The notes beneath the pieces are model-generated. The model had not been told where the DNA came from and did no database searches. It saw only the letters and a list, made by a program, of their open reading frames with translations. A stretch of 64,000 nt of DNA from Aurantiochytrium sp. KH105 (lineage: Eukaryota > Sar > Bigyra > Thraustochytrida > Thraustochytriidae), in assembly GCA_003116975.1 (NCBI GenBank), contig BGKB01000512.1, positions 1-64,000 of the forward strand, in the 5' to 3' direction. This document shows positions 1 through 64,000 of the stretch, one piece after another. A program made the position numbers and the translations under genes. Positions within the stretch are counted from its first letter, which is position 1. Each line of letters begins with the position of its first letter.

Positions 1-2424
1 GCCATTGGGATCAGTTGTCTCTGTGCGCGATGCATCGCCAGCTGTGTTCTTCTGAGGAGCAACCACATCGTCTTGCGATGGCGAAGCGCGTTTCTGAATC
101 ATGGCCATCAAAGCGTGACGAGGATCAGGATCAGATGTGCATGTCTGACTTGTCTTTACCATCAGCTGCTCGTCTGCCTTGGGTTCATTGACTCCACGCT
201 TTTCAAGCATCTTCAGCAGGGCCTGGCGAGGGTCGACGTTTGTTGACTGGCATGAAGTTCGTAATGATGACGTAGCCTTATTCTGAAGAATGGGCTGCTC
301 TAATTTATCAAGGCGCGAGATGTTGGTATCTGAGGCATCCACTCTTTTCAAGCCTGTGTGCTGACCTTCCAGTTCAAGCTCTTTCCTGCGTGAGACAGTC
401 TGGTCACAAAGAAGCGTTTCTTCCATTTTGATGTCGTCTTGATCAGCGATGCTTCTATCCTCTTCTTTTTGTGCGAGTGCAGTACAAGGCGCACCAGAGC
501 TTCTTCGTCCAGCTACCTCCTTCTTGACCGAATCGGCCATTGCGACTTTTGACAGCTTTGCGTCGCCGCTTTTCTCATCATCGAGACGAGTCAATGGCTT
601 TGCAGATGGTACCTCAGACGCATTGGAGGTCTTTACGGAATCGCAGGCTACTTGCGATACATCTGGGGCTTGCGTTGGTATCGCCTCTATCGATTGGGAC
701 ACTTTTGCGGCCTGGAGCTTTTTTCGCGCGCAATGCAGTGCTGGACTCTGCAGACGATCCAGCATTGTCTCCAACTCGCTCGTCATTTCTTCGTCACGGA
801 TATATGGCAGAGACGAGGTTCGAGGTGGTGAAATGATAATGCTGGTGTCCGCTACGAGCTTGTCAGGGGTTCTACCCGAGTCACCTTGGACCTCACTAAA
901 CGGAGAGTCCGACACAGGAGATACGGGATCCATTGTTTCATCCTTTGGGCTTTGAAGTGATGCTGGAGACGTGTTGTCGTCTTTGTTGGGAGCGTTCTTG
1001 GGCTTCAACAGCTCTCGCGCTACCTGAAGTATGTTGTTGGTCCTTTGCAGAGCGAAACGAACTTGCTGCTCCGGGTGGCCGGCTGCGGTGAGCTCTCGAC
1101 ACAGCTGAGGATCTGGATTGATGAAATGAAGGTCGCTAAGGATCGTCAGTGCATCTTCACGAGGAATTTTGGAGCGTAAGAATCGGAAGGTGTCCTCAAT
1201 AGCGGCACACTCATTGGTGCCCTTGGCCGGGATCTGACCAGGTTGCACGATGATCTCCATTTTGAAGTTTTCTGGAAAGACGTGCTTGCTGGCAGTCTGA
1301 ATGTCTGTTCTCGTGACGGTCACGACGCCACTTTCTGGCATAAATGAAGTGTGCATAAAATAGCGAAAGAGGTGCTTGTTCGTATCTCCCGGGAAAACGC
1401 AGTCAATTTCCGCATCTCCGAGAAGTTCCACGTTACATTTTAGTCGAAGCTTGCCCACGGCTGGATCCCAGTGAACGCACGAGTCAGGGTCAGAAAGGCT
1501 CGAGTAGACCAAGACGCGCCTGCAGTTGCCTCGAGACTGGTAGATGCGTACAATGGGTTGTACAGTGCGATCGACCTCGTCGGCAGATGGACCAAAGATG
1601 TTGAAAATGTTGGTCTTCATGAGGCCTTTGTCAGCGATGCGAGGTAGGTGCTCGATGAGGAGCATGAAGGCAACCAGTGGTTTTCTATGTGGCACACCGT
1701 CATTTCGTATCGTAGACTGGAACTGCTGCAAGAAATGGCGCAGGGAAGGCTGTGCATGCATGAGAATATGTTGAGCGTCGTAGTTGACGCGCACACGTCT
1801 GTAATAAAAATCTTCGAGGGCCGCGTTAGTGTCGGGGAACTTGCCAATAAAGGCAAAATATGCAGATAAGAATAGGCGACACGTGTGAACACCATTTTTA
1901 CAAAAAATGGCAATAACATTTCGCGAGTCAAGGCTCAGGAAAAGCTTGACAGCGTGGCAGAGTCTGAAGAGGGTTTCCAACGAGGGTTTTGACTCGAGAT
2001 CACACTCGAGGACCTGGTAGCGCAGTCGGTGATAGTCCACCTTGCCGCTGAGGGAGGCCGCGGTTTTGCTTGGAGATAGACCGGTGCCGTTGCCACACGC
2101 GGAGCCTGCACACGCGCCACTGAGGTTTACCATGAGGTAACGACGTCCGAATTTGCGCTCAAGAGCGCGGCCGAGCTCGGCAGCATTGTTGCGATGAGCC
2201 TCCTTTTCGGTGCGCCTGTCCCAAGGTTTCCCGACGGCCAGAATGCGCGGATGCATGCGCACGACATCGAGGTTTCTGGCCGTGGACGCCTTTTTCTGGC
2301 TCGTCGCACGGGCTCTGCCTGCGGCCTCGCTGCCAGCGCCGATGCTTTGGTTGTCCGCGTCGCCTCCGAAGAGCAGGTTGAACACCGGGAGGCTTGAGAG
2401 CCCGTCGAGGAAGAGTCCCTCCAT
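1..2424 (-). CDS. PTEN-domain (class II-like) formin, 5' part; continues past the left edge
   Basis: Open minus-strand frame of 808 codons with no stop before the window edge; the ATG at 2424 is the first after an in-frame TGA. Residues about 45-390 align with the PTEN phosphatase-C2 module of plant class II formins, auxilin/GAK and tensin: LDVVRMHPRILAVGKP, RRYLMVNLSG, then VIAIFCKNGVHTCR as the P-loop, then a C2 part with VQPIVRIYQS and FRYFMHTSFMP. The P-loop Cys is present (C175), but the position of the catalytic Arg is Thr181 and the preceding His is Phe174, so a lipid phosphatase activity is not expected; membrane or lipid binding is the likely role. Residues about 430-808 are low-complexity and hold two copies of DPRxAL(L/M)xM(L/I)xKR at D731 and D767. 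The FH1/FH2 actin-nucleating part should lie left of position 1. Formin identity is inferred from this arrangement; an auxilin/tensin-like protein is the alternative. Confidence 0.75.
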   Translation of the reverse strand, partial: MEGLFLDGLSSLPVFNLLFGGDADNQSIGAGSEAAGRARATSQKKASTARNLDVVRMHPRILAVGKPWDRRTEKEAHRNNAAELGRALERKFGRRYLMVNLSGACAGSACGNGTGLSPSKTAASLSGKVDYHRLRYQVLECDLESKPSLETLFRLCHAVKLFLSLDSRNVIAIFCKNGVHTCRLFLSAYFAFIGKFPDTNAALEDFYYRRVRVNYDAQHILMHAQPSLRHFLQQFQSTIRNDGVPHRKPLVAFMLLIEHLPRIADKGLMKTNIFNIFGPSADEVDRTVQPIVRIYQSRGNCRRVLVYSSLSDPDSCVHWDPAVGKLRLKCNVELLGDAEIDCVFPGDTNKHLFRYFMHTSFMPESGVVTVTRTDIQTASKHVFPENFKMEIIVQPGQIPAKGTNECAAIEDTFRFLRSKIPREDALTILSDLHFINPDPQLCRELTAAGHPEQQVRFALQRTNNILQVARELLKPKNAPNKDDNTSPASLQSPKDETMDPVSPVSDSPFSEVQGDSGRTPDKLVADTSIIISPPRTSSLPYIRDEEMTSELETMLDRLQSPALHCARKKLQAAKVSQSIEAIPTQAPDVSQVACDSVKTSNASEVPSAKPLTRLDDEKSGDAKLSKVAMADSVKKEVAGRRSSGAPCTALAQKEEDRSIADQDDIKMEETLLCDQTVSRRKELELEGQHTGLKRVDASDTNISRLDKLEQPILQNKATSSLRTSCQSTNVDPRQALLKMLEKRGVNEPKADEQLMVKTSQTCTSDPDPRHALMAMIQKRASPSQDDVVAPQKNTAGDASRTETTDPNG

Positions 2425-3013
2425 GGCTTGCCGCTGCGGCGCCGCCTCGAATCGCGATGCGCGCCGCGCTGGCCGCGAGGCTCTCCGGAGCGCCTCGACG
2501 CGGCTGCGGTTCGCGTTTGCTGCTGCCCTCTCGTGCGCGTCCAGGCCTCGGCGTCACCTCGCCGCCGCGACAAGGCGCACGCCGAGCTGGGGCATGAAAA
2601 GGTCATAACCGCCGCGCCGAGCACCCCGTGGGACGATTTTTGCTGCCTTGGCTGCAAGGTGTGTGCGCCTGCGATGCGCTTCCTTCCATCCACCGTTTTC
2701 TACGATAGCAGCGAGAGCGACGTCGAGGGCGATGAGGAGGAGGATCACAACGGCGATGACACAGGAGAGGAATAGCTGGGCCTAGGCCTGGGCAGGAGGA
2801 CGCAAAGGCGGGATCCATAGCATCTACGATAAACTAGGCTGGGCTGCCGGCGACGCAGGTTAGTTTACAGAGGGTGGGTCACCAGGATGAGATGAGAGTA
2901 ATTGAGAATGGATGACTGACTTTGGAGGAGGGAAAGAAGGCGCACGCGGAGGAGGGGGCGGGAGGGGAGGGAGGCACAACTTGATTATCTTTATACGACG
3001 TAAGATTTCTGTT
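2425..3013. other. Intergenic, 5' flank of the formin gene
   Basis: No convincing coding region. The GC-rich left half lies directly upstream of the formin ATG and gives open frames in several phases that look like shadows. The right half is purine-rich (GGAGG and GGGAGG runs near 2950-2975) and ends 3' of the channel gene. No clear TATA box was seen. Confidence 0.5.
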
Positions 3014-6000
3014 CTAATTGGACGAGGCGTGCTGCATGTGACCTGGCGTCTTGCGAGGACCCTTTACGCCACCAATTACATAGACAAAGTCGCAAGGGGC
3101 AATGGTCATGTCAATGGGATTGACAAGAATTGTGGGCTTGCCGTATTTGGGATGGTTCATGCCGTGACCATATCCACGAAACAGGCCGAGACAGAGTGCT
3201 TGATTACGCTCGAGGGTGGCCACGAAGAGTTCGGCAAAAGGTCTGCCGTGAAAGGCTTTTGGGACCTGCACGAGGCGAAATCCATTGTAGTCACCCTGCG
3301 CGGCGCCCTGCTTACCAGCGAGCTTGATGAGCTTTTGCACAAGCAAAAAAATAAGCCCACAGCCACCACCCATGTACGATGAAAAGAGGATAAAGAAGAT
3401 GCTCGAGGCGCTCCAGCTCTCTCCTGCCGCATAAGTTTCGTTGAGAAGAATGGGCCATACACTTGATGTGAGCTGATTAAGCATCTTGACAGAATCTTTC
3501 TGCGTAGTGTTCTCGCTCGTTAGATGGAGTGAGGAAGCAACGCGGGTCCATATGGAATTGGAACGCTCTTTCTCCCCCGAAGCCATCTTTTGCGGACGCA
3601 CAGTCTCGGCAAAGGCCTGGTCCAGAATAAGTCGCCGCCACGAAGATTCGTGTAGGTATTGACCATTATTGGCACTGTTAATGTGGGTATGCACACGCAA
3701 AAATTTGAGGTGAAAAGTATCAATGAGACTGGTCACCACACGGTGCGAGGAAATTATGTAACGGTCGACGTCGGCAGCTTCGACTGCCTTGCTCGATGCA
3801 AAGACGTCTGGAATATAGCTCTCGAAAATATCAGAGAAAATGACAATATCCGAGGCCTCGCGAATACCCGCCCGCAAAAGGTCGTGGGCTACACAAGATT
3901 CACCGAGCATCCACACCAAGTTGGGCAACATGCAGATGCGCTCCCAAATCATTTCGCTCGGCGGTGCGGACACGAGCCAGAGAATCCATACGGGGGGCTT
4001 GCCATCAGTTTCTCGCCGCGAATGCAGCGAGCGCACAAACATTTCAATCGGAGACTGAGGCGGGCAACACAGGATCACGTGGCGATGACGACTATCAGGT
4101 CCATTTTCCGACTCGGAGAGCTCATTCCAGGATTTGACAAAGGCGCTCGTCAGCGAGCGTCGCGGAGCATCGTCCGTATCGGAGACCTCGTCAATGTCTG
4201 CCGGAAGACCTCGATGCGGCTCGAGGCGGTTTTCTTCGTCGAAAAAGTCCGCGGCCGCGCTTGAGCTTGTCTGATGGTGCATCGTCGCATGGCTGTGGTC
4301 CCCATTTCCATCATTCGTTCCCCCTGCCCTGCTGATGCCTTCAAAGGAAACCAGCGCAGGCGAAGCTGTCGTGCCAGGGTTTGAGCTGCTTGTGCGGGAT
4401 AAGAGTGAAGTGCGCAGGCGCGAAGCGCGGCGTTTCCGGATTCTTGACGGGACTTCTCCCGAGCGAATGTCGTAGTCTTCCTTTCGCGTGTGGAAGAGCT
4501 CATCCAGGTTGTTGCCGCGACCAAGAAAGACGACGTGATCACCCGTGGTGATTTCCTGATGGGCATTTCGAAAGAATTCAATCTCACGGTCCTCGCCTTT
4601 AGTAAAGTATGCGTCCTCCTCGCGGATCACGGCCAGGACAATGACAGAGAAGTCGCGGTGCATCGTAATGGCAAGCTCGAGACGGGACCAGCCCACAAAG
4701 GGATTCTTTGATTGAATGACCATCACCTCGAGCTCGTTTTGCAGCCCTCGGCTGTAGTTGCGGAGCGTCACGATGGGGGCGGCGTCGATGCGGCCGCAGG
4801 CACAATTTTTCTTCTTGGCTCTGGCGCTGCGCGACGCGCTGCCAAGTTTCGCTCGAGAGAGATGCCGTTGACTTTGAAAGAGAAAGCCATTGTGGGACTT
4901 TTGTAGAGCGTTTCGGCGCGCGGCCTCGTCGCCGTCCTCGGCAGCATTGGTGTTGTCGTTATTGTCGTCGGCGTCACTCTCGTCGCTGTCGGCATGGTGC
5001 TCAGAGTGCACGTGGCCGATGTGGTTCCCGAGCTCGAGATCGTAGCTCACGTCAGGGCCTGGTTTGTTTCGGTTTCTGTCATCAGAGCCATCGTTGGCGA
5101 CTGATACGCCGCGGTCTTCGCCAACGAAAAAGTTTGTAATTACAGTGCTGAGGCCAGGCACAAGACAAGAGGCCGCAAGAACCTCTTGCTGGAAGGCATC
5201 GAGCGAGATGGTCATGAGATTGCGCTCCATGAGCGGAGAATGGTCTCGGCGTGCCGTTCCATCAATGTGAGTCGCATGATCAAAGAGGAATTGTTTGTTG
5301 AACTCATGAAAGAGCACAATGACCAGAAGCTGGTCCGTGTGAATATTCTGGTGCGTGGACCAGGCGCGAAGGAGAGTGCGGTAATCGCGTGAATACAGAC
5401 GATTGCGAGCTGAGGAGGCATGCTGGACCCTGTGCATGCCCCGCTGCATGTCTTCGAAAATTTCTCGAGTGCGCCAGTCGCTTCCGCATGCTGACCCAAT
5501 ATCTTCAGAGCTGATGCTCTCCTTGCGTTGCAGGTCAGCCCCATGCATGGGTCGCATGCCCATTGCGGTGGCCTGGGAACTCGAACCCTGCGCACCCTGA
5601 TACGCGTTGCGGTAAAAGGCGTCAGAATACACGTGCAAGGTGGGAAGCACAAAGACGGCTCGAGCCTGCAAGATCTCACATCGGTTAAGATCGCGCGCAT
5701 CGAGAAGCGAGCCCTCGAAAAGAGAAATGTAGGCACGCTGGTATCCAAGCGAGACACGAGCAAGCATGGACTCTGAAACTGTGTTTTCACTCATGGCAAC
5801 AACATAGTTGGCGCCTCCGAGAACGGTAGTCTTTTCAGAAAGAAGCATACTATGTAGTTCGTCACCTTCGTCGTGCAAAATGGCCTGGCCGCGCACGACG
5901 CGACGAGCACGACGCACGGGGTTAAAGTAGTACAACACATGGCCGAGGAGCGCATCGTCGAGGTGGCCGTGCACCACAACATGCGCATTGTGCGTCCTCG

Positions 6001-7335
6001 CTACATAACGTAGGTGTTTGCGATCGCGAGACTTGCGCAGAAGCTCGCGAATGCGACCCACCGAATAGGGAAGGAGGACAATGAAGACCGCGATCGAAAT
6101 GGCTGCGACGGCTCGCGAATACTGATTTGAGGGTGCTGTTCATCCCCCCCCCCCCCCAAGAGCAATAGGTTTGTGTTCGTGAAGCGTTGTTAGTTCTTTG
6201 CTTTGAAACTCGTCAAGACTGAATTGCGCAGAAAAGGAGGAAACGTACTGACGTCGCCGAAGCCGACAGTCGAAAGCGTGACGATAATGAAGTAAATCGA
6301 CACAGCAAAGCTGGTGCAAGGATACTCGCCGTCGCCATCACTCTGGGCAAAGACGGCCTCCCTCACGGGAAAGTTGTTTTGTGTCCACTCGAAACAAGCA
6401 ACCATCGTGACGCAGATTGCAATGCCCGAGGTGATAAAGAGCACGGACTCGCCCTTGAGAGACGTTTGGTTGTAAATAAAGCCAAGCTCAAAGCGTAGCA
6501 TCCAAATACGTAAAAACCCAGGCACGTAGATGGCGCGAGCGCCAGGTACACACATGGCTACAAAAAAAGGTAAGGCCGTAACGAGATCCGCCACGATGGT
6601 CATGTACAGAATGTGACGAAACTTGTATGAGCCAGCGTAGAATATGCGAAAGGGAAGCCAGATGAAGAGCGTCAGAATGGAAAAGATGCATTGGGGAATC
6701 AAGAGCTCAATTGTGCGAGGTGTTTCCATGTACGGCGAGGGCAGATTCGCCGGGTTGTTGCATGGACCATTGTCGCGTTGCACGTCGTGCTGGCGCTCTG
6801 CAAAATAGAGAAAGACCCAGACAGTGTCAACGAAACAAGGGAGCAGGAAAATGAAAAAGAGGCCTGGTCGACCAAGCCGCTGGACTTCAAAGAGAATCTT
6901 CGTGCGCAGTCGGCGATACAGACGGACAACGTCAGATCGCCACGACGAGAAACTACATCTGCACCGATTCCGATTCTGAAAGGGCGCCTTTCTCGTTGTA
7001 CGTCTTCGGCCATAGAGTGAGGTGGAGACGCCTGAATCGAGTTTTCGGACATCAAATTCTTGTTCGCGGCTGCTCGTTCGGTGTTGAATGCGAGAGCCCA
7101 AGGGTGACACCATGTCATCATCGTCATCATCGCCAATGGTGAGCGCGGCGCTGCTGCCTTGGCCGCTATTATTGCTGCTGCTGCGTTTGCTCGCGGGGTT
7201 GACGCCAGGATCCGAGATGGCGTCTCCGAGAATGAGGTTTAACGCATCGTCAGAGACGAGTCGGTCGCCGCCTTCGTCGTGGGCGAGGCCGCTCGTTCCC
7301 TCCAGCCTCTGCGACGCTGTTCTGCTCCGCCTCAT
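3014..7335 (-). CDS. SLO/BK-type K+ channel with tandem RCK domains (two exons)
   Basis: Exons 7335..6249 and 6135..3014 join in frame to 1402 aa. Exon 1 (ATG at 7335) carries an acidic, Ser-rich cytosolic N-terminus, then membrane segments (FFIFLLPCFVDTVWVFLYFA, CIFSILTLFIWLPFRIF, HILYMTIVADLVTALPFFVAMC and a segment near the start of the pore) and the selectivity filter TVGFGD (T356-D361). Splicing gives GFGDVTPSNQYSRAV, the expected filter-to-S6 passage. Exon 2 begins S6 and the gating ring: RCK1 (HVVVHGHLDDALL, about residue 414), the BK alpha-type block QARAVFVLPTLHVYSDAFYRN, and a second RCK-like domain near residues 1030-1120 (HRHVILCCPPQSPIEMF). The order matches SLO1/SLO2 channels gated by Ca2+ or Na+; no canonical Ca-bowl Asp run was found, so the ligand is open. 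It probably sits in the plasma membrane and sets potential. Low-complexity acidic loops make it longer than usual. Confidence 0.88.
6136..6248 (-). other. Intron of the K+ channel gene with a G14 tract next to the acceptor
   Basis: 113-bp intron: donor GTACGT at 6248, acceptor ACAG ending at 6136. The plus strand shows 14 consecutive C at 6144-6157, that is G14 on the transcribed strand, only 8 nt from the 3' splice site where a pyrimidine tract is normally expected. Reading through the intron meets a stop at 6190-6192, so splicing is needed for the full channel. Confidence 0.8.
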
Positions 7336-8715
7336 GCCGGCGATCTCTCTTCTTTCCTTTTCTCGTTCGAAGTCAAGGCAAACGAGTCCGCGCGTCTGTC
7401 TCCACGCGCGGAGACCGGACGGGGGAACGACTGCGCTCGCTGTAGGCCGCGCAGCCTGCCAACGCGCCGCCGACAGGCAGGCCCTCTAGCTTTGGCCTGC
7501 TTTTGCTTTTGGCACTTCACTTTATCGTCGTGCGAGAGAGAGACCATTCCTGCCCCCAAAAAATCCTATGGCATAGTGACCCTTTTCTACGAGTGACGAA
7601 GCGATTTGCACGACGTCAGTGGGCAGAGGATTAGAAATTTGACAGATACATCCAAGAGTCTGTGTTTCTGTTCCAGATGAGGTGCCAGGCTCGACGATGT
7701 TATTCTTCATGATCCGGTTGAAAGGCACCTTCACAGTCTTTCTTGGCTCCTGATGAGTTGAGGGTTATTTATAATCTCGCCGGGAATGGATAGTCCTACC
7801 ATGAGAACTTGAAATTGAAACAAGTGAAGTTGGCCCGATTTCGATCGGCGGTGACTTTTGCAAACAACGAGAACGTTAGACCTTTACGAATACGAATGCA
7901 AAACTACGATCATTTACGTCGCGCAAACTGCGCCACTTTCTTTTGAGAGGCACGAGACAACATCGCAAAACCGGCATTGTTCTCATATAGCCGTCTAAAG
8001 TCGCATTGCCAAGGCCATCGTCGTAATGTACGGCCTCCGAATGTCTCATGCTCCTTCACCTCGCTGAGACCGCATCTCATCTTTGATGATCGATTATGAG
8101 CAGCCAAATCTTGGCCAAATGCCAACTTTGGACGAGCAGCCAGCCAGCCAGCCGGACCGACAGACAAACAGACATACAAACAAACAGACAGACCTCGCGC
8201 CAGTCACGTTCCTGACAGATCAATTGCCACGCGCGGAAGCAGGCTGTTGCCGTCCGCACCGTGTCGGTGCACACCCACTTTCTCCCTCACTCGCTCGCTC
8301 GTAGGCCTACATCTTGCAAGGGTCGCGTGCGCTCTACCATACCATCCATACATACCTCCTCGGCGCAGCATCACGCCAGGCGCCGCTGCAGACCTAGTCG
8401 GCGAGGCGGGAGACGGGAGACGAGGGACGAGGCGAGCTGCCTGCCTGCCTGCGCGAGGCCTTCTCTATCTCCGGTCGCGGCGCTTGGGCCGCGACTCGTG
8501 CGCGCGCGCGCGTACTGTATCGACGGCGGCTCGAATTCGAGTGCAGCGAGGAGCAAGCAAGCAGCACGTGCACGGGCACGTGCAGCAACAGCAAAAAGCA
8601 AAAGCAAAGCGTCCGTCCACGAGCGCACGCAGCAGCAGCGGGTCAGCTCGGCCCTCCTGGGCTTGGCAAGGCAGCGAACTCGCGACGACGAAGCGGGCGT
8701 GTGTAGACGAAGAAG
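7336..8715. other. Divergent intergenic region with short repeats
   Basis: 1.38 kb between the divergently transcribed channel and beta-propeller genes, so it should hold both promoters. CAGC and GACAGACAAACA repeats lie at about 8138-8196. A 62-codon minus-strand frame at 7710-7522 (begins MKNNIVEPGTSS) has a plausible composition but no recognised homology; it could be a small ORF or a 5' exon. Nothing else is supported. Confidence 0.45.
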
Positions 8716-10596
8716 ATGATCGTCCCCGTGCTGCTGGTGACGGTCACTGTGCTGATTGTGGTTGGGTCGTTTCTGTACGGCGTACTGAGCGTCTTTGAGC
8801 CCTCGCTCCTGGGCAGCGACGAGACGTCCGGGCGCACGGGAAGGCGCAAGTGGGCCAACAGGACGCGCGAGCAAAGGCGACACCACCAACGACGTCTGCC
8901 AAGATCGCAGCAAAGGAACTTTGCGAGACGCACTTCGTCGAAGCGAGATTCCTCGAAACGCGACAGTGTTGTCCGCACAGAAATTTTTGGAGACGAAGAC
9001 GTGCCGGAGATGAGTCGTTTGCGACGCCGAAACGCAAGACAAGCAGAAGAGGAGGCAGAGGTGGACAGATTTGGCTTTGCAAAAGAAAGGGAAACAAAGT
9101 CAAACTCGGCCACAGATTCAGATTCGGATTCGGATTCGGATTCGGATTCGGACGCGAACTCTGTGGACTCACAGTCAGGCCGTGAGGCCCTCAATGCCAA
9201 GCAGCTCATCGAAGACTTCAGTGCGCGATTTCGAACCGCCTTTGGGGCCCGTCGTGGTGCCAGCAGAGAGCAAAATGGAGCCCGTGATGAGATGGCATTT
9301 GTGCATGGCGTCTCGGGCGCGCTGCGTGGGGCTGGGGCGCTTTTGCTGGCCCCCGTGGCCGCAACCGGTGCCATGGCTGCTGACGGCGCACTCAATCTTC
9401 GCGCTAAGCGGATGCCGCGGCAGAGATCGCTTCAGAGAAGCTTTTCGTCGCGCGAGGAGGATCTTGCTCGAGACGAGTCTTGGCACTTTGTTCCTCAAGT
9501 TGGCGAGCGATTTGCCGAAGGGGCGATTCAGCATCATCCGTGCCTAGTGACGACTATGAAGGCGCACGAAGACCTGACTACAGCGGTGGCGTTCTCACCG
9601 AGCGGACAATACGTTGCCACGGCTGGCGGCGAGCATGAGAGCGAGATCCGGCTGAGTCTTCGGGCGACCCTGGTTGAAGACGAGGCTCTGGCACGTTCAC
9701 ATGTGATCCGTCTCCCCGTGGACGACTGGGTCGGCGCGCTGGCCTTTTCCAAGGACAGTTTCTTTCTCGTGGTGGGCACGGGTGTTCTGGGACAGATTTT
9801 AGTGTATCACGTGTATCGTCGGTTTTCCACCAAACCGACGCTTGAGGCTTCGTTTGCCAGCGATCACGTGGGACCCATTCGGCACTTGTACATGTCCACG
9901 GTGCCCGGGACAGACACGCACTACATTGCGAGTGCGGCCTCGGAAGGTGACACGGCGCTCAAGTTTTGGAGTTTCGGGACGTCGAAGCCCAAATTGCTGC
10001 ACAAGTTTGAGCTTGAAGGTCGCTTTACCCTGGTCGAAAAGGTGCGTTTCTCGTCGACGGGCAAGTTGCTGGCCGTGGTCGGTCGCGAGGACGCTTCAGA
10101 GGACATTGCAAGCAGCGCCCTTTTTTTCATGGTGCGCTTTGCGCATGTCGGCCGCGTGCGCAAGATGTGGACGGTGCATCGCATTGACGAAGCCAAAGTC
10201 CCCGAGGAGGATAGCGAAGGTGTCAGCGACGTGAGTTTTGCACAGCGATCTTCAAAGTTGGCGATCCTCCAGGGCGCTTCGTGGAAGGTCCTCAAGGTCC
10301 GTGATGGCCGCCTTGCGCGTCTAGACTCGTACGACAACATGAATCCCGCGGCGCAGCCATTTTCCGCGATCGCGCTCGCGGACCGTCGGCAAATGGTGAT
10401 CACGGCTCGGGAAGGAAATCTGCATTATTTCCAACTTCGCGAGGACGGCAAGGTGCCGCGTCTCGCGGAGGTCATCAACGGCGCGCAGGACTCTGTCATT
10501 CAGAGCATTTCCGTAGGGCCGGAGGACGACCAGATTGCTTCGTTGGGGGCCAACTCTGCCTCGGCGCGCATCTGGTCTTTGGGCGAGGAGTCATGA
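8716..10596 (+). CDS. Membrane-anchored WD40-like beta-propeller protein
   Basis: 626 aa from ATG 8716. Residues 2-27 form one hydrophobic anchor (VPVLLVTVTVLIVVGSFLYG) with no charged residues. It is followed by a basic Arg/Ser-rich stretch and an acidic Asp-Ser repeat near residues 134-147. The C-terminal 340 residues read as WD40-like blades: HEDLTTAVAFSPSGQYVATAGG, VGALAFSKDSFFLVVGTG, HVGPIRHLYM...IASAASEGDTALKFWSF, KVRFSSTGKLLAVVG and a last SIQ/ISVG...ASARIWSL blade. An ER or Golgi membrane protein with a single anchor recalls SEC12/PREB, but those have the anchor at the C-terminus, so I do not assign that name. Function unknown; likely a scaffold or regulator. It stands alone, with about 1.4-1.5 kb of non-coding DNA on both sides. 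Confidence 0.8.
   Translation: MIVPVLLVTVTVLIVVGSFLYGVLSVFEPSLLGSDETSGRTGRRKWANRTREQRRHHQRRLPRSQQRNFARRTSSKRDSSKRDSVVRTEIFGDEDVPEMSRLRRRNARQAEEEAEVDRFGFAKERETKSNSATDSDSDSDSDSDSDANSVDSQSGREALNAKQLIEDFSARFRTAFGARRGASREQNGARDEMAFVHGVSGALRGAGALLLAPVAATGAMAADGALNLRAKRMPRQRSLQRSFSSREEDLARDESWHFVPQVGERFAEGAIQHHPCLVTTMKAHEDLTTAVAFSPSGQYVATAGGEHESEIRLSLRATLVEDEALARSHVIRLPVDDWVGALAFSKDSFFLVVGTGVLGQILVYHVYRRFSTKPTLEASFASDHVGPIRHLYMSTVPGTDTHYIASAASEGDTALKFWSFGTSKPKLLHKFELEGRFTLVEKVRFSSTGKLLAVVGREDASEDIASSALFFMVRFAHVGRVRKMWTVHRIDEAKVPEEDSEGVSDVSFAQRSSKLAILQGASWKVLKVRDGRLARLDSYDNMNPAAQPFSAIALADRRQMVITAREGNLHYFQLREDGKVPRLAEVINGAQDSVIQSISVGPEDDQIASLGANSASARIWSLGEES
9121..9150 (+). repeat. (GATTCG)5 coding hexanucleotide repeat
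   Basis: Five perfect GATTCG copies inside the propeller gene encode an alternating Asp-Ser stretch. A multiple-of-three unit lets copy number change without breaking the frame. Confidence 0.9.
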
Positions 10597-12096
10597 CCAG
10601 CTGCTCGCTGCCCTGCTAAGCCGACCTATACCGCCGTTTCCGCATGGTGATGACTATTATTATACTACACAGGCTAGCTAGCTTCTTCTTGTTCCATGTT
10701 GATGATTCTCGTCTTTTGTGTCTCTTTCTTTCTCCCAGTCTTTCGGGTAGGATGGGAAAGGGGGGTCGGTTCGTGGTGCTCGTGTTGCTCACCACGGTTG
10801 GTCACCAGCCAGCGCATCAGCAGCCAGCCAGCCAGCCATGGGCAGTGGAGGCTGAGGCTCGCTCGACCAGCCCTCCCGACAGCCATTCTCCACACCACAA
10901 GCACACCATGCGCGGCCGGCACCACGGCAAAGAATCGCCTGCTGGCTGCTGCTGCCAGAAAGTAACCCCCCCCGAAGAAGAGCCGGACGGCGAGCCCTAC
11001 CGTGCACGCGCGGGCCCTCCCTCATCACGGGCGCGCCATCGCCATCCACCACCATCACGACGTTAACATTAAGATTACACACCCCCTCCTCGTTCCGCGC
11101 CACGCGCCAAGACGCGAGGCAAGGCAAGGCGAGGCAAGGCAAGGCAGGCAGCGACCGTATACCCTGCACACGCGATGCGACGCGCGGCGAGAATGGAAAG
11201 CGCTTCTCCCGCCCAGTCTCTCGAGACGAGCCGAGCCGAGACGGCACGAGCGAGCGAGCGAGCGCGCGAGCCTCCCCTGCAAGTTCGTCCGTCCTAACAG
11301 TAAGTTCTCTGTTTCTTTGTGTCGCTGCAGTGCCCCTCGCTCGCTCCGCCCTCTTCCCGCGGTGTGCGTGGCGCGCGTCGATCATTCGCTCGCTCTCCCG
11401 ATCGCCCTCCAGGTGCAAGGCAAGCAAGCAAGCAACATCGCGGGCGCTGCTGCTCGAGCTGCTCGTGGTGCTGCTCCGATGTGCAAGCAAGCTGGCGGTG
11501 CTCTTTGGCCCAAGGCTGCTCGCGAGGCGCGCACGGTCATGATTGCTCGGGATCGGCCGCGCGAAAGGAGGAAGGTGGGCCAGGAAGGTGGGCAGGAAGC
11601 AAGGATGGGAAGGAAGGAAAATCGGTGGCAACCAAGGAGCCCCGCTTGTTTGCCTCGATTGCAAGCAACTGGCAGGGCCATTGCCCGCCTCTGCGCGAGG
11701 CATTGCAGATTCGCGTCCGCCCGCCAGATCTGCAACGCGCTGGCTCGTGAGCAAGCAAGCCCCCTCCGCCCGCCCGCCCGCTCGAGCCCTCGCCCTCGCT
11801 CCCGCCCTCGCGCTCCGCGTCAAAGCAGCGGCGGCCGCCGCGGTCGAGGCCGGCGCGGCACGTGCGCGCGCCTCGTCATCAGCAGCAGAGAGCAGTGCAG
11901 AAGCACAGATCGTCGCGTGCAGCACGTGCAGGTGCTGCTCGGCACGCGCGCGGCAGAGGCAAAAAGTGGCAGCAGCAGACAGCAGCTGGAGAGCAGAGCA
12001 GAATCGGGCGGATCAGCGCAGACGTGCAGCGAGCGCAAGGTTTGCTTGCTTGCAGCAGACGCGTGATCGACGCGAGGAGGAGCGGCCCGCGGCACG
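10597..12096. other. GC-rich intergenic region upstream of the gelsolin-like gene
   Basis: 1.5 kb. It contains GGCAAGGC/GCAAGCAAGC-type repeats (11115-11150, 11420-11435), CAGCCAGC near 10825 and many CpG. Long open frames exist on both strands but are Arg/Ala/Ser low-complexity with no domain, as expected of GC-rich non-coding DNA. Probably promoter and long 5' UTR of the gene at 12097. Confidence 0.5.
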
Positions 12097-13371
12097 ATGA
12101 GCTGGCTCACGAACGGGAACACCTCGGTGCGCAGCGGCATGCCCGTGAACTCGCGCGATAAGCCGCGCTTCTCGTGGCGGCGCAAGCTCGTGGAGGCCAA
12201 ACAGGCCAAGCTGGAGGACTCGAACATCGCCGGCATCGGAAGCAAGGAGAACCGCAGCCTCGCCAAGTCGGCGGCCGCAACCGACAAAGAAATCGCCAAG
12301 GCAGGCAGGAAGGTAGGCCTCGAGGTGTGGCGCGTCGAGAACAAGCGCACAGCCCGAGGAGCCCCGGACTTTGGCGTCAAACGCGTCCCCACCGAAGAGT
12401 TTGGCAACTTTTACTCTGGCGACTCGTACATTGTGCTCAACACGTACCGCCCAAAAGACCCTCAGACGAAGAAGGTCCTCAACAAGCTGGCCTTCGACCT
12501 CTTCTTTTGGATCGGTGAGTCCTCGAGCATCGACGAGCAAGGCGTCGCAGCCAAGAAAACGGTCGAAATCGATGACCTCCTCGACGATGCGCCCATTCAG
12601 CACCGCGAAACCCAGAACCACGAGAGCAAGTTGTTCCAGAGTCTGTTCAAGGAGATCAAATATATTTCCGGGGGCAACGAGAGCGGTTTCCGCCGCGTCG
12701 AACCTCAAGCGTACGAGCCGCGCCTCTTCATGGTACGGTCTTCGCAACGCACGACGCGCGCCGTTCAGATCCAATGCCTCGCCAGCAAGATGAACCACGG
12801 CGATGCCTTTGTTCTCGATTCAGGTGTCAAGGTGTACCGCTGGGTCGGCGAGACGGCGAGCCCTTTCGAAAAAGTCAAATCCGGCATGCTCCAGTGCAAC
12901 ATTGTAAACTCGCGCAATGGACGGTCCCGCAAGGCCGAGGTAGACGAGGAATTTTGGAAAATTCTCCGCGGCTCGATCTCCAATGTCCTCCCTGCGGATC
13001 AGCCCTTCATTCCCAAGGGTCTCGCCACCGAAGACAAGGGCGGCCCTGGATCGCGCTACTTTGGGCGCAAGAGCATCAAGGTGTACCGTATCTCGGATGC
13101 CGCCGGCAAGGGCGTGCAGTTCACCAAAATGGCAGAGGGCAGCAGCATTCGCTACAGCATTCTTGACTCGAACGATGCCTTTCTCGTTCACTGCGATCTT
13201 GGCGTATGGCTGTGGGTCGGCAATGGCGCGAGTCAGGCGGAAAGGTCAAAGTGTTTTCCTATCGCAGATCAGTACATTCGGGAGCACGAACTCGAAAAGG
13301 GCATGCCCATCACTGCTCTCAAGGAAGATCAAGCTCGTACCAACCTGCTCTTTCTCTCGTTTTTCTCTTAA
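12097..13371 (+). CDS. Gelsolin-family actin severing/capping protein (severin/fragmin-like, three domains)
   Basis: 424 aa from ATG 12097. After a basic 75-residue leader, three gelsolin repeats follow: G1 about 75-180 (LEVWRVENKR, FYSGDSYIVLNTY, FFWIGESSSIDEQG), G2 about 200-300 (RLFMVRSSQR, NHGDAFVLDSGVKVYRWVGETAS), and G3 about 320-420 (IKVYRISDAAG, SNDAFLVHCDLGVWLWVGNGAS). The motifs GDSYIVL, GDAFVLD and DAFLVHC are the family's core strands. Severin, fragmin and CapG have this same three-repeat size; villin and full gelsolin have six. It should act in the cytosol on actin filaments, probably in a Ca2+-dependent way. No C-terminal headpiece is present. It is one open frame with no intron. 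Confidence 0.93.
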   Translation: MSWLTNGNTSVRSGMPVNSRDKPRFSWRRKLVEAKQAKLEDSNIAGIGSKENRSLAKSAAATDKEIAKAGRKVGLEVWRVENKRTARGAPDFGVKRVPTEEFGNFYSGDSYIVLNTYRPKDPQTKKVLNKLAFDLFFWIGESSSIDEQGVAAKKTVEIDDLLDDAPIQHRETQNHESKLFQSLFKEIKYISGGNESGFRRVEPQAYEPRLFMVRSSQRTTRAVQIQCLASKMNHGDAFVLDSGVKVYRWVGETASPFEKVKSGMLQCNIVNSRNGRSRKAEVDEEFWKILRGSISNVLPADQPFIPKGLATEDKGGPGSRYFGRKSIKVYRISDAAGKGVQFTKMAEGSSIRYSILDSNDAFLVHCDLGVWLWVGNGASQAERSKCFPIADQYIREHELEKGMPITALKEDQARTNLLFLSFFS

Positions 13372-13860
13372 GTGAAGATGACTTGAACGGACATCTCTAC
13401 TTATGATTCAGAGAATCGTTCTTGCTTTTGCTCTCGCTTTTGCTCTTGCTCTGCATGATTACTATATCTAACTCATAGAAAAAATTGTTGATGTTTTGAT
13501 TACCACTAACTTGCGATCATTCGGATATACGTGGAGCGCAACCGAAGGCAATTTTTCTTTGCTATTCTCTGATTGAGAAATGACATCGCGCGAAAGATCA
13601 TTCGCATCTTGATCATCGTTCAGATGTGCAGCCAGCTGCTGGTCAAGCTTTTCAGATGCGCAACTAGTGTTCAGCTTTTAGAAAAACATCGTTCATATGT
13701 GCAGCTCGATTTCAGCGTCATGACCAGCTGGGCAAGGCCTCGATGTTGCACACCTGAAGAATGGTCATTGCAGCACAATCACTTTGACAAGTGAATCACG
13801 CACATGAATGCCGAAGGTTCACCAAAGGGATACGGACTAGGCCTCAAGGGAAATGTGCCC
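13372..13860. other. Convergent intergenic region
   Basis: 489 bp of AT-richer sequence between the gelsolin stop and the stop of the convergent WRKY19-like gene. Nothing coding is seen; it should hold the 3' UTRs and polyadenylation signals of both genes. Confidence 0.6.
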
Positions 13861-15543
13861 TTATAAGCGGTACAGGAATGAGGGAGCGATTTTCCGCATA
13901 TTCTCGTGATAGGTGCCGGTCCTGCTTTCTGCGTCCATAAACACCTTGACGGAGTGACAAACGCTACACCGCCCTTCAATGACAGCTCTTTTCTGGCAAG
14001 TCGCTTCGATGCACTCGACCCCATGCGTACTGCATAACCCGTTGAATTTTGCAGGCATTTCACAATCGGTGACAACACAAGCTGTTCTGTGAACTACACA
14101 ATACTTTGCACGCGCTCGACGGACAGGATTCGTGCATCCGTCCGTCGAGCACTGAGGTCGCTCGTCAGCGTTGAGGCTCCCGCTATTGTCCAAATGTTGT
14201 ATGCAGTACTCTCCTGCATGCACTCCGAGCCTTGGACAGGAAGGCGCAAGGCACGTGAATAGAACGAGGTGTTCCCGACACTTGCTGAATCCTGAACGCG
14301 CATATGCCGTACAGCGCGGAAAAGCGCAAGGTCGATCCGCGGCGGCGAGGTCTGCATCAAATTTCTCAATCTTCTTCCCGATAGAAGCGAGGTAATCTCG
14401 AGAGGCCTTGTCGATGCTTTTGGGCGGCCTCGACCTTATATGCTCGTGATCAGCGCAATACAGCTTTCGATAGAGTCCAGTCTTCATACAGGTGTCAAAG
14501 GTACATTTGAAGAGAAAAAGATGCCGTTGACACTTCGAAAACCCCGGTCGAGTTGGCCGTTTACATTTGTGAACACAGCATGTTTTTACGTGCCACAGAC
14601 GGTAAGTACGTGTGTCCATAACTTTTTGCCTTTTCTGCAATTCGGCAACCTGAACGTCGGCGTACCTTCGACCTGGAAAATTGGCGAGGACGATCATGCT
14701 TCTAGTCACCTCGATGCCTTGATGTTCCTTGCACACGCCATTCTCCTCGGCACCGTTTTCGCATTTTTTGACCGCACACCACCTGAACTTGTGCTGTTTA
14801 CATTTTCCATAGGCCTTGGCAGACCGCTCGCAGCCAGGGACGCTGCACGGCTCGCGGCCTCCATGTGTTCGGCAGAGACCATTGAATCGAGCCGTCCCAT
14901 TGCATTTCGGCACGCCGCAAAGCTGCCGAGAGGAATCCTTGCTGCCCAGAGGGGACTCCAAGGGCGCTGAAGTTCGATCTTCTAGGTAAGGGACTGCGGC
15001 TAGCCAGCGAGTATATTGCGCTTCCAAGGAGTCCTCGTCCTCGTCGGATCGATCCTTTTTGATCTGCTCGGTCTCGGAAGTCTCGTCGATCGCGACTTCG
15101 TTCGGGCGCTTTCGTTTTAATGTTGATGGGGTTGACGTTGCGTCCAACTCGTGGCTTGTGCTCAAACGAAGCTTTCGCCGTTTCTTGCCTTTCTTACTCT
15201 TGCGTTCCATTTCTCCGATGTGGTCTTCTTGAGAAAGATGTTCTGCCGCTACGGCGTTTTCATTCACGGCGAGTTTGACTCCTCGCTCCAAGCCCTTTTC
15301 TGCTCGTTCTTCTTCTTCTTCTTCTTTTTCGACAGTCTTCTTCGCTTTAGGCCGGTGGCGAGACTTGCCGCTACGAGCTGGCCTGCGTCCCTCGGAGACA
15401 CCGTCTTGTCCGCTCGTCCCTCTCTCACCTCGAGCCTTCTTGTGCGTCTTCTGCGCCAGCGCAAGTGCCTCGGAGGGACCAGGACCACCGCCAGTGGTCT
15501 CGCGAGTGCGGCGAGGACCACCGTTCTTGCTGCTGGTGGCCAT
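13861..15543 (-). CDS. WRKY19-like C/H-repeat protein, probable zinc-binding nuclear factor
   Basis: 560 aa from ATG 15543. The first 180 residues are charged and basic with Lys/Arg clusters that could serve as nuclear localisation signals. From about residue 205 to 540 run ten repeats of the form Cx4-5C...Cx2-4H, for example CGVPKCNGTARFNGLCRTH, CSVPGCERSAKAYGKCKQH, CAFPRCTAYARSGFSKCREH and CVVTDCEMPAKFNGLCSTH. This repeat is found in stramenopile and plant proteins usually labelled 'WRKY transcription factor 19-like', although no WRKYGQK motif is present here. The spacing suggests one zinc per repeat. DNA or RNA binding is an inference; the molecular role is not established. Confidence 0.85.
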   Translation of the reverse strand: MATSSKNGGPRRTRETTGGGPGPSEALALAQKTHKKARGERGTSGQDGVSEGRRPARSGKSRHRPKAKKTVEKEEEEEERAEKGLERGVKLAVNENAVAAEHLSQEDHIGEMERKSKKGKKRRKLRLSTSHELDATSTPSTLKRKRPNEVAIDETSETEQIKKDRSDEDEDSLEAQYTRWLAAVPYLEDRTSAPLESPLGSKDSSRQLCGVPKCNGTARFNGLCRTHGGREPCSVPGCERSAKAYGKCKQHKFRWCAVKKCENGAEENGVCKEHQGIEVTRSMIVLANFPGRRYADVQVAELQKRQKVMDTRTYRLWHVKTCCVHKCKRPTRPGFSKCQRHLFLFKCTFDTCMKTGLYRKLYCADHEHIRSRPPKSIDKASRDYLASIGKKIEKFDADLAAADRPCAFPRCTAYARSGFSKCREHLVLFTCLAPSCPRLGVHAGEYCIQHLDNSGSLNADERPQCSTDGCTNPVRRARAKYCVVHRTACVVTDCEMPAKFNGLCSTHGVECIEATCQKRAVIEGRCSVCHSVKVFMDAESRTGTYHENMRKIAPSFLYRL

Positions 15544-16017
15544 GACCCGTCCCCGGCACCCGCGGATCCACTCGTCACTGCGACTGACGGTCGCCCGAGA
15601 CGCGTCAAGGACTTCGGGACCCGGGCACCGCGCCCGGGCGCTCCCCGTGCACCGCGCAGGCCTTGCAGAAGAAGTTCTTGGTTTGGCCTCGCGTCATCTG
15701 CTCCTCCGAGATCGCCCAAACCTCTCGAACCTAAAAAAAACGCTTCGTAAAAAAAAAATAGAAAAGAAAGGAAACTATGGATGGCACAGCATCTCCGACC
15801 TCGCAAATCAGAGCCTGCCCGCAGCAGGAGACAGTCCGCACGTCGGAGTCATCCCTTGCACGCTGTCCCTCTCATGGTCACGCCTACGGCCCAAGCCGCG
15901 CATCGATCGATCACCCATGGAAGCCAAATCTCTGCTGGAGCTCCCGCATCGTGGTTGCCAGCGAGAAAACCAGCCGCAGGCGGTCGGTTACCATCCAGCA
16001 GCGCAAGTTGCGCAAGG
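15544..16017. other. Intergenic, between the WRKY19-like gene and tRNA-Phe
   Basis: 474 bp upstream of both the minus-strand WRKY19-like gene and the plus-strand tRNA gene. It includes A-rich runs at 15733-15772. No coding region is supported. Confidence 0.5.
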
Positions 16018-16033
16018 GCGGTTTTAGCTCAGG

Positions 16034-16066
<33 letters not shown>

Positions 16067-16090
16067 TGCGTTCGATCCGCGGAAACCGCA
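16018..16090 (+). tRNA. tRNA-Phe (anticodon GAA)
   Basis: 73-nt cloverleaf without intron. Acceptor stem GCGGTTT pairs with AAACCGC at 16083-16089, discriminator A at 16090. The D arm has TAGCTCAGGTGGGAGAGC (box A), the anticodon arm CAGACTGAAGATCTG contains GAA, and the T arm has GGTTCGATCC-type box B (here GTTCGATCC). No CCA is encoded, as in nuclear eukaryotic genes. The sequence is close to textbook eukaryotic tRNA-Phe, which supports a nuclear chromosome. Confidence 0.97.
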
Positions 16091-16094
16091 TTCC

Positions 16095-16102
16095 TTTTTT
16101 TT
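16095..16102 (+). terminator. RNA polymerase III terminator of tRNA-Phe
   Basis: Run of eight T starting 5 nt after the tRNA 3' end, the usual Pol III stop signal. Confidence 0.85.
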
Positions 16103-16522
16103 CCTTTCTTTTTTCACCTTTGGCCTGCTTCTTCCTAGCCTAGCTTTATTTTTTTTTATTTTTTTTTGGCTGCTTTTCATCAGCAGGACAAGTGCAAGCC
16201 CAGCAAGCAAACACCGTTGCTCGGCCTCGCGCAGCGCGCGAAGGCGGGAACAGCCAGCTGGAGCGAGGCAGGCCGCCGCGGGTACAGCTGCGCGCCTCGA
16301 AGCGCAGGGCCCGAGCGTGAGATACGCATTCTTGTCGAGTGAGCGTGCGCGTGTCCGCGAGCTCCGCACCTCGTTCATCACCGGCCTGCAGGGCCAGCTC
16401 GAGGTGAACACACCCAGGCTGGCACCAGCGCACGCAGACGCGGAAGCGCTCTTCTTCGGTCTCGCAGAGCTTGCTGGCTGGAGTCGGCCCCGCCCGAAGC
16501 GCTAGCCGATCAGATCAAGAGG
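16103..16522. other. Intergenic, 5' flank of the UGM gene
   Basis: 420 bp. T-rich at its left end (16103-16168), then GC-rich up to the UGM ATG. Nothing coding is seen. Confidence 0.5.
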
Positions 16523-19024
16523 ATGGGGATTGAACGCCGCGCGCGAAGCGACTCCGGTCATGGCGGAAACCTGCCGACGCGTCGCTCGCCCTCAAGCAGA
16601 ATGCACCCAACGCCAGCACGCTTGCACATTTCGTCGTCGCAAACCTCGACAGGATTTCGCTCGTGGAAATTCGGACCGTGGAAGGTGCTTGCGCTCTTGC
16701 TCGGGTCCGTCGTCCTTACCTGGCACCTTCGCGGCCTCACCTTGAGCAGTATGCCATGCGAGCTGACCGGCAAGAACCCCGGATCACTTGCACGTAGATT
16801 TCAGTCCTCGGTCTCGGCCGCGGCGAACTCTTTCTCTGGAGTTGAAGCAGAGGAAACTCCCGTTGCGTACACGCCGCGCACGCAAACAAAGGCGTCGACA
16901 GTGATTGAACTCGCTGCCGAACAGTTTCCCGATGTCTTGACCATGCAGGAAATGCAGGGCTATGACATTCTCATTGTTGGTGCCGGTCTCTCGGGCACCG
17001 TCCTTGCCGACTTGTACGCCCGTAAGCACGGGAAAAAGGTGCTCATTATTGAGCGTCGCCCGCACATTGGCGGCAACTGCTACGATTTTCACGAGCAGCG
17101 CACTGGCATTCTCGTCAACCTGTACGGCGCCCATCTTTTCCACACGGGTAAAGAGGACGTCTGGAAGTATGTGCATCGGTTCTCCGAGTGGACACCGTAC
17201 GAGCATCGTGTGGTGGGTCGTGTCGACGGCAAACTTGTGCCGATTCCTGTCAACATTGACACGGTGAATGCGATTTTGGGTGAGAATGTGGACTCGGTGA
17301 GCGCCATGGCCGATTGGCTCTCTCGCGAGAGGCGCAACAGTCCCGTGGGCGAGGTTGACGTTGCAACGGCCAAGAACTCGCGCGAGGTTGGCATGGGCCG
17401 CGTCGGCGAGCGCTTGTACAACAAGCTCTTCAAGGAATACACCAAGAAGCAGTGGAACGTGTATCCCGAGGATCTGGGCCCTGTTGTGCTCTCGCGCATC
17501 CCCGTGCGTCAAGACTGGGACGACCGCTACTTTCCCAACGACAAGCACCAGGCTCTGCCTGCTGATGGGTACACGCGGTGGTTCGAGGAGGCACTCGACC
17601 ATCCGAATATTCGCGTGTTTACGTCGACGGACTACTTTGCGATGCTCAAGCATGAGCAATTCGCAAAGCTCAAGTTCGAAAAGACTTTTTTCACGGGCCA
17701 GATTGACCAGTTCTTCCGAAACCGCGGCGTCAATCTCAAGCCGCTCCAGTACCGTTCCATCAAATTTGAGACTGTTGTCGTGCCCGAGCCGAGTGTCCAC
17801 CAACCTGCCTTTGTGGTCAATTTCCCGCAATTTCGCGACGGCAATCACACGCGCACAGCCGAGTACAAGCACATGTATCACCAAGATTCGGCGCAGTCTG
17901 TGCTTATCCGAGAGTACTCGACCGACATCAAGGATGGCGCGGAGCCATACTATCCTTTTCCCACCGAGGAGAACCAGCAGCACTTTGAAAAGTACCGCGA
18001 GCTCGCCAAGGACGAGGAAGAGGTCAACAATGTGCACTTTGTGGGTCGTCTCGCAAACTACAAGTACTTTAACATGGATGATGCTATCCAGAACGCCCTC
18101 GACCTTTACGTCAAGCTGGAAGGGCGCTCGCGTCTGGACGCTGCGCTGGCCGAGGCCAAGATTCCCAGTGAGGACGACATGGACGTTCACTACGTCGTGG
18201 CCCTTCGCAAGGGTATGAGCGACTTTTCCTGGATTGGGGATCTGTGCGCGAGTCCGACGTGGAAGCATGCTGGAGGCGCATCGCGCGTGCGCAACACGCT
18301 CTTTTTCTACAACATGGACCGGAACTTGGACAACAGCTTGCTCGCCACGCTTCGCAGCGCTCTTTCCAAGGCTGGCTGTGGTCACGACACCCGGCTGGGT
18401 AAGGGCATTATTGTGCGCAATATTGCGCAGACTGCGAGTATTGAGCTCGTTTGGCTGGAGCATCTCTCGGCGCATAGTTTTGCCTTTGGCGACGTCAACG
18501 TCTTTCTCGATGCGCTCGTGGCGTCGGAAATGATCCCTTCGCTGTCATCGGCGCTTGACCTGCAGGCCAAGCATCTCTTTCAAAAGCAGCGCTCGCGCGC
18601 CTCGCAGCCTCGTGTTTTTTCGCAAAATATCCGCGCTGTGCCGCGTCCCTCGGGCGATAGCTCGTGGGTTGTCTCGGATGAGTTTTCCAAGATTGACGCA
18701 CAGAGTTCGCGCGCGGGACTTCTGCACGTTCTTCCTCTTGGCAGCTCCGGGCTTAATTTTGCTCCGCAGAGCATCCATGGCCAGGCCGCAGAGTCAAGCA
18801 AGGTGATGCGCATGTTGTTTGGGGAAACGGGTGCTCCCGAGCGCTGTCCCCGCATGCCAACGTCTGCATTTACGGCGACAGACGCCATTCTCCGTCGCAT
18901 GTTGACGGTGCATCGTACGAAAATCTACGATCACTTTATCCCGAGTCTCCGCGAACGTCCTACTGGACTTTCCGCGCAGATTATGCGCTCGTACTGGTAC
19001 TGCCTGTTTTTCAGCTTTGTGTGA
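16523..19024 (+). CDS. UDP-galactopyranose mutase with N-terminal membrane anchor and extra C-terminal module
   Basis: 833 aa from ATG 16523. Residues 53-70 (WKVLALLLGSVVLTWHL) form a signal anchor after a basic N-terminus, predicting a type II membrane protein. Residues about 147-555 are a bacterial-type UGM flavoenzyme: dinucleotide motif IVGAGLSG, ERRPHIGGNCYD, LYGAHLFHT, EWTPYEHRV, LYNKLFKEYTKKQWN, LVREYS-like IREYSTD and the closing NVHFVGRLANYKYFNMDDAI. It should convert UDP-galactopyranose to UDP-galactofuranose with reduced FAD. Residues about 560-833 are an added module (DVHYVVALRKGMSDFSWI...) that I cannot name; the pattern faintly recalls DUF3431-type glycosyltransferase-like domains. 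UGMs are normally soluble and about 370-520 aa, so both the anchor and the tail are unusual. Single exon. Confidence 0.92.
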   Translation: MGIERRARSDSGHGGNLPTRRSPSSRMHPTPARLHISSSQTSTGFRSWKFGPWKVLALLLGSVVLTWHLRGLTLSSMPCELTGKNPGSLARRFQSSVSAAANSFSGVEAEETPVAYTPRTQTKASTVIELAAEQFPDVLTMQEMQGYDILIVGAGLSGTVLADLYARKHGKKVLIIERRPHIGGNCYDFHEQRTGILVNLYGAHLFHTGKEDVWKYVHRFSEWTPYEHRVVGRVDGKLVPIPVNIDTVNAILGENVDSVSAMADWLSRERRNSPVGEVDVATAKNSREVGMGRVGERLYNKLFKEYTKKQWNVYPEDLGPVVLSRIPVRQDWDDRYFPNDKHQALPADGYTRWFEEALDHPNIRVFTSTDYFAMLKHEQFAKLKFEKTFFTGQIDQFFRNRGVNLKPLQYRSIKFETVVVPEPSVHQPAFVVNFPQFRDGNHTRTAEYKHMYHQDSAQSVLIREYSTDIKDGAEPYYPFPTEENQQHFEKYRELAKDEEEVNNVHFVGRLANYKYFNMDDAIQNALDLYVKLEGRSRLDAALAEAKIPSEDDMDVHYVVALRKGMSDFSWIGDLCASPTWKHAGGASRVRNTLFFYNMDRNLDNSLLATLRSALSKAGCGHDTRLGKGIIVRNIAQTASIELVWLEHLSAHSFAFGDVNVFLDALVASEMIPSLSSALDLQAKHLFQKQRSRASQPRVFSQNIRAVPRPSGDSSWVVSDEFSKIDAQSSRAGLLHVLPLGSSGLNFAPQSIHGQAAESSKVMRMLFGETGAPERCPRMPTSAFTATDAILRRMLTVHRTKIYDHFIPSLRERPTGLSAQIMRSYWYCLFFSFV

Positions 19025-19867
19025 GGCGGCGCTTTTACGGAAGAGCAGTGCGGTGTGGTGCGGTGCGATGCGGCGCGGTGCAAGCATGAGATCGAGAGCA
19101 AAGCATTTACACTTTGTTGCAACGAGCAAGTTCATAGCCAAGATTTGATTTACTCCCGCAATAAAATCGGCGACACACGGTGATTGAATTCATTCACACT
19201 TGTCTGCGACCGGAAATAACGTAAAGAAACGCAATTTTGACGAGTTCGTGGCGTCAATTTATTTCCCCTTCCTTTCAAGACGAAAGATGCGTGCTCAAGA
19301 AATGCACTTAAAAGGCGTTTGACACCGATTCCATCTCCCTTGCTTTACGTAGCTTTTAAAGCCAGCCTTGACGGCTCGACATCGGAAAAAACCAGTTAGA
19401 AGAAAAAAGGGTAAAGACTACTTTTACTACTGATAACTTTCTACATTTTTACTTGAAGGGAGAGAATAAGACATACCCCGTAGGCGTGCTTCTTCCAATT
19501 GAAAAAAGAAGTTTGGTCGAAGCACGGGAGGATGAATAGTTTCGAATACAGGGAATAGGCGCACCCGTACAGATTTCGGCTGCGCCTTTGTCGAGAGGAG
19601 ACAATATAAAGACAAGACTGCCTCTCGTCAGTCGATTGCGCTGTTCCGAGAATGTCAGGAATCTTCAGAACGGCGTGCTAATAAATAACCTTTCTTCCCT
19701 CCACCTTGCTAGTTGATGTAGCTTGTGAGATATTGCGGATGGGGAGAATAGGTCACGATAAAATGTAACGGGTGTAAAAAATTCAAGACGGAGAACGAAA
19801 GAAATGCGACGCATTCGAGCGGCAGCGCGAATGCTGGATGTATGCATGCCCTTTTCCTTCATCTGTC
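19025..19867. other. Convergent intergenic region
   Basis: 843 bp between the UGM and RING gene stops. A degenerate GCGGTG/GTGCG repeat lies at 19042-19083; the rest is AT-richer (19140-19800). No coding frame is convincing. Confidence 0.55.
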
Positions 19868-21238
19868 TCAAGACGAAGCTTGCGCAGGAGACGAGGATGC
19901 AACTTCTGTGGTCGCGGAAGCGGTGGCGGTGGAGTCAGCGGCGATGGCGGAATCAGCAACGACGGCGGAATCAGCAGCGATGGCGGAATCAGCAGCGACG
20001 GCGGAATCAGCGGCGGCGTCATCGACACGCACGACGACGACGACCTCGTCAGCATCCCCGGAAGGTGCGGGGCGAGTTGTCTGGGCCTCGATGTCCTCGT
20101 CTTCATCGGTGGTGCCTTCTTGCTCGCTGCCCGAATCCTCGCTGCCCGATTCTTCGCTTTCGTGTCTTCGAAGACCATCACTCTCGGCGTCCGTGTCAGT
20201 GTCAGTGTCCACGGCAACGGGCTTTTCGTCCTGTGCCTCGGCCTCTTCCCGAAAAGGCGCACGGCATGAGGGGCAGGTGGTGTGGTTGGAGAGAAACCAG
20301 GGGTCGATGCACTCCCGGTGAAAGGTATGCTTGCATGGCAATGTGCGCACGGGGTCACCGACCTCAAAGTCGACGATACAGATAGCACACTCGGACGCGG
20401 GCGCAGCACTGTCAAACTCAGAGGAGGGCATCGACTCGTCGACGTCCGCCTGCGTGACAATGACGGTGGGCTCGGGTTCCGGTCTCTCTGTACGGAAATT
20501 GAGAATGTACTTGAGAGGCACGAGGACGAGCCAAATGGGGAAAAAGAGCCCAGCGCTGAGAGGCTGCAGAATGGAAACGACCGCGTAATACCACCCAAAG
20601 CAGAGGAGAAAGACGAGACACTCTACAAGGAAGAGGAGGGTGACTTGGAGCGGCGCGTGACTCACGGCGACCAGAACGAAGGCCAAGACACAGCTCGCGC
20701 CAATGCATCCGGACAGGTAGCTGTTAACGAGAATGGCGCTGAGCAGGCATTCCGAGGGCGCGTACGCGAGGCGGCGCACGGCGACCAGCGTGAGGGAGCG
20801 CAGGAGGTCGAGCGACATGGCAAAGACCATGACGATGCAGAGCACAAGGCTGGCGACGCCGCCGGTCCCAAAGATGCTCAGCACGGTCGCCGTCGAGACG
20901 ATGGCGGCGACGAAGACGACGAGCTGCGCCACGAGCTGACCCTCGGGCGCGAAACAGAGCGTGAACATGTTGCGCTTGCGCCTCTGGCCCTCGTCCGCGC
21001 GCTCGTAAAAGTGCACCTCGAGCGCGGGGTCCACCGCGCCGGGATCCGCCGCGGCGGCGTTTTCCTCGCCTCCGTTCTGCTCGCCGTTCGCCAGCATGTT
21101 GCTCGACTGCAAGCGCGCCTGCGGGTTCCACGACCACGACATGGTCCCTACCTCCGACCCAAACACGAGGTCCTCCGGCCGCAGCACCACGTTCGCCGGC
21201 GCGCCGCTCGCGCCGCTGTTGCTCCTGCCCGCGGGCAT
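19868..21238 (-). CDS. Multi-pass RING-H2 membrane E3 ubiquitin ligase
   Basis: 456 aa when started at ATG 21238 (MPAGRSNSG); the frame stays open upstream to 21913, but that part is Arg/Pro/Ala low-complexity typical of the GC-rich 5' flank. A shorter start at 21142 (MSWSWNPQ) is also possible. Four or more hydrophobic segments lie between residues about 95 and 260 (LVAQLVVFVAAIVSTATVL, GVASLVLCIVMVFAMSL, YLSGCIGASCVLAFVLVAV, and VTLLFLVECLVFLLCFGWYYAVV with a following LFFPIWLVLVPL). A cytosolic RING-H2 follows: CAICIVDFEVGDPVRTLPC, HTFHRECIDPW and CPSC, a complete C3H2C3 set. The tail is acidic and ends in AADSA(V/I)-type repeats. This resembles membrane E3 ligases of the endomembrane system; substrates cannot be told. 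Confidence 0.86.
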   Translation of the reverse strand: MPAGRSNSGASGAPANVVLRPEDLVFGSEVGTMSWSWNPQARLQSSNMLANGEQNGGEENAAAADPGAVDPALEVHFYERADEGQRRKRNMFTLCFAPEGQLVAQLVVFVAAIVSTATVLSIFGTGGVASLVLCIVMVFAMSLDLLRSLTLVAVRRLAYAPSECLLSAILVNSYLSGCIGASCVLAFVLVAVSHAPLQVTLLFLVECLVFLLCFGWYYAVVSILQPLSAGLFFPIWLVLVPLKYILNFRTERPEPEPTVIVTQADVDESMPSSEFDSAAPASECAICIVDFEVGDPVRTLPCKHTFHRECIDPWFLSNHTTCPSCRAPFREEAEAQDEKPVAVDTDTDTDAESDGLRRHESEESGSEDSGSEQEGTTDEDEDIEAQTTRPAPSGDADEVVVVVRVDDAAADSAVAADSAIAADSAVVADSAIAADSTATASATTEVASSSPAQASS

Positions 21239-22340
21239 CCTGGCTCTGCTGGCCGCCGCTGTCGCGCGCGCCTCGCTCCCGCTGTCTCTGTGCTCGCTCG
21301 CGGTCCCTGCCGGCGGCCCGTGCGCATGCTCGCGCAGTCCTTGCTGCCGCCGCCGGAGCGCGTCGCGTTGCGGGTTTGCCGCGCCGCTGCTGCGCCTCCT
21401 CCTCCCGCGAGGCCGCCGCGTTCCGATTCCCGCGCCCGGATTGGGCTCGGGAGGAGAAGCAGGGAGGAGGAGAAAGAAGGGCATCGGCGGGAACAGGCGA
21501 ACACGCTGCCAGCTCGAACAAACGGTCCGCAGGAAGCGGCTCGATCGCGCGGCCCGCGTCCGCGTGACGGCGCGCGCGGGGACGGAGGGGCGGGCGGGCG
21601 GGCGGGCGGGCGAGGACGGGAGCGAGGGCCGCGCGGAGGTCCGGGGGGCGGCGGCAGCCAGCCAGCCAGCGAGCGGGCGAGCGGGCGAGCGAGCGAGCTG
21701 CAGCGCGAGACGCGGGCGAGGAGTGGAAGCGAGGGTGGGGCCCCTGGCGCGTAGGGTGGCGCCCCACAGCGGGCGCGGGAGTAGGGTGGCGCGGCGGACT
21801 GCGGGAGCGTCTGCGGCTGCAGCCTGCATCGCACGGGTGGGAGAACGGTACGGAACGCGAGGATCCGTAGGGTGGCGCAGTTGCGATCCTCCAAACCGAC
21901 GCGCGCGGGCCACGCTCGGTCCAAGGAAGGGACGAAGGAAGAGGCGCGCAGCAGCCCAGATCGATCAGCAGCAGCAGGACGCGCGAGGCGCTCTCGCCCT
22001 GCCGACCGCGACAGACGGAGCAGCTGCAGCGCTGCGCTGCGTTGCGTTGCGATGCGATGCGTGCGAGCCTCGGCTCCGCACGCAGCGAGCGAGCCTGCTG
22101 CAGGCGGGGAGAGCAGCAGCAGACCGTCGAGTTTGTCGATCGTCAGCGTACGTACTTCTCTCGCCTTGAGAGAGAGAGCGGCGGCGCGATCTTGACCTAG
22201 CTTTCTAGGAGGATCGAGCGAGCGCAGACCTCGTTCTGCGACGGAGCCAAGGTATCAATCATGACACAAGCGCACGCGCCGACGGCGGCGAGGGTCTCTC
22301 TCGATTGAGGCCGCCGGCCTGCGCAGACGCTCGCAAGCGC

Positions 22341-22390
22341 TCGTCTCGTCTCGTCTCGTCTCGTCTCGTCTCGTCTCGTCTCGTCTCGTC
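22341..22390 (+). repeat. (TCGTC)10 pentanucleotide array
   Basis: Ten perfect 5-bp units in the divergent intergenic region, about 575 bp upstream of the gene at 22965. Confidence 0.95.
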
Positions 22391-22878
22391 TGGCGGAGCG
22401 CAAGATAGAAAGATCCAGGTCGGCCGGCCGGCCGTCGAAGCGCGTGGCGGCCGTGCTGCGATGGTCCCGTCGGAAAAAGTGACGGGAGCGAAGCTGGGAC
22501 GAGGAGAAGCCAGCCGCCACGCTCCGTGCCGCCACCGCTGACAGGGGCCCGCCCGGAAGGCGAACGACCGTAGCGAGCAGGGCGAGCAGGAGCAGAGCAG
22601 CTGCAGCTGCTCTGCACTGCTGCCGGGAGCAGCACAGAAGCCGCGTGGAGCGGAAGCGGAGACACGCGCTGCGCCTGGCAGCGGCTTGGTCGCTGGAGCT
22701 GGCAAGGAACACTTGGGCTGGTCTCACAGGGAGGGAGGGGGTTATATTGTCGCCGAGCTGGGAGTGGCAGTGGCAGTGGCGGGCTGATCTCGCGGGTGTG
22801 AAGACACGAAGAGACGAGTAATCTTGCAGAGCTGTGAGCTACAACTGCCGACGATCGGAGGAACGGATCTCGAGGTGC

Positions 22879-22913
22879 CAAGCAAACAAGCAAGCAAGCA
22901 AGCAAGCAAGCAA
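22879..22913 (+). repeat. (AAGC)n tetranucleotide array
   Basis: About eight AAGC units, one interrupted by AAAC, about 50 bp upstream of the ATG at 22965. The same GCAAGCAAGC word recurs at 11420, 45320 and 50070. Confidence 0.9.
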
Positions 22914-22964
22914 ATACTCAATAGATCGAAATAGCTGCAAAACAGCAGGTGAGGCGCAGTCGAG

Positions 22965-23342
22965 ATGCAAAACATTGAAGAATACCAGAGGGGCATCCAC
23001 AACTCGGCGGATGTTGCACACAAAGCGTACGAATGTCTGGGTCGGTTTGGTTATCGGTTTAGTTACAGGCTCCTGGACACCTTCCAGGGAGCGCTCATGT
23101 TCATTCTGGCGCTTCAAGCGAACAACATGATCCTCAACAGTCTAGAGGGCGAAGACTTTCAGTTCGCTCAGCTTTGCATCATCCTGCTCCTTGCGCTCGT
23201 CTCCATCATATCGAGCTATATCAAGGAACAGTTCGTAGCAGAGTACAGTCGGATAACAGGTATTGACACGAGTGATGAAGGTCCTGGCTCTTCCGTACGA
23301 ACGAAGGCAAAGACCACGTTCGCTCACACTTTCCATACATAA
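22965..23342 (+). CDS. Small two-TM membrane protein of unknown function
   Basis: 125 aa from ATG 22965. It begins MQNIEEYQRGIHNSADVAHKA, then has two hydrophobic segments (LLDTFQGALMFILALQA, about 37-53, and FAQLCIILLLALVSIISSYI, about 67-86) and a polar tail. Composition and codon choice look like real coding sequence, unlike the flanking low-complexity frames. I recognise no family. A splice-like CAG|GTGAG lies just upstream at 22946, so an untracked 5' exon is possible. An ambiguous base (n) at 23369 sits 27 bp after the stop. Confidence 0.6.
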   Translation: MQNIEEYQRGIHNSADVAHKAYECLGRFGYRFSYRLLDTFQGALMFILALQANNMILNSLEGEDFQFAQLCIILLLALVSIISSYIKEQFVAEYSRITGIDTSDEGPGSSVRTKAKTTFAHTFHT

Positions 23343-23657
23343 TTGAGGAAACCAACCCTCGAGCTGTTNGCAAGCGAGCTTCAGCGGTCTTGAGGAAACT
23401 TTGAGAAATACGGCGATTACACGTCCGGGGCGCTTGGCTCCCAAGCAAGTTCGCAATCTTTAGATTCTCTGCGGCCCTGGCACGGCGTTTTGGTCGTTTC
23501 AGCGGCCAGCAGAGTACGAATTGGATGTAGAATGGTGCTGCTGCTGCCGCCCGCGACCGACGCGAGAACGCTCGCTCGAGGGCCCAATAAAGAGCAAAAC
23601 AGGAGAGCGTAGAGCGCAGTGCTGAGAAAGAACCCACCGCCCGGCGGCGGCGCCGGG
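23343..23657. other. Intergenic, contains one ambiguous base
   Basis: 315 bp. Position 23369 is 'n', the only unresolved base noticed in the window. No gene is supported; it should carry the promoter of the gene at 23658. Confidence 0.6.
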
Positions 23658-24020
23658 ATGGAGCGCGCGCGCGAGTCGGCAACGCCTCCGCCCTCGTCTC
23701 AGCCCGTGCCCGGGCACCAAGCTTCCCCAGCATATGCGGCGCAGACGGCGGCAGTAGACCAAACAAGGAATGGCAGCGACACCGGCGCCAGGCTCGGCGC
23801 GAACTTGAATACTAACGCGAGCACGCTCGCGCGCGGCCTCAGTACGAGCAGCGTCGGAAGTAGCAGCGACGGCAGCGCAGACGACGCAGAACCTCGCATG
23901 AAGTCCTCAAACGCGACAAGCACACCCTCGCCCTCCAATGCTGCGCATAGAAAATTCCCCTCCCTTGTCGAGCTTGAGCTGCCTGTGCCAGGATCACTTG
24001 ACAACGCCAAAACAGGCACG

Positions 24021-24067
<47 letters not shown>

Positions 24068-25769
24068 TAGCAGAAACGTCAAAAATGGCACATCCAGCGC
24101 CAAGGGAGAGCGGGCGCAGCAACCCGCCTCTCAAACGAGGCAACGACAACATTTCGTGGGCCAGAACCATGAACGAGGTATTGCAAGAGACGTCTCGACA
24201 TCGTCGTTGCCGCTGCCACCGCCGCATCCGTCGGGTCCGTCGGGTGCGTCGGGTCTACGCTCTGCGGCCTCGGGACATGCCCGCGGCCCCATTCATCGGT
24301 CACGCACCGCAAGCGACCCAGAAAATCACACCCCTGCAGACCTCTCGCCAAGTGCAGCAATGCCGGAAACACAGAGCCAAGACGAAACGGGGCAAGACGC
24401 AGCCGCCGAAGCCGAGCAAGCAAGGATACGGAAAGAACGCAAGCGCGAGAAGAAGGAAAAGAAGGAACGCAAGCGAAAACTTAAAAAAGAACGCAAAAAG
24501 GCGCGCGAACTCTCGCTCTCGTACAACAGCATCACCTCGGGGCGAACGGATAATACCAGCTTGTCCCCGCGCTCGTTCATGACGGGATCTGTGCTTGATC
24601 GCTCCTTCGTTGCGATTCCTCCTTCCTTCGCGAGTTCTGGACCCGACGCGGGCGGCGACCTCCCACTGCCGCCTGTTCCCAAACTCTCTTCGTTATCTTC
24701 TGCCTCCTTCGCCTCGGGCGTTGATCACGATACGCTGAATGCAGAGCAGCTTTCTGCCGCCTTGCAAGAGCTGCAAGTGCTTCGCTACGACGAGCACAGT
24801 TTTTTCGAGGATCAAATGGACTGCGTGCTTTCCGAGTACGAGCGTCTCGCTGTAAAAAATGCCAAGCTGGAAAGCGCGCTCGCCAAACGCAACGCGCGCG
24901 GTGGGGCTTCTGGGGACCGAAGCTCTCCGGCCTTGAATCCACTCGATTTGCAGACACAAGCATCCTTTCGCGCATGGTGCGAGCTTGCGGTGATCCCCCT
25001 CGGCAGCGTCGTGCTCGCAGGTCGATCCTCGCGTATCGACGCGAGTGAAGGTATTGACTCTCCACGCCAACACTCGACGCCACATGCCGCCGCTCGACGC
25101 GGGGCAAGTTCGGCTGCGACACCATCTTCTTCGTCATCGTCGCCCTCCTCGACGATTTCTTCTCCCGGCGTGACACCCGTCTGGCTCGTTTGTACGGGTC
25201 ACCTACTTCTCGCGTACGAGAGTGACCTTGAGCATTCCCTTGTACATTGCGCCCTTTTGGAGGATCTTGCGCAAGTGGTTGTGGAAGCGCACGAGGTCGA
25301 AACGCGCAATGGCCGGAACCTCGAGCACGAGCTTACACTCGAAGTACCTGCGAGCGAAACAAAGTGGATCATTGGCAGTCTTGACAAGTCGCAGCTGCAG
25401 ACCTTGGCGTCCCAGATACGTGCTCACGCTGTCTCGTTGCAGGCCCTTTCGGGTCCCGGGACCTTGGCCGCCACGCGGCGAGCCATGTTGCGTCGCGCAG
25501 AAACGAGACGCAGTCAGACGGATTTCAGGCGCTCTCTCCAACGCGCCGTCGAGGCGGGGCGTGCTGTGATGCTCGCAGCTCGCACTGCAGGCGACAATGC
25601 CCAGATTCACCTCTTAAGCGAGCACTGTCTTCGTCTCGAGCAGTTGCAGCGCAGCTTTGCCGAGCTCACCCACTTAGAGAATGCCTCTGCAGAAACGTCG
25701 ATATTTGACCTCGCCAAAGCTTCGCTGCCGCCCGCGCCGCCCTCGCCTTCTGCTTCGCCTCCAACATGA
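23658..25769 (+). CDS. Ser-rich coiled-coil protein with a C-terminal PH-like region, unknown function
   Basis: 703 aa from ATG 23658 (MERARESATPP); the frame continues upstream without an ATG. The first third is Ser/Asn/Pro low-complexity with a long Ser tract encoded by AGC repeats at about 24022-24062. A highly charged Lys/Arg/Glu helix follows (KERKREKKEKKERKRK), then a Leu-rich coiled coil around residues 360-415 (LNAEQLSAALQELQVLRYDE, YERLAVKNAKLESALAKR). The later part, WLVCTGHLLLAYESDLEHSL through LTLEVPASETKWIIGSLDKSQL, has the strand-rich pattern of a PH-like domain, followed by Arg-rich helices. Cytosolic adaptor is a guess. No family recognised. Confidence 0.75.
24022..24062 (+). 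repeat. AGC triplet tract encoding poly-Ser
   Basis: Near-perfect AGC run, with single changes, inside the gene at 23658-25769. It encodes about 14 Ser and is followed by AAC/AGT codons. Confidence 0.85.
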
Positions 25770-26378
25770 CGATATTTGGGCGCCTTTGCCAGTTCCGGTG
25801 ATGATATCTGCGACCTCTCTCCATCTCTTATATCTTATGAAACCTTTCTTCTTGCGCGTGCCGCCATGAACGGTGGGTGTGAAGCACAACTCTGTTCCAA
25901 GGCGTCTTTGTTACTTGGGCCTACTTCCTACCACCACTTTGTTCACGATTCACTGTCCCGTTCCTCTCCTTTGCCTTGATCTCCAACTCCGTAACTCAGA
26001 CTTGATCATCATTCATGCCGAGCCTGCTTGGCGCAGAACGATATTCGTAAAACTCCACCTGGCGCACGCACGGCCAAGGTCATCGTAAAGTCAATCGTCA
26101 TGGCGGCCTCGTCGCCGTCCTGATCAAGCTTGTCGTGCGCCAAAGAAGCGCCGGGAAGGCTGTCGGCGAATCCTGGGTGGCCGGGGAAATCGGGGAAACC
26201 CGCTGCCGCGGCCATCGAAAGAAAAGCTGTGCGGGAAGATATGTTCCACTTGCAGGGGCGTCCTCGCAAGTGGGGAATAGCCAGAGACTCACTTGTGGCT
26301 GCGCGCGAACCTCTGAAAGGGGACGAAGCAAAGAAAGACAATCTCGAAAACCTTCGCTGCCAGCCGCCGCCCACGCAA

Positions 26379-26417
<39 letters not shown>

Positions 26418-26481
26418 CGTACGCGCGCCGTCCCGAGCAGCCGCCGCCGCTTCACCTCCCCCTCGTCCTTCTCTCTTCACG
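25770..26481. other. Intergenic, 5' flank of GCSH
   Basis: 712 bp. The right end holds an (ACGC)n array at 26390-26419, directly upstream of the GCSH start region. No coding frame is supported. Confidence 0.55.
26390..26419 (+). repeat. (ACGC)7 tetranucleotide array
   Basis: Uninterrupted ACGC units about 60 bp upstream of the GCSH ATG. Confidence 0.9.
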
Positions 26482-27350
26482 ATGATGCAGCTCGCCCGCC
26501 AGAGCGCCCGCGTCGCGCGGCCCTTCGCGATGCGCGGCCCCGCCTCGCGCTCGCTCGCCGCCGCCCCGCGCGCCATGTCCACGTACAAGTACTTGGAGTC
26601 GCACGAGTACGTGCGCGTGGAGGACGGCCAGGCCGTCATCGGCATCTCAGACTTTGCCCAGACTCAGCTCGGCGACGTCGTCTACGTCGACCTTCCCTCG
26701 GTACGTGAAGTTGACCTCGACGAACCTGAGCGCCATGAACGGACGTGACGTCGGCGCCTTCATTGTCTCAATTTCTCAATTTCTTCGTGAAATGTGACAC
26801 AGAGCTTTGTTGAACGAAGAGGCTAGCTCCTTGAGGACAATGTCCCAGAGCTCCGAGAGCGAAGCGCTTTCTGAAAACGATGTCACAAGAAAGCAAGCTC
26901 TGAGGAGGAAGAGCGTTGAAAATGGGAAAGCTCGCAGCGAACCTGCGGGAGAGCGTGTTTGCAGGAGGAAATTGACTGACTGACTGACTTGACTGACGTA
27001 CCTGTGCAAATAAACTATGGCGGCTTGATTCGTGGATGAATTTTCAATACTGCCCATTTCAACCCACAATCTATGTGCGTCGTTGATGTCTCGTGCGTGC
27101 ACAGGTCGGCGACACCTTTGACAAGGGTGACTCCTTTGGCTCTGTCGAGTCCGTCAAGGCCGCTTCGGACGTGTACGCCCCCGTCTCCGGCAAGGTGCTC
27201 GAGGTTAACGAGCTCCTCAGCGACAAGCCTGAGCTCGTGAACACGGACGCCATGACCGACGCTTGGTTTATCAAGATGGACATGTCTGATTCCTCGGAGC
27301 TCGACAGCCTCCTCGACGAGGAGGCCTACAAGAAGTTCACTGACGAGTAA
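26482..27350 (+). CDS. GCSH: Glycine cleavage system H protein, mitochondrial (two exons)
   Basis: Exons 26482..26700 and 27105..27350 give 154 aa. Exon 1 begins with an Arg/Ala-rich mitochondrial targeting region, then [29 protein letters not shown] and [11 protein letters not shown]. The donor is GTACGT at 26701 and the acceptor CACAG at 27104. Exon 2 continues [26 protein letters not shown]; the lipoylated lysine is K91 in ESVKAAS. The C-terminus [16 protein letters not shown] is typical. It carries the aminomethyl arm between P, T and L proteins in the mitochondrial matrix. Full length and all core motifs are present. An ATGATG doublet starts the frame; the second ATG would lose one residue only. 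Confidence 0.97.
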
Positions 27351-28235
27351 ATTCTAGTCCCTGAGCGTCTTCCATCCCTGCATCCACCACCTTTTCTTAT
27401 GCCCTCTGGCACTGCTCGGATCTTGTTTCCCTGCCATCGTGCGTGCATCGCAAATAGATTTATCCCATCAACTTATCGACCGTAACCCATCCCCCTCTCT
27501 TCTTTTTCTCTCTTTACCTAAAAAGCTAAAAAAGATGAAAGGAGCAGTGCTCTCTCGCGTCATCAATATTATTTCTTTGGTCATCCACCCGTGAAAGGAT
27601 CTTCGCGTAACGTCACACAAAAGCGATCTTTCCAAATTGTCTTTCTCTTTCGAAAGAAGACGCTTTCTCCTTCGATATGCTGTGCTGTCTAAGCAAGTCG
27701 CTGTACTGCTGTTCGTGGCTGAATTGTTCTAAAAGGCAACGTGGCGATGCTTTCCGATCTAATTTTTGGGAAGCACGAAGTACGATGACTTGCTCTCGTG
27801 ATTCGATAAATATTTGGGGGGCAAAGCCTCAACATAAAGAGTAAGAGCGTCTTTTTGTCTTTGAAGCAAGATATTGTTTGCAACAGCGACGTACGAAACG
27901 TCAAGACAAAATGTCCTTGCCGCCGCCAGATCGATCGACTTCCGATGGGACCGTGGTCAATGTTCCGATTTTCGGTACCCTAATACAAAGAGTGAGGGAC
28001 CTCGCGCGGCCATGGGTAGTCGTAGAGTGCCAACGAATTGCGGCTTGTACGTGTCTGGAGGCGCCTGACGCGGACTGTCGCGGCGGGGGCGAGCCTAGGT
28101 AGTGCCTGTGGCAGCGCAGATCCGCAGCGCGCACTACTCTTCACGCCAGCGCGCGCCTGCTTCGCGCGGCGCTGATTTGGCGGAGGCAAAAAAGCAAAAA
28201 AGGCAAGCTCAACTATCCACGCGCGGGAGGCCACC
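27351..28235. other. Intergenic between GCSH and RPB4
   Basis: 885 bp. A 63-codon plus-strand frame at 27911-28102 (starts MSLPPPDRSTSDG, then TVVNVPIFGTLIQRV) has protein-like composition and could be a small ORF, but no family is recognised. The rest is AT-rich and shows nothing. Confidence 0.5.
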
Positions 28236-28679
28236 ATGGAGGACGCTTCCGAGGTGCGACTGGGCGAGGAGTTCCAGGAGGAGGAGTGCATGTCGAACGC
28301 CTTTGTCGCCATTGTGCTGCAAGAGGCCAAGGCAAACTTTGAAAAGGAAGACAAAGCCGTTCCCGAGGTATTTGAGCAGACGCTCGCGTACGTGAACCGC
28401 TTCAGCCAGATCAAGGACCCCATTGCCAACAAGGGCGTTGTGGATGAACTCGAAAACGAGTTGCGAAACAAAACGTGGGAGAGGACAGACGAAAATGGTA
28501 ACCCACAGACGATCAAGCTCCACCACTTCGAGGTGATTTCGCTCATCAACCTCAAGCCTGAAGAATATGACGAGGCGTGTTCGCTTGTGCCAAGTTTGCA
28601 GAGCAAGCTCACGGAAGAAGAAGTGAACGATGTACTGGAAAAGATCAGTCGCTCTGCAGGGCGTACTTTTGCCTCCTAA
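28236..28679 (+). CDS. RPB4: RNA polymerase II subunit RPB4
   Basis: 147 aa from ATG 28236, in a strong CCACCATGG start context. The family signature is clear: an acidic N-terminus (LGEEFQEEECMSNAFVAIVL), the FEQTLAYVNRFSQIKD helix, HHFEVISLINLKPEEYDEAC, and the closing LVPSLQSKLTEEEVNDVLEKI. RPB4 pairs with RPB7 to form the stalk of RNA polymerase II and acts in initiation and mRNA fate. Length matches metazoan RPB4 (about 140 aa). Its 3' end converges on BBS7, 511 bp away. Confidence 0.95.
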   Translation: MEDASEVRLGEEFQEEECMSNAFVAIVLQEAKANFEKEDKAVPEVFEQTLAYVNRFSQIKDPIANKGVVDELENELRNKTWERTDENGNPQTIKLHHFEVISLINLKPEEYDEACSLVPSLQSKLTEEEVNDVLEKISRSAGRTFAS

Positions 28680-29190
28680 TGCGTAGACGCCCCGAAGTGA
28701 GTCGAAATGGCCAAGATTCACAACTCATTCGGGGAATGGCAGACGTGTCTGTCGTTGGCTTTATTTGGTAAAAGACCAGCAGTCCAGACCGCAAACGCAA
28801 AACAGGTCTCATCACAAGCACGATCGAGGCGAGATGAATTTAGTATAGGACCCGGCAACATCAATTGTAGTTGCGACGGGTCGCTGCAGAGAGAACGAAA
28901 CCCAGAGAAAACAAAAACGCAAGACAAAAAGAATAAAAGCTCATCCTTGTTCCTGCTTTTCAAGTCATTCTTACGCTTCGAACGATGTTCTTGCCATACA
29001 TTGGCTGTCGCTGCTTGCAATGACCTTGAGCGAGTGAGTCAAAGCATATCTCTTGTGTTCACAACTGGACAATAAAACCTTCACTTCGTTGGTGGTTGGT
29101 TACGACGATTATTTTTCTTACGCACATCTAGAATACACTACTCTTCTTCTTCTTCTTTTGCGTTCTTGCGTGTAATGGAACCAATAGCAA
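28680..29190. other. Convergent intergenic region
   Basis: 511 bp between the RPB4 and BBS7 stops. AT-richer, with a TTCTTC run near 29143-29158. Nothing coding. Confidence 0.6.
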
Positions 29191-31620
29191 CTACGCAGCG
29201 CCTCCAGCAAAAAAATCGCGGAGGTCCTGGAGCGAATAATTCTCGAGGATACGCGACAAGGCGGCATGCACGTGCGGGCTGCGCACATCGCGACCGGCAA
29301 ACTTTTGCACGTCTACATACAGGTCTGAGACCACGCCATGCAGCGCTTGAAGCGTGAGCTTGGCTTGTGTGAGTTGCGCAGCGTCCGAAGCGCCGGGCGC
29401 GGCCAAGAGACTTCGATGCTCGGGGGCCAGAAAAGCGCCATTTGCGGACCCGTCAGCATCGCTGCAAATTTCGCGCAGCGCATCCACAAGAAGGTCGCGG
29501 CTGGCGAGAGCAGAGAATTGGACGAGCTTGGCGTCGAGTCGATGTTGCAAAAAATATGGAACCGTGTCTGGTCTAATGTTGAAGCGCATGGCGACGTTGG
29601 CTTTGCGACGGTTGGCCTCTGCGGTGATGACTTCTCGCGCAATTGCGATTGCAGACACAGAGTCGGACTCGATTTTCACGAGGCCACTACGGTATCGTAC
29701 GATGAGCACGCTGTCCACGAGTGTGCTACGATAGTACAGAGATGCAGTGGGAGGCTCGTCTTGAGGCATGCCGCGGTCGGACGCGCTACCTCCATCTGGG
29801 CTCGACTCCTTCTCCTCGCTGTTGTTGTTGTTGTTGTTGTTGTTTTGGCTGCTGTTGCTGCAATTACTGTCCGAACGGCTCGACGACATGGTCGCGGCGT
29901 CTGACGTCTCACTCAGGCTTGGTACGGTGGCGGGTACATCCGGTAGACAAGATTGGATCCAGTCGTGTGCTTGATGCAAGGAAAAAGACCCCGAGAAGCT
30001 AACGTTGCTGAGAGGCACGCGGTCCACATTTGCGATGGCATCGCAGCGCTGATGCAGAGAGAGAGGTTTGACGTCGACTGTGAGCTGGCGCCCTAGAGGC
30101 GGGGAGGTGGCTGCAACAACGGTGACCCGGAGTTGGCCATGCTGACCCTCGAGGGTCCCGATGCGAATTTCAACACGCTTGCAAGGTTCCTGAGGGCGAA
30201 ATACGGCGTGCAGGCCTTGGGCAGACTCTGTTTTCGTAATGACCATGCTCTGCGCGCCACGTCCAGCATCGCTGGCGGTAGCTTCCTCGGCGTCGAGGAG
30301 ACGAATGGGAAGGTCCGAGTGCAAGACGACGAGCGACATGGGCACGGCCATTTGCAGAGCAAGAACGTGATACCCTTTGCGGGGCAGCAAGTCGAAGCGC
30401 TGGCTCACCTGGAGCTGCTCAAAGTTGATGCCGCCTCGCTGCTCGGTGCGCAGTTCATTCTTCCCGCTGACCTTGAGCAACTTGGCGCGCGTGGCGTCAA
30501 TTTGCTTTTGAACTGCCTTGAGGTCGCTACGGAGCTGCGCAGTTCTACCTTCAACATCAATGTCAGCCTTTGTCCTTCCTTGCTTGTCGCCAACTTCGGC
30601 GGCGTCGAGGGCCTCGGAGCTGAAGCTAATGATGTTACCCGAGTATGTGCAGAGAACAACCTCATCAAAGCCCGGCGTGCTGACGACACCGGCTTGCACA
30701 GAGCGGACGCTTTCGTCGACGAAGCGCTCAAATTGCAGCGAAGCAAGACCGGGCGCGCTGCGGGCGTGCTTGGACTCGCTGTTGGAAGACATCAAGCCGC
30801 TGCCTTCCTCTTGGAGCCTATAGACCTGAAGGCGGCCGTCATCGCGGCCAACGATGATGTCGGGCACATCGTCCTTGCTGAGGTCGTGGGTGGCAATGCA
30901 GTTGATGCCGCCGTCGCCTTGGGATTCCCAAATACGTCGGAGTTCGGGATTTTGAGCCTTGGTGTCGGCCTGCAAGAGGCCGAGACTTCCGGTGGAGGTG
31001 CCGTAAACAAAGAGGTTGTCGGATCCATCGCGAGCGTGCAATTCTTTGAGACTGGTGGGCGCCCCTGTCGTGGCGAGCGTGGCGCCGATGTTGCCGCGAC
31101 GGACGGCTCGAATCTGGTGGCCTTGTCCGCCGACAAGAGCAGTATGTTCGCCGTTATTGTTGGGTGCAGCGACGGCGAGGCTCGTGACGGCATCTAAGCT
31201 CATGTAGTCGAGCTCGCGTTCGCGCTGAAAGGCGGTATAGGTGTGGTCGCCGCTGGCCCAAAAGGTGTCATCATCGCCGGCGACGAGGCACTGCATTGCC
31301 TCAGAGAGTTTGGTCTCGAACCTTTGGGCGACCTTGCCCTTGCGGTTTAGCCCATGGACGTTTCGACCTTCGGCGGCGAAGACGGTGTCGCCTTTGGGAG
31401 CGAGCGCGAGTGCCGCGATGGCATTCCCGCCGTCCGCCACTCTCGTTTTGTAGACGGCCGTTGTTTCTCCGCGTTTGGACTGCAGGCAGGTCACGAAGCC
31501 CGCGTTGTCGCCGACGACGACCTTTTGCCTCCGGCTTTTGCTCCCGAACGGCAGGACTTTGAGCGTGTCCACGCCCGAGACGGGTCCCACGGTGGCGAGG
31601 TCGCTCCTGCTGAGCTCCAT
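29191..31620 (-). CDS. BBS7: Bardet-Biedl syndrome 7 protein (BBSome subunit)
   Basis: 809 aa. The ATG at 31620 gives MELSRSDLATVGPVSG, aligned with the start of animal BBS7; the frame is open upstream to 31713, but that part is repeat-derived. Residues 1-310 form the beta-propeller (RRQKVVVGDNAGFVTCL, DDVPDIIVGRDDGRLQVY), followed by the coiled coil (LRSDLKAVQKQIDATRAKLL). Then come the GAE-like and platform parts (RVEIRIGTLEGQHGQLRV, KPLSLHQRCDAI, NVSFSGSFSLHQAHDWIQSCLPDVP) and the C-terminal helices (LVDALREICSDAD, ILENYSLQDLRDFF). An Asn/Ser-rich insert with eight consecutive Asn sits near residue 615 and is absent from animal BBS7. The BBSome moves membrane proteins in cilia, so the organism has flagellate stages. 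One exon. Confidence 0.97.
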   Translation of the reverse strand: MELSRSDLATVGPVSGVDTLKVLPFGSKSRRQKVVVGDNAGFVTCLQSKRGETTAVYKTRVADGGNAIAALALAPKGDTVFAAEGRNVHGLNRKGKVAQRFETKLSEAMQCLVAGDDDTFWASGDHTYTAFQRERELDYMSLDAVTSLAVAAPNNNGEHTALVGGQGHQIRAVRRGNIGATLATTGAPTSLKELHARDGSDNLFVYGTSTGSLGLLQADTKAQNPELRRIWESQGDGGINCIATHDLSKDDVPDIIVGRDDGRLQVYRLQEEGSGLMSSNSESKHARSAPGLASLQFERFVDESVRSVQAGVVSTPGFDEVVLCTYSGNIISFSSEALDAAEVGDKQGRTKADIDVEGRTAQLRSDLKAVQKQIDATRAKLLKVSGKNELRTEQRGGINFEQLQVSQRFDLLPRKGYHVLALQMAVPMSLVVLHSDLPIRLLDAEEATASDAGRGAQSMVITKTESAQGLHAVFRPQEPCKRVEIRIGTLEGQHGQLRVTVVAATSPPLGRQLTVDVKPLSLHQRCDAIANVDRVPLSNVSFSGSFSLHQAHDWIQSCLPDVPATVPSLSETSDAATMSSSRSDSNCSNSSQNNNNNNNNSEEKESSPDGGSASDRGMPQDEPPTASLYYRSTLVDSVLIVRYRSGLVKIESDSVSAIAIAREVITAEANRRKANVAMRFNIRPDTVPYFLQHRLDAKLVQFSALASRDLLVDALREICSDADGSANGAFLAPEHRSLLAAPGASDAAQLTQAKLTLQALHGVVSDLYVDVQKFAGRDVRSPHVHAALSRILENYSLQDLRDFFAGGAA

Positions 31621-32610
31621 GGTGCGCTCGACTAGTTTCGCGCGCGGCGCGTGCGCAGACAGAGCACGCAGGCACGGCACGACGGGCACGCACGCACGCA
31701 CGCAGGCACGCACGCAGGCAGGCAGAACTGGGCTCTGCCTTCACGATTGACACGAACAAGCAAGCAAGGTGGCCGTTGACTTACCATCGCCCGGGCCTTT
31801 TTTTTTTTTTCTCGCCTGCTATTTTGGGTTGCGGAACATTTTGTCACGCCGTACAGTTTCATGTCTAGTGCGCAGTAGTCACACCATGGTCAGGTACGGG
31901 TTCGGGCCTCGATGCGGGTTCAAAAGGGAGCCTTGCTGGGTCCGCGACGAAGCGTAGGAGAGCCTCGCTCCGCTGCAGCTTTTGTATTCTCCGCGTCTTG
32001 ATGACGGCCGCGCAGAGAACCAGAAGCGGCTCCTGGCTGCCTCTCCTCTCCTCCCCGAGTCCTTTCGCGCAGCCCCGCGCCGCCACTTGCCCTGCACAAG
32101 TTATGGCCGATGGCGCCATGGCCCGTAATAAACCTTGCTTTATTTGTTTCCCAGGTGTTGCCACTGGGTCTTGTTCCGTACAGCGACTAATCTTCATATA
32201 TGGTATCCACATACAAGACCGCGAGGCGGAGAAGAAGAAAAAAAATAATGGAAAAAGAAAAGGGAGGAAGTGACGAAAGACCTTCTCCTGCACTGCTCTG
32301 CATCTGCGAGCAGGCTGCAGGCTGCACGCGGCCGCGCGCCCCGAGCCTCGCCGCCATCGCGGCGCGATCCTCGCCTGCTCTGACGCTGCCGGTCAGGCCG
32401 GTGCGAGAGCGCGCGCGAGTGGAGCAGGGAGGAGCTGGGCCTCGCTGTCCTTGGGCTTCGCGCGCTTGGTTCTATCTTTCTTTCTTTCTCCTCCAAATAT
32501 GCGCGGCCGTGCTGGACCGGACCGACGACGTATGCCTCTCTAGGCTGCGCCTACGCTAAACCCGCGCCGCTACTTTGGCACGCGACAGCGACCGGTGAGC
32601 CGGCCGGGCT

Positions 32611-32660
32611 CGCATCGCATCGCATCGCATCGCATCGCATCGCATCTCATCGCATCGCAT
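32611..32660 (+). repeat. (CGCAT)10 pentanucleotide array
   Basis: Ten 5-bp units, one of them changed (CTCAT). The array runs directly into a GTGCCC x4 hexamer repeat at 32666-32689. Confidence 0.92.
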
Positions 32661-32817
32661 GCAAGTGCCCGTGCCCGTGCCCGTGCCCGAGACCGTTGTC
32701 GCGACCGCTCCCGCCACCGCCGCGAACGCGTCGCCCGAGGAGAGAGGGGAACTCGTGCTCGCGCCACGCCTCGCGGCCGACTCGATCTTTTTGGTCGCGC
32801 GCTTCCAGCCCGCATGA
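32659..32817 (+). CDS. Possible small ORF or coding exon, unknown
   Basis: 52 codons: starts MQVPVPVPVPETVV, continues SPEERGELVLAPRLAADS and ends LVARFQPA. Nearly all third codon positions are G or C, as in the confirmed genes here. A donor-like GTGAGT starts 3 nt after the stop at 32820. No homology recognised; the N-terminus overlaps a tandem repeat, so chance is possible. Confidence 0.2.
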   Translation: MQVPVPVPVPETVVATAPATAANASPEERGELVLAPRLAADSIFLVARFQPA

Positions 32818-33096
32818 CGGTGAGTCTCACATCCCATCCAGCTGCCACTGCTGCTGCTGCCAATGCAGGCGCGCGGCCATGTGGCCGGCCCGGCCCGACT
32901 CGAAGTCGATCCGCTCCGACTCGCCGCGACCCGGCGCCTGCGTTCAACCTAACCTGGCTCTTCTTATCGCGCCGCCCCACTCAGCGCCGCCGCTGCGTTC
33001 GTGTCGGCAGCGAGTCAGCCCGCCAGTGCCGCTGACCAGGCGGCCGCAGCAGCATCATACTCTACACAACCACAAGTTCACATCCACGCTCCGCGG

Positions 33097-33138
33097 CCAT
33101 CCATCCATCCATCCATCCATCCATCCATCCATCCATCC
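33097..33138 (+). repeat. (CCAT)n tetranucleotide array
   Basis: About ten CCAT units, with a second short block at 33150-33162. Confidence 0.9.
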
Positions 33139-33670
33139 GCACCACCCCGTCCATCCATCCACCTTGACATCAACCAAGGTGCGACGGTCCAAGGCTAGCT
33201 CAGCCACCAAGATGCCTCCTCGCTCTCTTTCGCCCCACGCGATGCAATGCAATGCGATGCAGCGCGCTGCGATGCAATCTATCCCAGGGCCCTCCTCCGT
33301 TCGTTGCCTGTCGCTGCTTTCTCCCTTGCCCCGCCGCTTTCAGCTCGCGCACGCCGACTTTCTTTCTGCCTCCCCCTGTGCCCACACTCCCCCTCCTCGC
33401 CCGTGCTCGTCCTACACACGCAACGCCTGCCGCTCTACCGTACTACAAGACAGCGCAGAAACCACTAGGCAGCAGTGTCTGAAGCCATAAAGTTGACCCG
33501 CCCGCGGGACGCGAACGGCGGCCGCGTGATTGGAGCGGTCGATGGATCATTTTAAGCCAACTGCCGGTCGCAGTGGGTCGATCGATCGATCCATCGCCCG
33601 GACTGGATTGGGTCCCTCGCTGCCTCTGAGTCCCTCGCCAGGTCGCTGCCTGCGCCGCGCCAAGTCTTGC

Positions 33671-33735
33671 TTTGCTTTGCATTGCTTTGCTTTGCTTTGC
33701 TTTGCTTTGCTTTGCTTTGCTTTGCTTTGCTTTGC
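33671..33735 (+). repeat. (TTTGC)13 pentanucleotide array
   Basis: Thirteen units, one of them ATTGC. This is the longest pentamer array in the window. Confidence 0.95.
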
Positions 33736-34757
33736 TAGCTATGTTCGGGCTGCAACTCGCCTTGGACTACTAACAGTAAGCGCAACAAGTTGACTCGGCG
33801 CGGGGCTAACTACCTGTCCCGCGACCTTAACTACCAGGCCTCGCATTTGTCTCTGCTCTGTGTCTGTGCGTCTATCTACTCGTGAGTCCGTCTAGTCGAT
33901 ATCCTCGCTCACCACTGCAGGCCGCCTGCGCCTCGCGAAAGAACTCGCCGTCACGCCGCCGGCAGGCAGACACGGCGGCTGGGCCAGCGCAGCCTGCGGA
34001 GCAGACCGGCGACAGGGATATGAATGGCGCAGATCAGCCAGATGGCGGCGGCGGCAGCGGTGCGGAGCTCCTCCAAAGTTTGACCCAAATCAACCCGCTC
34101 CCACAGAGCACGACGCGGCGTAGGACCGACTATGCCGCGGCTAGGCTTGCAAACCCACACCATTCCCTCCACTTTCCCCACAGATACCTTCGGGCGGGCC
34201 CGTGACTCGCGCAAACCAGGGGGGGCGGGGGGCACCGCGATTCCCTCTTTCCCTCTTTCTTGATTTCTTGATTTCTTCTTTCTTTTCTTTCCTCTCTGTC
34301 CATCCAAGGCCCCGAGAGAGGGAGGCGGCCCGGCGCGGGAACTTCAAGAAGAACGGGGACGTTGCGCGACTGAGCCGCTGCGAGTGGCGAAAGTGGACGA
34401 TGCTGCAGCTAGCTGGCTGACCGCAGCTCCAGCTTGCCTCGGCTTCCAACTCCGGGGTGCGTTTGCTTCCGCTGCCTGGAGAAGCCCACCTGCTGCCAAC
34501 CATACCGCGCATACTTATACACAAACACAGAAGGAGGCAATGAAAGAAAGAAAGAAAAAGAAAAAAGAAAAAAGAAAGAACGGCCGCTCAGGACTCGGAG
34601 CTTGAGCAACGTCAAACTCGCAACCTCGTGCACAAGGCAGGCAGGACTCCCCTCCCGTGCACCCGGGACAGTCTGCAACTCGTGCCTCGCGTCGCTCGAT
34701 CGGTCGGCCGTTCACGCACGCACGCACGCACGCAAGCTCGCAAAGGAGAAAGGGACG

Positions 34758-35504
34758 ATGGATCTTGGTAGAGCGGACGAGGAGGCGAGGAAAGGCCTGC
34801 TCGAAACAACGGGTGCTGCTGCGGCCGGCAGCGCCTACGCGGCGGCGGAGGAGCCCAGAGTGAACAATGCCGGCGTGACCAAGTTCCCCTTCTTGCTGGG
34901 CAACTTGCGGCAGACAGTGGCTGGTCTCCTGGTCTCGAGCATTGTCGGCGTCATCGTCGGCCTTGTCCTCGTCTTTCTCGAGGATGTCATCTTTGTCGCC
35001 ACGGGCGCTCTTCGGCCAGAGGACGGAACCACCATGATGCGACGCGTCTTCTCGTCCCTGCCGCTCCTGTGCGCCTTCATCTTTGCCTTCGACTGCCTCA
35101 TGGGTATTCTGGTCATCAAATTCCCGCCAGTTCTCGAGCTCGACCTCACCTCTGCGGAGCAGCCGTCTCTGCGCATCCGAATGGGCGGTGTCCTCTCCAT
35201 CTTTCACGTCAGCAACTTTCGGTCGGAGACAACCACGGTGCGGATCATTCGTCTCAGCAAACTGCAGTCCTTTTTCATTGGCAACTTTTCAATGGCGTCC
35301 GATGTCGAAGGCGGCGATGCGGCCCTCTATTGCGTCGAGCTCCGGCAAAAGGGCTGGAGCTGCAGCAGCCTCTGCGATTCGCACACCCGATTCGTGCTTC
35401 GCGACACGAACGCCTTCCTCGAGGCTTGCCGCAAGCTCAACATTCCCGTCGCAGGCGCTGAGGAGCACGTTATTGCCGATAACAGCATCCTTGGCAGTGT
35501 CTAA
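34758..35504 (+). CDS. Two-TM membrane protein of unknown function
   Basis: 248 aa from ATG 34758 (GACGATGGAT context). The frame extends upstream to 34434, but that part is repeat-derived. A polar N-terminus of about 50 residues is followed by two hydrophobic segments (VAGLLVSSIVGVIVGLVLVFL, about 55-75, and LPLLCAFIFAFDCLMGILVI, about 100-119). The C-terminal 125 residues are strand-rich and soluble (LRIRMGGVLSIFHVSNF, TTTVRIIRLSKLQSFFIGNF, FVLRDTNAFLEACRKLNIP). A membrane protein with a cytosolic PH/GRAM-like domain fits this layout, but I recognise no family. GC3 is high throughout, so it is real coding sequence. Confidence 0.75.
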   Translation: MDLGRADEEARKGLLETTGAAAAGSAYAAAEEPRVNNAGVTKFPFLLGNLRQTVAGLLVSSIVGVIVGLVLVFLEDVIFVATGALRPEDGTTMMRRVFSSLPLLCAFIFAFDCLMGILVIKFPPVLELDLTSAEQPSLRIRMGGVLSIFHVSNFRSETTTVRIIRLSKLQSFFIGNFSMASDVEGGDAALYCVELRQKGWSCSSLCDSHTRFVLRDTNAFLEACRKLNIPVAGAEEHVIADNSILGSV

Positions 35505-36176
35505 TGCAAAGCCGACGGATCGAAAGACAGGTGAATTGCTAGTTGGGTGAGTTGGTCGTTGGGCCCGTCGAAGCCTGTCTGTCTGCCTGTCTACCAGCTA
35601 TTATCTTCCAGACGTGGTCCATCTAGTATGTACACATACATTCATCCATTCCACCAACCAACCAATCAATCAACCAACCAACCCAGCCAAACACAAAACC
35701 GCGACACACTGATAGAAAAGACTCTGTTTCAATATCTCACACATACACACCACCTATCCCATCCGGCCCTCTTCTAAAAGTTTGTTCGTCTCTATTGCAG
35801 GTTCTTGTTCTCAACGCTGATAACAAGCCTCGCAACCCTCTTATCTATTCCTCCCGTATTGTACGATGCACTACGGATAACACAATAAAAACAAATACAC
35901 GTAGTGAGCAACAGCTTTGGGGGGATCACCCTGGTTTTGGAAAGTGTCCCTTTCTTCAATTTGAGCTTTCTAAAAATGTAAAGGCTATGACTCACCCTCT
36001 TCCGTGCTTGCCAGTCTTTCACAAGCTCTGCTACCATGATCGCTCAACATTTGTCTTCTCTGGCGCGCGTTGCCGGAGATGTCCAACTGTACCGTGCTCG
36101 CCTTCTTGAACCTCAAACACAGCTGATAAAGGCGGCAGCAGCAGCAAGCAGAATGTGGACGAAGCCAAAAGAGAAA
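35505..36176. other. Intergenic, 5' flank of the CS-domain gene
   Basis: 672 bp with CAACCAAC-type repeats near 35657-35690 and AT-rich sequence. The frame of the next gene is open from an upstream ATG at 36036, so the last 141 bp could be coding. Confidence 0.5.
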
Positions 36177-36977
36177 ATGGTTGACTACTCAAAGTGGGAC
36201 AAGCTCGAGCTCGACAGCGATGACAGCGACGACGGCGGCGGCGGCAACGCATCATCGTATCCCGCAAATGGCGCCGCCCCGCGCGTCACAAGGCTTCAAG
36301 GCCCGTCGTCAGTCACCATTGAAAACGCAGGCCACGAACCCGTTCTGAGCATCCATGGCGCCACCACCTCCAAAACCACGGCTGCCAACCAAGCTGCGCC
36401 TAGCCGTGCTGCTGCTTCAACGACGCGAGCAACGCAAGCTCTTACGAAGAACGGCGCTCGCGAAGTCACCTTTGCCTGGGCCCAGGACGAGCGCCACGTT
36501 CATATTCACCTCTTTCTGCCCGCCGGGGCGCGTGCCAAAGACGTCGCCGTCTCGCTCTCGCCGAACGGCGAGCTACGTGTTCGCTATTGCAGCAAAAGTC
36601 TCTGCTGTCGCAAGCTCGCAGGTGATGTCTGGGGCGCTGCCCCGCGTCAACCCGCGCCTCTCGCTAGCAGCAAAAAGAACGAGGACCAAGACCTCGACAT
36701 GGACTGGGAGCTTCAAGACCTCCCGCCGTCAATGCGTCCGGAAAACGATGAATTCGCACGATGCGTGAGCATCAGTCTGACAAAGTTTACGGGGTCCAAT
36801 CTTTTGCGGACCATCTGGTGGTCTCGCGCCTTTGAGGGCGGCGACGAGAAGGATGTCGACCTCAACGAAATCGCGCAAAGCACGGGCAGCGGCGGCGGAC
36901 AGGCATTCGCAAAGGCATGGCGCGAGGCCCAAGACGCTTTTCGCGCAAAAGTGAAGGCAGACCGAGACAACGAGTGA
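36177..36977 (+). CDS. CS (p23/NudC-like)-domain protein with a Cdc37-like N-terminus
   Basis: 266 aa from ATG 36177; an in-frame ATG at 36036 would add 47 residues. I prefer 36177 because MVDYSKWDKLELDSDDSDD matches the invariant start of the Hsp90 co-chaperone Cdc37 (MxDYSxWDxIELSDD), including the acidic Ser site that CK2 phosphorylates there. A low-complexity linker follows. Residues about 120-185 read as a CS domain (REVTFAWAQDERHVHIHLFLP, KDVAVSLSPNGELRVRY). The C-terminal half ends in ISLTKFTGSNLLRTIWWSRAFEGGDEKDVDLNEI, a block that resembles the conserved tail of CS co-chaperones. A cytosolic Hsp90-linked role is inferred. It converges on the CoA-transferase gene with only 81 bp between stops. 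Confidence 0.72.
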   Translation: MVDYSKWDKLELDSDDSDDGGGGNASSYPANGAAPRVTRLQGPSSVTIENAGHEPVLSIHGATTSKTTAANQAAPSRAAASTTRATQALTKNGAREVTFAWAQDERHVHIHLFLPAGARAKDVAVSLSPNGELRVRYCSKSLCCRKLAGDVWGAAPRQPAPLASSKKNEDQDLDMDWELQDLPPSMRPENDEFARCVSISLTKFTGSNLLRTIWWSRAFEGGDEKDVDLNEIAQSTGSGGGQAFAKAWREAQDAFRAKVKADRDNE

Positions 36978-37058
36978 ACATCCAGGAGCTCTCTTCTTAT
37001 TTTCTTGTTTATCCCCTACTCTCATCTGCAGTCGCGAATGAGTCATGCAAACGAACTT

Positions 37059-38393
37059 CTACAATTGGCTAATCTCCTCGCGAATGATCTCATCATGCTC
37101 ACCAAGCCGAGGAACATCGCGAAGCGATGGTGGCGACGGCTGCACTGCCGGGGCCGGAACCTCAATGCTTTTCCCCTGCTCTGTCTTGTACTCGACTGTC
37201 CGCAACTGCGGATGCTCTACAAGACCCTTGACAGAATTGAGTTCCCCAAACGCAATGCCCGCCGAGAGCAAAAGCGCAGTCAGGTCGTCAGCCTTTTGTT
37301 TGCCAAAGGCTTCCTGTACGATGGCGTCGAGCGCTGGCCGGTTGACCACACGGTCCGTTGCCGTCGAAAACCTCGAGTCCGTCGCCAACGCAGCGTCACC
37401 GAGCACCTTGGCGCACAGGTTAACCCATTCGCGCTCGTTCTGAATCGAAATGAGGATCTTGCGCTCATCCATCGCCGTGAACGCGCCATAAGGTGCAATG
37501 CTGGGATGCTTGAGGCCCACGCGTTTCACCACATTGTCACTGTACTTTGTTTGAATAAAGGGGACATTCATAATCTCTGCCATGGTGTCGAACATTGAAA
37601 CTTTGTAGCCCGATCCTTTGCCCGTGCGTTCCCGCTCGTACAGGCCCTGAAGAATAGCTGCGTAACCGTTCATCCCCGTCGTAATATCGCAAATACTAAC
37701 CCCCACGCGCCCGGGTTCCTCGGGCGAACCCGTCACTGTGTTCCGAAAAGAAAAATTCCCAATCGCAATGTGAACCGTCAGTACTTTTGCATTGCAAACT
37801 CGAGTGTCCATCTCCCACCACGTTTTGGGCATCTCTTTCCCCTTTCCTCTTCCCCTCTTCGTTATCGCTTGAGTCCGTCGGTCGCCGCAGCCTCCGTCCT
37901 AAGCTTTCTTTTTTCACGTACCATCGCAGAGACCAGCCTCGGCGGCGACAAGAAGATCATACGCCTTGTAGGAGCTGCGCGGACCCTCGTCGCCGTATCC
38001 GGAAATATCGAGTGTAATGAGCCGAGGGTTGAGTTCGCGCAGGTACTCGCTGCCAAAACCTGCGCGCTCTGCAGCGCCGGGCGCCAAGTTTTGCACAAAG
38101 ACGTCGGCCTTGTTGGTGATGAGCTTTTGCAGCGCTTCGCGGTCGCCATCGGCTTTGATATCCGCCGTGAAGGACTCCTTGCCACGGTTCAGCCACGCAA
38201 AGTAGCTGCTCGCCCCCGACGCGTTACGGTCGTACTGCCGCGCAAAGTCTCCCGCGGGCCTTCGTTCGACCTTGATGACCCTCGCGCCCTGGTCCGCCAG
38301 CTTGCTCGTGCAGAACGGCGCCGCCACCGCTTGCTCGAGCGACACGACCACAAGGCCTCCCAAGAGTCTGCGCGTCGCCGTTGCCGTCGCCAT
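37059..38393 (-). CDS. Class III (CaiB/BaiF) CoA-transferase (two exons)
   Basis: Exons 38393..37922 and 37735..37059 give 382 aa. Exon 1 (MATATATRRLLGGL) has VVSLEQAVAAPFCTSKLADQG, the nucleotide-fold KVERRPAGDFAR, and NPRLITLDISGYGDEGP with YKAYDLLVAAEAGL. The donor is GTACGT at 37921 and the acceptor CACAG at 37736. Splicing restores GLCDVTGSPEEPGRVGVSICD. D174 in VSICDITTGMNGY is the catalytic Asp of the family. The family moves CoA between carboxylic acids (succinyl-CoA:glutarate CoA-transferase, formyl-CoA transferase, bile-acid and racemase relatives); the substrate is not fixed by sequence alone. Single-domain size and bacterial-like sequence fit the mitochondrial SUGCT-type group. 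Confidence 0.92.
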
Positions 38394-39099
38394 CTCCGTT
38401 TCCTCGCGAGTCTTCTCTCCTTTGGAGCTTGCGCACGAGATCTTGTCGTGCGTCTGGGATTTGGTTGACCCCAGGTTCAATCGATCCTATTTGGCTTGTC
38501 TTGAAGACGCGGTATGAGCTTGAAGAGGCTCGAAGAAGAAAAAAACACTCTGCCAGTCGCTGCCAGCTGGAGACATCAGACGAGCCGTCGGAGGAGCCTT
38601 TTTGGCGTAGCCAGCGTTTCTTTTCCAATTTTTATAAGAGCGATTGAAGGCCTGCTGGCTGAATCGATCGATTGATCAATCGCTGGATCGATTGATTCAT
38701 TGACTGATTGATCAAGCTCGGCGCGAAAAGAAAACGTAAACTTCAATGTCAACATCGCGGCTGCGTGTGTATAGGAGAGGAGACAAACTCGTGTTTGGTC
38801 TCCTGCACGTCGGAGACCAAGCCAGCTCGCCTCGCGCGCGCGGCGAGCAGCGAGACTCGGGGTCCTGTGGCGAGCGCGCCGAGACCCTCTTTCTCTTTCG
38901 TCGTGCTTCTCTATCCGGCGTCCGGTGAACGCCGCCGACCCAGAGACAGCGTCGGCGTACGAGATCGGAGCTGGCGACAAGAGAGAGCGCTCGGGCGAGC
39001 ACGAACGTCCGCGCACGAACAGCGCTCGCTCGCCAGCTCGCTCGGCCGGCCGGCCGGCCGCCCGTGCTTGCCTTGAGATATACTTGCTTGCTTGTCAGC
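38394..39099. other. Divergent intergenic region
   Basis: 706 bp between the CoA-transferase and DUF707 genes. It has ATCGATTGATCAATCG-type degenerate repeats (38662-38718) and a GCCGGCCGGCCG run near 39048. No gene. Confidence 0.5.
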
Positions 39100-40353
39100 A
39101 TGCGGGGGAATGGCAGTATGCTGCCGCTCTCGCGCAGCCCCAAGACCAAGGCCATGCGAAAACGCCTCGTGCTAGCCGGCAAACTCAGGTCAACCTTTGT
39201 TTTGTCCATAATGGTCCTGTGCATATACCTGCTGTTGATTGAATACAGGTTCTGGACAACCATTCCGCGTTCGGAAATCTCTGCGCAAAGAGCACTCGCC
39301 ATGCTACACGATCAAGATGTGCGTCCGCTCTACCGCGACGCCGATGTTACCCCATCTCTTGCTTTGCAATACATTTCCACGACACATCGACCCACGCGAT
39401 CGCATGGTGTCAAGTGGAAAACAAACCAACGCGAAGAATGGTGCGAGCCTCGGGACGTCATTTACAATTGGAACCCTCTCTGGGTCGATGAGGGGACCAT
39501 TCCACCTGCGCCCTTTGACGCTAGCGACCCGCCTACGTGGTGGACGCAGCAGGAACTCGCCGCGGTTCACGGTCGCTACCTAATTATCATTGCAGCAGGC
39601 GATAATTCCTCGCACGCGGTGCCCGAAGACCCATGGGCCCAGGCCGACGGTGTCGACCTCGCTGTAATTTACTTTGGCTCTGACAAGGCCATCGCAGCTC
39701 GCTACAAAGAGTCTGCAACGTACTTTTTACAATCGACCGGCATCAAGTGGCAAGTCTACCGGAAGTTTTTGCCGTCAATTGACTGGTCTCAGTACGAGTA
39801 TATTTGGATGCCAGATGACGACGTGAGAATGTCTTCAGAGAGCGTTGTGCGCATGTTTCGGATTGCAGCCGCGCACGACATTCGCCTCGGTCAGCCTGCA
39901 CTGCATCCAGAGAACATTCACTATGCGCACTTGCGCGCCAAACCTGGCAAGGCGCTTCATTATGTAAACTTTGTCGAGATCATGGCGCCCTTTCTCCGCG
40001 TCGATGCATTTGCTTACATTCTGCCCACCATCATGAGTAAACACACCAATGTTGGTTGGGGCCTCGACTGGCTCTGGGTGCATCTACTCCGCTGGCCACC
40101 CATGGCCGCGATCGATGCAACACCGGCGCGCCACGTGGGTAGTCAGAACACTATGCGCAAGGGAGGCATTTACGAAACTTTTAAAATCAGTCCTTACAAG
40201 GAGTTCGACATGACGCTGCGCATGTTTGGCTGCCAACCCTTTAACAAACGAGACCTCGGCTTTGACGTCGACATCTTGCAGGTTGACGAAGTCGTCGCGG
40301 CCTACGAAGAAAAGATGAAAACATTGCAACGCAATGCAGCACCGCTGCTCTAA
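39100..40353 (+). CDS. DUF707-family type II membrane protein, glycosyltransferase-like
   Basis: 417 aa from ATG 39100. A basic cytosolic N-terminus is followed by one signal anchor (FVLSIMVLCIYLLLIEYRFW, about 34-53), placing the rest in the Golgi or ER lumen. The lumenal domain has GRYLIIIAAG, VDLAVIYFGSD, QVYRKFLPSIDWSQYEYIWMPDDDVRM with a metal-binding DDD motif, QPALHPENIHYAHLRAKPG, FVEIMAPFLRVDAF, GLDWLW and a final KEFDMTLRMFGC. This order is that of plant and stramenopile DUF707 proteins, whose fold resembles GT-A glycosyltransferases. The donor and acceptor are unknown. Single exon. It could act in the same compartment as the anchored UGM at 16523. Confidence 0.85.
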   Translation: MRGNGSMLPLSRSPKTKAMRKRLVLAGKLRSTFVLSIMVLCIYLLLIEYRFWTTIPRSEISAQRALAMLHDQDVRPLYRDADVTPSLALQYISTTHRPTRSHGVKWKTNQREEWCEPRDVIYNWNPLWVDEGTIPPAPFDASDPPTWWTQQELAAVHGRYLIIIAAGDNSSHAVPEDPWAQADGVDLAVIYFGSDKAIAARYKESATYFLQSTGIKWQVYRKFLPSIDWSQYEYIWMPDDDVRMSSESVVRMFRIAAAHDIRLGQPALHPENIHYAHLRAKPGKALHYVNFVEIMAPFLRVDAFAYILPTIMSKHTNVGWGLDWLWVHLLRWPPMAAIDATPARHVGSQNTMRKGGIYETFKISPYKEFDMTLRMFGCQPFNKRDLGFDVDILQVDEVVAAYEEKMKTLQRNAAPLL

Positions 40354-41024
40354 CTTTACTTTTTCCTTTTTTGTGAACAAACCCTAGAACCAACACAAAA
40401 CTTTTGCTGTCTTGTCAATCTCAGTCTCTTGCACTCTGTACGCCCTTTTTACCATGCATCCCATGCATACACTATCTTTAATAGTTGCCGACGTTGCGGC
40501 TCGACGTCGAGGTGATTAATCTCGGCCAAGGCTATCTCTCTCCACTTGGAAGTGCTACTACCCACATACTTTAGTACTTACCTTCTTCTTCGCCAACCGC
40601 GTCTCGCCAGCGGCACAGACGTAATGCGCACTACGTCACCGTTTTAGCTTTTCTCCGCCAAAGCAAGCGACACCACATTCCGCCACCGGTGACGCCTCTC
40701 GTCAAGGCTCGCAACTTTGATTCCTCAAGATGCGGGTGTGTGCAGACGATGATTGACAGTGAATGTGTCCTGGTGTGTGCAAGGCAAGTGCTTGGCTTCG
40801 GGACGCTCATCTCCGACGCCTGCCGACTACACCATAACCGCACGTCCTCCACTGCAGACCCAACCCGCGGCGCACGCGTCGCCGCGGCCGCAAGGCCTAG
40901 CCTCGGCAGGGCCCCGTCTGCGCGGCGCACGTGCGCTCGTGCGTGGCCGAGTGAAACGGGCGAGCGCGTGCACAAGCACAAAGCACGAGCACGAGCAGGT
41001 TGCATCTAGGGTTGCAAGGGCGTC
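40354..41024. other. Intergenic, 5' flank of the LRR-NEL gene
   Basis: 671 bp. AT-rich on the left (3' UTR of the DUF707 gene), GC-rich near 40850-41000. No coding region supported. Confidence 0.55.
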
Positions 41025-44000
41025 ATGCCCACCAAGACGTCCCTGCGCGACGAACGCAGCCGTGTCTTGCAGCTGTGCGAGGCGTGGGTCGAGGAGGCGG
41101 GCGTCGGCGCGGCGGAAGTGCAGCAGCGTGAAGAAGCAAGTTTCCGCGTCTTCGAGTTCTTTGCAGATCGTGTGAGCGACAAGGCCGCGAGAGCGCGCCG
41201 CGACCAGGCCAAGGTCAGGTGGACGCTCCTGCAGCGTCTACACGGGACGTCTCTACCGCGCGTGGTGGAGAGGGTGCGCCATTTCGTCGATGCTCTTGCG
41301 CAGGCTGGTTATGCCGATATCGACGCCTTGCGCTCGTTCACGGTCGAAGCCCTTGAGCGCGTCAATGCACGAATTCCGGGCGACGCGATCTCCGATGAGG
41401 ATCTTGCGACATTGCTGCGAGACTGTTCCCGGACGCCTGTACTGGACCTTAGCGACCTTTCCGAGCTGCGTAGCTTGCCTGACTTTGGCGTCTTTCGAGG
41501 AAACCTCAACGCGAGCGGGATGCGAAATCTCAAACGACTTCCTAGCGATTCGCATTTTCGAGGCAGCCTGGCACTCGTGGAGAGTGGCATCTGCGAGATT
41601 CCGCAGCGCCTCGAAGTCGATGGACATCTTTGGCTTTCCCGGTGCCAACACTTGCGCATATCGCGCGCCCTCAGTGGGGTCGTTATCCGTGGGGACCTCG
41701 TCCTGACAGGAAGTCCTGTGAAGAGATTGAATGGCAAGGGACATCACAAAGTAAAGATTCTTGGCGACTTGGATTGCGACAGGTGCGAGCACTTGGAGGA
41801 GATCGGAAGTGGTCTGTATATAGGGCGCTCGCTGAGTGCGCGAAACTGCAAGCAGCTGCGCAAGCTTGGATCCGCGCTCGAGGTGGGTTCATACATCGAG
41901 GTGCAAGGTTGTACGGCCCTGCAAAAGGTGCCTGCGAACTTGCCCGTCGTTAATGGCCTGGGTATCAGTCGGTGCACCGGGATCAAATCCATTCCTTTGG
42001 ATATCTCACACATTAAAGGCAGTCTGTTCGCAGCACAAATGCCACAACTCGAGAGTCTGCCGCCAAATCTCGAGGTCGTGGAGGAAATGCTCAATGTAGC
42101 CTGCGATCCCTGTCTCGAAGCGTTGCCACGTACGTTACGAACCGTCGGGCAACTTGACGCCAGCGGATGTGCAGCTCTTGCGCGGCTCCCCAAAACGCAA
42201 CTCACAGTCAACGGTGAATGTAATCTCAGTGGCTGCACGGAGCTGCGCAAATTGCCAAAGACGCTGAGCACGGGAACCTTGCGCCTGCGAAACTGTACAC
42301 AATTAGAAGAGCTGCCGTCGAATCTCAATGTGAATGGAAATCTTGACATTGCAGGATGCACACGTCTGCGTCGAATTCCCGACGATTTGCGTAAGCGCGT
42401 CCGCCAACGTGTTTATTTGTGGAATTGCCCTCGATTGGAATTACCCACGGGCTGGTCTGTGCGGGGTGACCTCTTTGTGCATGAGGACGAAGGACTCTTC
42501 CACCTCCCTGACGAGCTCGAGGTCCAGGGGGACGTGTGGATCACTCACAATGTGATGCGCAAGTTTCCCAAAGGGCTCAAGGCACGCGATAGCATTTTTG
42601 CGTCGGACTCGGGCGAACTCGAGTCTTTGAACGTGGACCTCGACGTCCCTGGCATGCTGGTTTTGGCAAGGAGTCCTAAACTTCGCTCGCTTGGACGCAA
42701 CGTGCGTGTGGGCGGCATGCTGAATCTTGCCAACTGCGCGTTGCTCACAGATTTGGGCGGGGTCCGCATTGGAGGGTCGCTCAATCTGCGTGGGTGCATC
42801 TCGCTGCGCGCGCTGCCACCGCAGCTTCAAGTGGGTGGCAGTCTCGTGCTTGAAGGTTGCACAGGCCTCACGTCGCTGCCACCATGCATTTTTACGTGGG
42901 GCGCACCGAAGCGAGGTGACAAGCACGACGTTTTCCTTGCGGGCTCGGGCATCCCGCTGGATGTGCTTGACAGGCTCGAGGCCGACAAGGTGCGGTATTT
43001 ACGCTTTCACACGGCATCAAGTATGTACAGCGGACAAGAGGGCGCGATTGTTCACGGCGAGGCAGACGTCAGCGAGGCTGTCGTGGCAGAGCTGGCTGAT
43101 TCCAAGTACGCGCGCGCGGCGAGACGAAAAGACGCGCTCCGGCACCAGGTCGAGGCCAGTTCCGATGTGACGCCAAGGCCTCGGGGGGCGCCGGCGATGC
43201 CGCTGGGCACGCCAGCCGTTGCCTTGAATAGGTTTCGATTGCGAAGGGAGCGGCGTCGGGAGCGGGGGCTTCCGCAAGACATGGCGAGGTTCGGGGAGGA
43301 GAACGAGGAGGATCACTTTGCCTCCTTACCCAAGGCACTTCGATATTGGGCTCATTTGGCGGGGGGCGAAGCCCCTGATGTGGAAGGGTGCGTGGCCGCC
43401 GCGCACGAGCGCGGCGTGCTGGCGTTTCTGTCCAAGCTTCGGGCCTCGAAGGAGTTCAAGTCGGAGCACTTGCAACCTGCGCTCGCGCAGCGCGTGGTGG
43501 AGGCCTTCGATATTGTCGCGAACGACGAGTACGCGCGCGAGGAGGTGCTGGAGCGCATGGGCGACGCTGTCGACGCGTGCGGGGACAAGCCCGTGTGGGC
43601 GTTGAACCAGATAAACCTGATTGCGGCGATCGCGCGCGCGCGTGGCGACCGCGCGGCCCTGCGACGCGTGGGGCGCGGCACCATGCGGCTCGAGGTTGTG
43701 CACGAACACTGCGCTCGCAAGGTGGCCAGCTTCAAGGCTGCCGACGAGACGTGTGTGTATCTGCGGTTCGAGACGGCTCTCAAAGACGTTCTGGAGCTGC
43801 CCGTGTCGAGTTGCGACATGCTCTACTCGTCGCACGCGAGGGTGAGCGCGGCCGAGCTTGCGGCTGCGCGCGAGGAGGCGCTCAAGGTCGTGGACGGCAC
43901 CAAGGCGTTCGAGTCGTGGCTGCGCGCCTGGCCCGAGTGGCAGCGGCAGCGCCGGCTGGAAACCTCGCTCCGCCTGCGCTGGGAGAACCTCCCGCGCAAT

Positions 44001-44351
44001 TCGCGCCGCTTCCGCGCCTCGTGGGCGGATCTTTGCGGCAACACCAACATCGCGGACCCGGTCCGCGTCGACGGCAAGGGCGCCGTGTGGAGCATGCGCG
44101 ACCTGCTTCGGCACTGGGTGGCCACCGGTCTGGATCTGCACAACCAGCCTCTATCCTCTGCGGACATCCGCCGGATCACCCGAGCCCGCTCTGTACCGCG
44201 TCCGCACGGCGCTCCTTCCGCGCCGGGCCTGGAAGGCGTCGCTGTGGCCGTCGGTCCTACTGGTCCTGCTGCCAAAGCCCAGCGCGTTGACCACCTTCTT
44301 CCGCGCGCGGACCGCGAGCGTCGTCACCACGTCGCCAGCGGCCAGAGCTGA
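41025..44351 (+). CDS. Leucine-rich-repeat protein with a NEL-type (IpaH/SspH-like) E3 ubiquitin ligase domain
   Basis: 1108 aa from ATG 41025, one exon. Residues 1-130 are a charged helical region. Residues about 135-650 hold more than 20 short LRRs with the period L..LP..L.v.G.L.L..C, for example CTELRKLPKTL, CTQLEELPSNL and CISLRALPPQL, as in bacterial LPX-type LRRs. Residues about 770-1030 match the NEL E3 domain: the CxD catalytic motif is C852-G-D854 (DACGDKPVWALNQINL), then GRGTMRLEVVHEHCARKVASF, TCVYLRFETALKDVLELP and FESWLRAWPEWQRQRRLE. NEL ligases take ubiquitin onto the Cys and are otherwise known mainly as secreted bacterial effectors; the LRRs bind substrate and hold the enzyme inactive. 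Reading-frame signals shift near 44180 (see findings), so the last 55 residues are doubtful. Transfer from bacteria is inferred. Confidence 0.85.
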   Translation: MPTKTSLRDERSRVLQLCEAWVEEAGVGAAEVQQREEASFRVFEFFADRVSDKAARARRDQAKVRWTLLQRLHGTSLPRVVERVRHFVDALAQAGYADIDALRSFTVEALERVNARIPGDAISDEDLATLLRDCSRTPVLDLSDLSELRSLPDFGVFRGNLNASGMRNLKRLPSDSHFRGSLALVESGICEIPQRLEVDGHLWLSRCQHLRISRALSGVVIRGDLVLTGSPVKRLNGKGHHKVKILGDLDCDRCEHLEEIGSGLYIGRSLSARNCKQLRKLGSALEVGSYIEVQGCTALQKVPANLPVVNGLGISRCTGIKSIPLDISHIKGSLFAAQMPQLESLPPNLEVVEEMLNVACDPCLEALPRTLRTVGQLDASGCAALARLPKTQLTVNGECNLSGCTELRKLPKTLSTGTLRLRNCTQLEELPSNLNVNGNLDIAGCTRLRRIPDDLRKRVRQRVYLWNCPRLELPTGWSVRGDLFVHEDEGLFHLPDELEVQGDVWITHNVMRKFPKGLKARDSIFASDSGELESLNVDLDVPGMLVLARSPKLRSLGRNVRVGGMLNLANCALLTDLGGVRIGGSLNLRGCISLRALPPQLQVGGSLVLEGCTGLTSLPPCIFTWGAPKRGDKHDVFLAGSGIPLDVLDRLEADKVRYLRFHTASSMYSGQEGAIVHGEADVSEAVVAELADSKYARAARRKDALRHQVEASSDVTPRPRGAPAMPLGTPAVALNRFRLRRERRRERGLPQDMARFGEENEEDHFASLPKALRYWAHLAGGEAPDVEGCVAAAHERGVLAFLSKLRASKEFKSEHLQPALAQRVVEAFDIVANDEYAREEVLERMGDAVDACGDKPVWALNQINLIAAIARARGDRAALRRVGRGTMRLEVVHEHCARKVASFKAADETCVYLRFETALKDVLELPVSSCDMLYSSHARVSAAELAAAREEALKVVDGTKAFESWLRAWPEWQRQRRLETSLRLRWENLPRNSRRFRASWADLCGNTNIADPVRVDGKGAVWSMRDLLRHWVATGLDLHNQPLSSADIRRITRARSVPRPHGAPSAPGLEGVAVAVGPTGPAAKAQRVDHLLPRADRERRHHVASGQS

Positions 44352-45316
44352 CTTTAATTACGGGCGCTCTGCATGCGTGGTACCAACTTGCCTTGCAGCT
44401 GGGCCTCTTCTTCGCCATTGACTTCTTCTTCTTCTTCTCCTCCTTCTTCGTCGTCGTCGGCGTCCAGGCGAGCGAGGCTGGCCTGCCTGCTCTGGGAGGC
44501 CGGCGACGACCGGCTGGTCATGGACGTTCCACTCCTCGGCCGGGTGGCGACAGGGCTGGGCGGTGGAATCCACGCAGCCGAGGCCTAAAGAGCGTCGCTG
44601 TTTGCGTGTGCACGTGCGTCGGCCCTTTCTTCTTGTTCAGGAGAACGAACGCTGCGACGCCAGCCGGCCAGCCCGCGGCCAGCCCGCGGCCAGCCGCCGC
44701 CGCGAGAGCCGCCGCGAGAGCCACAGCACGCGCCGCGGCCCCGGGCCCGCGCGGCCTGGCCTCGGCCAGCACAGCAGCGCAGCAGCGCGGCGCAGCAGGG
44801 GAGGAAGCTGGGCGGCGTGTGCGCCCGCGGGCCGAGACGATGTGCGCAGGAAGTCCGCGCGCAAGTCCCGGGAGGCGCGGCGCCGCCGCCGCGAGCGCGC
44901 AGGTCGCGAGTCTCGGCCCGCGGGGAGCGAGCGGCGAGGGCGGGGGAAGGCAGCGGGCGCGCGGAAGCCCAGGCTTCCCGGAGGCGCTGCGCGAGACTCG
45001 ACGGGGCGAGATGAGATGCGCTGCGATGCGGTGCGCTGCGATGAGATGAGCTGCGATGCGATGAGGTGCCGTTCGTCTGTGCGCTTGAAGACGTCGACGT
45101 CGAGACAGACCCGAGCGGCGGCCAGCGCCGGGATGCGCCGCGGGCGAGCGAGCCTCGGCGGCGCGTGGGCGGTCCCGCCGCCGGCAGCAGCAGCGGCGGC
45201 GGCGGTACGAACCGCAGCGCCGTTGGTTGGGTCCATTGACGCGCTCAGTATCTGTATCTACCTCCGCCTCTACGCAACGCAGGGCGGGCGCGCCGCGTTG
45301 ACGACGGCGAGGCGAG

Positions 45317-45341
45317 GAAAGCAAGCAAGCAAGCAAGCAAG
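45317..45341 (+). repeat. (AAGC)6 tetranucleotide array
   Basis: Six AAGC units in the 2.8-kb intergenic region; same unit as at 22879. Confidence 0.88.
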
Positions 45342-45480
45342 GCAGGCCGAGGCGAGGCGAGAGAAGCCAAGCAGGCCAAGAGACGCCAAGCAAGGCACGA
45401 ACGGCCGAGGCATGGACAGCTGCGGCAAGAAGAATCGAGGCGAGGCGAGGCGAGCAGACCGACAACGCGCCAGAGGCTGC

Positions 45481-45515
45481 TCTGCTCTGCTCTGCTCTGC
45501 TCTGCTCTGCTCTGC
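45481..45515 (+). repeat. (TCTGC)7 pentanucleotide array
   Basis: Seven perfect units, followed by degenerate TGAGC/TCTGC copies to about 45530. Confidence 0.92.
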
Positions 45516-46040
45516 TGAGCTCTGCTGAGCTAGCTGTGCGGAGCTGTGCTGTGCTGAGCGGAGCTGTGCCGAGCTGTGAGAAGGGCGGTCCCTGGAGGCG
45601 CGTGGGACGACGCGTGGCGGCGAGCGCGAGGCCAAGGAGCAGCGGCCTGGAGCGTGGAGCTGCAGGCGCTTGTGCGTGCGTGCGCTTGTGCGTGCGTGCG
45701 TGCTCGCGCGTGTCTGTCGTTCAAGGCGAGCGAGCGGTCGATCTCCGCTTCCGGGCGGGCGAGGTTTGGGCAGGGGCTGTTCAGAGGCGAGTCCCGCACG
45801 AAGAGCGGAGGAGGAGACGAAGCCGCGCGAGACTGCAGGCAGCCAGAACGAGATCGAGCGAGCAGAAAGTCGGGCGCCAAGAGGAGCTCCACGCGAGGAA
45901 GGACCTGCGCAGCTCGCGAGGTATAGCTCGCGAGCGGGAGCCGGAGTTGGATCTGGCTGGCCAGAAGAAGCGGAGGGAGTCTATACGGGATCGACCACAC
46001 GACCTGGTACCGCAGACGGCACGCGTTTGCTTCGTGGAAA

Positions 46041-46112
46041 GGCAAGGCAAGCAAAGCAAGGGCAAGAGCAAGAGCAAGGGCAAGAGCAAGGGCAAGAGCA
46101 AAGCAAAGCAAG
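46041..46112 (+). repeat. GGCAAGAGCAAG-type minisatellite
   Basis: Alternating GGGCAAGAGCAA and AGCAAG words over about 70 bp, built from a 6-bp core. Confidence 0.85.
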
Positions 46113-47182
46113 CTTGGGACTCGCGCAGGCTCGCTTGTACAAAGCATCGAGCAAACGCACAAGGCTCGGCCTCGCGCAAGGCCCCGCTCGCGAGGAAAAG
46201 CAGCAGCCAGCACCATCAATCAGCAGGGCGCACGCATGCCTGCCAGCGGCTCGCCGCCTTTGATCGAGGTCTGACCGCGCAGCCGGCGCGCGCGCGCAGG
46301 CAGGCAGGCAGGCACACAGCTGCACGCACGCGACGCAAGGCAACGCAAGGCGACGCAGGGCAAGGGACGCCAAGCCAAGTCACGGCAGGTTCGCAGGCAG
46401 CGGCAGCGGAGCCTCGCCGCTGCCTGGGCGCGTTCCCAAGACCCTATCCAGAGCTTAGCTCAGCTCCCCAGGCCACTGCGACGGGGACCCGCGCCTGCCT
46501 TCGTACGTACATCCGATCCCGGCGCAGCGTGCATCCCTGCCACGCACGCACGCACGCACGCAAGGCGCTCGCTCGAGCGAGCGAGCGAGCGAGCGTCTGT
46601 CTGCGAGCGCCAGGCGCCCTCGTGCTGCTGCTGCCGCCGCTGCTCCTCCTGCGGCTCGACATCGCTCGCATCAACCAGGCCCGGCCAGGCGAGGCCAGGC
46701 CAGGCGGGGCGAGGCGGGGCGGGGCGGCTCGGGCGCGGAGAGGCAGCGGCCTCGCGGCCAGTGCCCGCGCGCGTGCCCGAGCCGAGTTCGCTGCCTCGTC
46801 CCGTCTCGTCTCGGCCGTCTCCGCTCTGCTCTGCTCTGCTCCGCTTTGCTCTGCTCCGGTCTGCTTTTCATAGAGGAACCGTGGAGAGGAACCCTTTTGC
46901 GCGAGAGCGGCGGGGAGGAGGACGAGGAGGGCGGGGGTAAGGCGCAGGAGCGGGAGCGGGAGCGCCTGCTCGGCAGGCCGTACGGAGGAAGGCTGGCGGG
47001 CAGGCAGAGGGGGAGCGTGGAAGGGCAGCGCGAAGAAGAAGAAGAAGAAGAAGAAGAGGAACAACAACCGCAACAACCACAACCACAAGGAGGAGGAGGA
47101 GGAGACGGCGCCCGAGGAGAAGAAGGGAGGGAAGCAAGGAAGGGAACAGAGCGACAAAAAGAGGGCTCGCGGCCGCGCGCGG

Positions 47183-47608
47183 ATGGCGTGGGCGCGGGGC
47201 AAGCAGGGGCCGTACGCAGGCGAGAGAGAGGAGGCGCAGGCGCAGCAGCGGGCCCTGGAAGGCAGGGCGCCCGGAGGAAGAGGCGCCGCAGCGGCAGCAG
47301 CAGCGGGAGGAGGAAGCGCGCGGGAAGAGAGCGCCACGCGCGACGATGGCGGCGGCCGACAGAGGAGCGCTGTGACGTCGCAGTTTCCACAAACGGCGTC
47401 GACGCTGCCGCCACCACCGCTGCAGCCGCCGCCGCCGCCGCCGCCTCTGTCGGCGCCAAGACCAGCGACGATGCAACAGCAGCAGCACCCGCACCAGCAC
47501 CAGCAGTATTTGCCACCGTCGCCGCGACACCCGCCAGCCTCGCCCATCTTACTTCGGCAGGAGGAGCCCGTCTTCCGTCAGCAGAATCTCCATTTTGCAA
47601 ACCCAATG

Positions 47609-47658
<50 letters not shown>

Positions 47659-49618
47659 CAACAACAACGCCCAGAGCGAAAAGAGCCCGCCAGAATCGTA
47701 TGCGCAACATCCCGGCGACAGAAACGAAGTCGCCGAAAACTTCGAGTTCCCATGGGACACCTCCGTCGACGCAGACTCCCTCGCAGGCACCATGGGTATG
47801 CCGAGCATGCTGCACGCACCGCTGACATCCGTGCCCCCAAACCCTCCCTACCGCGGCGGCTTCGCGCAGCCCATGATCGCACACGGCTCGGCGAACGCTT
47901 ACGCAGGCAGACCTGGCGAAATTCCGCACAACCACAACCCTTGGCATAGCCCTCTCTGGGAACGCGCGCCAAGCCCCTATCGCCCGAGCGGCGAAAACAG
48001 CTCGCTCGACGTCTTCATGGAATTCTGCGCTTTTTATTGCAATCGTCACACCGGCGAAGTCTACGTCAACGCAAGTGGAATCCTCACCAAACCGTGCTTT
48101 ACCAAGTGGCTTGAAACGCGCCAAGGCCAGCTCAAACGCCCCGAGGAGGCCTTTCGGAAAACAATCACAGCACACTGTACTGGCACCGACGGGCGAAAAC
48201 CTTTTCTTCGCGAGGTCGAGGCCGCCGTCCTGATCGAGCTGCGCAGACAAAATGTATGGCCCTGTTTTGCAGATCGAACCACGGCCAAGGGGGACCCGAT
48301 AAACATTGGCCAGCACGGTTTCCGAGGCCAGGGCTACCACGAAAACCTTCGACTTCCGGAAAACATGCGCAAGTCCCGTCGCAACACCAGCGCTGCGCGC
48401 CCTCGGCAGCAAAACCACGCCGCGGGTACTTCCGACGGCAACGGTCCGCATAGTCGACCGAATGCCCCTCGCGCTGCCCCTCCTCCTGCTCTTCATCAAC
48501 AACATCCTCCTCATCCTTCACACCCTCAATTTCCTCATGCTTATCATGCACCTGGTGGCGTCGCGCCCCCGCCCATCCCGCGCCCGCGTCCGCCTCCGCC
48601 CATACTTTCTGGCTATAACCTCAACGAGACGGCAACAACACCACTGTCTCACACCACCTCGCCATCTCCGCTCAAGGCTGAATATTCGATCGCGGATGCG
48701 GAGATCGCCGACCCCAGAGACTCGAAGCGTAAACGAGCTCAGTCCGGAGCACGAAGTGCTGCTGCCCCGAGCCCCTTTGCGGGCAGCGTGAGCAGTGGCG
48801 AAGACGGAACGAGCTGCAGCGAGGCTGGCGCAAACACCAGCATGCGGTTCAACCCAAACGCCGTGCCTGCAAACAGGACCGAATGGTCGCAAAATCCAAA
48901 CCTCGTCGTCATAGCGTGTGAGACGATGGGCATCCCTCTCTGCGAGTTCGACGAGTCCATTCAGGACGAAGCCATTCCCTCCATCGAACGCGTCCCAGAT
49001 ATCTTGCGCCTCGACCACATCCCTTTGACATTACGCGCTGCAGGTCTTCGCGTCATGACAAAGTACTTTCGCCCGCACCATTTCCTTTCTCTCATGAGCA
49101 TCGCGAAAACAACACAGACTGACGGCATTTTTGACAACAGAATCACGCGACTTCCTGTCAATCTGAGAGACCCGCGCTTTGCACGCTCTTTCCTCCTTCC
49201 AGACGCTGACCTCGTTCCGTCGCACCCGGTCGGCAGAAATATTTTCTGCCTCAATACCTTCATGTACATCTCCTCTGACCACACTGCACGAAAAATTCTT
49301 GAGGGTGCCGTGGAAGGGAGTCCAACGCTAAAGTTTTTGCACCCACTACAGTTTTGGATGGTCGTTGTCCACGTTATTCCCATGCTGATGGAGCGGGGTG
49401 AGCTCGTCTGGCAATCCTTTGGGAATACCTACAAAGGCAAACCCATGATTGCTCGCTCCAAGTACAAGATCGTCGGTGACACTGTGCATACATGTTTCCA
49501 AAATGTCAGTCACCTGTACCCAAACCTCATGGCCATGCCCTCGCTCGAGGAAGTTGTCGAGCGAGAAAACAGTATTCTCGGCGAGTCCCGCGCAGCAATG
49601 CCACGTGCGAATCGCTAG
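47183..49618 (+). CDS. Large protein of unknown function with a low-complexity N-terminus
   Basis: 811 aa from ATG 47183; a later in-frame ATG at 47471 (MQQQQHPHQH) may be the real start, because residues 1-96 are Arg/Gly/Ala/Pro low-complexity. Ser13 and Asn6 tracts lie near residues 145-165. Two folded regions can be seen. The first is about 270-400 (SLDVFMEFCAFYCNRHTGEVYVNASGI, EAFRKTITAHCTGTDG, VEAAVLIELRRQNVWPCF). The second is about 570-800 (PNLVVIACETMGIPLCEFDE, ITRLPVNLRDPRFARSFLLPDADL, LQFWMVVVHVIPMLMERG, SKYKIVGDTVHTCFQNV). A Pro-rich linker with a basic KRKRAQSG separates them. The architecture recalls transcription regulators, but I recognise no family. Confidence 0.72.
47610..47665 (+). 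repeat. AGC/AAC triplet tracts encoding poly-Ser and poly-Asn
   Basis: Thirteen AGC codons followed by six AAC codons inside the gene at 47183-49618. Confidence 0.88.
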
Positions 49619-50125
49619 CGAACCAAATTTCAAAAAACATGGCTACGAAACTCTGAACCCTGACTGCCCTCATGACCCTGTCCTTTATATTTTTTCATTT
49701 CTCTCTTATCAAGCTCATGTTTACTTTTTGTCACCGTGATGTGCAGTCCTCCAAATCGTCTTCTTGGCCCTGCCGAAACCCGAGCCACAACAAAAACGGA
49801 ACCATGACAAGTTCGCTCAAAAATGCCCGCCAACTCTCGATACGCAGAGTTTAGTTATGTTTTTCATATTACTAATTGGGCTTTGTCGTCCATCCGTCCG
49901 TCCGTCCGTCCGTCTTTCTCTTTGTCTCTTTGTCTCTTCGCGCCAACGCCACCATCATCATCCTTTGCAACAGGCATCGTCACATCACAAAGGTGAGAGC
50001 GAACCTCCTCCTACTTGCGGGACGCTCAATCGGACATATAAAGATGCCGTCACGCGGCGGCGCGCCGGGCAAGCAAGCAAGCACCAGCAAAACCTTCACG
50101 TCCTGTGCAAGAAAGACAAGACACC
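49619..50125. other. Intergenic, 5' flank of the temptin-Kua fusion gene
   Basis: 507 bp with a (CCGT)n array at 49894-49914 and GCAAGCAAGCA near 50070. No gene is supported; it may hold a missing 5' exon with a signal peptide for the next gene. Confidence 0.5.
49894..49914 (+). repeat. (CCGT)5 tetranucleotide array
   Basis: Short perfect CCGT run 210 bp upstream of the fusion gene ATG. Confidence 0.88.
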
Positions 50126-53100
50126 ATGGGCAAAGATGAGAGGGGATGTGCGCAGCGCGCGCAACTGTTGCGCCAGCGAAGACGCCGTGCAACCTCGTCG
50201 GCCGCCCGCGCCACGGCCCTTGTCTTTGGCATGGCCAAGGTCACCACCGAGGGCCCGACCGCGCTCGGGTTTCCGGTGAACGCGCTACGTATCCCAAACG
50301 GAAGAGCTTTCCCAGCAGCAGGCCATAGTGAGGGCGTGGGAGGCGGACCCTTGTCTCCCTTTGGCATTGACTTCCTTGCTTGCGATGGGCAATGGTACGT
50401 CGACCTATGATGTTGTCAGGGTGACGACGAGAACGGATGATGAACAATGATCGTTGAACAGACAGACCAACCAAACAAACAAACAAACAAACAATTCATC
50501 TAACCATTCACAAACCGGGGTACGACGCATTCCTTCCTCCTTTTTGCTGTTTTTGTTGTTGTTGTTGTTGTTGACGAACTCACAGGTCGGCGTGCCTTTG
50601 TGGACGTGACTCCGATGGCGATGGCGAGACGAACGGAATGGAGCTTGGAGACCCATGTTGCGTATGGCAACCCGACGACCACTTTCCGCCCCAGCGCCGC
50701 GACCAACTCTCGGACCCTTCCCGCGCGGACTCGCTCACCTCACTTTCTGTGGATGCAGACAGTATATCTTGTGATGGTTCGAATCAAGATGCCGCTCAAG
50801 ATAGCGAGGCCCGTCCACATTGGGGTTTCTCGTTCTCGGATCTTGTGCGCGGGTTTCTGGACTTCGTCACGTCCGGAATCCTGCTCTACCTTGCTGTTCT
50901 CGTCGTTCGAGACTGGCAAGATCTCCACATGCAGCGTTTGCAGCGCGCAAACAAGGAAAAGGTCCCCGTAGAACACGCATCGTGGTGGTGGACGATGGCA
51001 CTTCCAATTATCTTTGCATATCTATGGGGCGATTTGGGCAGCGCCATCTCTCATGTCGTGTTGGATAATCCAGAAGTGCTCCATCGATGGCCCATTCTTC
51101 GTCAAAGTGCGGACTCCTTCCAAGAGCATCACATTGACCCAATCAAGCTGTCTGCTCCGCCGCTCTGTTTTCTCCTTCCATTGGTATTTCTGGCAGCCTC
51201 GAGCACCAATGCTCGTCTGCGCTGGTGCACGCTCGCCATCTCCGCCTTCTTTGAGCTTGCATACGTGGGCCACTGGTACTCGCACGTGAGCGAGACGTGG
51301 GCGTCCGCCCCGCTCTTGAATCTGGTCTTTGTTTCCCACGCACATCACAATGTCCACCACACCACGTTTGCAAGCAACTTTGCATTCCTTTCAGGATACA
51401 CAGATCCCTTTGCTAATGCACTCTTGCTCCTCGTCCCGCAAAAATTTGTGGGCACCTGGTTTTTTCTCGTTGGCGGACTGTGGAGTTTGATGCCACGCAT
51501 TCTGTTTCATGCAGCTGCGTCGATAAAGACGTGGAGCCGTCGCCACTTACGTGTTCTCGCGCTCGTTCTTGTGCTCGGAACTGCTACTACTGTCTACATG
51601 GGTCAAGTGCAAGAGACTGGGTACGGTCACTTTGGTCCTACTCTGGACGAACTCGCTGCGCGGCACGCCGCTGCAGAAGCTGCAACGCCGTCTCAGCACG
51701 GATCCAAAAGTAACCTCGCCAATGTGCAAGAAGCGACGAGCAACTCCAATGGGGCGCTCTCCCACGCTTCAGGTCAACGCGAGCCTCCTGCAGGTGCACT
51801 TTTTTCGGCTGCAGAGGTCGCAAAGCACCAAAGCGCACATGACGCATGGATTGTTCTCGGTCGCGATGTGCTCGACGTGACGCGTTGGCTTGATTTTCAT
51901 CCTGGCGGGAAAGAGATCATGTTACCGTATCTTGGATACAATGCTACGGAAACATTCGATGAACAGGGCCATTCAGATGTAGCGATTGAAACGACGCGCA
52001 TGTACCGAATCGGCACCATTCATGCAGGAGAGATCGTGCCGTCTGCGCCTGTTGATGACGGTGTTGACGATGTGGACGAGACAGACTCCCTCGGGCTCAA
52101 GCGACGCGTATTTCGTCAACCTGTGCAAGGCGAACCGTGTTTTGGCCCTCCCACACAGCTTGCACGGGAGGGCGAGTGGGAACTTGACGCTGTAGCTCCT
52201 TTCTCGGAAAAATATGCTCGTGGCCGAAGCAAAACCTTTGGAACTTCCCATAGCTCAGAGCTAGCCATGCGACTCTCTGTCGACCTCGCCCTACTCACGC
52301 CCCCGCTCTTGCAGACCACCCCTGCGTCGGCCTTTTACATTCGGACCGGACTCCCTGGTACACTGGATGCCATGGCGCTTTCGAGGGAGACGTGGAAGGT
52401 GCAAGTGCAGTCTATCAGTGGTCAAATTCTCCACACTTTCTCGGCTCAGGAGATTCACGACGTTGGATCGCACGTAGGCACTGGCGTCATGGAGTGCTCG
52501 GGAAACACGCGCGTGTGGCACTTTGGCCTTTTGTCACAAGCACAGTGGACTCGTGGCGTCAGAGTACGTGACCTCTTGAAAGATTACCTTCCTGCGGCCG
52601 GCACTGCTTCCGACGGCCGCGCCATTCTTGTCGAGGGCTACGACGAGCACATCAAGACCGCAGGTGGCGCGAAGGGCGCGAGCTGGGTTTTTACGTGGGA
52701 TCAGGTTATAAGCACGGCAATGTTCTTTGCCACGGAGCTCAATGGTGAGCCGCTTCCGCCCGACCATGGATTTCCCATTCGTCTTGTGGTGCCCAACTGG
52801 TATGGGTGCACATGTATCAAATGGGTGCGACTCGTCAAATTTGTTGATGCGCGTCGTGTCAAGCCAACGGGGCAAATGAACGAGTTCAGAACGCGCGTGC
52901 ATATGCAAAAGGCGCCATCCACCATGGCCTATGGCTGGCACGCCAAGCAAGGCCTCTCCGCAGCGGCTACTCGTGTGGAGCAGTGGCGACACGTCACCTC
53001 GAACGCAACATACCTCAAGATTGTGGGTCTCATGTGGGGCGGCCAGGAAGACGCTGTGAACCCGCGACTGGAAATTGAATTGCGCTCGCAAGCTGGCGCG

Positions 53101-53313
53101 GTCGTAGTTTCCGAACCATTGCAAGTGGTCAAGCCGCGGAGTCTTATCACCGAGTGGACAAGCTTGTGCCATTCGATTCCTCTTGAAGTGACGCGCGGAA
53201 GCCGCTACACTGTCACCTTTCGACCTGTTGACCCTACTATTTTGGCCCCTCGATTGAGGTCCAAGACCCGCGGTGTGTTGGCGTGGTATGCACGTAGCTT
53301 TCAGCTCTTGTGA
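50126..53313 (+). CDS. Temptin-like / Kua (TMEM189-type) desaturase-like / cytochrome b5 / molybdopterin oxidoreductase fusion (two exons)
   Basis: Exons 50126..50394 and 50586..53313 (donor GTACGT, acceptor CACAG) give 998 aa. Residues about 55-137 are temptin-like: RIPNG, AAGH, PFGIDF, then C95-GRDSDGDGETNGMELGDPCCVW; the intron lies inside this block. Residues about 165-395 are a Kua/PEDS1/FAD4-like membrane domain with the His series H246 (SHVVLDN), QEHHIDP (H271/H272), GHWYSH (H319, H323) and HAHHNVHH (H341-H348). Residues about 495-570 are cytochrome b5, with haem ligands H528 (HPGG) and H552. Residues about 640-860 are a sulfite-oxidase-type Mo domain with catalytic-position C727 in MECSGNTR and FPIRLVVPNWYG; a dimerisation-like tail follows. 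No FAD reductase domain is present. The b5 could feed electrons to the di-iron desaturase site, or take them from Mo; both are inference. Confidence 0.85.
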
Positions 53314-54002
53314 ATGTTATACAAATGATTTTTAAAATGACTTCTGTTTGGACTTTGTTGGAGGTCACAGAGCGCGTTCATGCTGGCGCTGTCAGGATCA
53401 ATGCAAGCAGATACCTTCTGATTGTAGATAGTCTGGCTAGGTGAGTGGCGCAGTTTCGTCGGTCGCACGAAAAAAGTGGAAGAGGGAGAAGAAGTAGAAA
53501 AAACAAAACAAAAAGAGTCACACAAATTCCGAAATGCTTCTTGTTTTTGTTTTTCCGCTTCAGGACGTCGAACAGCTCGCCGGCTGTTTTTTCTCCTAAC
53601 TGACTGAATTTCCTATAGATTAGATAGATGGGTCGGTCTGCCAGACAAGCGTGTGCGCAGGCGACGCAAGCTAGCTCTTCGATGCAAGGTTCTTAATTTT
53701 TTTTCCCACGTCCCTCTCCTTTGTTTTCTCCTGAGCAACGCAAAGCAAACAGAAAGACATGCGCATGATCAAGCCAGTCGCGCTAGCAAAGCCCTTGCCC
53801 ACCGACTTTCACCCTCCATATGTTTGAGCATGCACATGCGTTTGCATTGCAGGCCATCCCACGTTAATTGACCCACAATCCTTTTCAACGTTCACGCGAG
53901 CGAGCATTCGGGGTGCGGGGCGCGTGTTTGCCTCGCTCGCACCCTCTTGCTTTTTCTAAGGCACTCGCGATTGCCACGCAACACATAGTGGAGCGTGCAA
54001 AA
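53314..54002. other. Convergent intergenic region
   Basis: 689 bp between the fusion-gene stop and the SSNA1 stop. AT-rich with GATAGATAG-like short repeats near 53620. No gene. Confidence 0.6.
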
Positions 54003-54477
54003 TTAGTTCGAGCTTTGCTTCTTCTTCTGCAAGTTGATCGACTCGCGCTTGAGAACGTTGAGCAGGGTCTGCGAGGACTCGAGAATCTTCATGTATGCCG
54101 CTTCGGTCTCTTGGATGGTCGTGTCGTACTCCTTGCGAGCCTGGACGTGTTTGGCCAGAGACTCGTTTACTTTGGACAGACGATCGGTAAGAATACTCAG
54201 GTCCTTTTGGATCGTTGCCTTTTGCTCTTCGTCCTTGAGAATCTGGCGGTTTACCTCTTCCCTCTTGCTACGCAAATCCTCGATACCTGTTTATGAAGGA
54301 GAGTAAGACCCAGTACAAGCAAAAGGACAGCGTTAGTATGTCTTTGTCGTTTGTCTCGGCATTTCTTGTCCAGAGCCTAACGGGTCGCCCGACCCGAGCG
54401 AGCCCTGTCCAGCGAGCGCACTTACATTTCACGAGCTCATTATTGTAGTTTTGCAGCGAAGCGCCCTGCTGTGCCAT
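54003..54477 (-). CDS. SSNA1: SSNA1 / DIP13 microtubule and basal-body protein (two exons)
   Basis: Exons 54477..54426 and 54286..54003 give 111 aa. Exon 1 is [17 protein letters not shown], nearly identical to the human start; the donor is GTAAGT and the acceptor ACAG. Exon 2 reads [16 protein letters not shown] and ends [24 protein letters not shown], again as in SSNA1. The protein is one long coiled coil that forms fibrils, binds and branches microtubules, and sits at centrioles and basal bodies. With BBS7 it supports a flagellated life stage. Length fits the family (about 110-120 aa). Confidence 0.97.
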
Positions 54478-55575
54478 GGTGCCTTCTTCTTTTTGTTGTT
54501 GTTGCCGGCGACCGCAACCGGGCCCTCGTCAGCGCTTGCTCCCAACCACACGCACGCACGCAAGCGCTCACGCACGTACACACGCAGGCTCCACGCGAAG
54601 CCACGTTGGTTTGCACGCTGGCGACCGCCCTGAGACAGACAGAGGAGGCACCTGCCGCCTGGCCGGCCGGGACGCGTGCGGCAGGAGGGAGGGCGCTGCG
54701 CAGACCTGGTGTTCGTGCGCTAGGACTCTACCGCGCGGCTGCTCGGCTGGCTGTCGTCTGCGCGCGCCTGCGTGCGTCTCCTGCTCCCGAGCTCTCGCTT
54801 TTGCCTGCCGCCTGTTTTGCTTTGTCTTGTTTTGTTTTCATCCGTGTTTTCACGTGGGGCGAAACGCGCCGAGAACGGGGCCCAGTGGGACCCGCCCCAG
54901 CGCCGCCACTGCGCCGCCCGCGCGACCGCGGCCACTGCCGTCCGCGCGGGGAGAAGGCGGAAAAGCTCCAACCTACCGCAACGCCAGTGGAAGTGGGGGA
55001 GAAAAGGTGCAGTGGTGTAGGCGGTGCGAGGTGGAGGAAAAAGAGAAAATGGAGAGATTCGTTAGGGAAATTACATGACAGTGGAGAGAGAGGCAGGCGG
55101 CGGGAAGCGAGAATGAGGACGCTAGTAGTTTGTCCGTTGACGGTTTATCCCACTGCCAGTCTCTGGCAGTCACTCGCATGGGGTGGGCATCGTTGATTTT
55201 TGGGAATGTGGCGATTGATGCACATGACGAAATTTGTGGATCTGGTGGGACAGCGAGTTTTTGGGTTTGTTTTTCCACATCTTGCTGCAACGATTTGGCC
55301 CAAATCGATGGCGACGTGTATGCTGGAACGATGACTTAACAGAGTAGAGGTAACGTCGAGAAGAGGGGGAAAGTAGAAGAGAAAAGTGGCGTACAGCCTA
55401 CGTCTTGTGCGCAGAAACGCGTCATGAAAGCAGCATGTGCCAAAAAATTAATGCAAAGCGCGATCAAGGTATCACGCTCATGGCGCTGAGAGCATGATCG
55501 CGTCAACATAAACTCATTTCGCCTGTTGAGGTGAGTGGTATACAGAGGTAATGAAATTCACATTTGGGCATGACA
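54478..55575. other. Intergenic between SSNA1 and EAF6
   Basis: 1.1 kb. GC-rich with ACGC repeats next to the SSNA1 start (54551-54580), then AT-richer. Several overlapping frames are open on both strands, but none starts with ATG and shows a domain. It holds the SSNA1 promoter and the EAF6 3' UTR. Confidence 0.5.
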
Positions 55576-56182
55576 TCAATCCTCCTCTTCGGCGAGACGT
55601 TTTCGTTTTGAGGGTCCACGTTTACGACTTGTGGCCGTACCCGTTGCACCACGTTTTGGTACAGGGCTCGGAGTCTGCGTCTGACCCGTCTCGGATGTGA
55701 TCTCGTCCGGCGCTGTCGCAGACGAGTAGGAAAATATCCGCTCGCTCGGCTTAAGACGCTTTTCCTTCTTGTTTGTCAGCGTAGCCCGAGGCTTGCTATC
55801 AATATAGCCTTCCCAGCCGCGCACAACGTTGCCCGTCGTCCCAGTCTCCTCCAAATATCTGCGCCGCAGGGGAGAAAAGGAAGAGCAACGAGGACGTCAC
55901 CATGCGCGCGTGCGTCCGTGCGTCCGAGCGTGCGTGTGCGCGCGCGCAAAAGAGCATCGTCACGCGCGAAAGATAAGACAGCGAAGCCACCGTCAGCAGA
56001 TGGTCTCGTTGAGCTCATGGCTGGTCTCGCGCGCTGCCGCGAGCGGGGCCGCAGGCAGCAGAGCGCGGGGGCGGATGCACGTACCGGTTCTCGAGGTCGC
56101 CCAGCTGCTTGTGGACAGCCTCCAAGGCCGCCTGTACTTGCTGCCGGCGCTTCTGGATCGACTCAACAGAAGAGGCGCTCAT
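55576..56182 (-). CDS. EAF6: EAF6/MEAF6 histone acetyltransferase complex subunit (two exons)
   Basis: Exons 56182..56085 and 55858..55576 give 126 aa. Exon 1 is MSASSVESIQKRRQQVQAALEAVHKQLGDLEN, the coiled coil of the family. The donor is GTACGT at 56084 and the acceptor GCAG at 55859. Splicing yields RYLEETGTTGNVVRGWEGYI, matching the EAF6 core SYLEDTxxxGNIIRGWDRYL. It continues KRLKPSERIFSYSSATAP. The tail is basic with KRGPSKRKRL, a nuclear signal. EAF6 is shared by NuA4-type and MOZ/HBO1-type acetyltransferase complexes, where it holds the ING and scaffold subunits. Length fits the smaller members. Confidence 0.95.
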
Positions 56183-56437
56183 CGTGTATAGATTTGAGTT
56201 TTGGTGTTTGACTTGACAATGAGTGACTGTGAGTAAAGGCGACCAACAACAACAACAAGAAGTTGCAGAGCTTGCCTCGCATTCGCGATCGCGATCGGCC
56301 AGCAGCAAGCAGAGTTTTCTAAAAATGATTGACTGTGAGTGTAACACTTGCTTCATGTTAAAAATCAATTACGCGAGCAGAGTCGAGCAGAGCAAAACCA
56401 AAAAATAATAATGACAAAGACGACGTAGGCTTTTTCT

Positions 56438-57274
56438 TTACACTGCGTCTTCATCGACATGACACTGGCCCGAATTTCTCGTCGTGAGCCAAATGATATC
56501 CGGAGAAACGAGACGTTGCGTGAACAGAGACGAATCTTCACACGCGTGTGGGGGCTCGGGAAAACAGGTCTCTCGCGAAGGCTCGAGGATCTCGAAATCT
56601 GGAAAATGCAGGCTGATCTTCGTGTCATCATACACGTGCGCGTAAAGGTCACTCCCGGCATGCCCTTCAAGCCAGTACAATAAATCGTCGCCAGCTCTAA
56701 CTCCGCAGCGCGCTTCTCCGACAACACGTGGATGTGGCTCGCCGATAAATTGCGTCCAGCCAAAGCAGAAAAGTTCGTCAGCTTTACGTTTGATCGCGGC
56801 TTGTGCCCTTCGCAGCCTCCGCGACTGCATGCCTTGATCGTTTTCATCAAGATTAGACGGTACTGCATCGTTTAAATTATCGATGGTGGTCCACTTGGAG
56901 ATTTCAAAGCGGAATCCGAGATATCGATTTCGCTTGACCACATTGCAATCCTGTCAAGATTTCACGAGCCCAATGTCAGCGATCTTCTATTCTACAAGGA
57001 GAAAAGAATGGCACCATCCCGAATCAAGAACCACAGAATCTCACGCCCAACATACCTCTTCTGCTCGCCGCAACGCCGCAGCGCTGTGCGGCAGGCCTTG
57101 GGCTTCTAGCTTTGCCGCAAGGTTCCAGACCTCACGCGCACCAGCATATTCCGCAGCCTCTGCCACAAAGCGACCGCGATCAAGACCTCCGCACATCATC
57201 CACATTAGCAGCGCCAGAACCGTCGCTCGCAGCGCGCTAGCTGGCGCCGCCGTCACTGCCAGGCGTCGTGCCAT
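56438..57274 (-). CDS. Unknown protein with N-terminal hydrophobic segment (two exons)
   Basis: Exons 57274..57056 and 56950..56438 give 243 aa (donor GTATGT, acceptor ACAG, intron 105 bp, phase 0). Exon 1 starts MARRLAVTAAPASALRATVLALLMWMMCGG, a possible signal or mitochondrial leader, then AAEYAGAREVWNLAAKLEAQGLPHSAAALRRAEE. Exon 2 has DCNVVKRNRYLGFRFEISKW, RRLRRAQAAIKRKADELFCFGWTQFIGEP and YWLEGHAGSDLYAHVYDD. No family recognised. The ATG is the first after an upstream in-frame TGA; a further 5' exon is possible. It is transcribed in the same direction as EAF6, 255 bp upstream of it. Confidence 0.6.
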
Positions 57275-57871
57275 TCTCCATCCTCGAGTCCAACGTCGCC
57301 GATCTGTCTCGTCCAGCTCAGTCCCTATCCGCACAACCCTTTCTCGGCGTATCGGTGAAATTACCGACTTCCTTTCTCACATTCATACTATAGACCTGGC
57401 TTCTTTCGGAGATACATGTTTCCCCGGAGTATGCGATTTGGTACCGGACCCAGAGCGACGCGGTTGCGGCAGTAGGAGATAGGCAGCGTCCGTTGGGCGG
57501 GAAAGGCTGCCAGAAGCGGAGGGTGGGCGCGAATGAAAGCAGACCCGGAAGGCACGTGGCCGCGGCGGCAACCGGCGCCAGATCCCAAAAGGGCAACACG
57601 GCGCACGGCACGGCGCGGTACGGCACGGCGCAGCGCAGCGCAGCGCAGCGCAGCGCAGGGACGCGAAGGGCCGCGGCAGCGCAGGCGACGCCGCGCGGAA
57701 AGACAACGAGGGTGTTCGCGCGCGGCCTTCCTTTCGTTCCCGCGCAAAGCCAAGGCTGAAAGGAGAAAGAAAGTCCGGCGGCGAAAAGAAGGTCGACGAC
57801 AGAGACCAGAACGGCGACGGCCCTCGTGCGGAAAGAAGCGAGAGCGGGAGTGAGAGCGGAGGGGGAGCGAG
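57275..57871. other. Divergent promoter region with a short pentamer array
   Basis: 597 bp between divergent genes. It contains (CAGCG)5 at 57631-57655 and related GCACGGCGC words just before. No ORF is called. Confidence 0.5.
57631..57655 (+). repeat. (CAGCG)5 pentanucleotide array
   Basis: Five perfect units about 220 bp upstream of the KH-protein ATG. Confidence 0.9.
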
Positions 57872-60313
57872 ATGGCAGGCGCCGGCGGCGGCGATCTTCG
57901 CGACGGCGTAAACGTTCCGTACGAGCTCTTGCAATGGTCTCAATCCGATGACGCCAAGGCCGTCGCAGAGAAGATCCGTGGCAAGACAGATGCCACGGCG
58001 ATTGACCTCGTCAGCGCCCGCCCGGGCAAGGCGAGTTTCCAGATCTCGGCCGCGTCCGCAGACTGTTTGAGAGCCGCGCGGTCTTTGCTGGAGACGCACC
58101 TCTCGTTCCAAATCGAGTACCAGCAGCGAAAGCAGCAGACGGAGAAAATGGAAGAGGACCTCCGCGCGACCAATGCCGAGTTCGAGACCGGCCAGCGCGT
58201 AGAATTCTCTGTCCCAGAAAACCTAATTGGTCTCGTTATTGGAAAAGGTGGTGCGCGCGTGACCAAGGTCAAGGAAGATACTGGCGTGGAGCGCATCATC
58301 GTGGACGCTCGCACGCGCGTCGTCCGAATTCGCGGACGCGACCCGGAAGCTGTGCGCCGTGCGCGCGACATGCTCGAGTACGAAGAGATTGCGCTTCCGC
58401 TGCAACCCGGTCAGCCCCGAACGATTATTGGCGAGCGCGGCCGAAACATTGCGGAGATCATGCGCAAGTCTGGCTGCGTGAATATTATGGTGGAAAAGGA
58501 CAGGTTTTTGCGCATTGTTGGTACCAAAAAGGCGGTGCAGCTCGCGCAAGATCTCGTCGAGACTCAACTTGAATACGAACAGAAAATGTCTTCTCTCCGC
58601 GTGAACGAGGCAAATATTCAACGCCAGCTCTCCGCAATTGATGCCAACTACCGCGACTTTGCTGGGCACAATGGTCCCCGTTCACGACAGCAGCAGCGCA
58701 GAGATGGCTTTCAGAGCTCGGCCGACGACGCCAGTCACCGCAGCCGTGGCTCCGGCTCGTCCTCGGTCAAGGTGACCGAACTCGCGACCACCATCAAGAA
58801 CAACACCAATAACAACAAAACCAAAATGGAGCATCAGCACGGGTCCAAGAACAACAATGTCGCAAACAACAAGGCCCCAAAGGCTGGAACGTCTGCCGCT
58901 GTACGTGGGGCAGGCCAGCCGCAGCCCCCCAAGCAAGCGCAGTCTCAGCAACCTGTTCGCGACGACGCAACAACAGCAACGAAGGATAAGGTGGTTCAGC
59001 CAGCACGCGCCAACCCATCGAGTTCTAACAACAACAAGAAAAAGAAAAAGGCTGTCGCTGCCGCTGTCGCTACCACTGCCGCTGCCGCTGCGAACCCATC
59101 AAGCGAGTCGAAGGGGGCTGCTACAGCCACGAACGAAAACGGAGGAAAAGCCAAAGCAAGCAAACCTTCTTCGGACAAGAACACATCGCAGCAGGAGAAG
59201 GGGGCAAAACCACAAATTAAGAAGGCGGAGTCAGCGACGACCTCTGGTCCGACAAAGTCGACAAAAGCATCCAAGAATAAGTCCAAGGCCAACAAGGCTG
59301 CTGCTACGCAGGAGGCAAACGAGGGCAAAACCACCACGGAAGCAAAACCACCCGTTCCTGCAAGCAGCAAGGCAACCGTGCCAAAACCTGCTTCTGAACC
59401 CAAGGAAAAGAAGCAGACCTCGACAAAGGAGACCACCAATGCGTCTTCGGAATTGGAAAAGGAAAAGACACAGGAGCAAATCCCCTCAAAAGCATCAAAG
59501 TCGAGGGCGAAGAGAAAGCAACAGCGTAAGCAAGCGGCTGCCGCTGCGCCCGCGGCAACGACCTCTTCGGAGTCAACATCCAGCACTACGCCGGCAAGTG
59601 ACGCGAAGGCACCCAAGGCCTCCGCGAAGAAAGCCCCTTCCTCTTCGTCTTCCTCGTCCTCGTCTGTCTCCGCTTCGGAGCCAAAAGCTGCAAAAGCTAC
59701 TGCGAAATCTGCAAATGGTTCGAAATCCAAGGCCGTCAATGGTGAAACGAAGTCAAAGAAACAGCAAAAATCGCAACAAGGGGAAACGGCAAAGTCCAGC
59801 AAACAACCAGAAGCGCAATCTCCGCAGTCTGAAAAGAGTGCCGCTCCTCCTGCTGCCGTTCCTGCTCCTGGTCCTGCTCCGCAGCAACAAAAGGCGTCCG
59901 TATCGTCCAAGGGAAAACGCGGCGGTAAAAATAAGAGCAAAGCTGCGGCAGATGCGACTGGCGAGGCGTCCAAGTCGTCTGCTCCCTCGGAGGAGGTGCC
60001 GGCACCCGTTGCCCCGGTTCTTGAAAAGCAGCAGGAGCGGGGCCAGCCCACAGGGCCCAGCACCAAGCCCAAGCGAAACAACAATAAGGCCAAGGGGTCG
60101 AACAAGCAGAAACCCGTAACCTCCTCTGTCAAAGATGCCCCTGCTGAGAACGTAGGCCCTAATAAGGCCACCGAGCAGCCGAACACCTTGCGCTCGCAGC
60201 AGCCCAGCAAGAAGCAGGCCCCAAAGCAGAAAGCGCCGAGTGCAGCGGTGACAAAAGAGACCATTCCCAGTGCTGACCCTGGTCCAAAGCAAGAGGAGAA
60301 AACCAAAGCCTAA
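57872..60313 (+). CDS. FMR1/FXR-like tandem KH-domain RNA-binding protein
   Basis: 813 aa from ATG 57872. Residues about 30-85 may be a degenerate KH0. Residues about 110-170 are KH1 (VEFSVPENLIGLVIGKGGARVTKVKEDTGV), with GKGG as the GxxG loop. Residues about 175-240 are KH2 (TIIGERGRNIAEIMRKSGCVNIMVE), with GERG. The following helix VNEANIQRQLSAID matches the piece after KH2 in FMRP/FXR proteins, and the order and spacing are those of the FXR family. The N-terminal Tudor (Agenet) pair of animal FMRP is absent. From residue about 270 on, the protein is a 540-residue disordered tail rich in Lys, Ala, Ser, Gln and Pro, with Asn-rich tracts. It probably binds mRNA in the cytosol and may form condensates. 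Single exon. Confidence 0.85.
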   Translation: MAGAGGGDLRDGVNVPYELLQWSQSDDAKAVAEKIRGKTDATAIDLVSARPGKASFQISAASADCLRAARSLLETHLSFQIEYQQRKQQTEKMEEDLRATNAEFETGQRVEFSVPENLIGLVIGKGGARVTKVKEDTGVERIIVDARTRVVRIRGRDPEAVRRARDMLEYEEIALPLQPGQPRTIIGERGRNIAEIMRKSGCVNIMVEKDRFLRIVGTKKAVQLAQDLVETQLEYEQKMSSLRVNEANIQRQLSAIDANYRDFAGHNGPRSRQQQRRDGFQSSADDASHRSRGSGSSSVKVTELATTIKNNTNNNKTKMEHQHGSKNNNVANNKAPKAGTSAAVRGAGQPQPPKQAQSQQPVRDDATTATKDKVVQPARANPSSSNNNKKKKKAVAAAVATTAAAAANPSSESKGAATATNENGGKAKASKPSSDKNTSQQEKGAKPQIKKAESATTSGPTKSTKASKNKSKANKAAATQEANEGKTTTEAKPPVPASSKATVPKPASEPKEKKQTSTKETTNASSELEKEKTQEQIPSKASKSRAKRKQQRKQAAAAAPAATTSSESTSSTTPASDAKAPKASAKKAPSSSSSSSSSVSASEPKAAKATAKSANGSKSKAVNGETKSKKQQKSQQGETAKSSKQPEAQSPQSEKSAAPPAAVPAPGPAPQQQKASVSSKGKRGGKNKSKAAADATGEASKSSAPSEEVPAPVAPVLEKQQERGQPTGPSTKPKRNNNKAKGSNKQKPVTSSVKDAPAENVGPNKATEQPNTLRSQQPSKKQAPKQKAPSAAVTKETIPSADPGPKQEEKTKA

Positions 60314-60449
60314 CTTGCCGCCCTCTCGTCGAAAATTCAAAAAGGAAACCTATTGCTTCTTTTGTTTCTTGATGCATCTGCCCTCAAAAAAATTATGATT
60401 TACAAGCAAGGAATCCTTGCAATGTGTCACGTTCTTGTCCGGCTACCAC
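60314..60449. other. Short convergent gap
   Basis: 136 bp separates the stop of the KH gene from the stop of the RNF113-like gene; the 3' UTRs must overlap or be very short. Confidence 0.6.
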
Positions 60450-61403
60450 TTATGTGTTTGCGATGATCTCGTCAGCGGCATTGAAAATCCCCTTGGTCGG
60501 TTTCCCGCAAACAGCACAGCGACCACTCTTGGCGTTGTGCGCAAATGCGCACTTGCGACAAAAGTAGTGTCCACAGAGCGTAACGACTGGCTTGGTGAAA
60601 GGTTGGCGACACAAATGGCAGGCAAAGGGAATATCCCGTTTCCGCTTCTTTCCACCGCTCGCATCCGCGTCAGCCGCTTCGTCTTCGTCGTCTCCAAGTA
60701 TGCCTGCCCGCAAATCGTCCTTTCGCTTCCGCTCCGAAAGTTGCCACTCTTTCTCTAGCTCCCAGCCAGACTTGTAGTCGCCTCGGTCATGAATGAACTT
60801 GCAACTGTCACCAAAGCCACAGTATCCCGTCTCCTTGTAATCTTTGCAGACATCAGGTTGGTAGTCCATCATGACAGTGGTCTTGATATTGGCTGTGGCG
60901 CTTCGCGGGCCATAGCGACCTGTTGGCTTTTTAGTTTTCAACATACGTTCCTCCTCTTCTTGTTTCTCTTGCTCTTGCAACTTTTCTGACTCAGATTTAA
61001 CAGACACGGTCTGCTCCTGCGCTTCGCGTAAAGCGTGGCCTGTGACGGCTGGTTTTCCAGAGCTCGCCGACACGCTTCCTGCGCCCGCGCTAGCCCTTTT
61101 ATTTCCGCCCAGTTTACTCACAGGGACCAGCACCGCGCCGTCATCGTCATCGTCATCGTCATCCTCGTTGGAGGCTGTCTTCGTAGCCGGCCCTCTCAGC
61201 TCGCCCGCTTGCAGCAGCGGCGGTGACCTCGAGCCTGTTGTGGCGAGTTTGTTCCCAGGTCCGTCGTCTTCGTCTGCGCGGCCGGAGCGGCGATCCTGAC
61301 TCGCGTCTTCGCGCGCTTCGTTTGCTAGCGAGAATGCGCGACTCCCGCTGCCACTGGCGTCCGTCGCGCCCTCGCGCGCGCGCTTCCTGCGCTTCTTGAA
61401 CAT
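60450..61403 (-). CDS. RNF113A/CWC24 spliceosome-associated E3 (CCCH zinc finger plus RING)
   Basis: 317 aa from ATG 61403. A basic N-terminus (MFKKRRKRAREG) and an acidic middle lead to KKPTGRYGPRSATANIKTTVMMDYQPDVCKDYKETGYCGFGDSCKFIHDR, with a single CCCH finger, C-x8-C-x5-C-x3-H. GWELEKEW follows. A RING then runs FACHLCRQPFTKPVVTLCGHYFCRKCA...CAVCGKPT. This is exactly the order in yeast Cwc24 and human RNF113A, which join the spliceosome before catalysis. Length fits (human 343 aa). Divergent from the MutS gene, start to start 169 bp. Confidence 0.96.
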   Translation of the reverse strand: MFKKRRKRAREGATDASGSGSRAFSLANEAREDASQDRRSGRADEDDGPGNKLATTGSRSPPLLQAGELRGPATKTASNEDDDDDDDDGAVLVPVSKLGGNKRASAGAGSVSASSGKPAVTGHALREAQEQTVSVKSESEKLQEQEKQEEEERMLKTKKPTGRYGPRSATANIKTTVMMDYQPDVCKDYKETGYCGFGDSCKFIHDRGDYKSGWELEKEWQLSERKRKDDLRAGILGDDEDEAADADASGGKKRKRDIPFACHLCRQPFTKPVVTLCGHYFCRKCAFAHNAKSGRCAVCGKPTKGIFNAADEIIANT

Positions 61404-61572
61404 CGCGCAGCCGATAGATGCTTCAACTCGAGTCTGCTGCCCAGGCCAAGCGAGAGCTCGACGCTCGAAGAATTTTTTATTTAGAAAAAAAACTGGTTAC
61501 GGTTAGGCCGAGTCCCGGCAGCGCTCCCGATGAAGCCACCAAACAAAGTCTTTCTCGTTGAAGACGACCGTC
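61404..61572. promoter_or_regulatory. Compact divergent promoter of the RNF113-like and MutS genes
   Basis: 169 bp between two start codons on opposite strands. It has an AT-rich block (61467-61495) with TTTTTTATTTAG. No specific binding site can be named. A bidirectional promoter is inferred from spacing only. Confidence 0.5.
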
Positions 61573-64000
61573 ATGATGCGCGCGCCAGGCCGCGGGGCTG
61601 CGCGCGCTGCGCTGCGGAGATGGCCGCGCGCTCCGTGGACACCTGCGTGGACGGCTTTCGCACCAAGCAGAGCAAGGTCGGCAGCAGCAGCAGTGGCAGA
61701 AGCATCGACCTCGACCTCGGCATCGGCATCGACCTCGGCATCGACGTCGACCCTGACCCCAACCCGAACCGAGTCGACGACAACGAGGAAAGTGAAAAAG
61801 TCTGCCCGCAAAGCGACAAAGACGGCAGCGACTCGCAGGGGAAGAAAATCTCAAAAGCTTTCCCCTGTTGAGGCTGTTCTGAAGCTACAAGAAGAGGAGA
61901 AGGAGAGGATACGAGCAGAGGCGCGCCGCGAGAAGGCCCTGGCCAAGCCAATTCTAGCGCAATTTCTCGAGCTCAAGGAAGAGCTCCCAGACCACCTCAT
62001 CCTATTTCGCATGGGCGATTTCTACGAATGCTTCTTCGACGACGCCAAAACTGTTTCTGAACTCTTGCAAATCACCTTGGGCAGGCGGTACAATGAGTAC
62101 ATGTGCGGCATCCCGCACACTGTTTTAAATCGCTACTTGCAGCAGGTGCTCGACAAAAAGGTACGAGTCGCCGTCTGCGAACAGCACAAGGACATGAAAA
62201 AGGACAGCGAAAAGTCAACGGTAATGATTCGAGAAATACGACGCATCCTCACACCAGGGACCGTGACAGATGAGGAGTTTCTCAGTTCAAGCGAACCAAG
62301 CTATCTGGTTTCCATCGCCTCCGACGGCAAACGTTCCAAGCCATCCTTTGGTCTTGTTCAAATGGATCTCTCTACGGGCGAAATTGCGCTTGCACCTCTT
62401 GGTTCGGAAAAGGAACTCGAGTTCAATCTCTCCCGCTTCTCCGCCAAAGAAGTCATCCTCTCGCGTGAGCTCGCGGGCATTCCCGTGCTTGCTGTAGATG
62501 AAGGTATTCGCAATCGATTGCCGACTTCCAGTGACGATAGCTGCGATGCCGATTACATCTTTCATGTGCAACCATACGAGCTCGATGCAATTCGTTGCCC
62601 ATCTCTGGGTAACTGCTGCGTGTCTTTTCGGCCCGAGGAAAGCTTTCACGACGACAATCTCGACTCGATCTTAGAGCAGACGGCTGCGCACGATCTCGTA
62701 CCGCTCGATCTCATGACTACGGCGGAACGTCGCGCGCTTGCTGGAGCTCTCGAGTATGGCAAATTTGTCCTGCGCGACACGACGCCGCACATCTCCGTGT
62801 GTCAGCGCAACGACTTTCTTAGTGCGCGTGCTTCAGCCATGGAGATCGATCCGGCTGCGCTCAAGAGCCTCGAAGTGCTGCAAACAGTGACAGGCAGAAA
62901 GCGCGGATCCTTGCTGCACACCGTGGACCGCACGATTACGCCTGGCGGCTCGCGTCTCCTTGCCACAAATCTGCGAGCGCCTTACATCGACGGGGATCAC
63001 ATCCAGGCGCGTCACGACGCCGTAGAGTTCCTGCAGGCCTCAATCGAGGCTCGTCACATTATTTCAGACCACCTCGGTCTCCTCGCAGATTCACACCGGA
63101 GCTTGCAGCGAATCGTCGATTCAACGTGGCTTAAACGGGACCTTGCCGTCCTTGCGATCGCTTTGCATCAAGCGAGCGCTCTTGCCGACGAACTGTGGCC
63201 GTTGCTGAGCGAGCTAGATCCTGCCGAGCCCTTCGCTGACTCTGCCCTGGCGTTGCCGTCGTCGGCCGCCGAACTGCCCACCTCCTCACTGCTCACAAGT
63301 GTCGAGCGAATTCGGACGCTGCGCTCCTCGCACGCCGATCTCTTTGACGCCTTTGACCGCGGCCTCGTAATTGAGCCCATCGAGTTGGCCTTTACCAAGA
63401 GCGACGCACTCGACGAGTTCGCTACCGAAATGGCTGAGGAGCACGAGAATGAGGATGGTTTGCTTCATCTCGTGCCTGGTGATATCCAACGAGGGTATTC
63501 CGAAGAACTCGACATAGCACGCGAGCTTAAGTGGGACAAGCGCGGCATTGTTCAGAAAAAGGAGCAAGAGTTCAAGGAGCGCTTCAAGGTTGAGCAGCTG
63601 AAAATAGGCATGCGTCGCAACGGCATGCTCTACATTGAAGTGCCTGCAAAGGAAGCCAAGCACATGGATAAGCTGCCCGAGCTTCGCAAACTGCAAGAGC
63701 TACGCGGTCGCTCACGGTTCCGCCATCAGGAACTGAACAATCTGGAGGTCGATATGCTTCGTGCAGCAGACAAGGTCGCTGCGCTCGAATCCGCCATCAC
63801 AAAGAAACTGGTTTCGCAGGTGCGCATGAATGCAGTGAGGATTCGTGAGATTGCAGAAGCTCTCGCAGAGATTGACGTGGTCAACAGTTTTGCGGTCTTG
63901 GCCGAAGACATGAACCTGGTGCGACCTATGATCGTGGACGCCCCCGTTGCTCACGTTTCCCAGGGTCGACACCTTGTCGTGGAGAGCCAAAGTCGCGGGT
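61573..64000 (+). CDS. Organelle-targeted MutS1-type DNA mismatch repair protein, 5' part
   Basis: Starts at ATG 61573, the first after in-frame stops; open for 809 codons to the window edge. Residues 1-50 are Arg/Ala/Trp/Pro-rich without acidic residues, as in a mitochondrial presequence, followed by a Ser/Thr-repeat and Lys-rich spacer to about residue 96. MutS domain I starts with ILFRMGDFYECFFDDAK; F150 and E152 are the Phe-x-Glu mismatch-reading pair. YMCGIPHTVLNRYLQQ and KVRVAVCEQHKD, RILTPGTVTDE, MEIDPAALKSLEVLQT and LLHTVDRTITPGGSRLLATNLRAP are the bacterial-MutS signatures of domains I and III. The ATPase part lies beyond 64000. It is closer to bacterial MutS1 than to nuclear MSH6. 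It should guard the mitochondrial genome. Confidence 0.93.
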   Translation, partial: MMRAPGRGAARAALRRWPRAPWTPAWTAFAPSRARSAAAAVAEASTSTSASASTSASTSTLTPTRTESTTTRKVKKSARKATKTAATRRGRKSQKLSPVEAVLKLQEEEKERIRAEARREKALAKPILAQFLELKEELPDHLILFRMGDFYECFFDDAKTVSELLQITLGRRYNEYMCGIPHTVLNRYLQQVLDKKVRVAVCEQHKDMKKDSEKSTVMIREIRRILTPGTVTDEEFLSSSEPSYLVSIASDGKRSKPSFGLVQMDLSTGEIALAPLGSEKELEFNLSRFSAKEVILSRELAGIPVLAVDEGIRNRLPTSSDDSCDADYIFHVQPYELDAIRCPSLGNCCVSFRPEESFHDDNLDSILEQTAAHDLVPLDLMTTAERRALAGALEYGKFVLRDTTPHISVCQRNDFLSARASAMEIDPAALKSLEVLQTVTGRKRGSLLHTVDRTITPGGSRLLATNLRAPYIDGDHIQARHDAVEFLQASIEARHIISDHLGLLADSHRSLQRIVDSTWLKRDLAVLAIALHQASALADELWPLLSELDPAEPFADSALALPSSAAELPTSSLLTSVERIRTLRSSHADLFDAFDRGLVIEPIELAFTKSDALDEFATEMAEEHENEDGLLHLVPGDIQRGYSEELDIARELKWDKRGIVQKKEQEFKERFKVEQLKIGMRRNGMLYIEVPAKEAKHMDKLPELRKLQELRGRSRFRHQELNNLEVDMLRAADKVAALESAITKKLVSQVRMNAVRIREIAEALAEIDVVNSFAVLAEDMNLVRPMIVDAPVAHVSQGRHLVVESQSRG

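Follow-up and report, generated by a model that had tools for sequence, protein, structure and literature searches.

A probably resident and expanded family of NEL-type ubiquitin ligase genes in a thraustochytrid genome

The locus described here raises the question of where an enzyme so far described as a weapon injected by bacteria came from, and what use it has at home in a protist cell. NEL ligases are presented as a family of bacterial effectors in a review (PMC9320238). Within the window, that is, the whole 64,000-nucleotide stretch of Aurantiochytrium sp. KH105 DNA analysed, one open frame of 1,108 amino acids at 41025..44351 on the forward strand, which holds all of the gene's features given below, had been predicted to encode an LRR array followed by a NEL domain. 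The gene proved to be real: its NEL catalytic domain, at 43401..43946 (residues 793-974), matched PF14496 with an E value of 1.1e-24 and 87.5 bits against a cut-off of 24. We consider it highly probable that the gene belongs to a eukaryotic family of NEL-type ubiquitin ligases which was horizontally acquired long ago, is now resident and has expanded.

Eukaryotic genes, which the original prediction had placed around the gene, are present in the window, among them BBS7 (29194-31740) and genes for a BK-type channel and for a homologue of MutS; the next long frame upstream of the LRR-NEL gene encodes a DUF707 protein (Pfam), and the next one downstream had no Pfam match. Because both flanks of the gene are collinear, at 94%, with a second contig (C222) that carries a NEL allele between them (97% over residues 1-725 of the window protein), contamination, which the original prediction had singled out for checking, is very unlikely. 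Bacterial contamination or a chimeric assembly would be in line with the NEL domain being known as bacterial, but besides the two collinear contigs, NEL loci are spread over many contigs and no close bacterial relative was found, the prokaryote relatives found being 28-31% identical, and we put the chance of such an artefact at practically nil. The eukaryotic genes in the window and the syntenic second contig likewise mean that the gene is not carried by a bacterium possessing type III secretion. Codon usage agrees with host residence, since the LRR-NEL gene correlates with five host genes at r = 0.88, against 0.72-0.74 for two NEL genes of Pseudomonas, although this is weak evidence given the value of 0.77 for a short host gene outside those five. 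In keeping with a thraustochytrid or other labyrinthulomycete, which BBS7 and the long uninterrupted frames also suggest, a PfaA-type PUFA synthase match was obtained at 930 bits over profile positions 6-1035, short of the full-length cut-off of 1010; 11 of 14 control genomes matched this profile too, all of them under the cut-off. A viral carrier was also considered and rejected; the scan of viral contigs returned one locus (L047) with a 26-residue match, whose record lacked a NEL profile match.

The window gene, the only NEL gene covered by the original prediction, has many relatives in the same genome. We found 32 matches to PF14496, all in open frames and all above the cut-off, which represent 16 loci on two haplotypes, where we infer five of the pairs; the 14 well-known control genomes yielded no PF14496 match. 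The loci differ widely, with a mean column identity of 49%, and their architecture varies: two contain SPRY and one contains SAM, in frames of 1,802-3,539 amino acids, and in a scan of the 16 loci, LRR units were not found in one (C201). Values of dN/dS were 0.069 in NEL (11 allele pairs, 2,039 codons) and 0.174 in the stretch before NEL, showing that purifying selection is strong in NEL and weaker upstream of it within the protein. Such an expanded family would also fit an arsenal of effectors that the protist exports into prey, hosts or competitors, instead of ligases for its own proteins, and the faster evolution of the stretch preceding NEL points the same way. We regard export as distinctly unlikely, however, because the long frames with SPRY or SAM look intracellular and, as the original prediction had it, a signal peptide is not evident by eye in the N-terminal residues of the window protein.

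The members of this family retain the catalytic residues expected of a NEL ligase. The CxD motif (C852-G-D854) lies at 43578..43586, residues 852 and 854 being the predicted C and D, and both are invariant in 16 of 16 loci. Conservation of C852 in related frames, proposed as a check on the prediction, was borne out by the CxD pair in all 27 NEL frames read, out of the 32 in the genome. Comparison with the PDB of a 16-locus profile, built solely from the NEL sequences of this genome, returned 12 distinct sequences at E<=0.01, all of which bear the name IpaH, invasion plasmid antigen, SspH or SlrP, and in the two alignments printed the catalytic pair of the family lines up with the CED motif of IpaH. 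The NEL region is helical in the AF2 model, at low block pLDDT (53-74 in the first half and 34-50 in the second); this model of the window protein has a mean pLDDT of 61.2, with a usable LRR solenoid and a weak NEL and tail. Catalytically dead scaffold proteins, in which the NEL fold was kept for binding, might be expected to show the large divergence from bacterial NELs noted above, but the retention of CxD in every frame read and the fact that purifying selection is strongest in NEL make this alternative highly improbable.

The part of the window protein preceding NEL begins with a helical region (41025..41437, residues 1 to about 137), for which the AF2 model shows six helices, all within residues 4-134 (block pLDDT 36-68), and in which Pfam found no recognised domain. 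It is followed by an LRR solenoid, the presumed substrate arm, at 41439..42905 (residues about 139-627), delimited by repeat period and AF2; solenoid strands start at about residue 139 (block pLDDT 45-94, mostly >70), and a period of mostly 20-22 amino acids extends over about residues 249-627. The LRRs had been called LPX-like, and while the repeats are indeed of bacterial length, the unit, read by eye as about LxLxxCxxLxxLPxxLxVxGx, differs from the LPX unit. The sole Pfam LRR match in the protein was LRR_EndoS, below its cut-off (21.7 vs 27.9), and in the PDB the array matched 7crb best (E=9.1e-11), a plant TIR-NLR protein. The N-terminal and LRR part together had 56 matches in the genome, the window gene itself counted, of which 54 lay in NEL frames; the other two fell in one frame on contig C26, judged to be non-NEL by contig and frame length.

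Beyond NEL, the protein ends in a conserved domain that the original prediction did not mention, defined by profiles at 44001..44170 (residues about 993-1048). This domain occurs at 28 places in the genome, all within NEL frames, and none of the 15 members compared with Pfam matched any family at E values up to 10. The AF2 model places short strands at residues 1013-1015 and 1021-1023, then a helix at 1024-1034, with nearly all pLDDT values below 50. Comparison with the U-box profile gave a score of 24.3 and a probability of 46.5%; the highest of 600 column shuffles scored 17.0, the reversed profile 8.0 and the highest of 51 natural windows 13.5, with the U-box profile itself reaching up to 16.9 on these windows. 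The profile-profile similarity is thus above chance, and the resemblance to a U-box is suggestive only. The domain aligns with a U-box (PF04564) profile from the DPV motif through the next helix; unlike a U-box, it lacks a Pfam match, and the E2-contact positions of the U-box are not evidently kept. Four PDB matches of the domain, including a chain of polymerase iota, a polymerase with a ubiquitin-binding motif, were set aside as not significant (E 0.45-1.3).

With regard to origin, all 16 loci fell on one side of a 99/98 branch in the NEL tree, apart from the bacterial sequences. The tree is unrooted, and of the 19 rows that make up its bacterial sample, 14 come from closely related Pseudomonas. 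Most likely the family is an old acquisition whose members now serve the cell as resident E3s, their target arms having diversified; a transfer into the protist, long ago, would be the presumed direction and age. The converse history, that NEL is old in eukaryotes and was taken by bacteria from protists, making the bacterial weapon the derived form, draws on the similar stem lengths of the three tree groups (eukaryotic, 2.0; Pseudomonas, 2.4; rhizobial plus Serratia, 2.2), on the wide differences among the 16 loci, and on the finding that 9 genomes, the centre genome counted, carry NELs in a sample of 398 from Pseudomonadota. We nevertheless judge it unlikely, since the LRR repeats have a bacterial length, in keeping with a bacterial source, and NELs are not known to us from other eukaryotes.

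We propose that the resident family would descend from a single ancestor, gained by ancient horizontal transfer, in which an LRR array of bacterial length was already joined to NEL. The LRR array would bind a target protein inside the cell, and in some paralogs the added SPRY or SAM module would do so instead. C852, assisted by D854, is predicted to accept ubiquitin from an E2 of the host, forming a thioester, and to hand it on to the target, while docking of E2 or ubiquitin is probably aided by the C-terminal domain. More tentatively, and as a possibility that we do not favour, the family could form its own eukaryotic class of two-part ligases, with a cysteine-dependent NEL followed by an E2-recruiting U-box-like domain and with LRR, SPRY or SAM as target arms; this would add to HECT and RBR another mechanistic layout, one that uses a part described as a bacterial weapon, with diversified recognition perhaps directed against intruders. 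That 16 NEL loci are conserved and under selection, three also carrying SPRY or SAM, suggests that NEL is tolerable in a cell with its own ubiquitin system, and self-damage must therefore be controlled. The family also brings the origin of NEL within reach of phylogenetic tests, and its naturally varied target arms and new C-terminal domain can serve mechanistic studies.

Among the titles and abstract openings listed, a set with preprints outside its scope and subscription journals thinly covered, we found no description of a resident eukaryotic NEL family. PF14496 occurs in three papers: PMC7029713, where it is among the families queried in Giardia and the passage in question reports no hit, PMC6557245 and PMC7145615. 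In the last of these, a bacteria-like, NEL-related region has been claimed for NLR genes of the eukaryote Klebsormidium, a claim tied in the passages concerned to superfamily SSF52075, which is said there to bear LRRs and to be homologous to NEL; unlike in the present family, a catalytic cysteine is not described in those passages. The ToxA_N-LRR-NEL proteins of Pseudomonas, about 1,600 amino acids long, share the LRR-NEL arrangement in their C-terminal half (seen in the one of 14 scanned with Pfam), whereas they form a separate tree group, the ToxA_N N-terminal part is theirs, and the C-terminal domain found no match in windows along their alignment, the top score being 13.5. XopL, a bacterial LRR effector and E3 ligase, provided through its LRR part the best NCBIfam match of the LRR array (residues 398-456, E=1.6e-11), but scored 43.6 bits where the cut-off is 500, and its ligase domain is not known to be a NEL. 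The window protein is also not an orthologue of the bacterial IpaH, SspH or SlrP effectors by NCBIfam equivalog scores, which lie far below the cut-offs (IpaH, 35.5 vs 550 bits; SspH2, 21.2 vs 1243; SlrP, 27.1 vs 1113), and one family member was 27-29% identical to a Bradyrhizobium NEL and a Serratia symbiotica plasmid NEL. Nevertheless, the family shares with the IpaH, SspH, SlrP and NopM NELs (PF14496) the order of LRR then NEL, the CxD pair and other conserved blocks that align in register, and it differs from them in being encoded in a eukaryotic genome, at 16 loci, with SPRY and SAM fusions and an extra C-terminal domain.

The gene at 41025-44351 on the forward strand is a single open frame of 1,108 aa, and the NEL domain ascribed to it in the original prediction was recovered by Pfam at residues 793-974 (E=1.1e-24; 87.5 bits against a cut-off of 24), with the CxD pair at C852 and D854. 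N-terminal to the NEL domain lies an LRR array with a period of mostly 20-22 residues; of the LPX-like repeats proposed for it, the bacterial repeat length was upheld and the LPX unit was not, the repeat unit differing from what we take the LPX unit to be. The best PDB match of the array was 7crb, a plant TIR-NLR, and its best NCBIfam match was the effector XopL; neither places the origin of the array. The AlphaFold2 model of the protein (mean pLDDT 61.2) showed the array as a solenoid, with pLDDT mostly >70, followed by the NEL domain, with block pLDDT of 53-74 in its first half and 34-50 in its second, and a tail with nearly all values <50. At and beyond the 3' end of the gene, window positions 44001-48000 are GC-rich (65-72% per kb) and hold numerous open frames that overlap one another on the two strands; few of these are likely to be genes.

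Residence in the eukaryotic genome, as opposed to origin from a bacterial contaminant, was confirmed by collinearity: window positions 37000-41000 and 47200-53400 match another contig of the genome, C222, in the same order and orientation and at 94% identity, and an allele of the LRR-NEL gene sits between the two matching flanks on C222. Eukaryotic genes are present in the window as anticipated, among them BBS7, a BK-type channel and a MutS homologue. Codon usage of the gene correlated with that of five pooled host genes at 0.879, compared with 0.885 for BBS7 (one of the five), 0.85-0.93 for six NEL paralogs, and 0.72 and 0.74 for two Pseudomonas NEL genes; because a short piece (279 codons) of a host CoA-transferase gene outside the pool reached just 0.77, codon usage is weak support for residence. 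Elsewhere in this genome, parts of a PfaA-type PUFA synthase sit on separate contigs (G000:C72:311448-314582 and C290:39390-41678), which hints at a labyrinthulomycete.

A profile search of the genome (76 Mb, 367 contigs) revealed 32 NEL matches, all above the cut-off and in open frames. The same search found no NEL in 14 well-known control genomes, a set so small that this zero shows no more than that the profile gives no random hits. Among the 27 frames read, 11 allele pairs had NEL identities of 96.8-100%; together with five pairs inferred from agreeing frame lengths and scores, these indicate 16 NEL loci in two haplotypes. Across loci, NEL identity to the first row ranged from 33 to 72%, with 13 of 15 values within 41-49%, and the catalytic cysteine equivalent to C852 proved conserved, the CxD motif being present in all 27 frames. 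Two of the loci (L009 and L010; C31:323992-329179, C93:135042-140343) are separated by some 4 kb and face in opposite directions in both haplotypes. Another match (L013 and L014; C4:1150-1677, C55:1168-1695) is found in both haplotypes some 1.2 kb into the contig, which may reflect a subtelomeric position or a shared assembly break.

Comparison of the 11 allele pairs gave a dN/dS of 0.069 in the NEL domain (2,039 codons), 0.174 in up to 500 codons preceding it (5,306 codons), 0.169 in the 85 codons following it (926 codons) and 0.402 past those 85 codons (632 codons), indicating that the enzyme part is most firmly held and the presumed target arm less so.

Pfam analysis of a single allele from each of the 16 loci, with the retrieved sequences of L016, L031 and L032 incomplete at the 5' end, identified SPRY domains in L011 (E=1.3e-15) and L024 (E=2.2e-12) and a SAM domain in L016 (E=6.7e-17); the frames of these three loci are 1,802, 1,860 and 3,539 aa long. 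The 13 other loci showed no additional domain above its cut-off. When the N-terminal and LRR part of the window protein was compared with the genome, 54 of 56 matches among the best candidates scored (gene and allele counted) fell in NEL frames, which were recognised by their contig and frame length. The two parts therefore seem to have spread together, and this joint spread favours gain of an LRR-NEL gene over capture of a NEL domain by a host LRR gene. The other two matches fell in one LRR-only frame (L050, G000:C26:58200-62600, frame 46-2199) of 718 aa with the repeat type of the NEL family, no NEL match nearby and no Pfam match. LRR units per locus ranged from 0 to 21 in a strict scan; the locus without any, L015 on C201, has an Armadillo match below threshold (18.5 bits vs 20.6), which suggests a possible replacement of its target arm.

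Among 84,980 prokaryote species, a scan with short patterns, which misses kin, found 14 relatives, all Pseudomonas and 28-31% identical. Profile search detected NEL in 9 of 398 Pseudomonadota genomes (centre genome counted), with most full-length matches outscoring every member of the present family, and a plasmid search with one family sequence returned Bradyrhizobium and Serratia symbiotica records at 27-29% identity. In an unrooted tree of 35 rows, the 16 loci fell together on one side of a branch (support 99/98). A second branch (100/99) set apart 14 Pseudomonas rows, and a third (100/99) the five rows from rhizobia and Serratia; the stems of the three groups measured 2.0, 2.4 and 2.2 changes per column, respectively. 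Within this sample, a single origin of the 16 loci followed by expansion is supported; a direction of transfer is unsupported, given the lack of a root, the narrow range of bacteria sampled and the coverage of one eukaryotic genome.

C-terminal to NEL, all 27 frames carry a W-x-x-(T/S/H)-G motif. An alignment of 15 loci, omitting the more divergent C97, spans about 56 residues there and has four invariant positions. The C1 copy as genome query matched 28 places, all within NEL frames, in a search that was not exhaustive because it missed the C97/C200 and C27/C32 copies. Pfam assigned no family to any of 15 members at E up to 10, and a PDB search gave noise only. Profile comparison with a U-box alignment (7 of the genome's 11 U-box frames, two of them mutual alleles) scored 24.3 with a probability of 46.5%, in a single look at a relative already suspected by eye and therefore not blind. 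Controls reached 17.0 for 600 column shuffles, 8.0 for the reversed profile and 13.5 for 51 overlapping windows of Pseudomonas NEL proteins and NEL; the U-box profile itself scored up to 16.9 on those windows, and two parts of the U-box set scored 64.0 against each other. AlphaFold2 modelled two short strands then a helix at low confidence. At this probability the U-box match falls short of a confident assignment, and we give a true U-box-like fold roughly even chances.

NEL as a domain is already a known kind, reviewed as a family of bacterial effectors (PMC9320238); new here are its presence in a eukaryotic genome, the 16 loci, the SPRY and SAM fusions and the family's own C-terminal domain. 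Titles and abstract openings among the matches listed in our literature search described no resident eukaryotic NEL family, and the one eukaryotic NEL claim met rests on an LRR superfamily (PMC7145615). Homologues from other protists may already be present in protein databases.

A profile built from the 16 sequences alone matched 12 distinct PDB sequences, every one a NEL ligase, and the catalytic Cys and Asp line up in both alignments displayed. In IpaH/SspH ligases, the NEL cysteine accepts ubiquitin from E2~Ub and hands it on to the target that the LRRs have bound. By the same chemistry, the cysteine of the protist proteins would take ubiquitin from E2~Ub and pass it to targets that would be proteins inside the protist's own cytoplasm. 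One plausible but conjectural role is in immunity against intracellular bacteria. The expansion, faster-evolving arms and added modules of the family resemble those of families whose targets are numerous or change over time.
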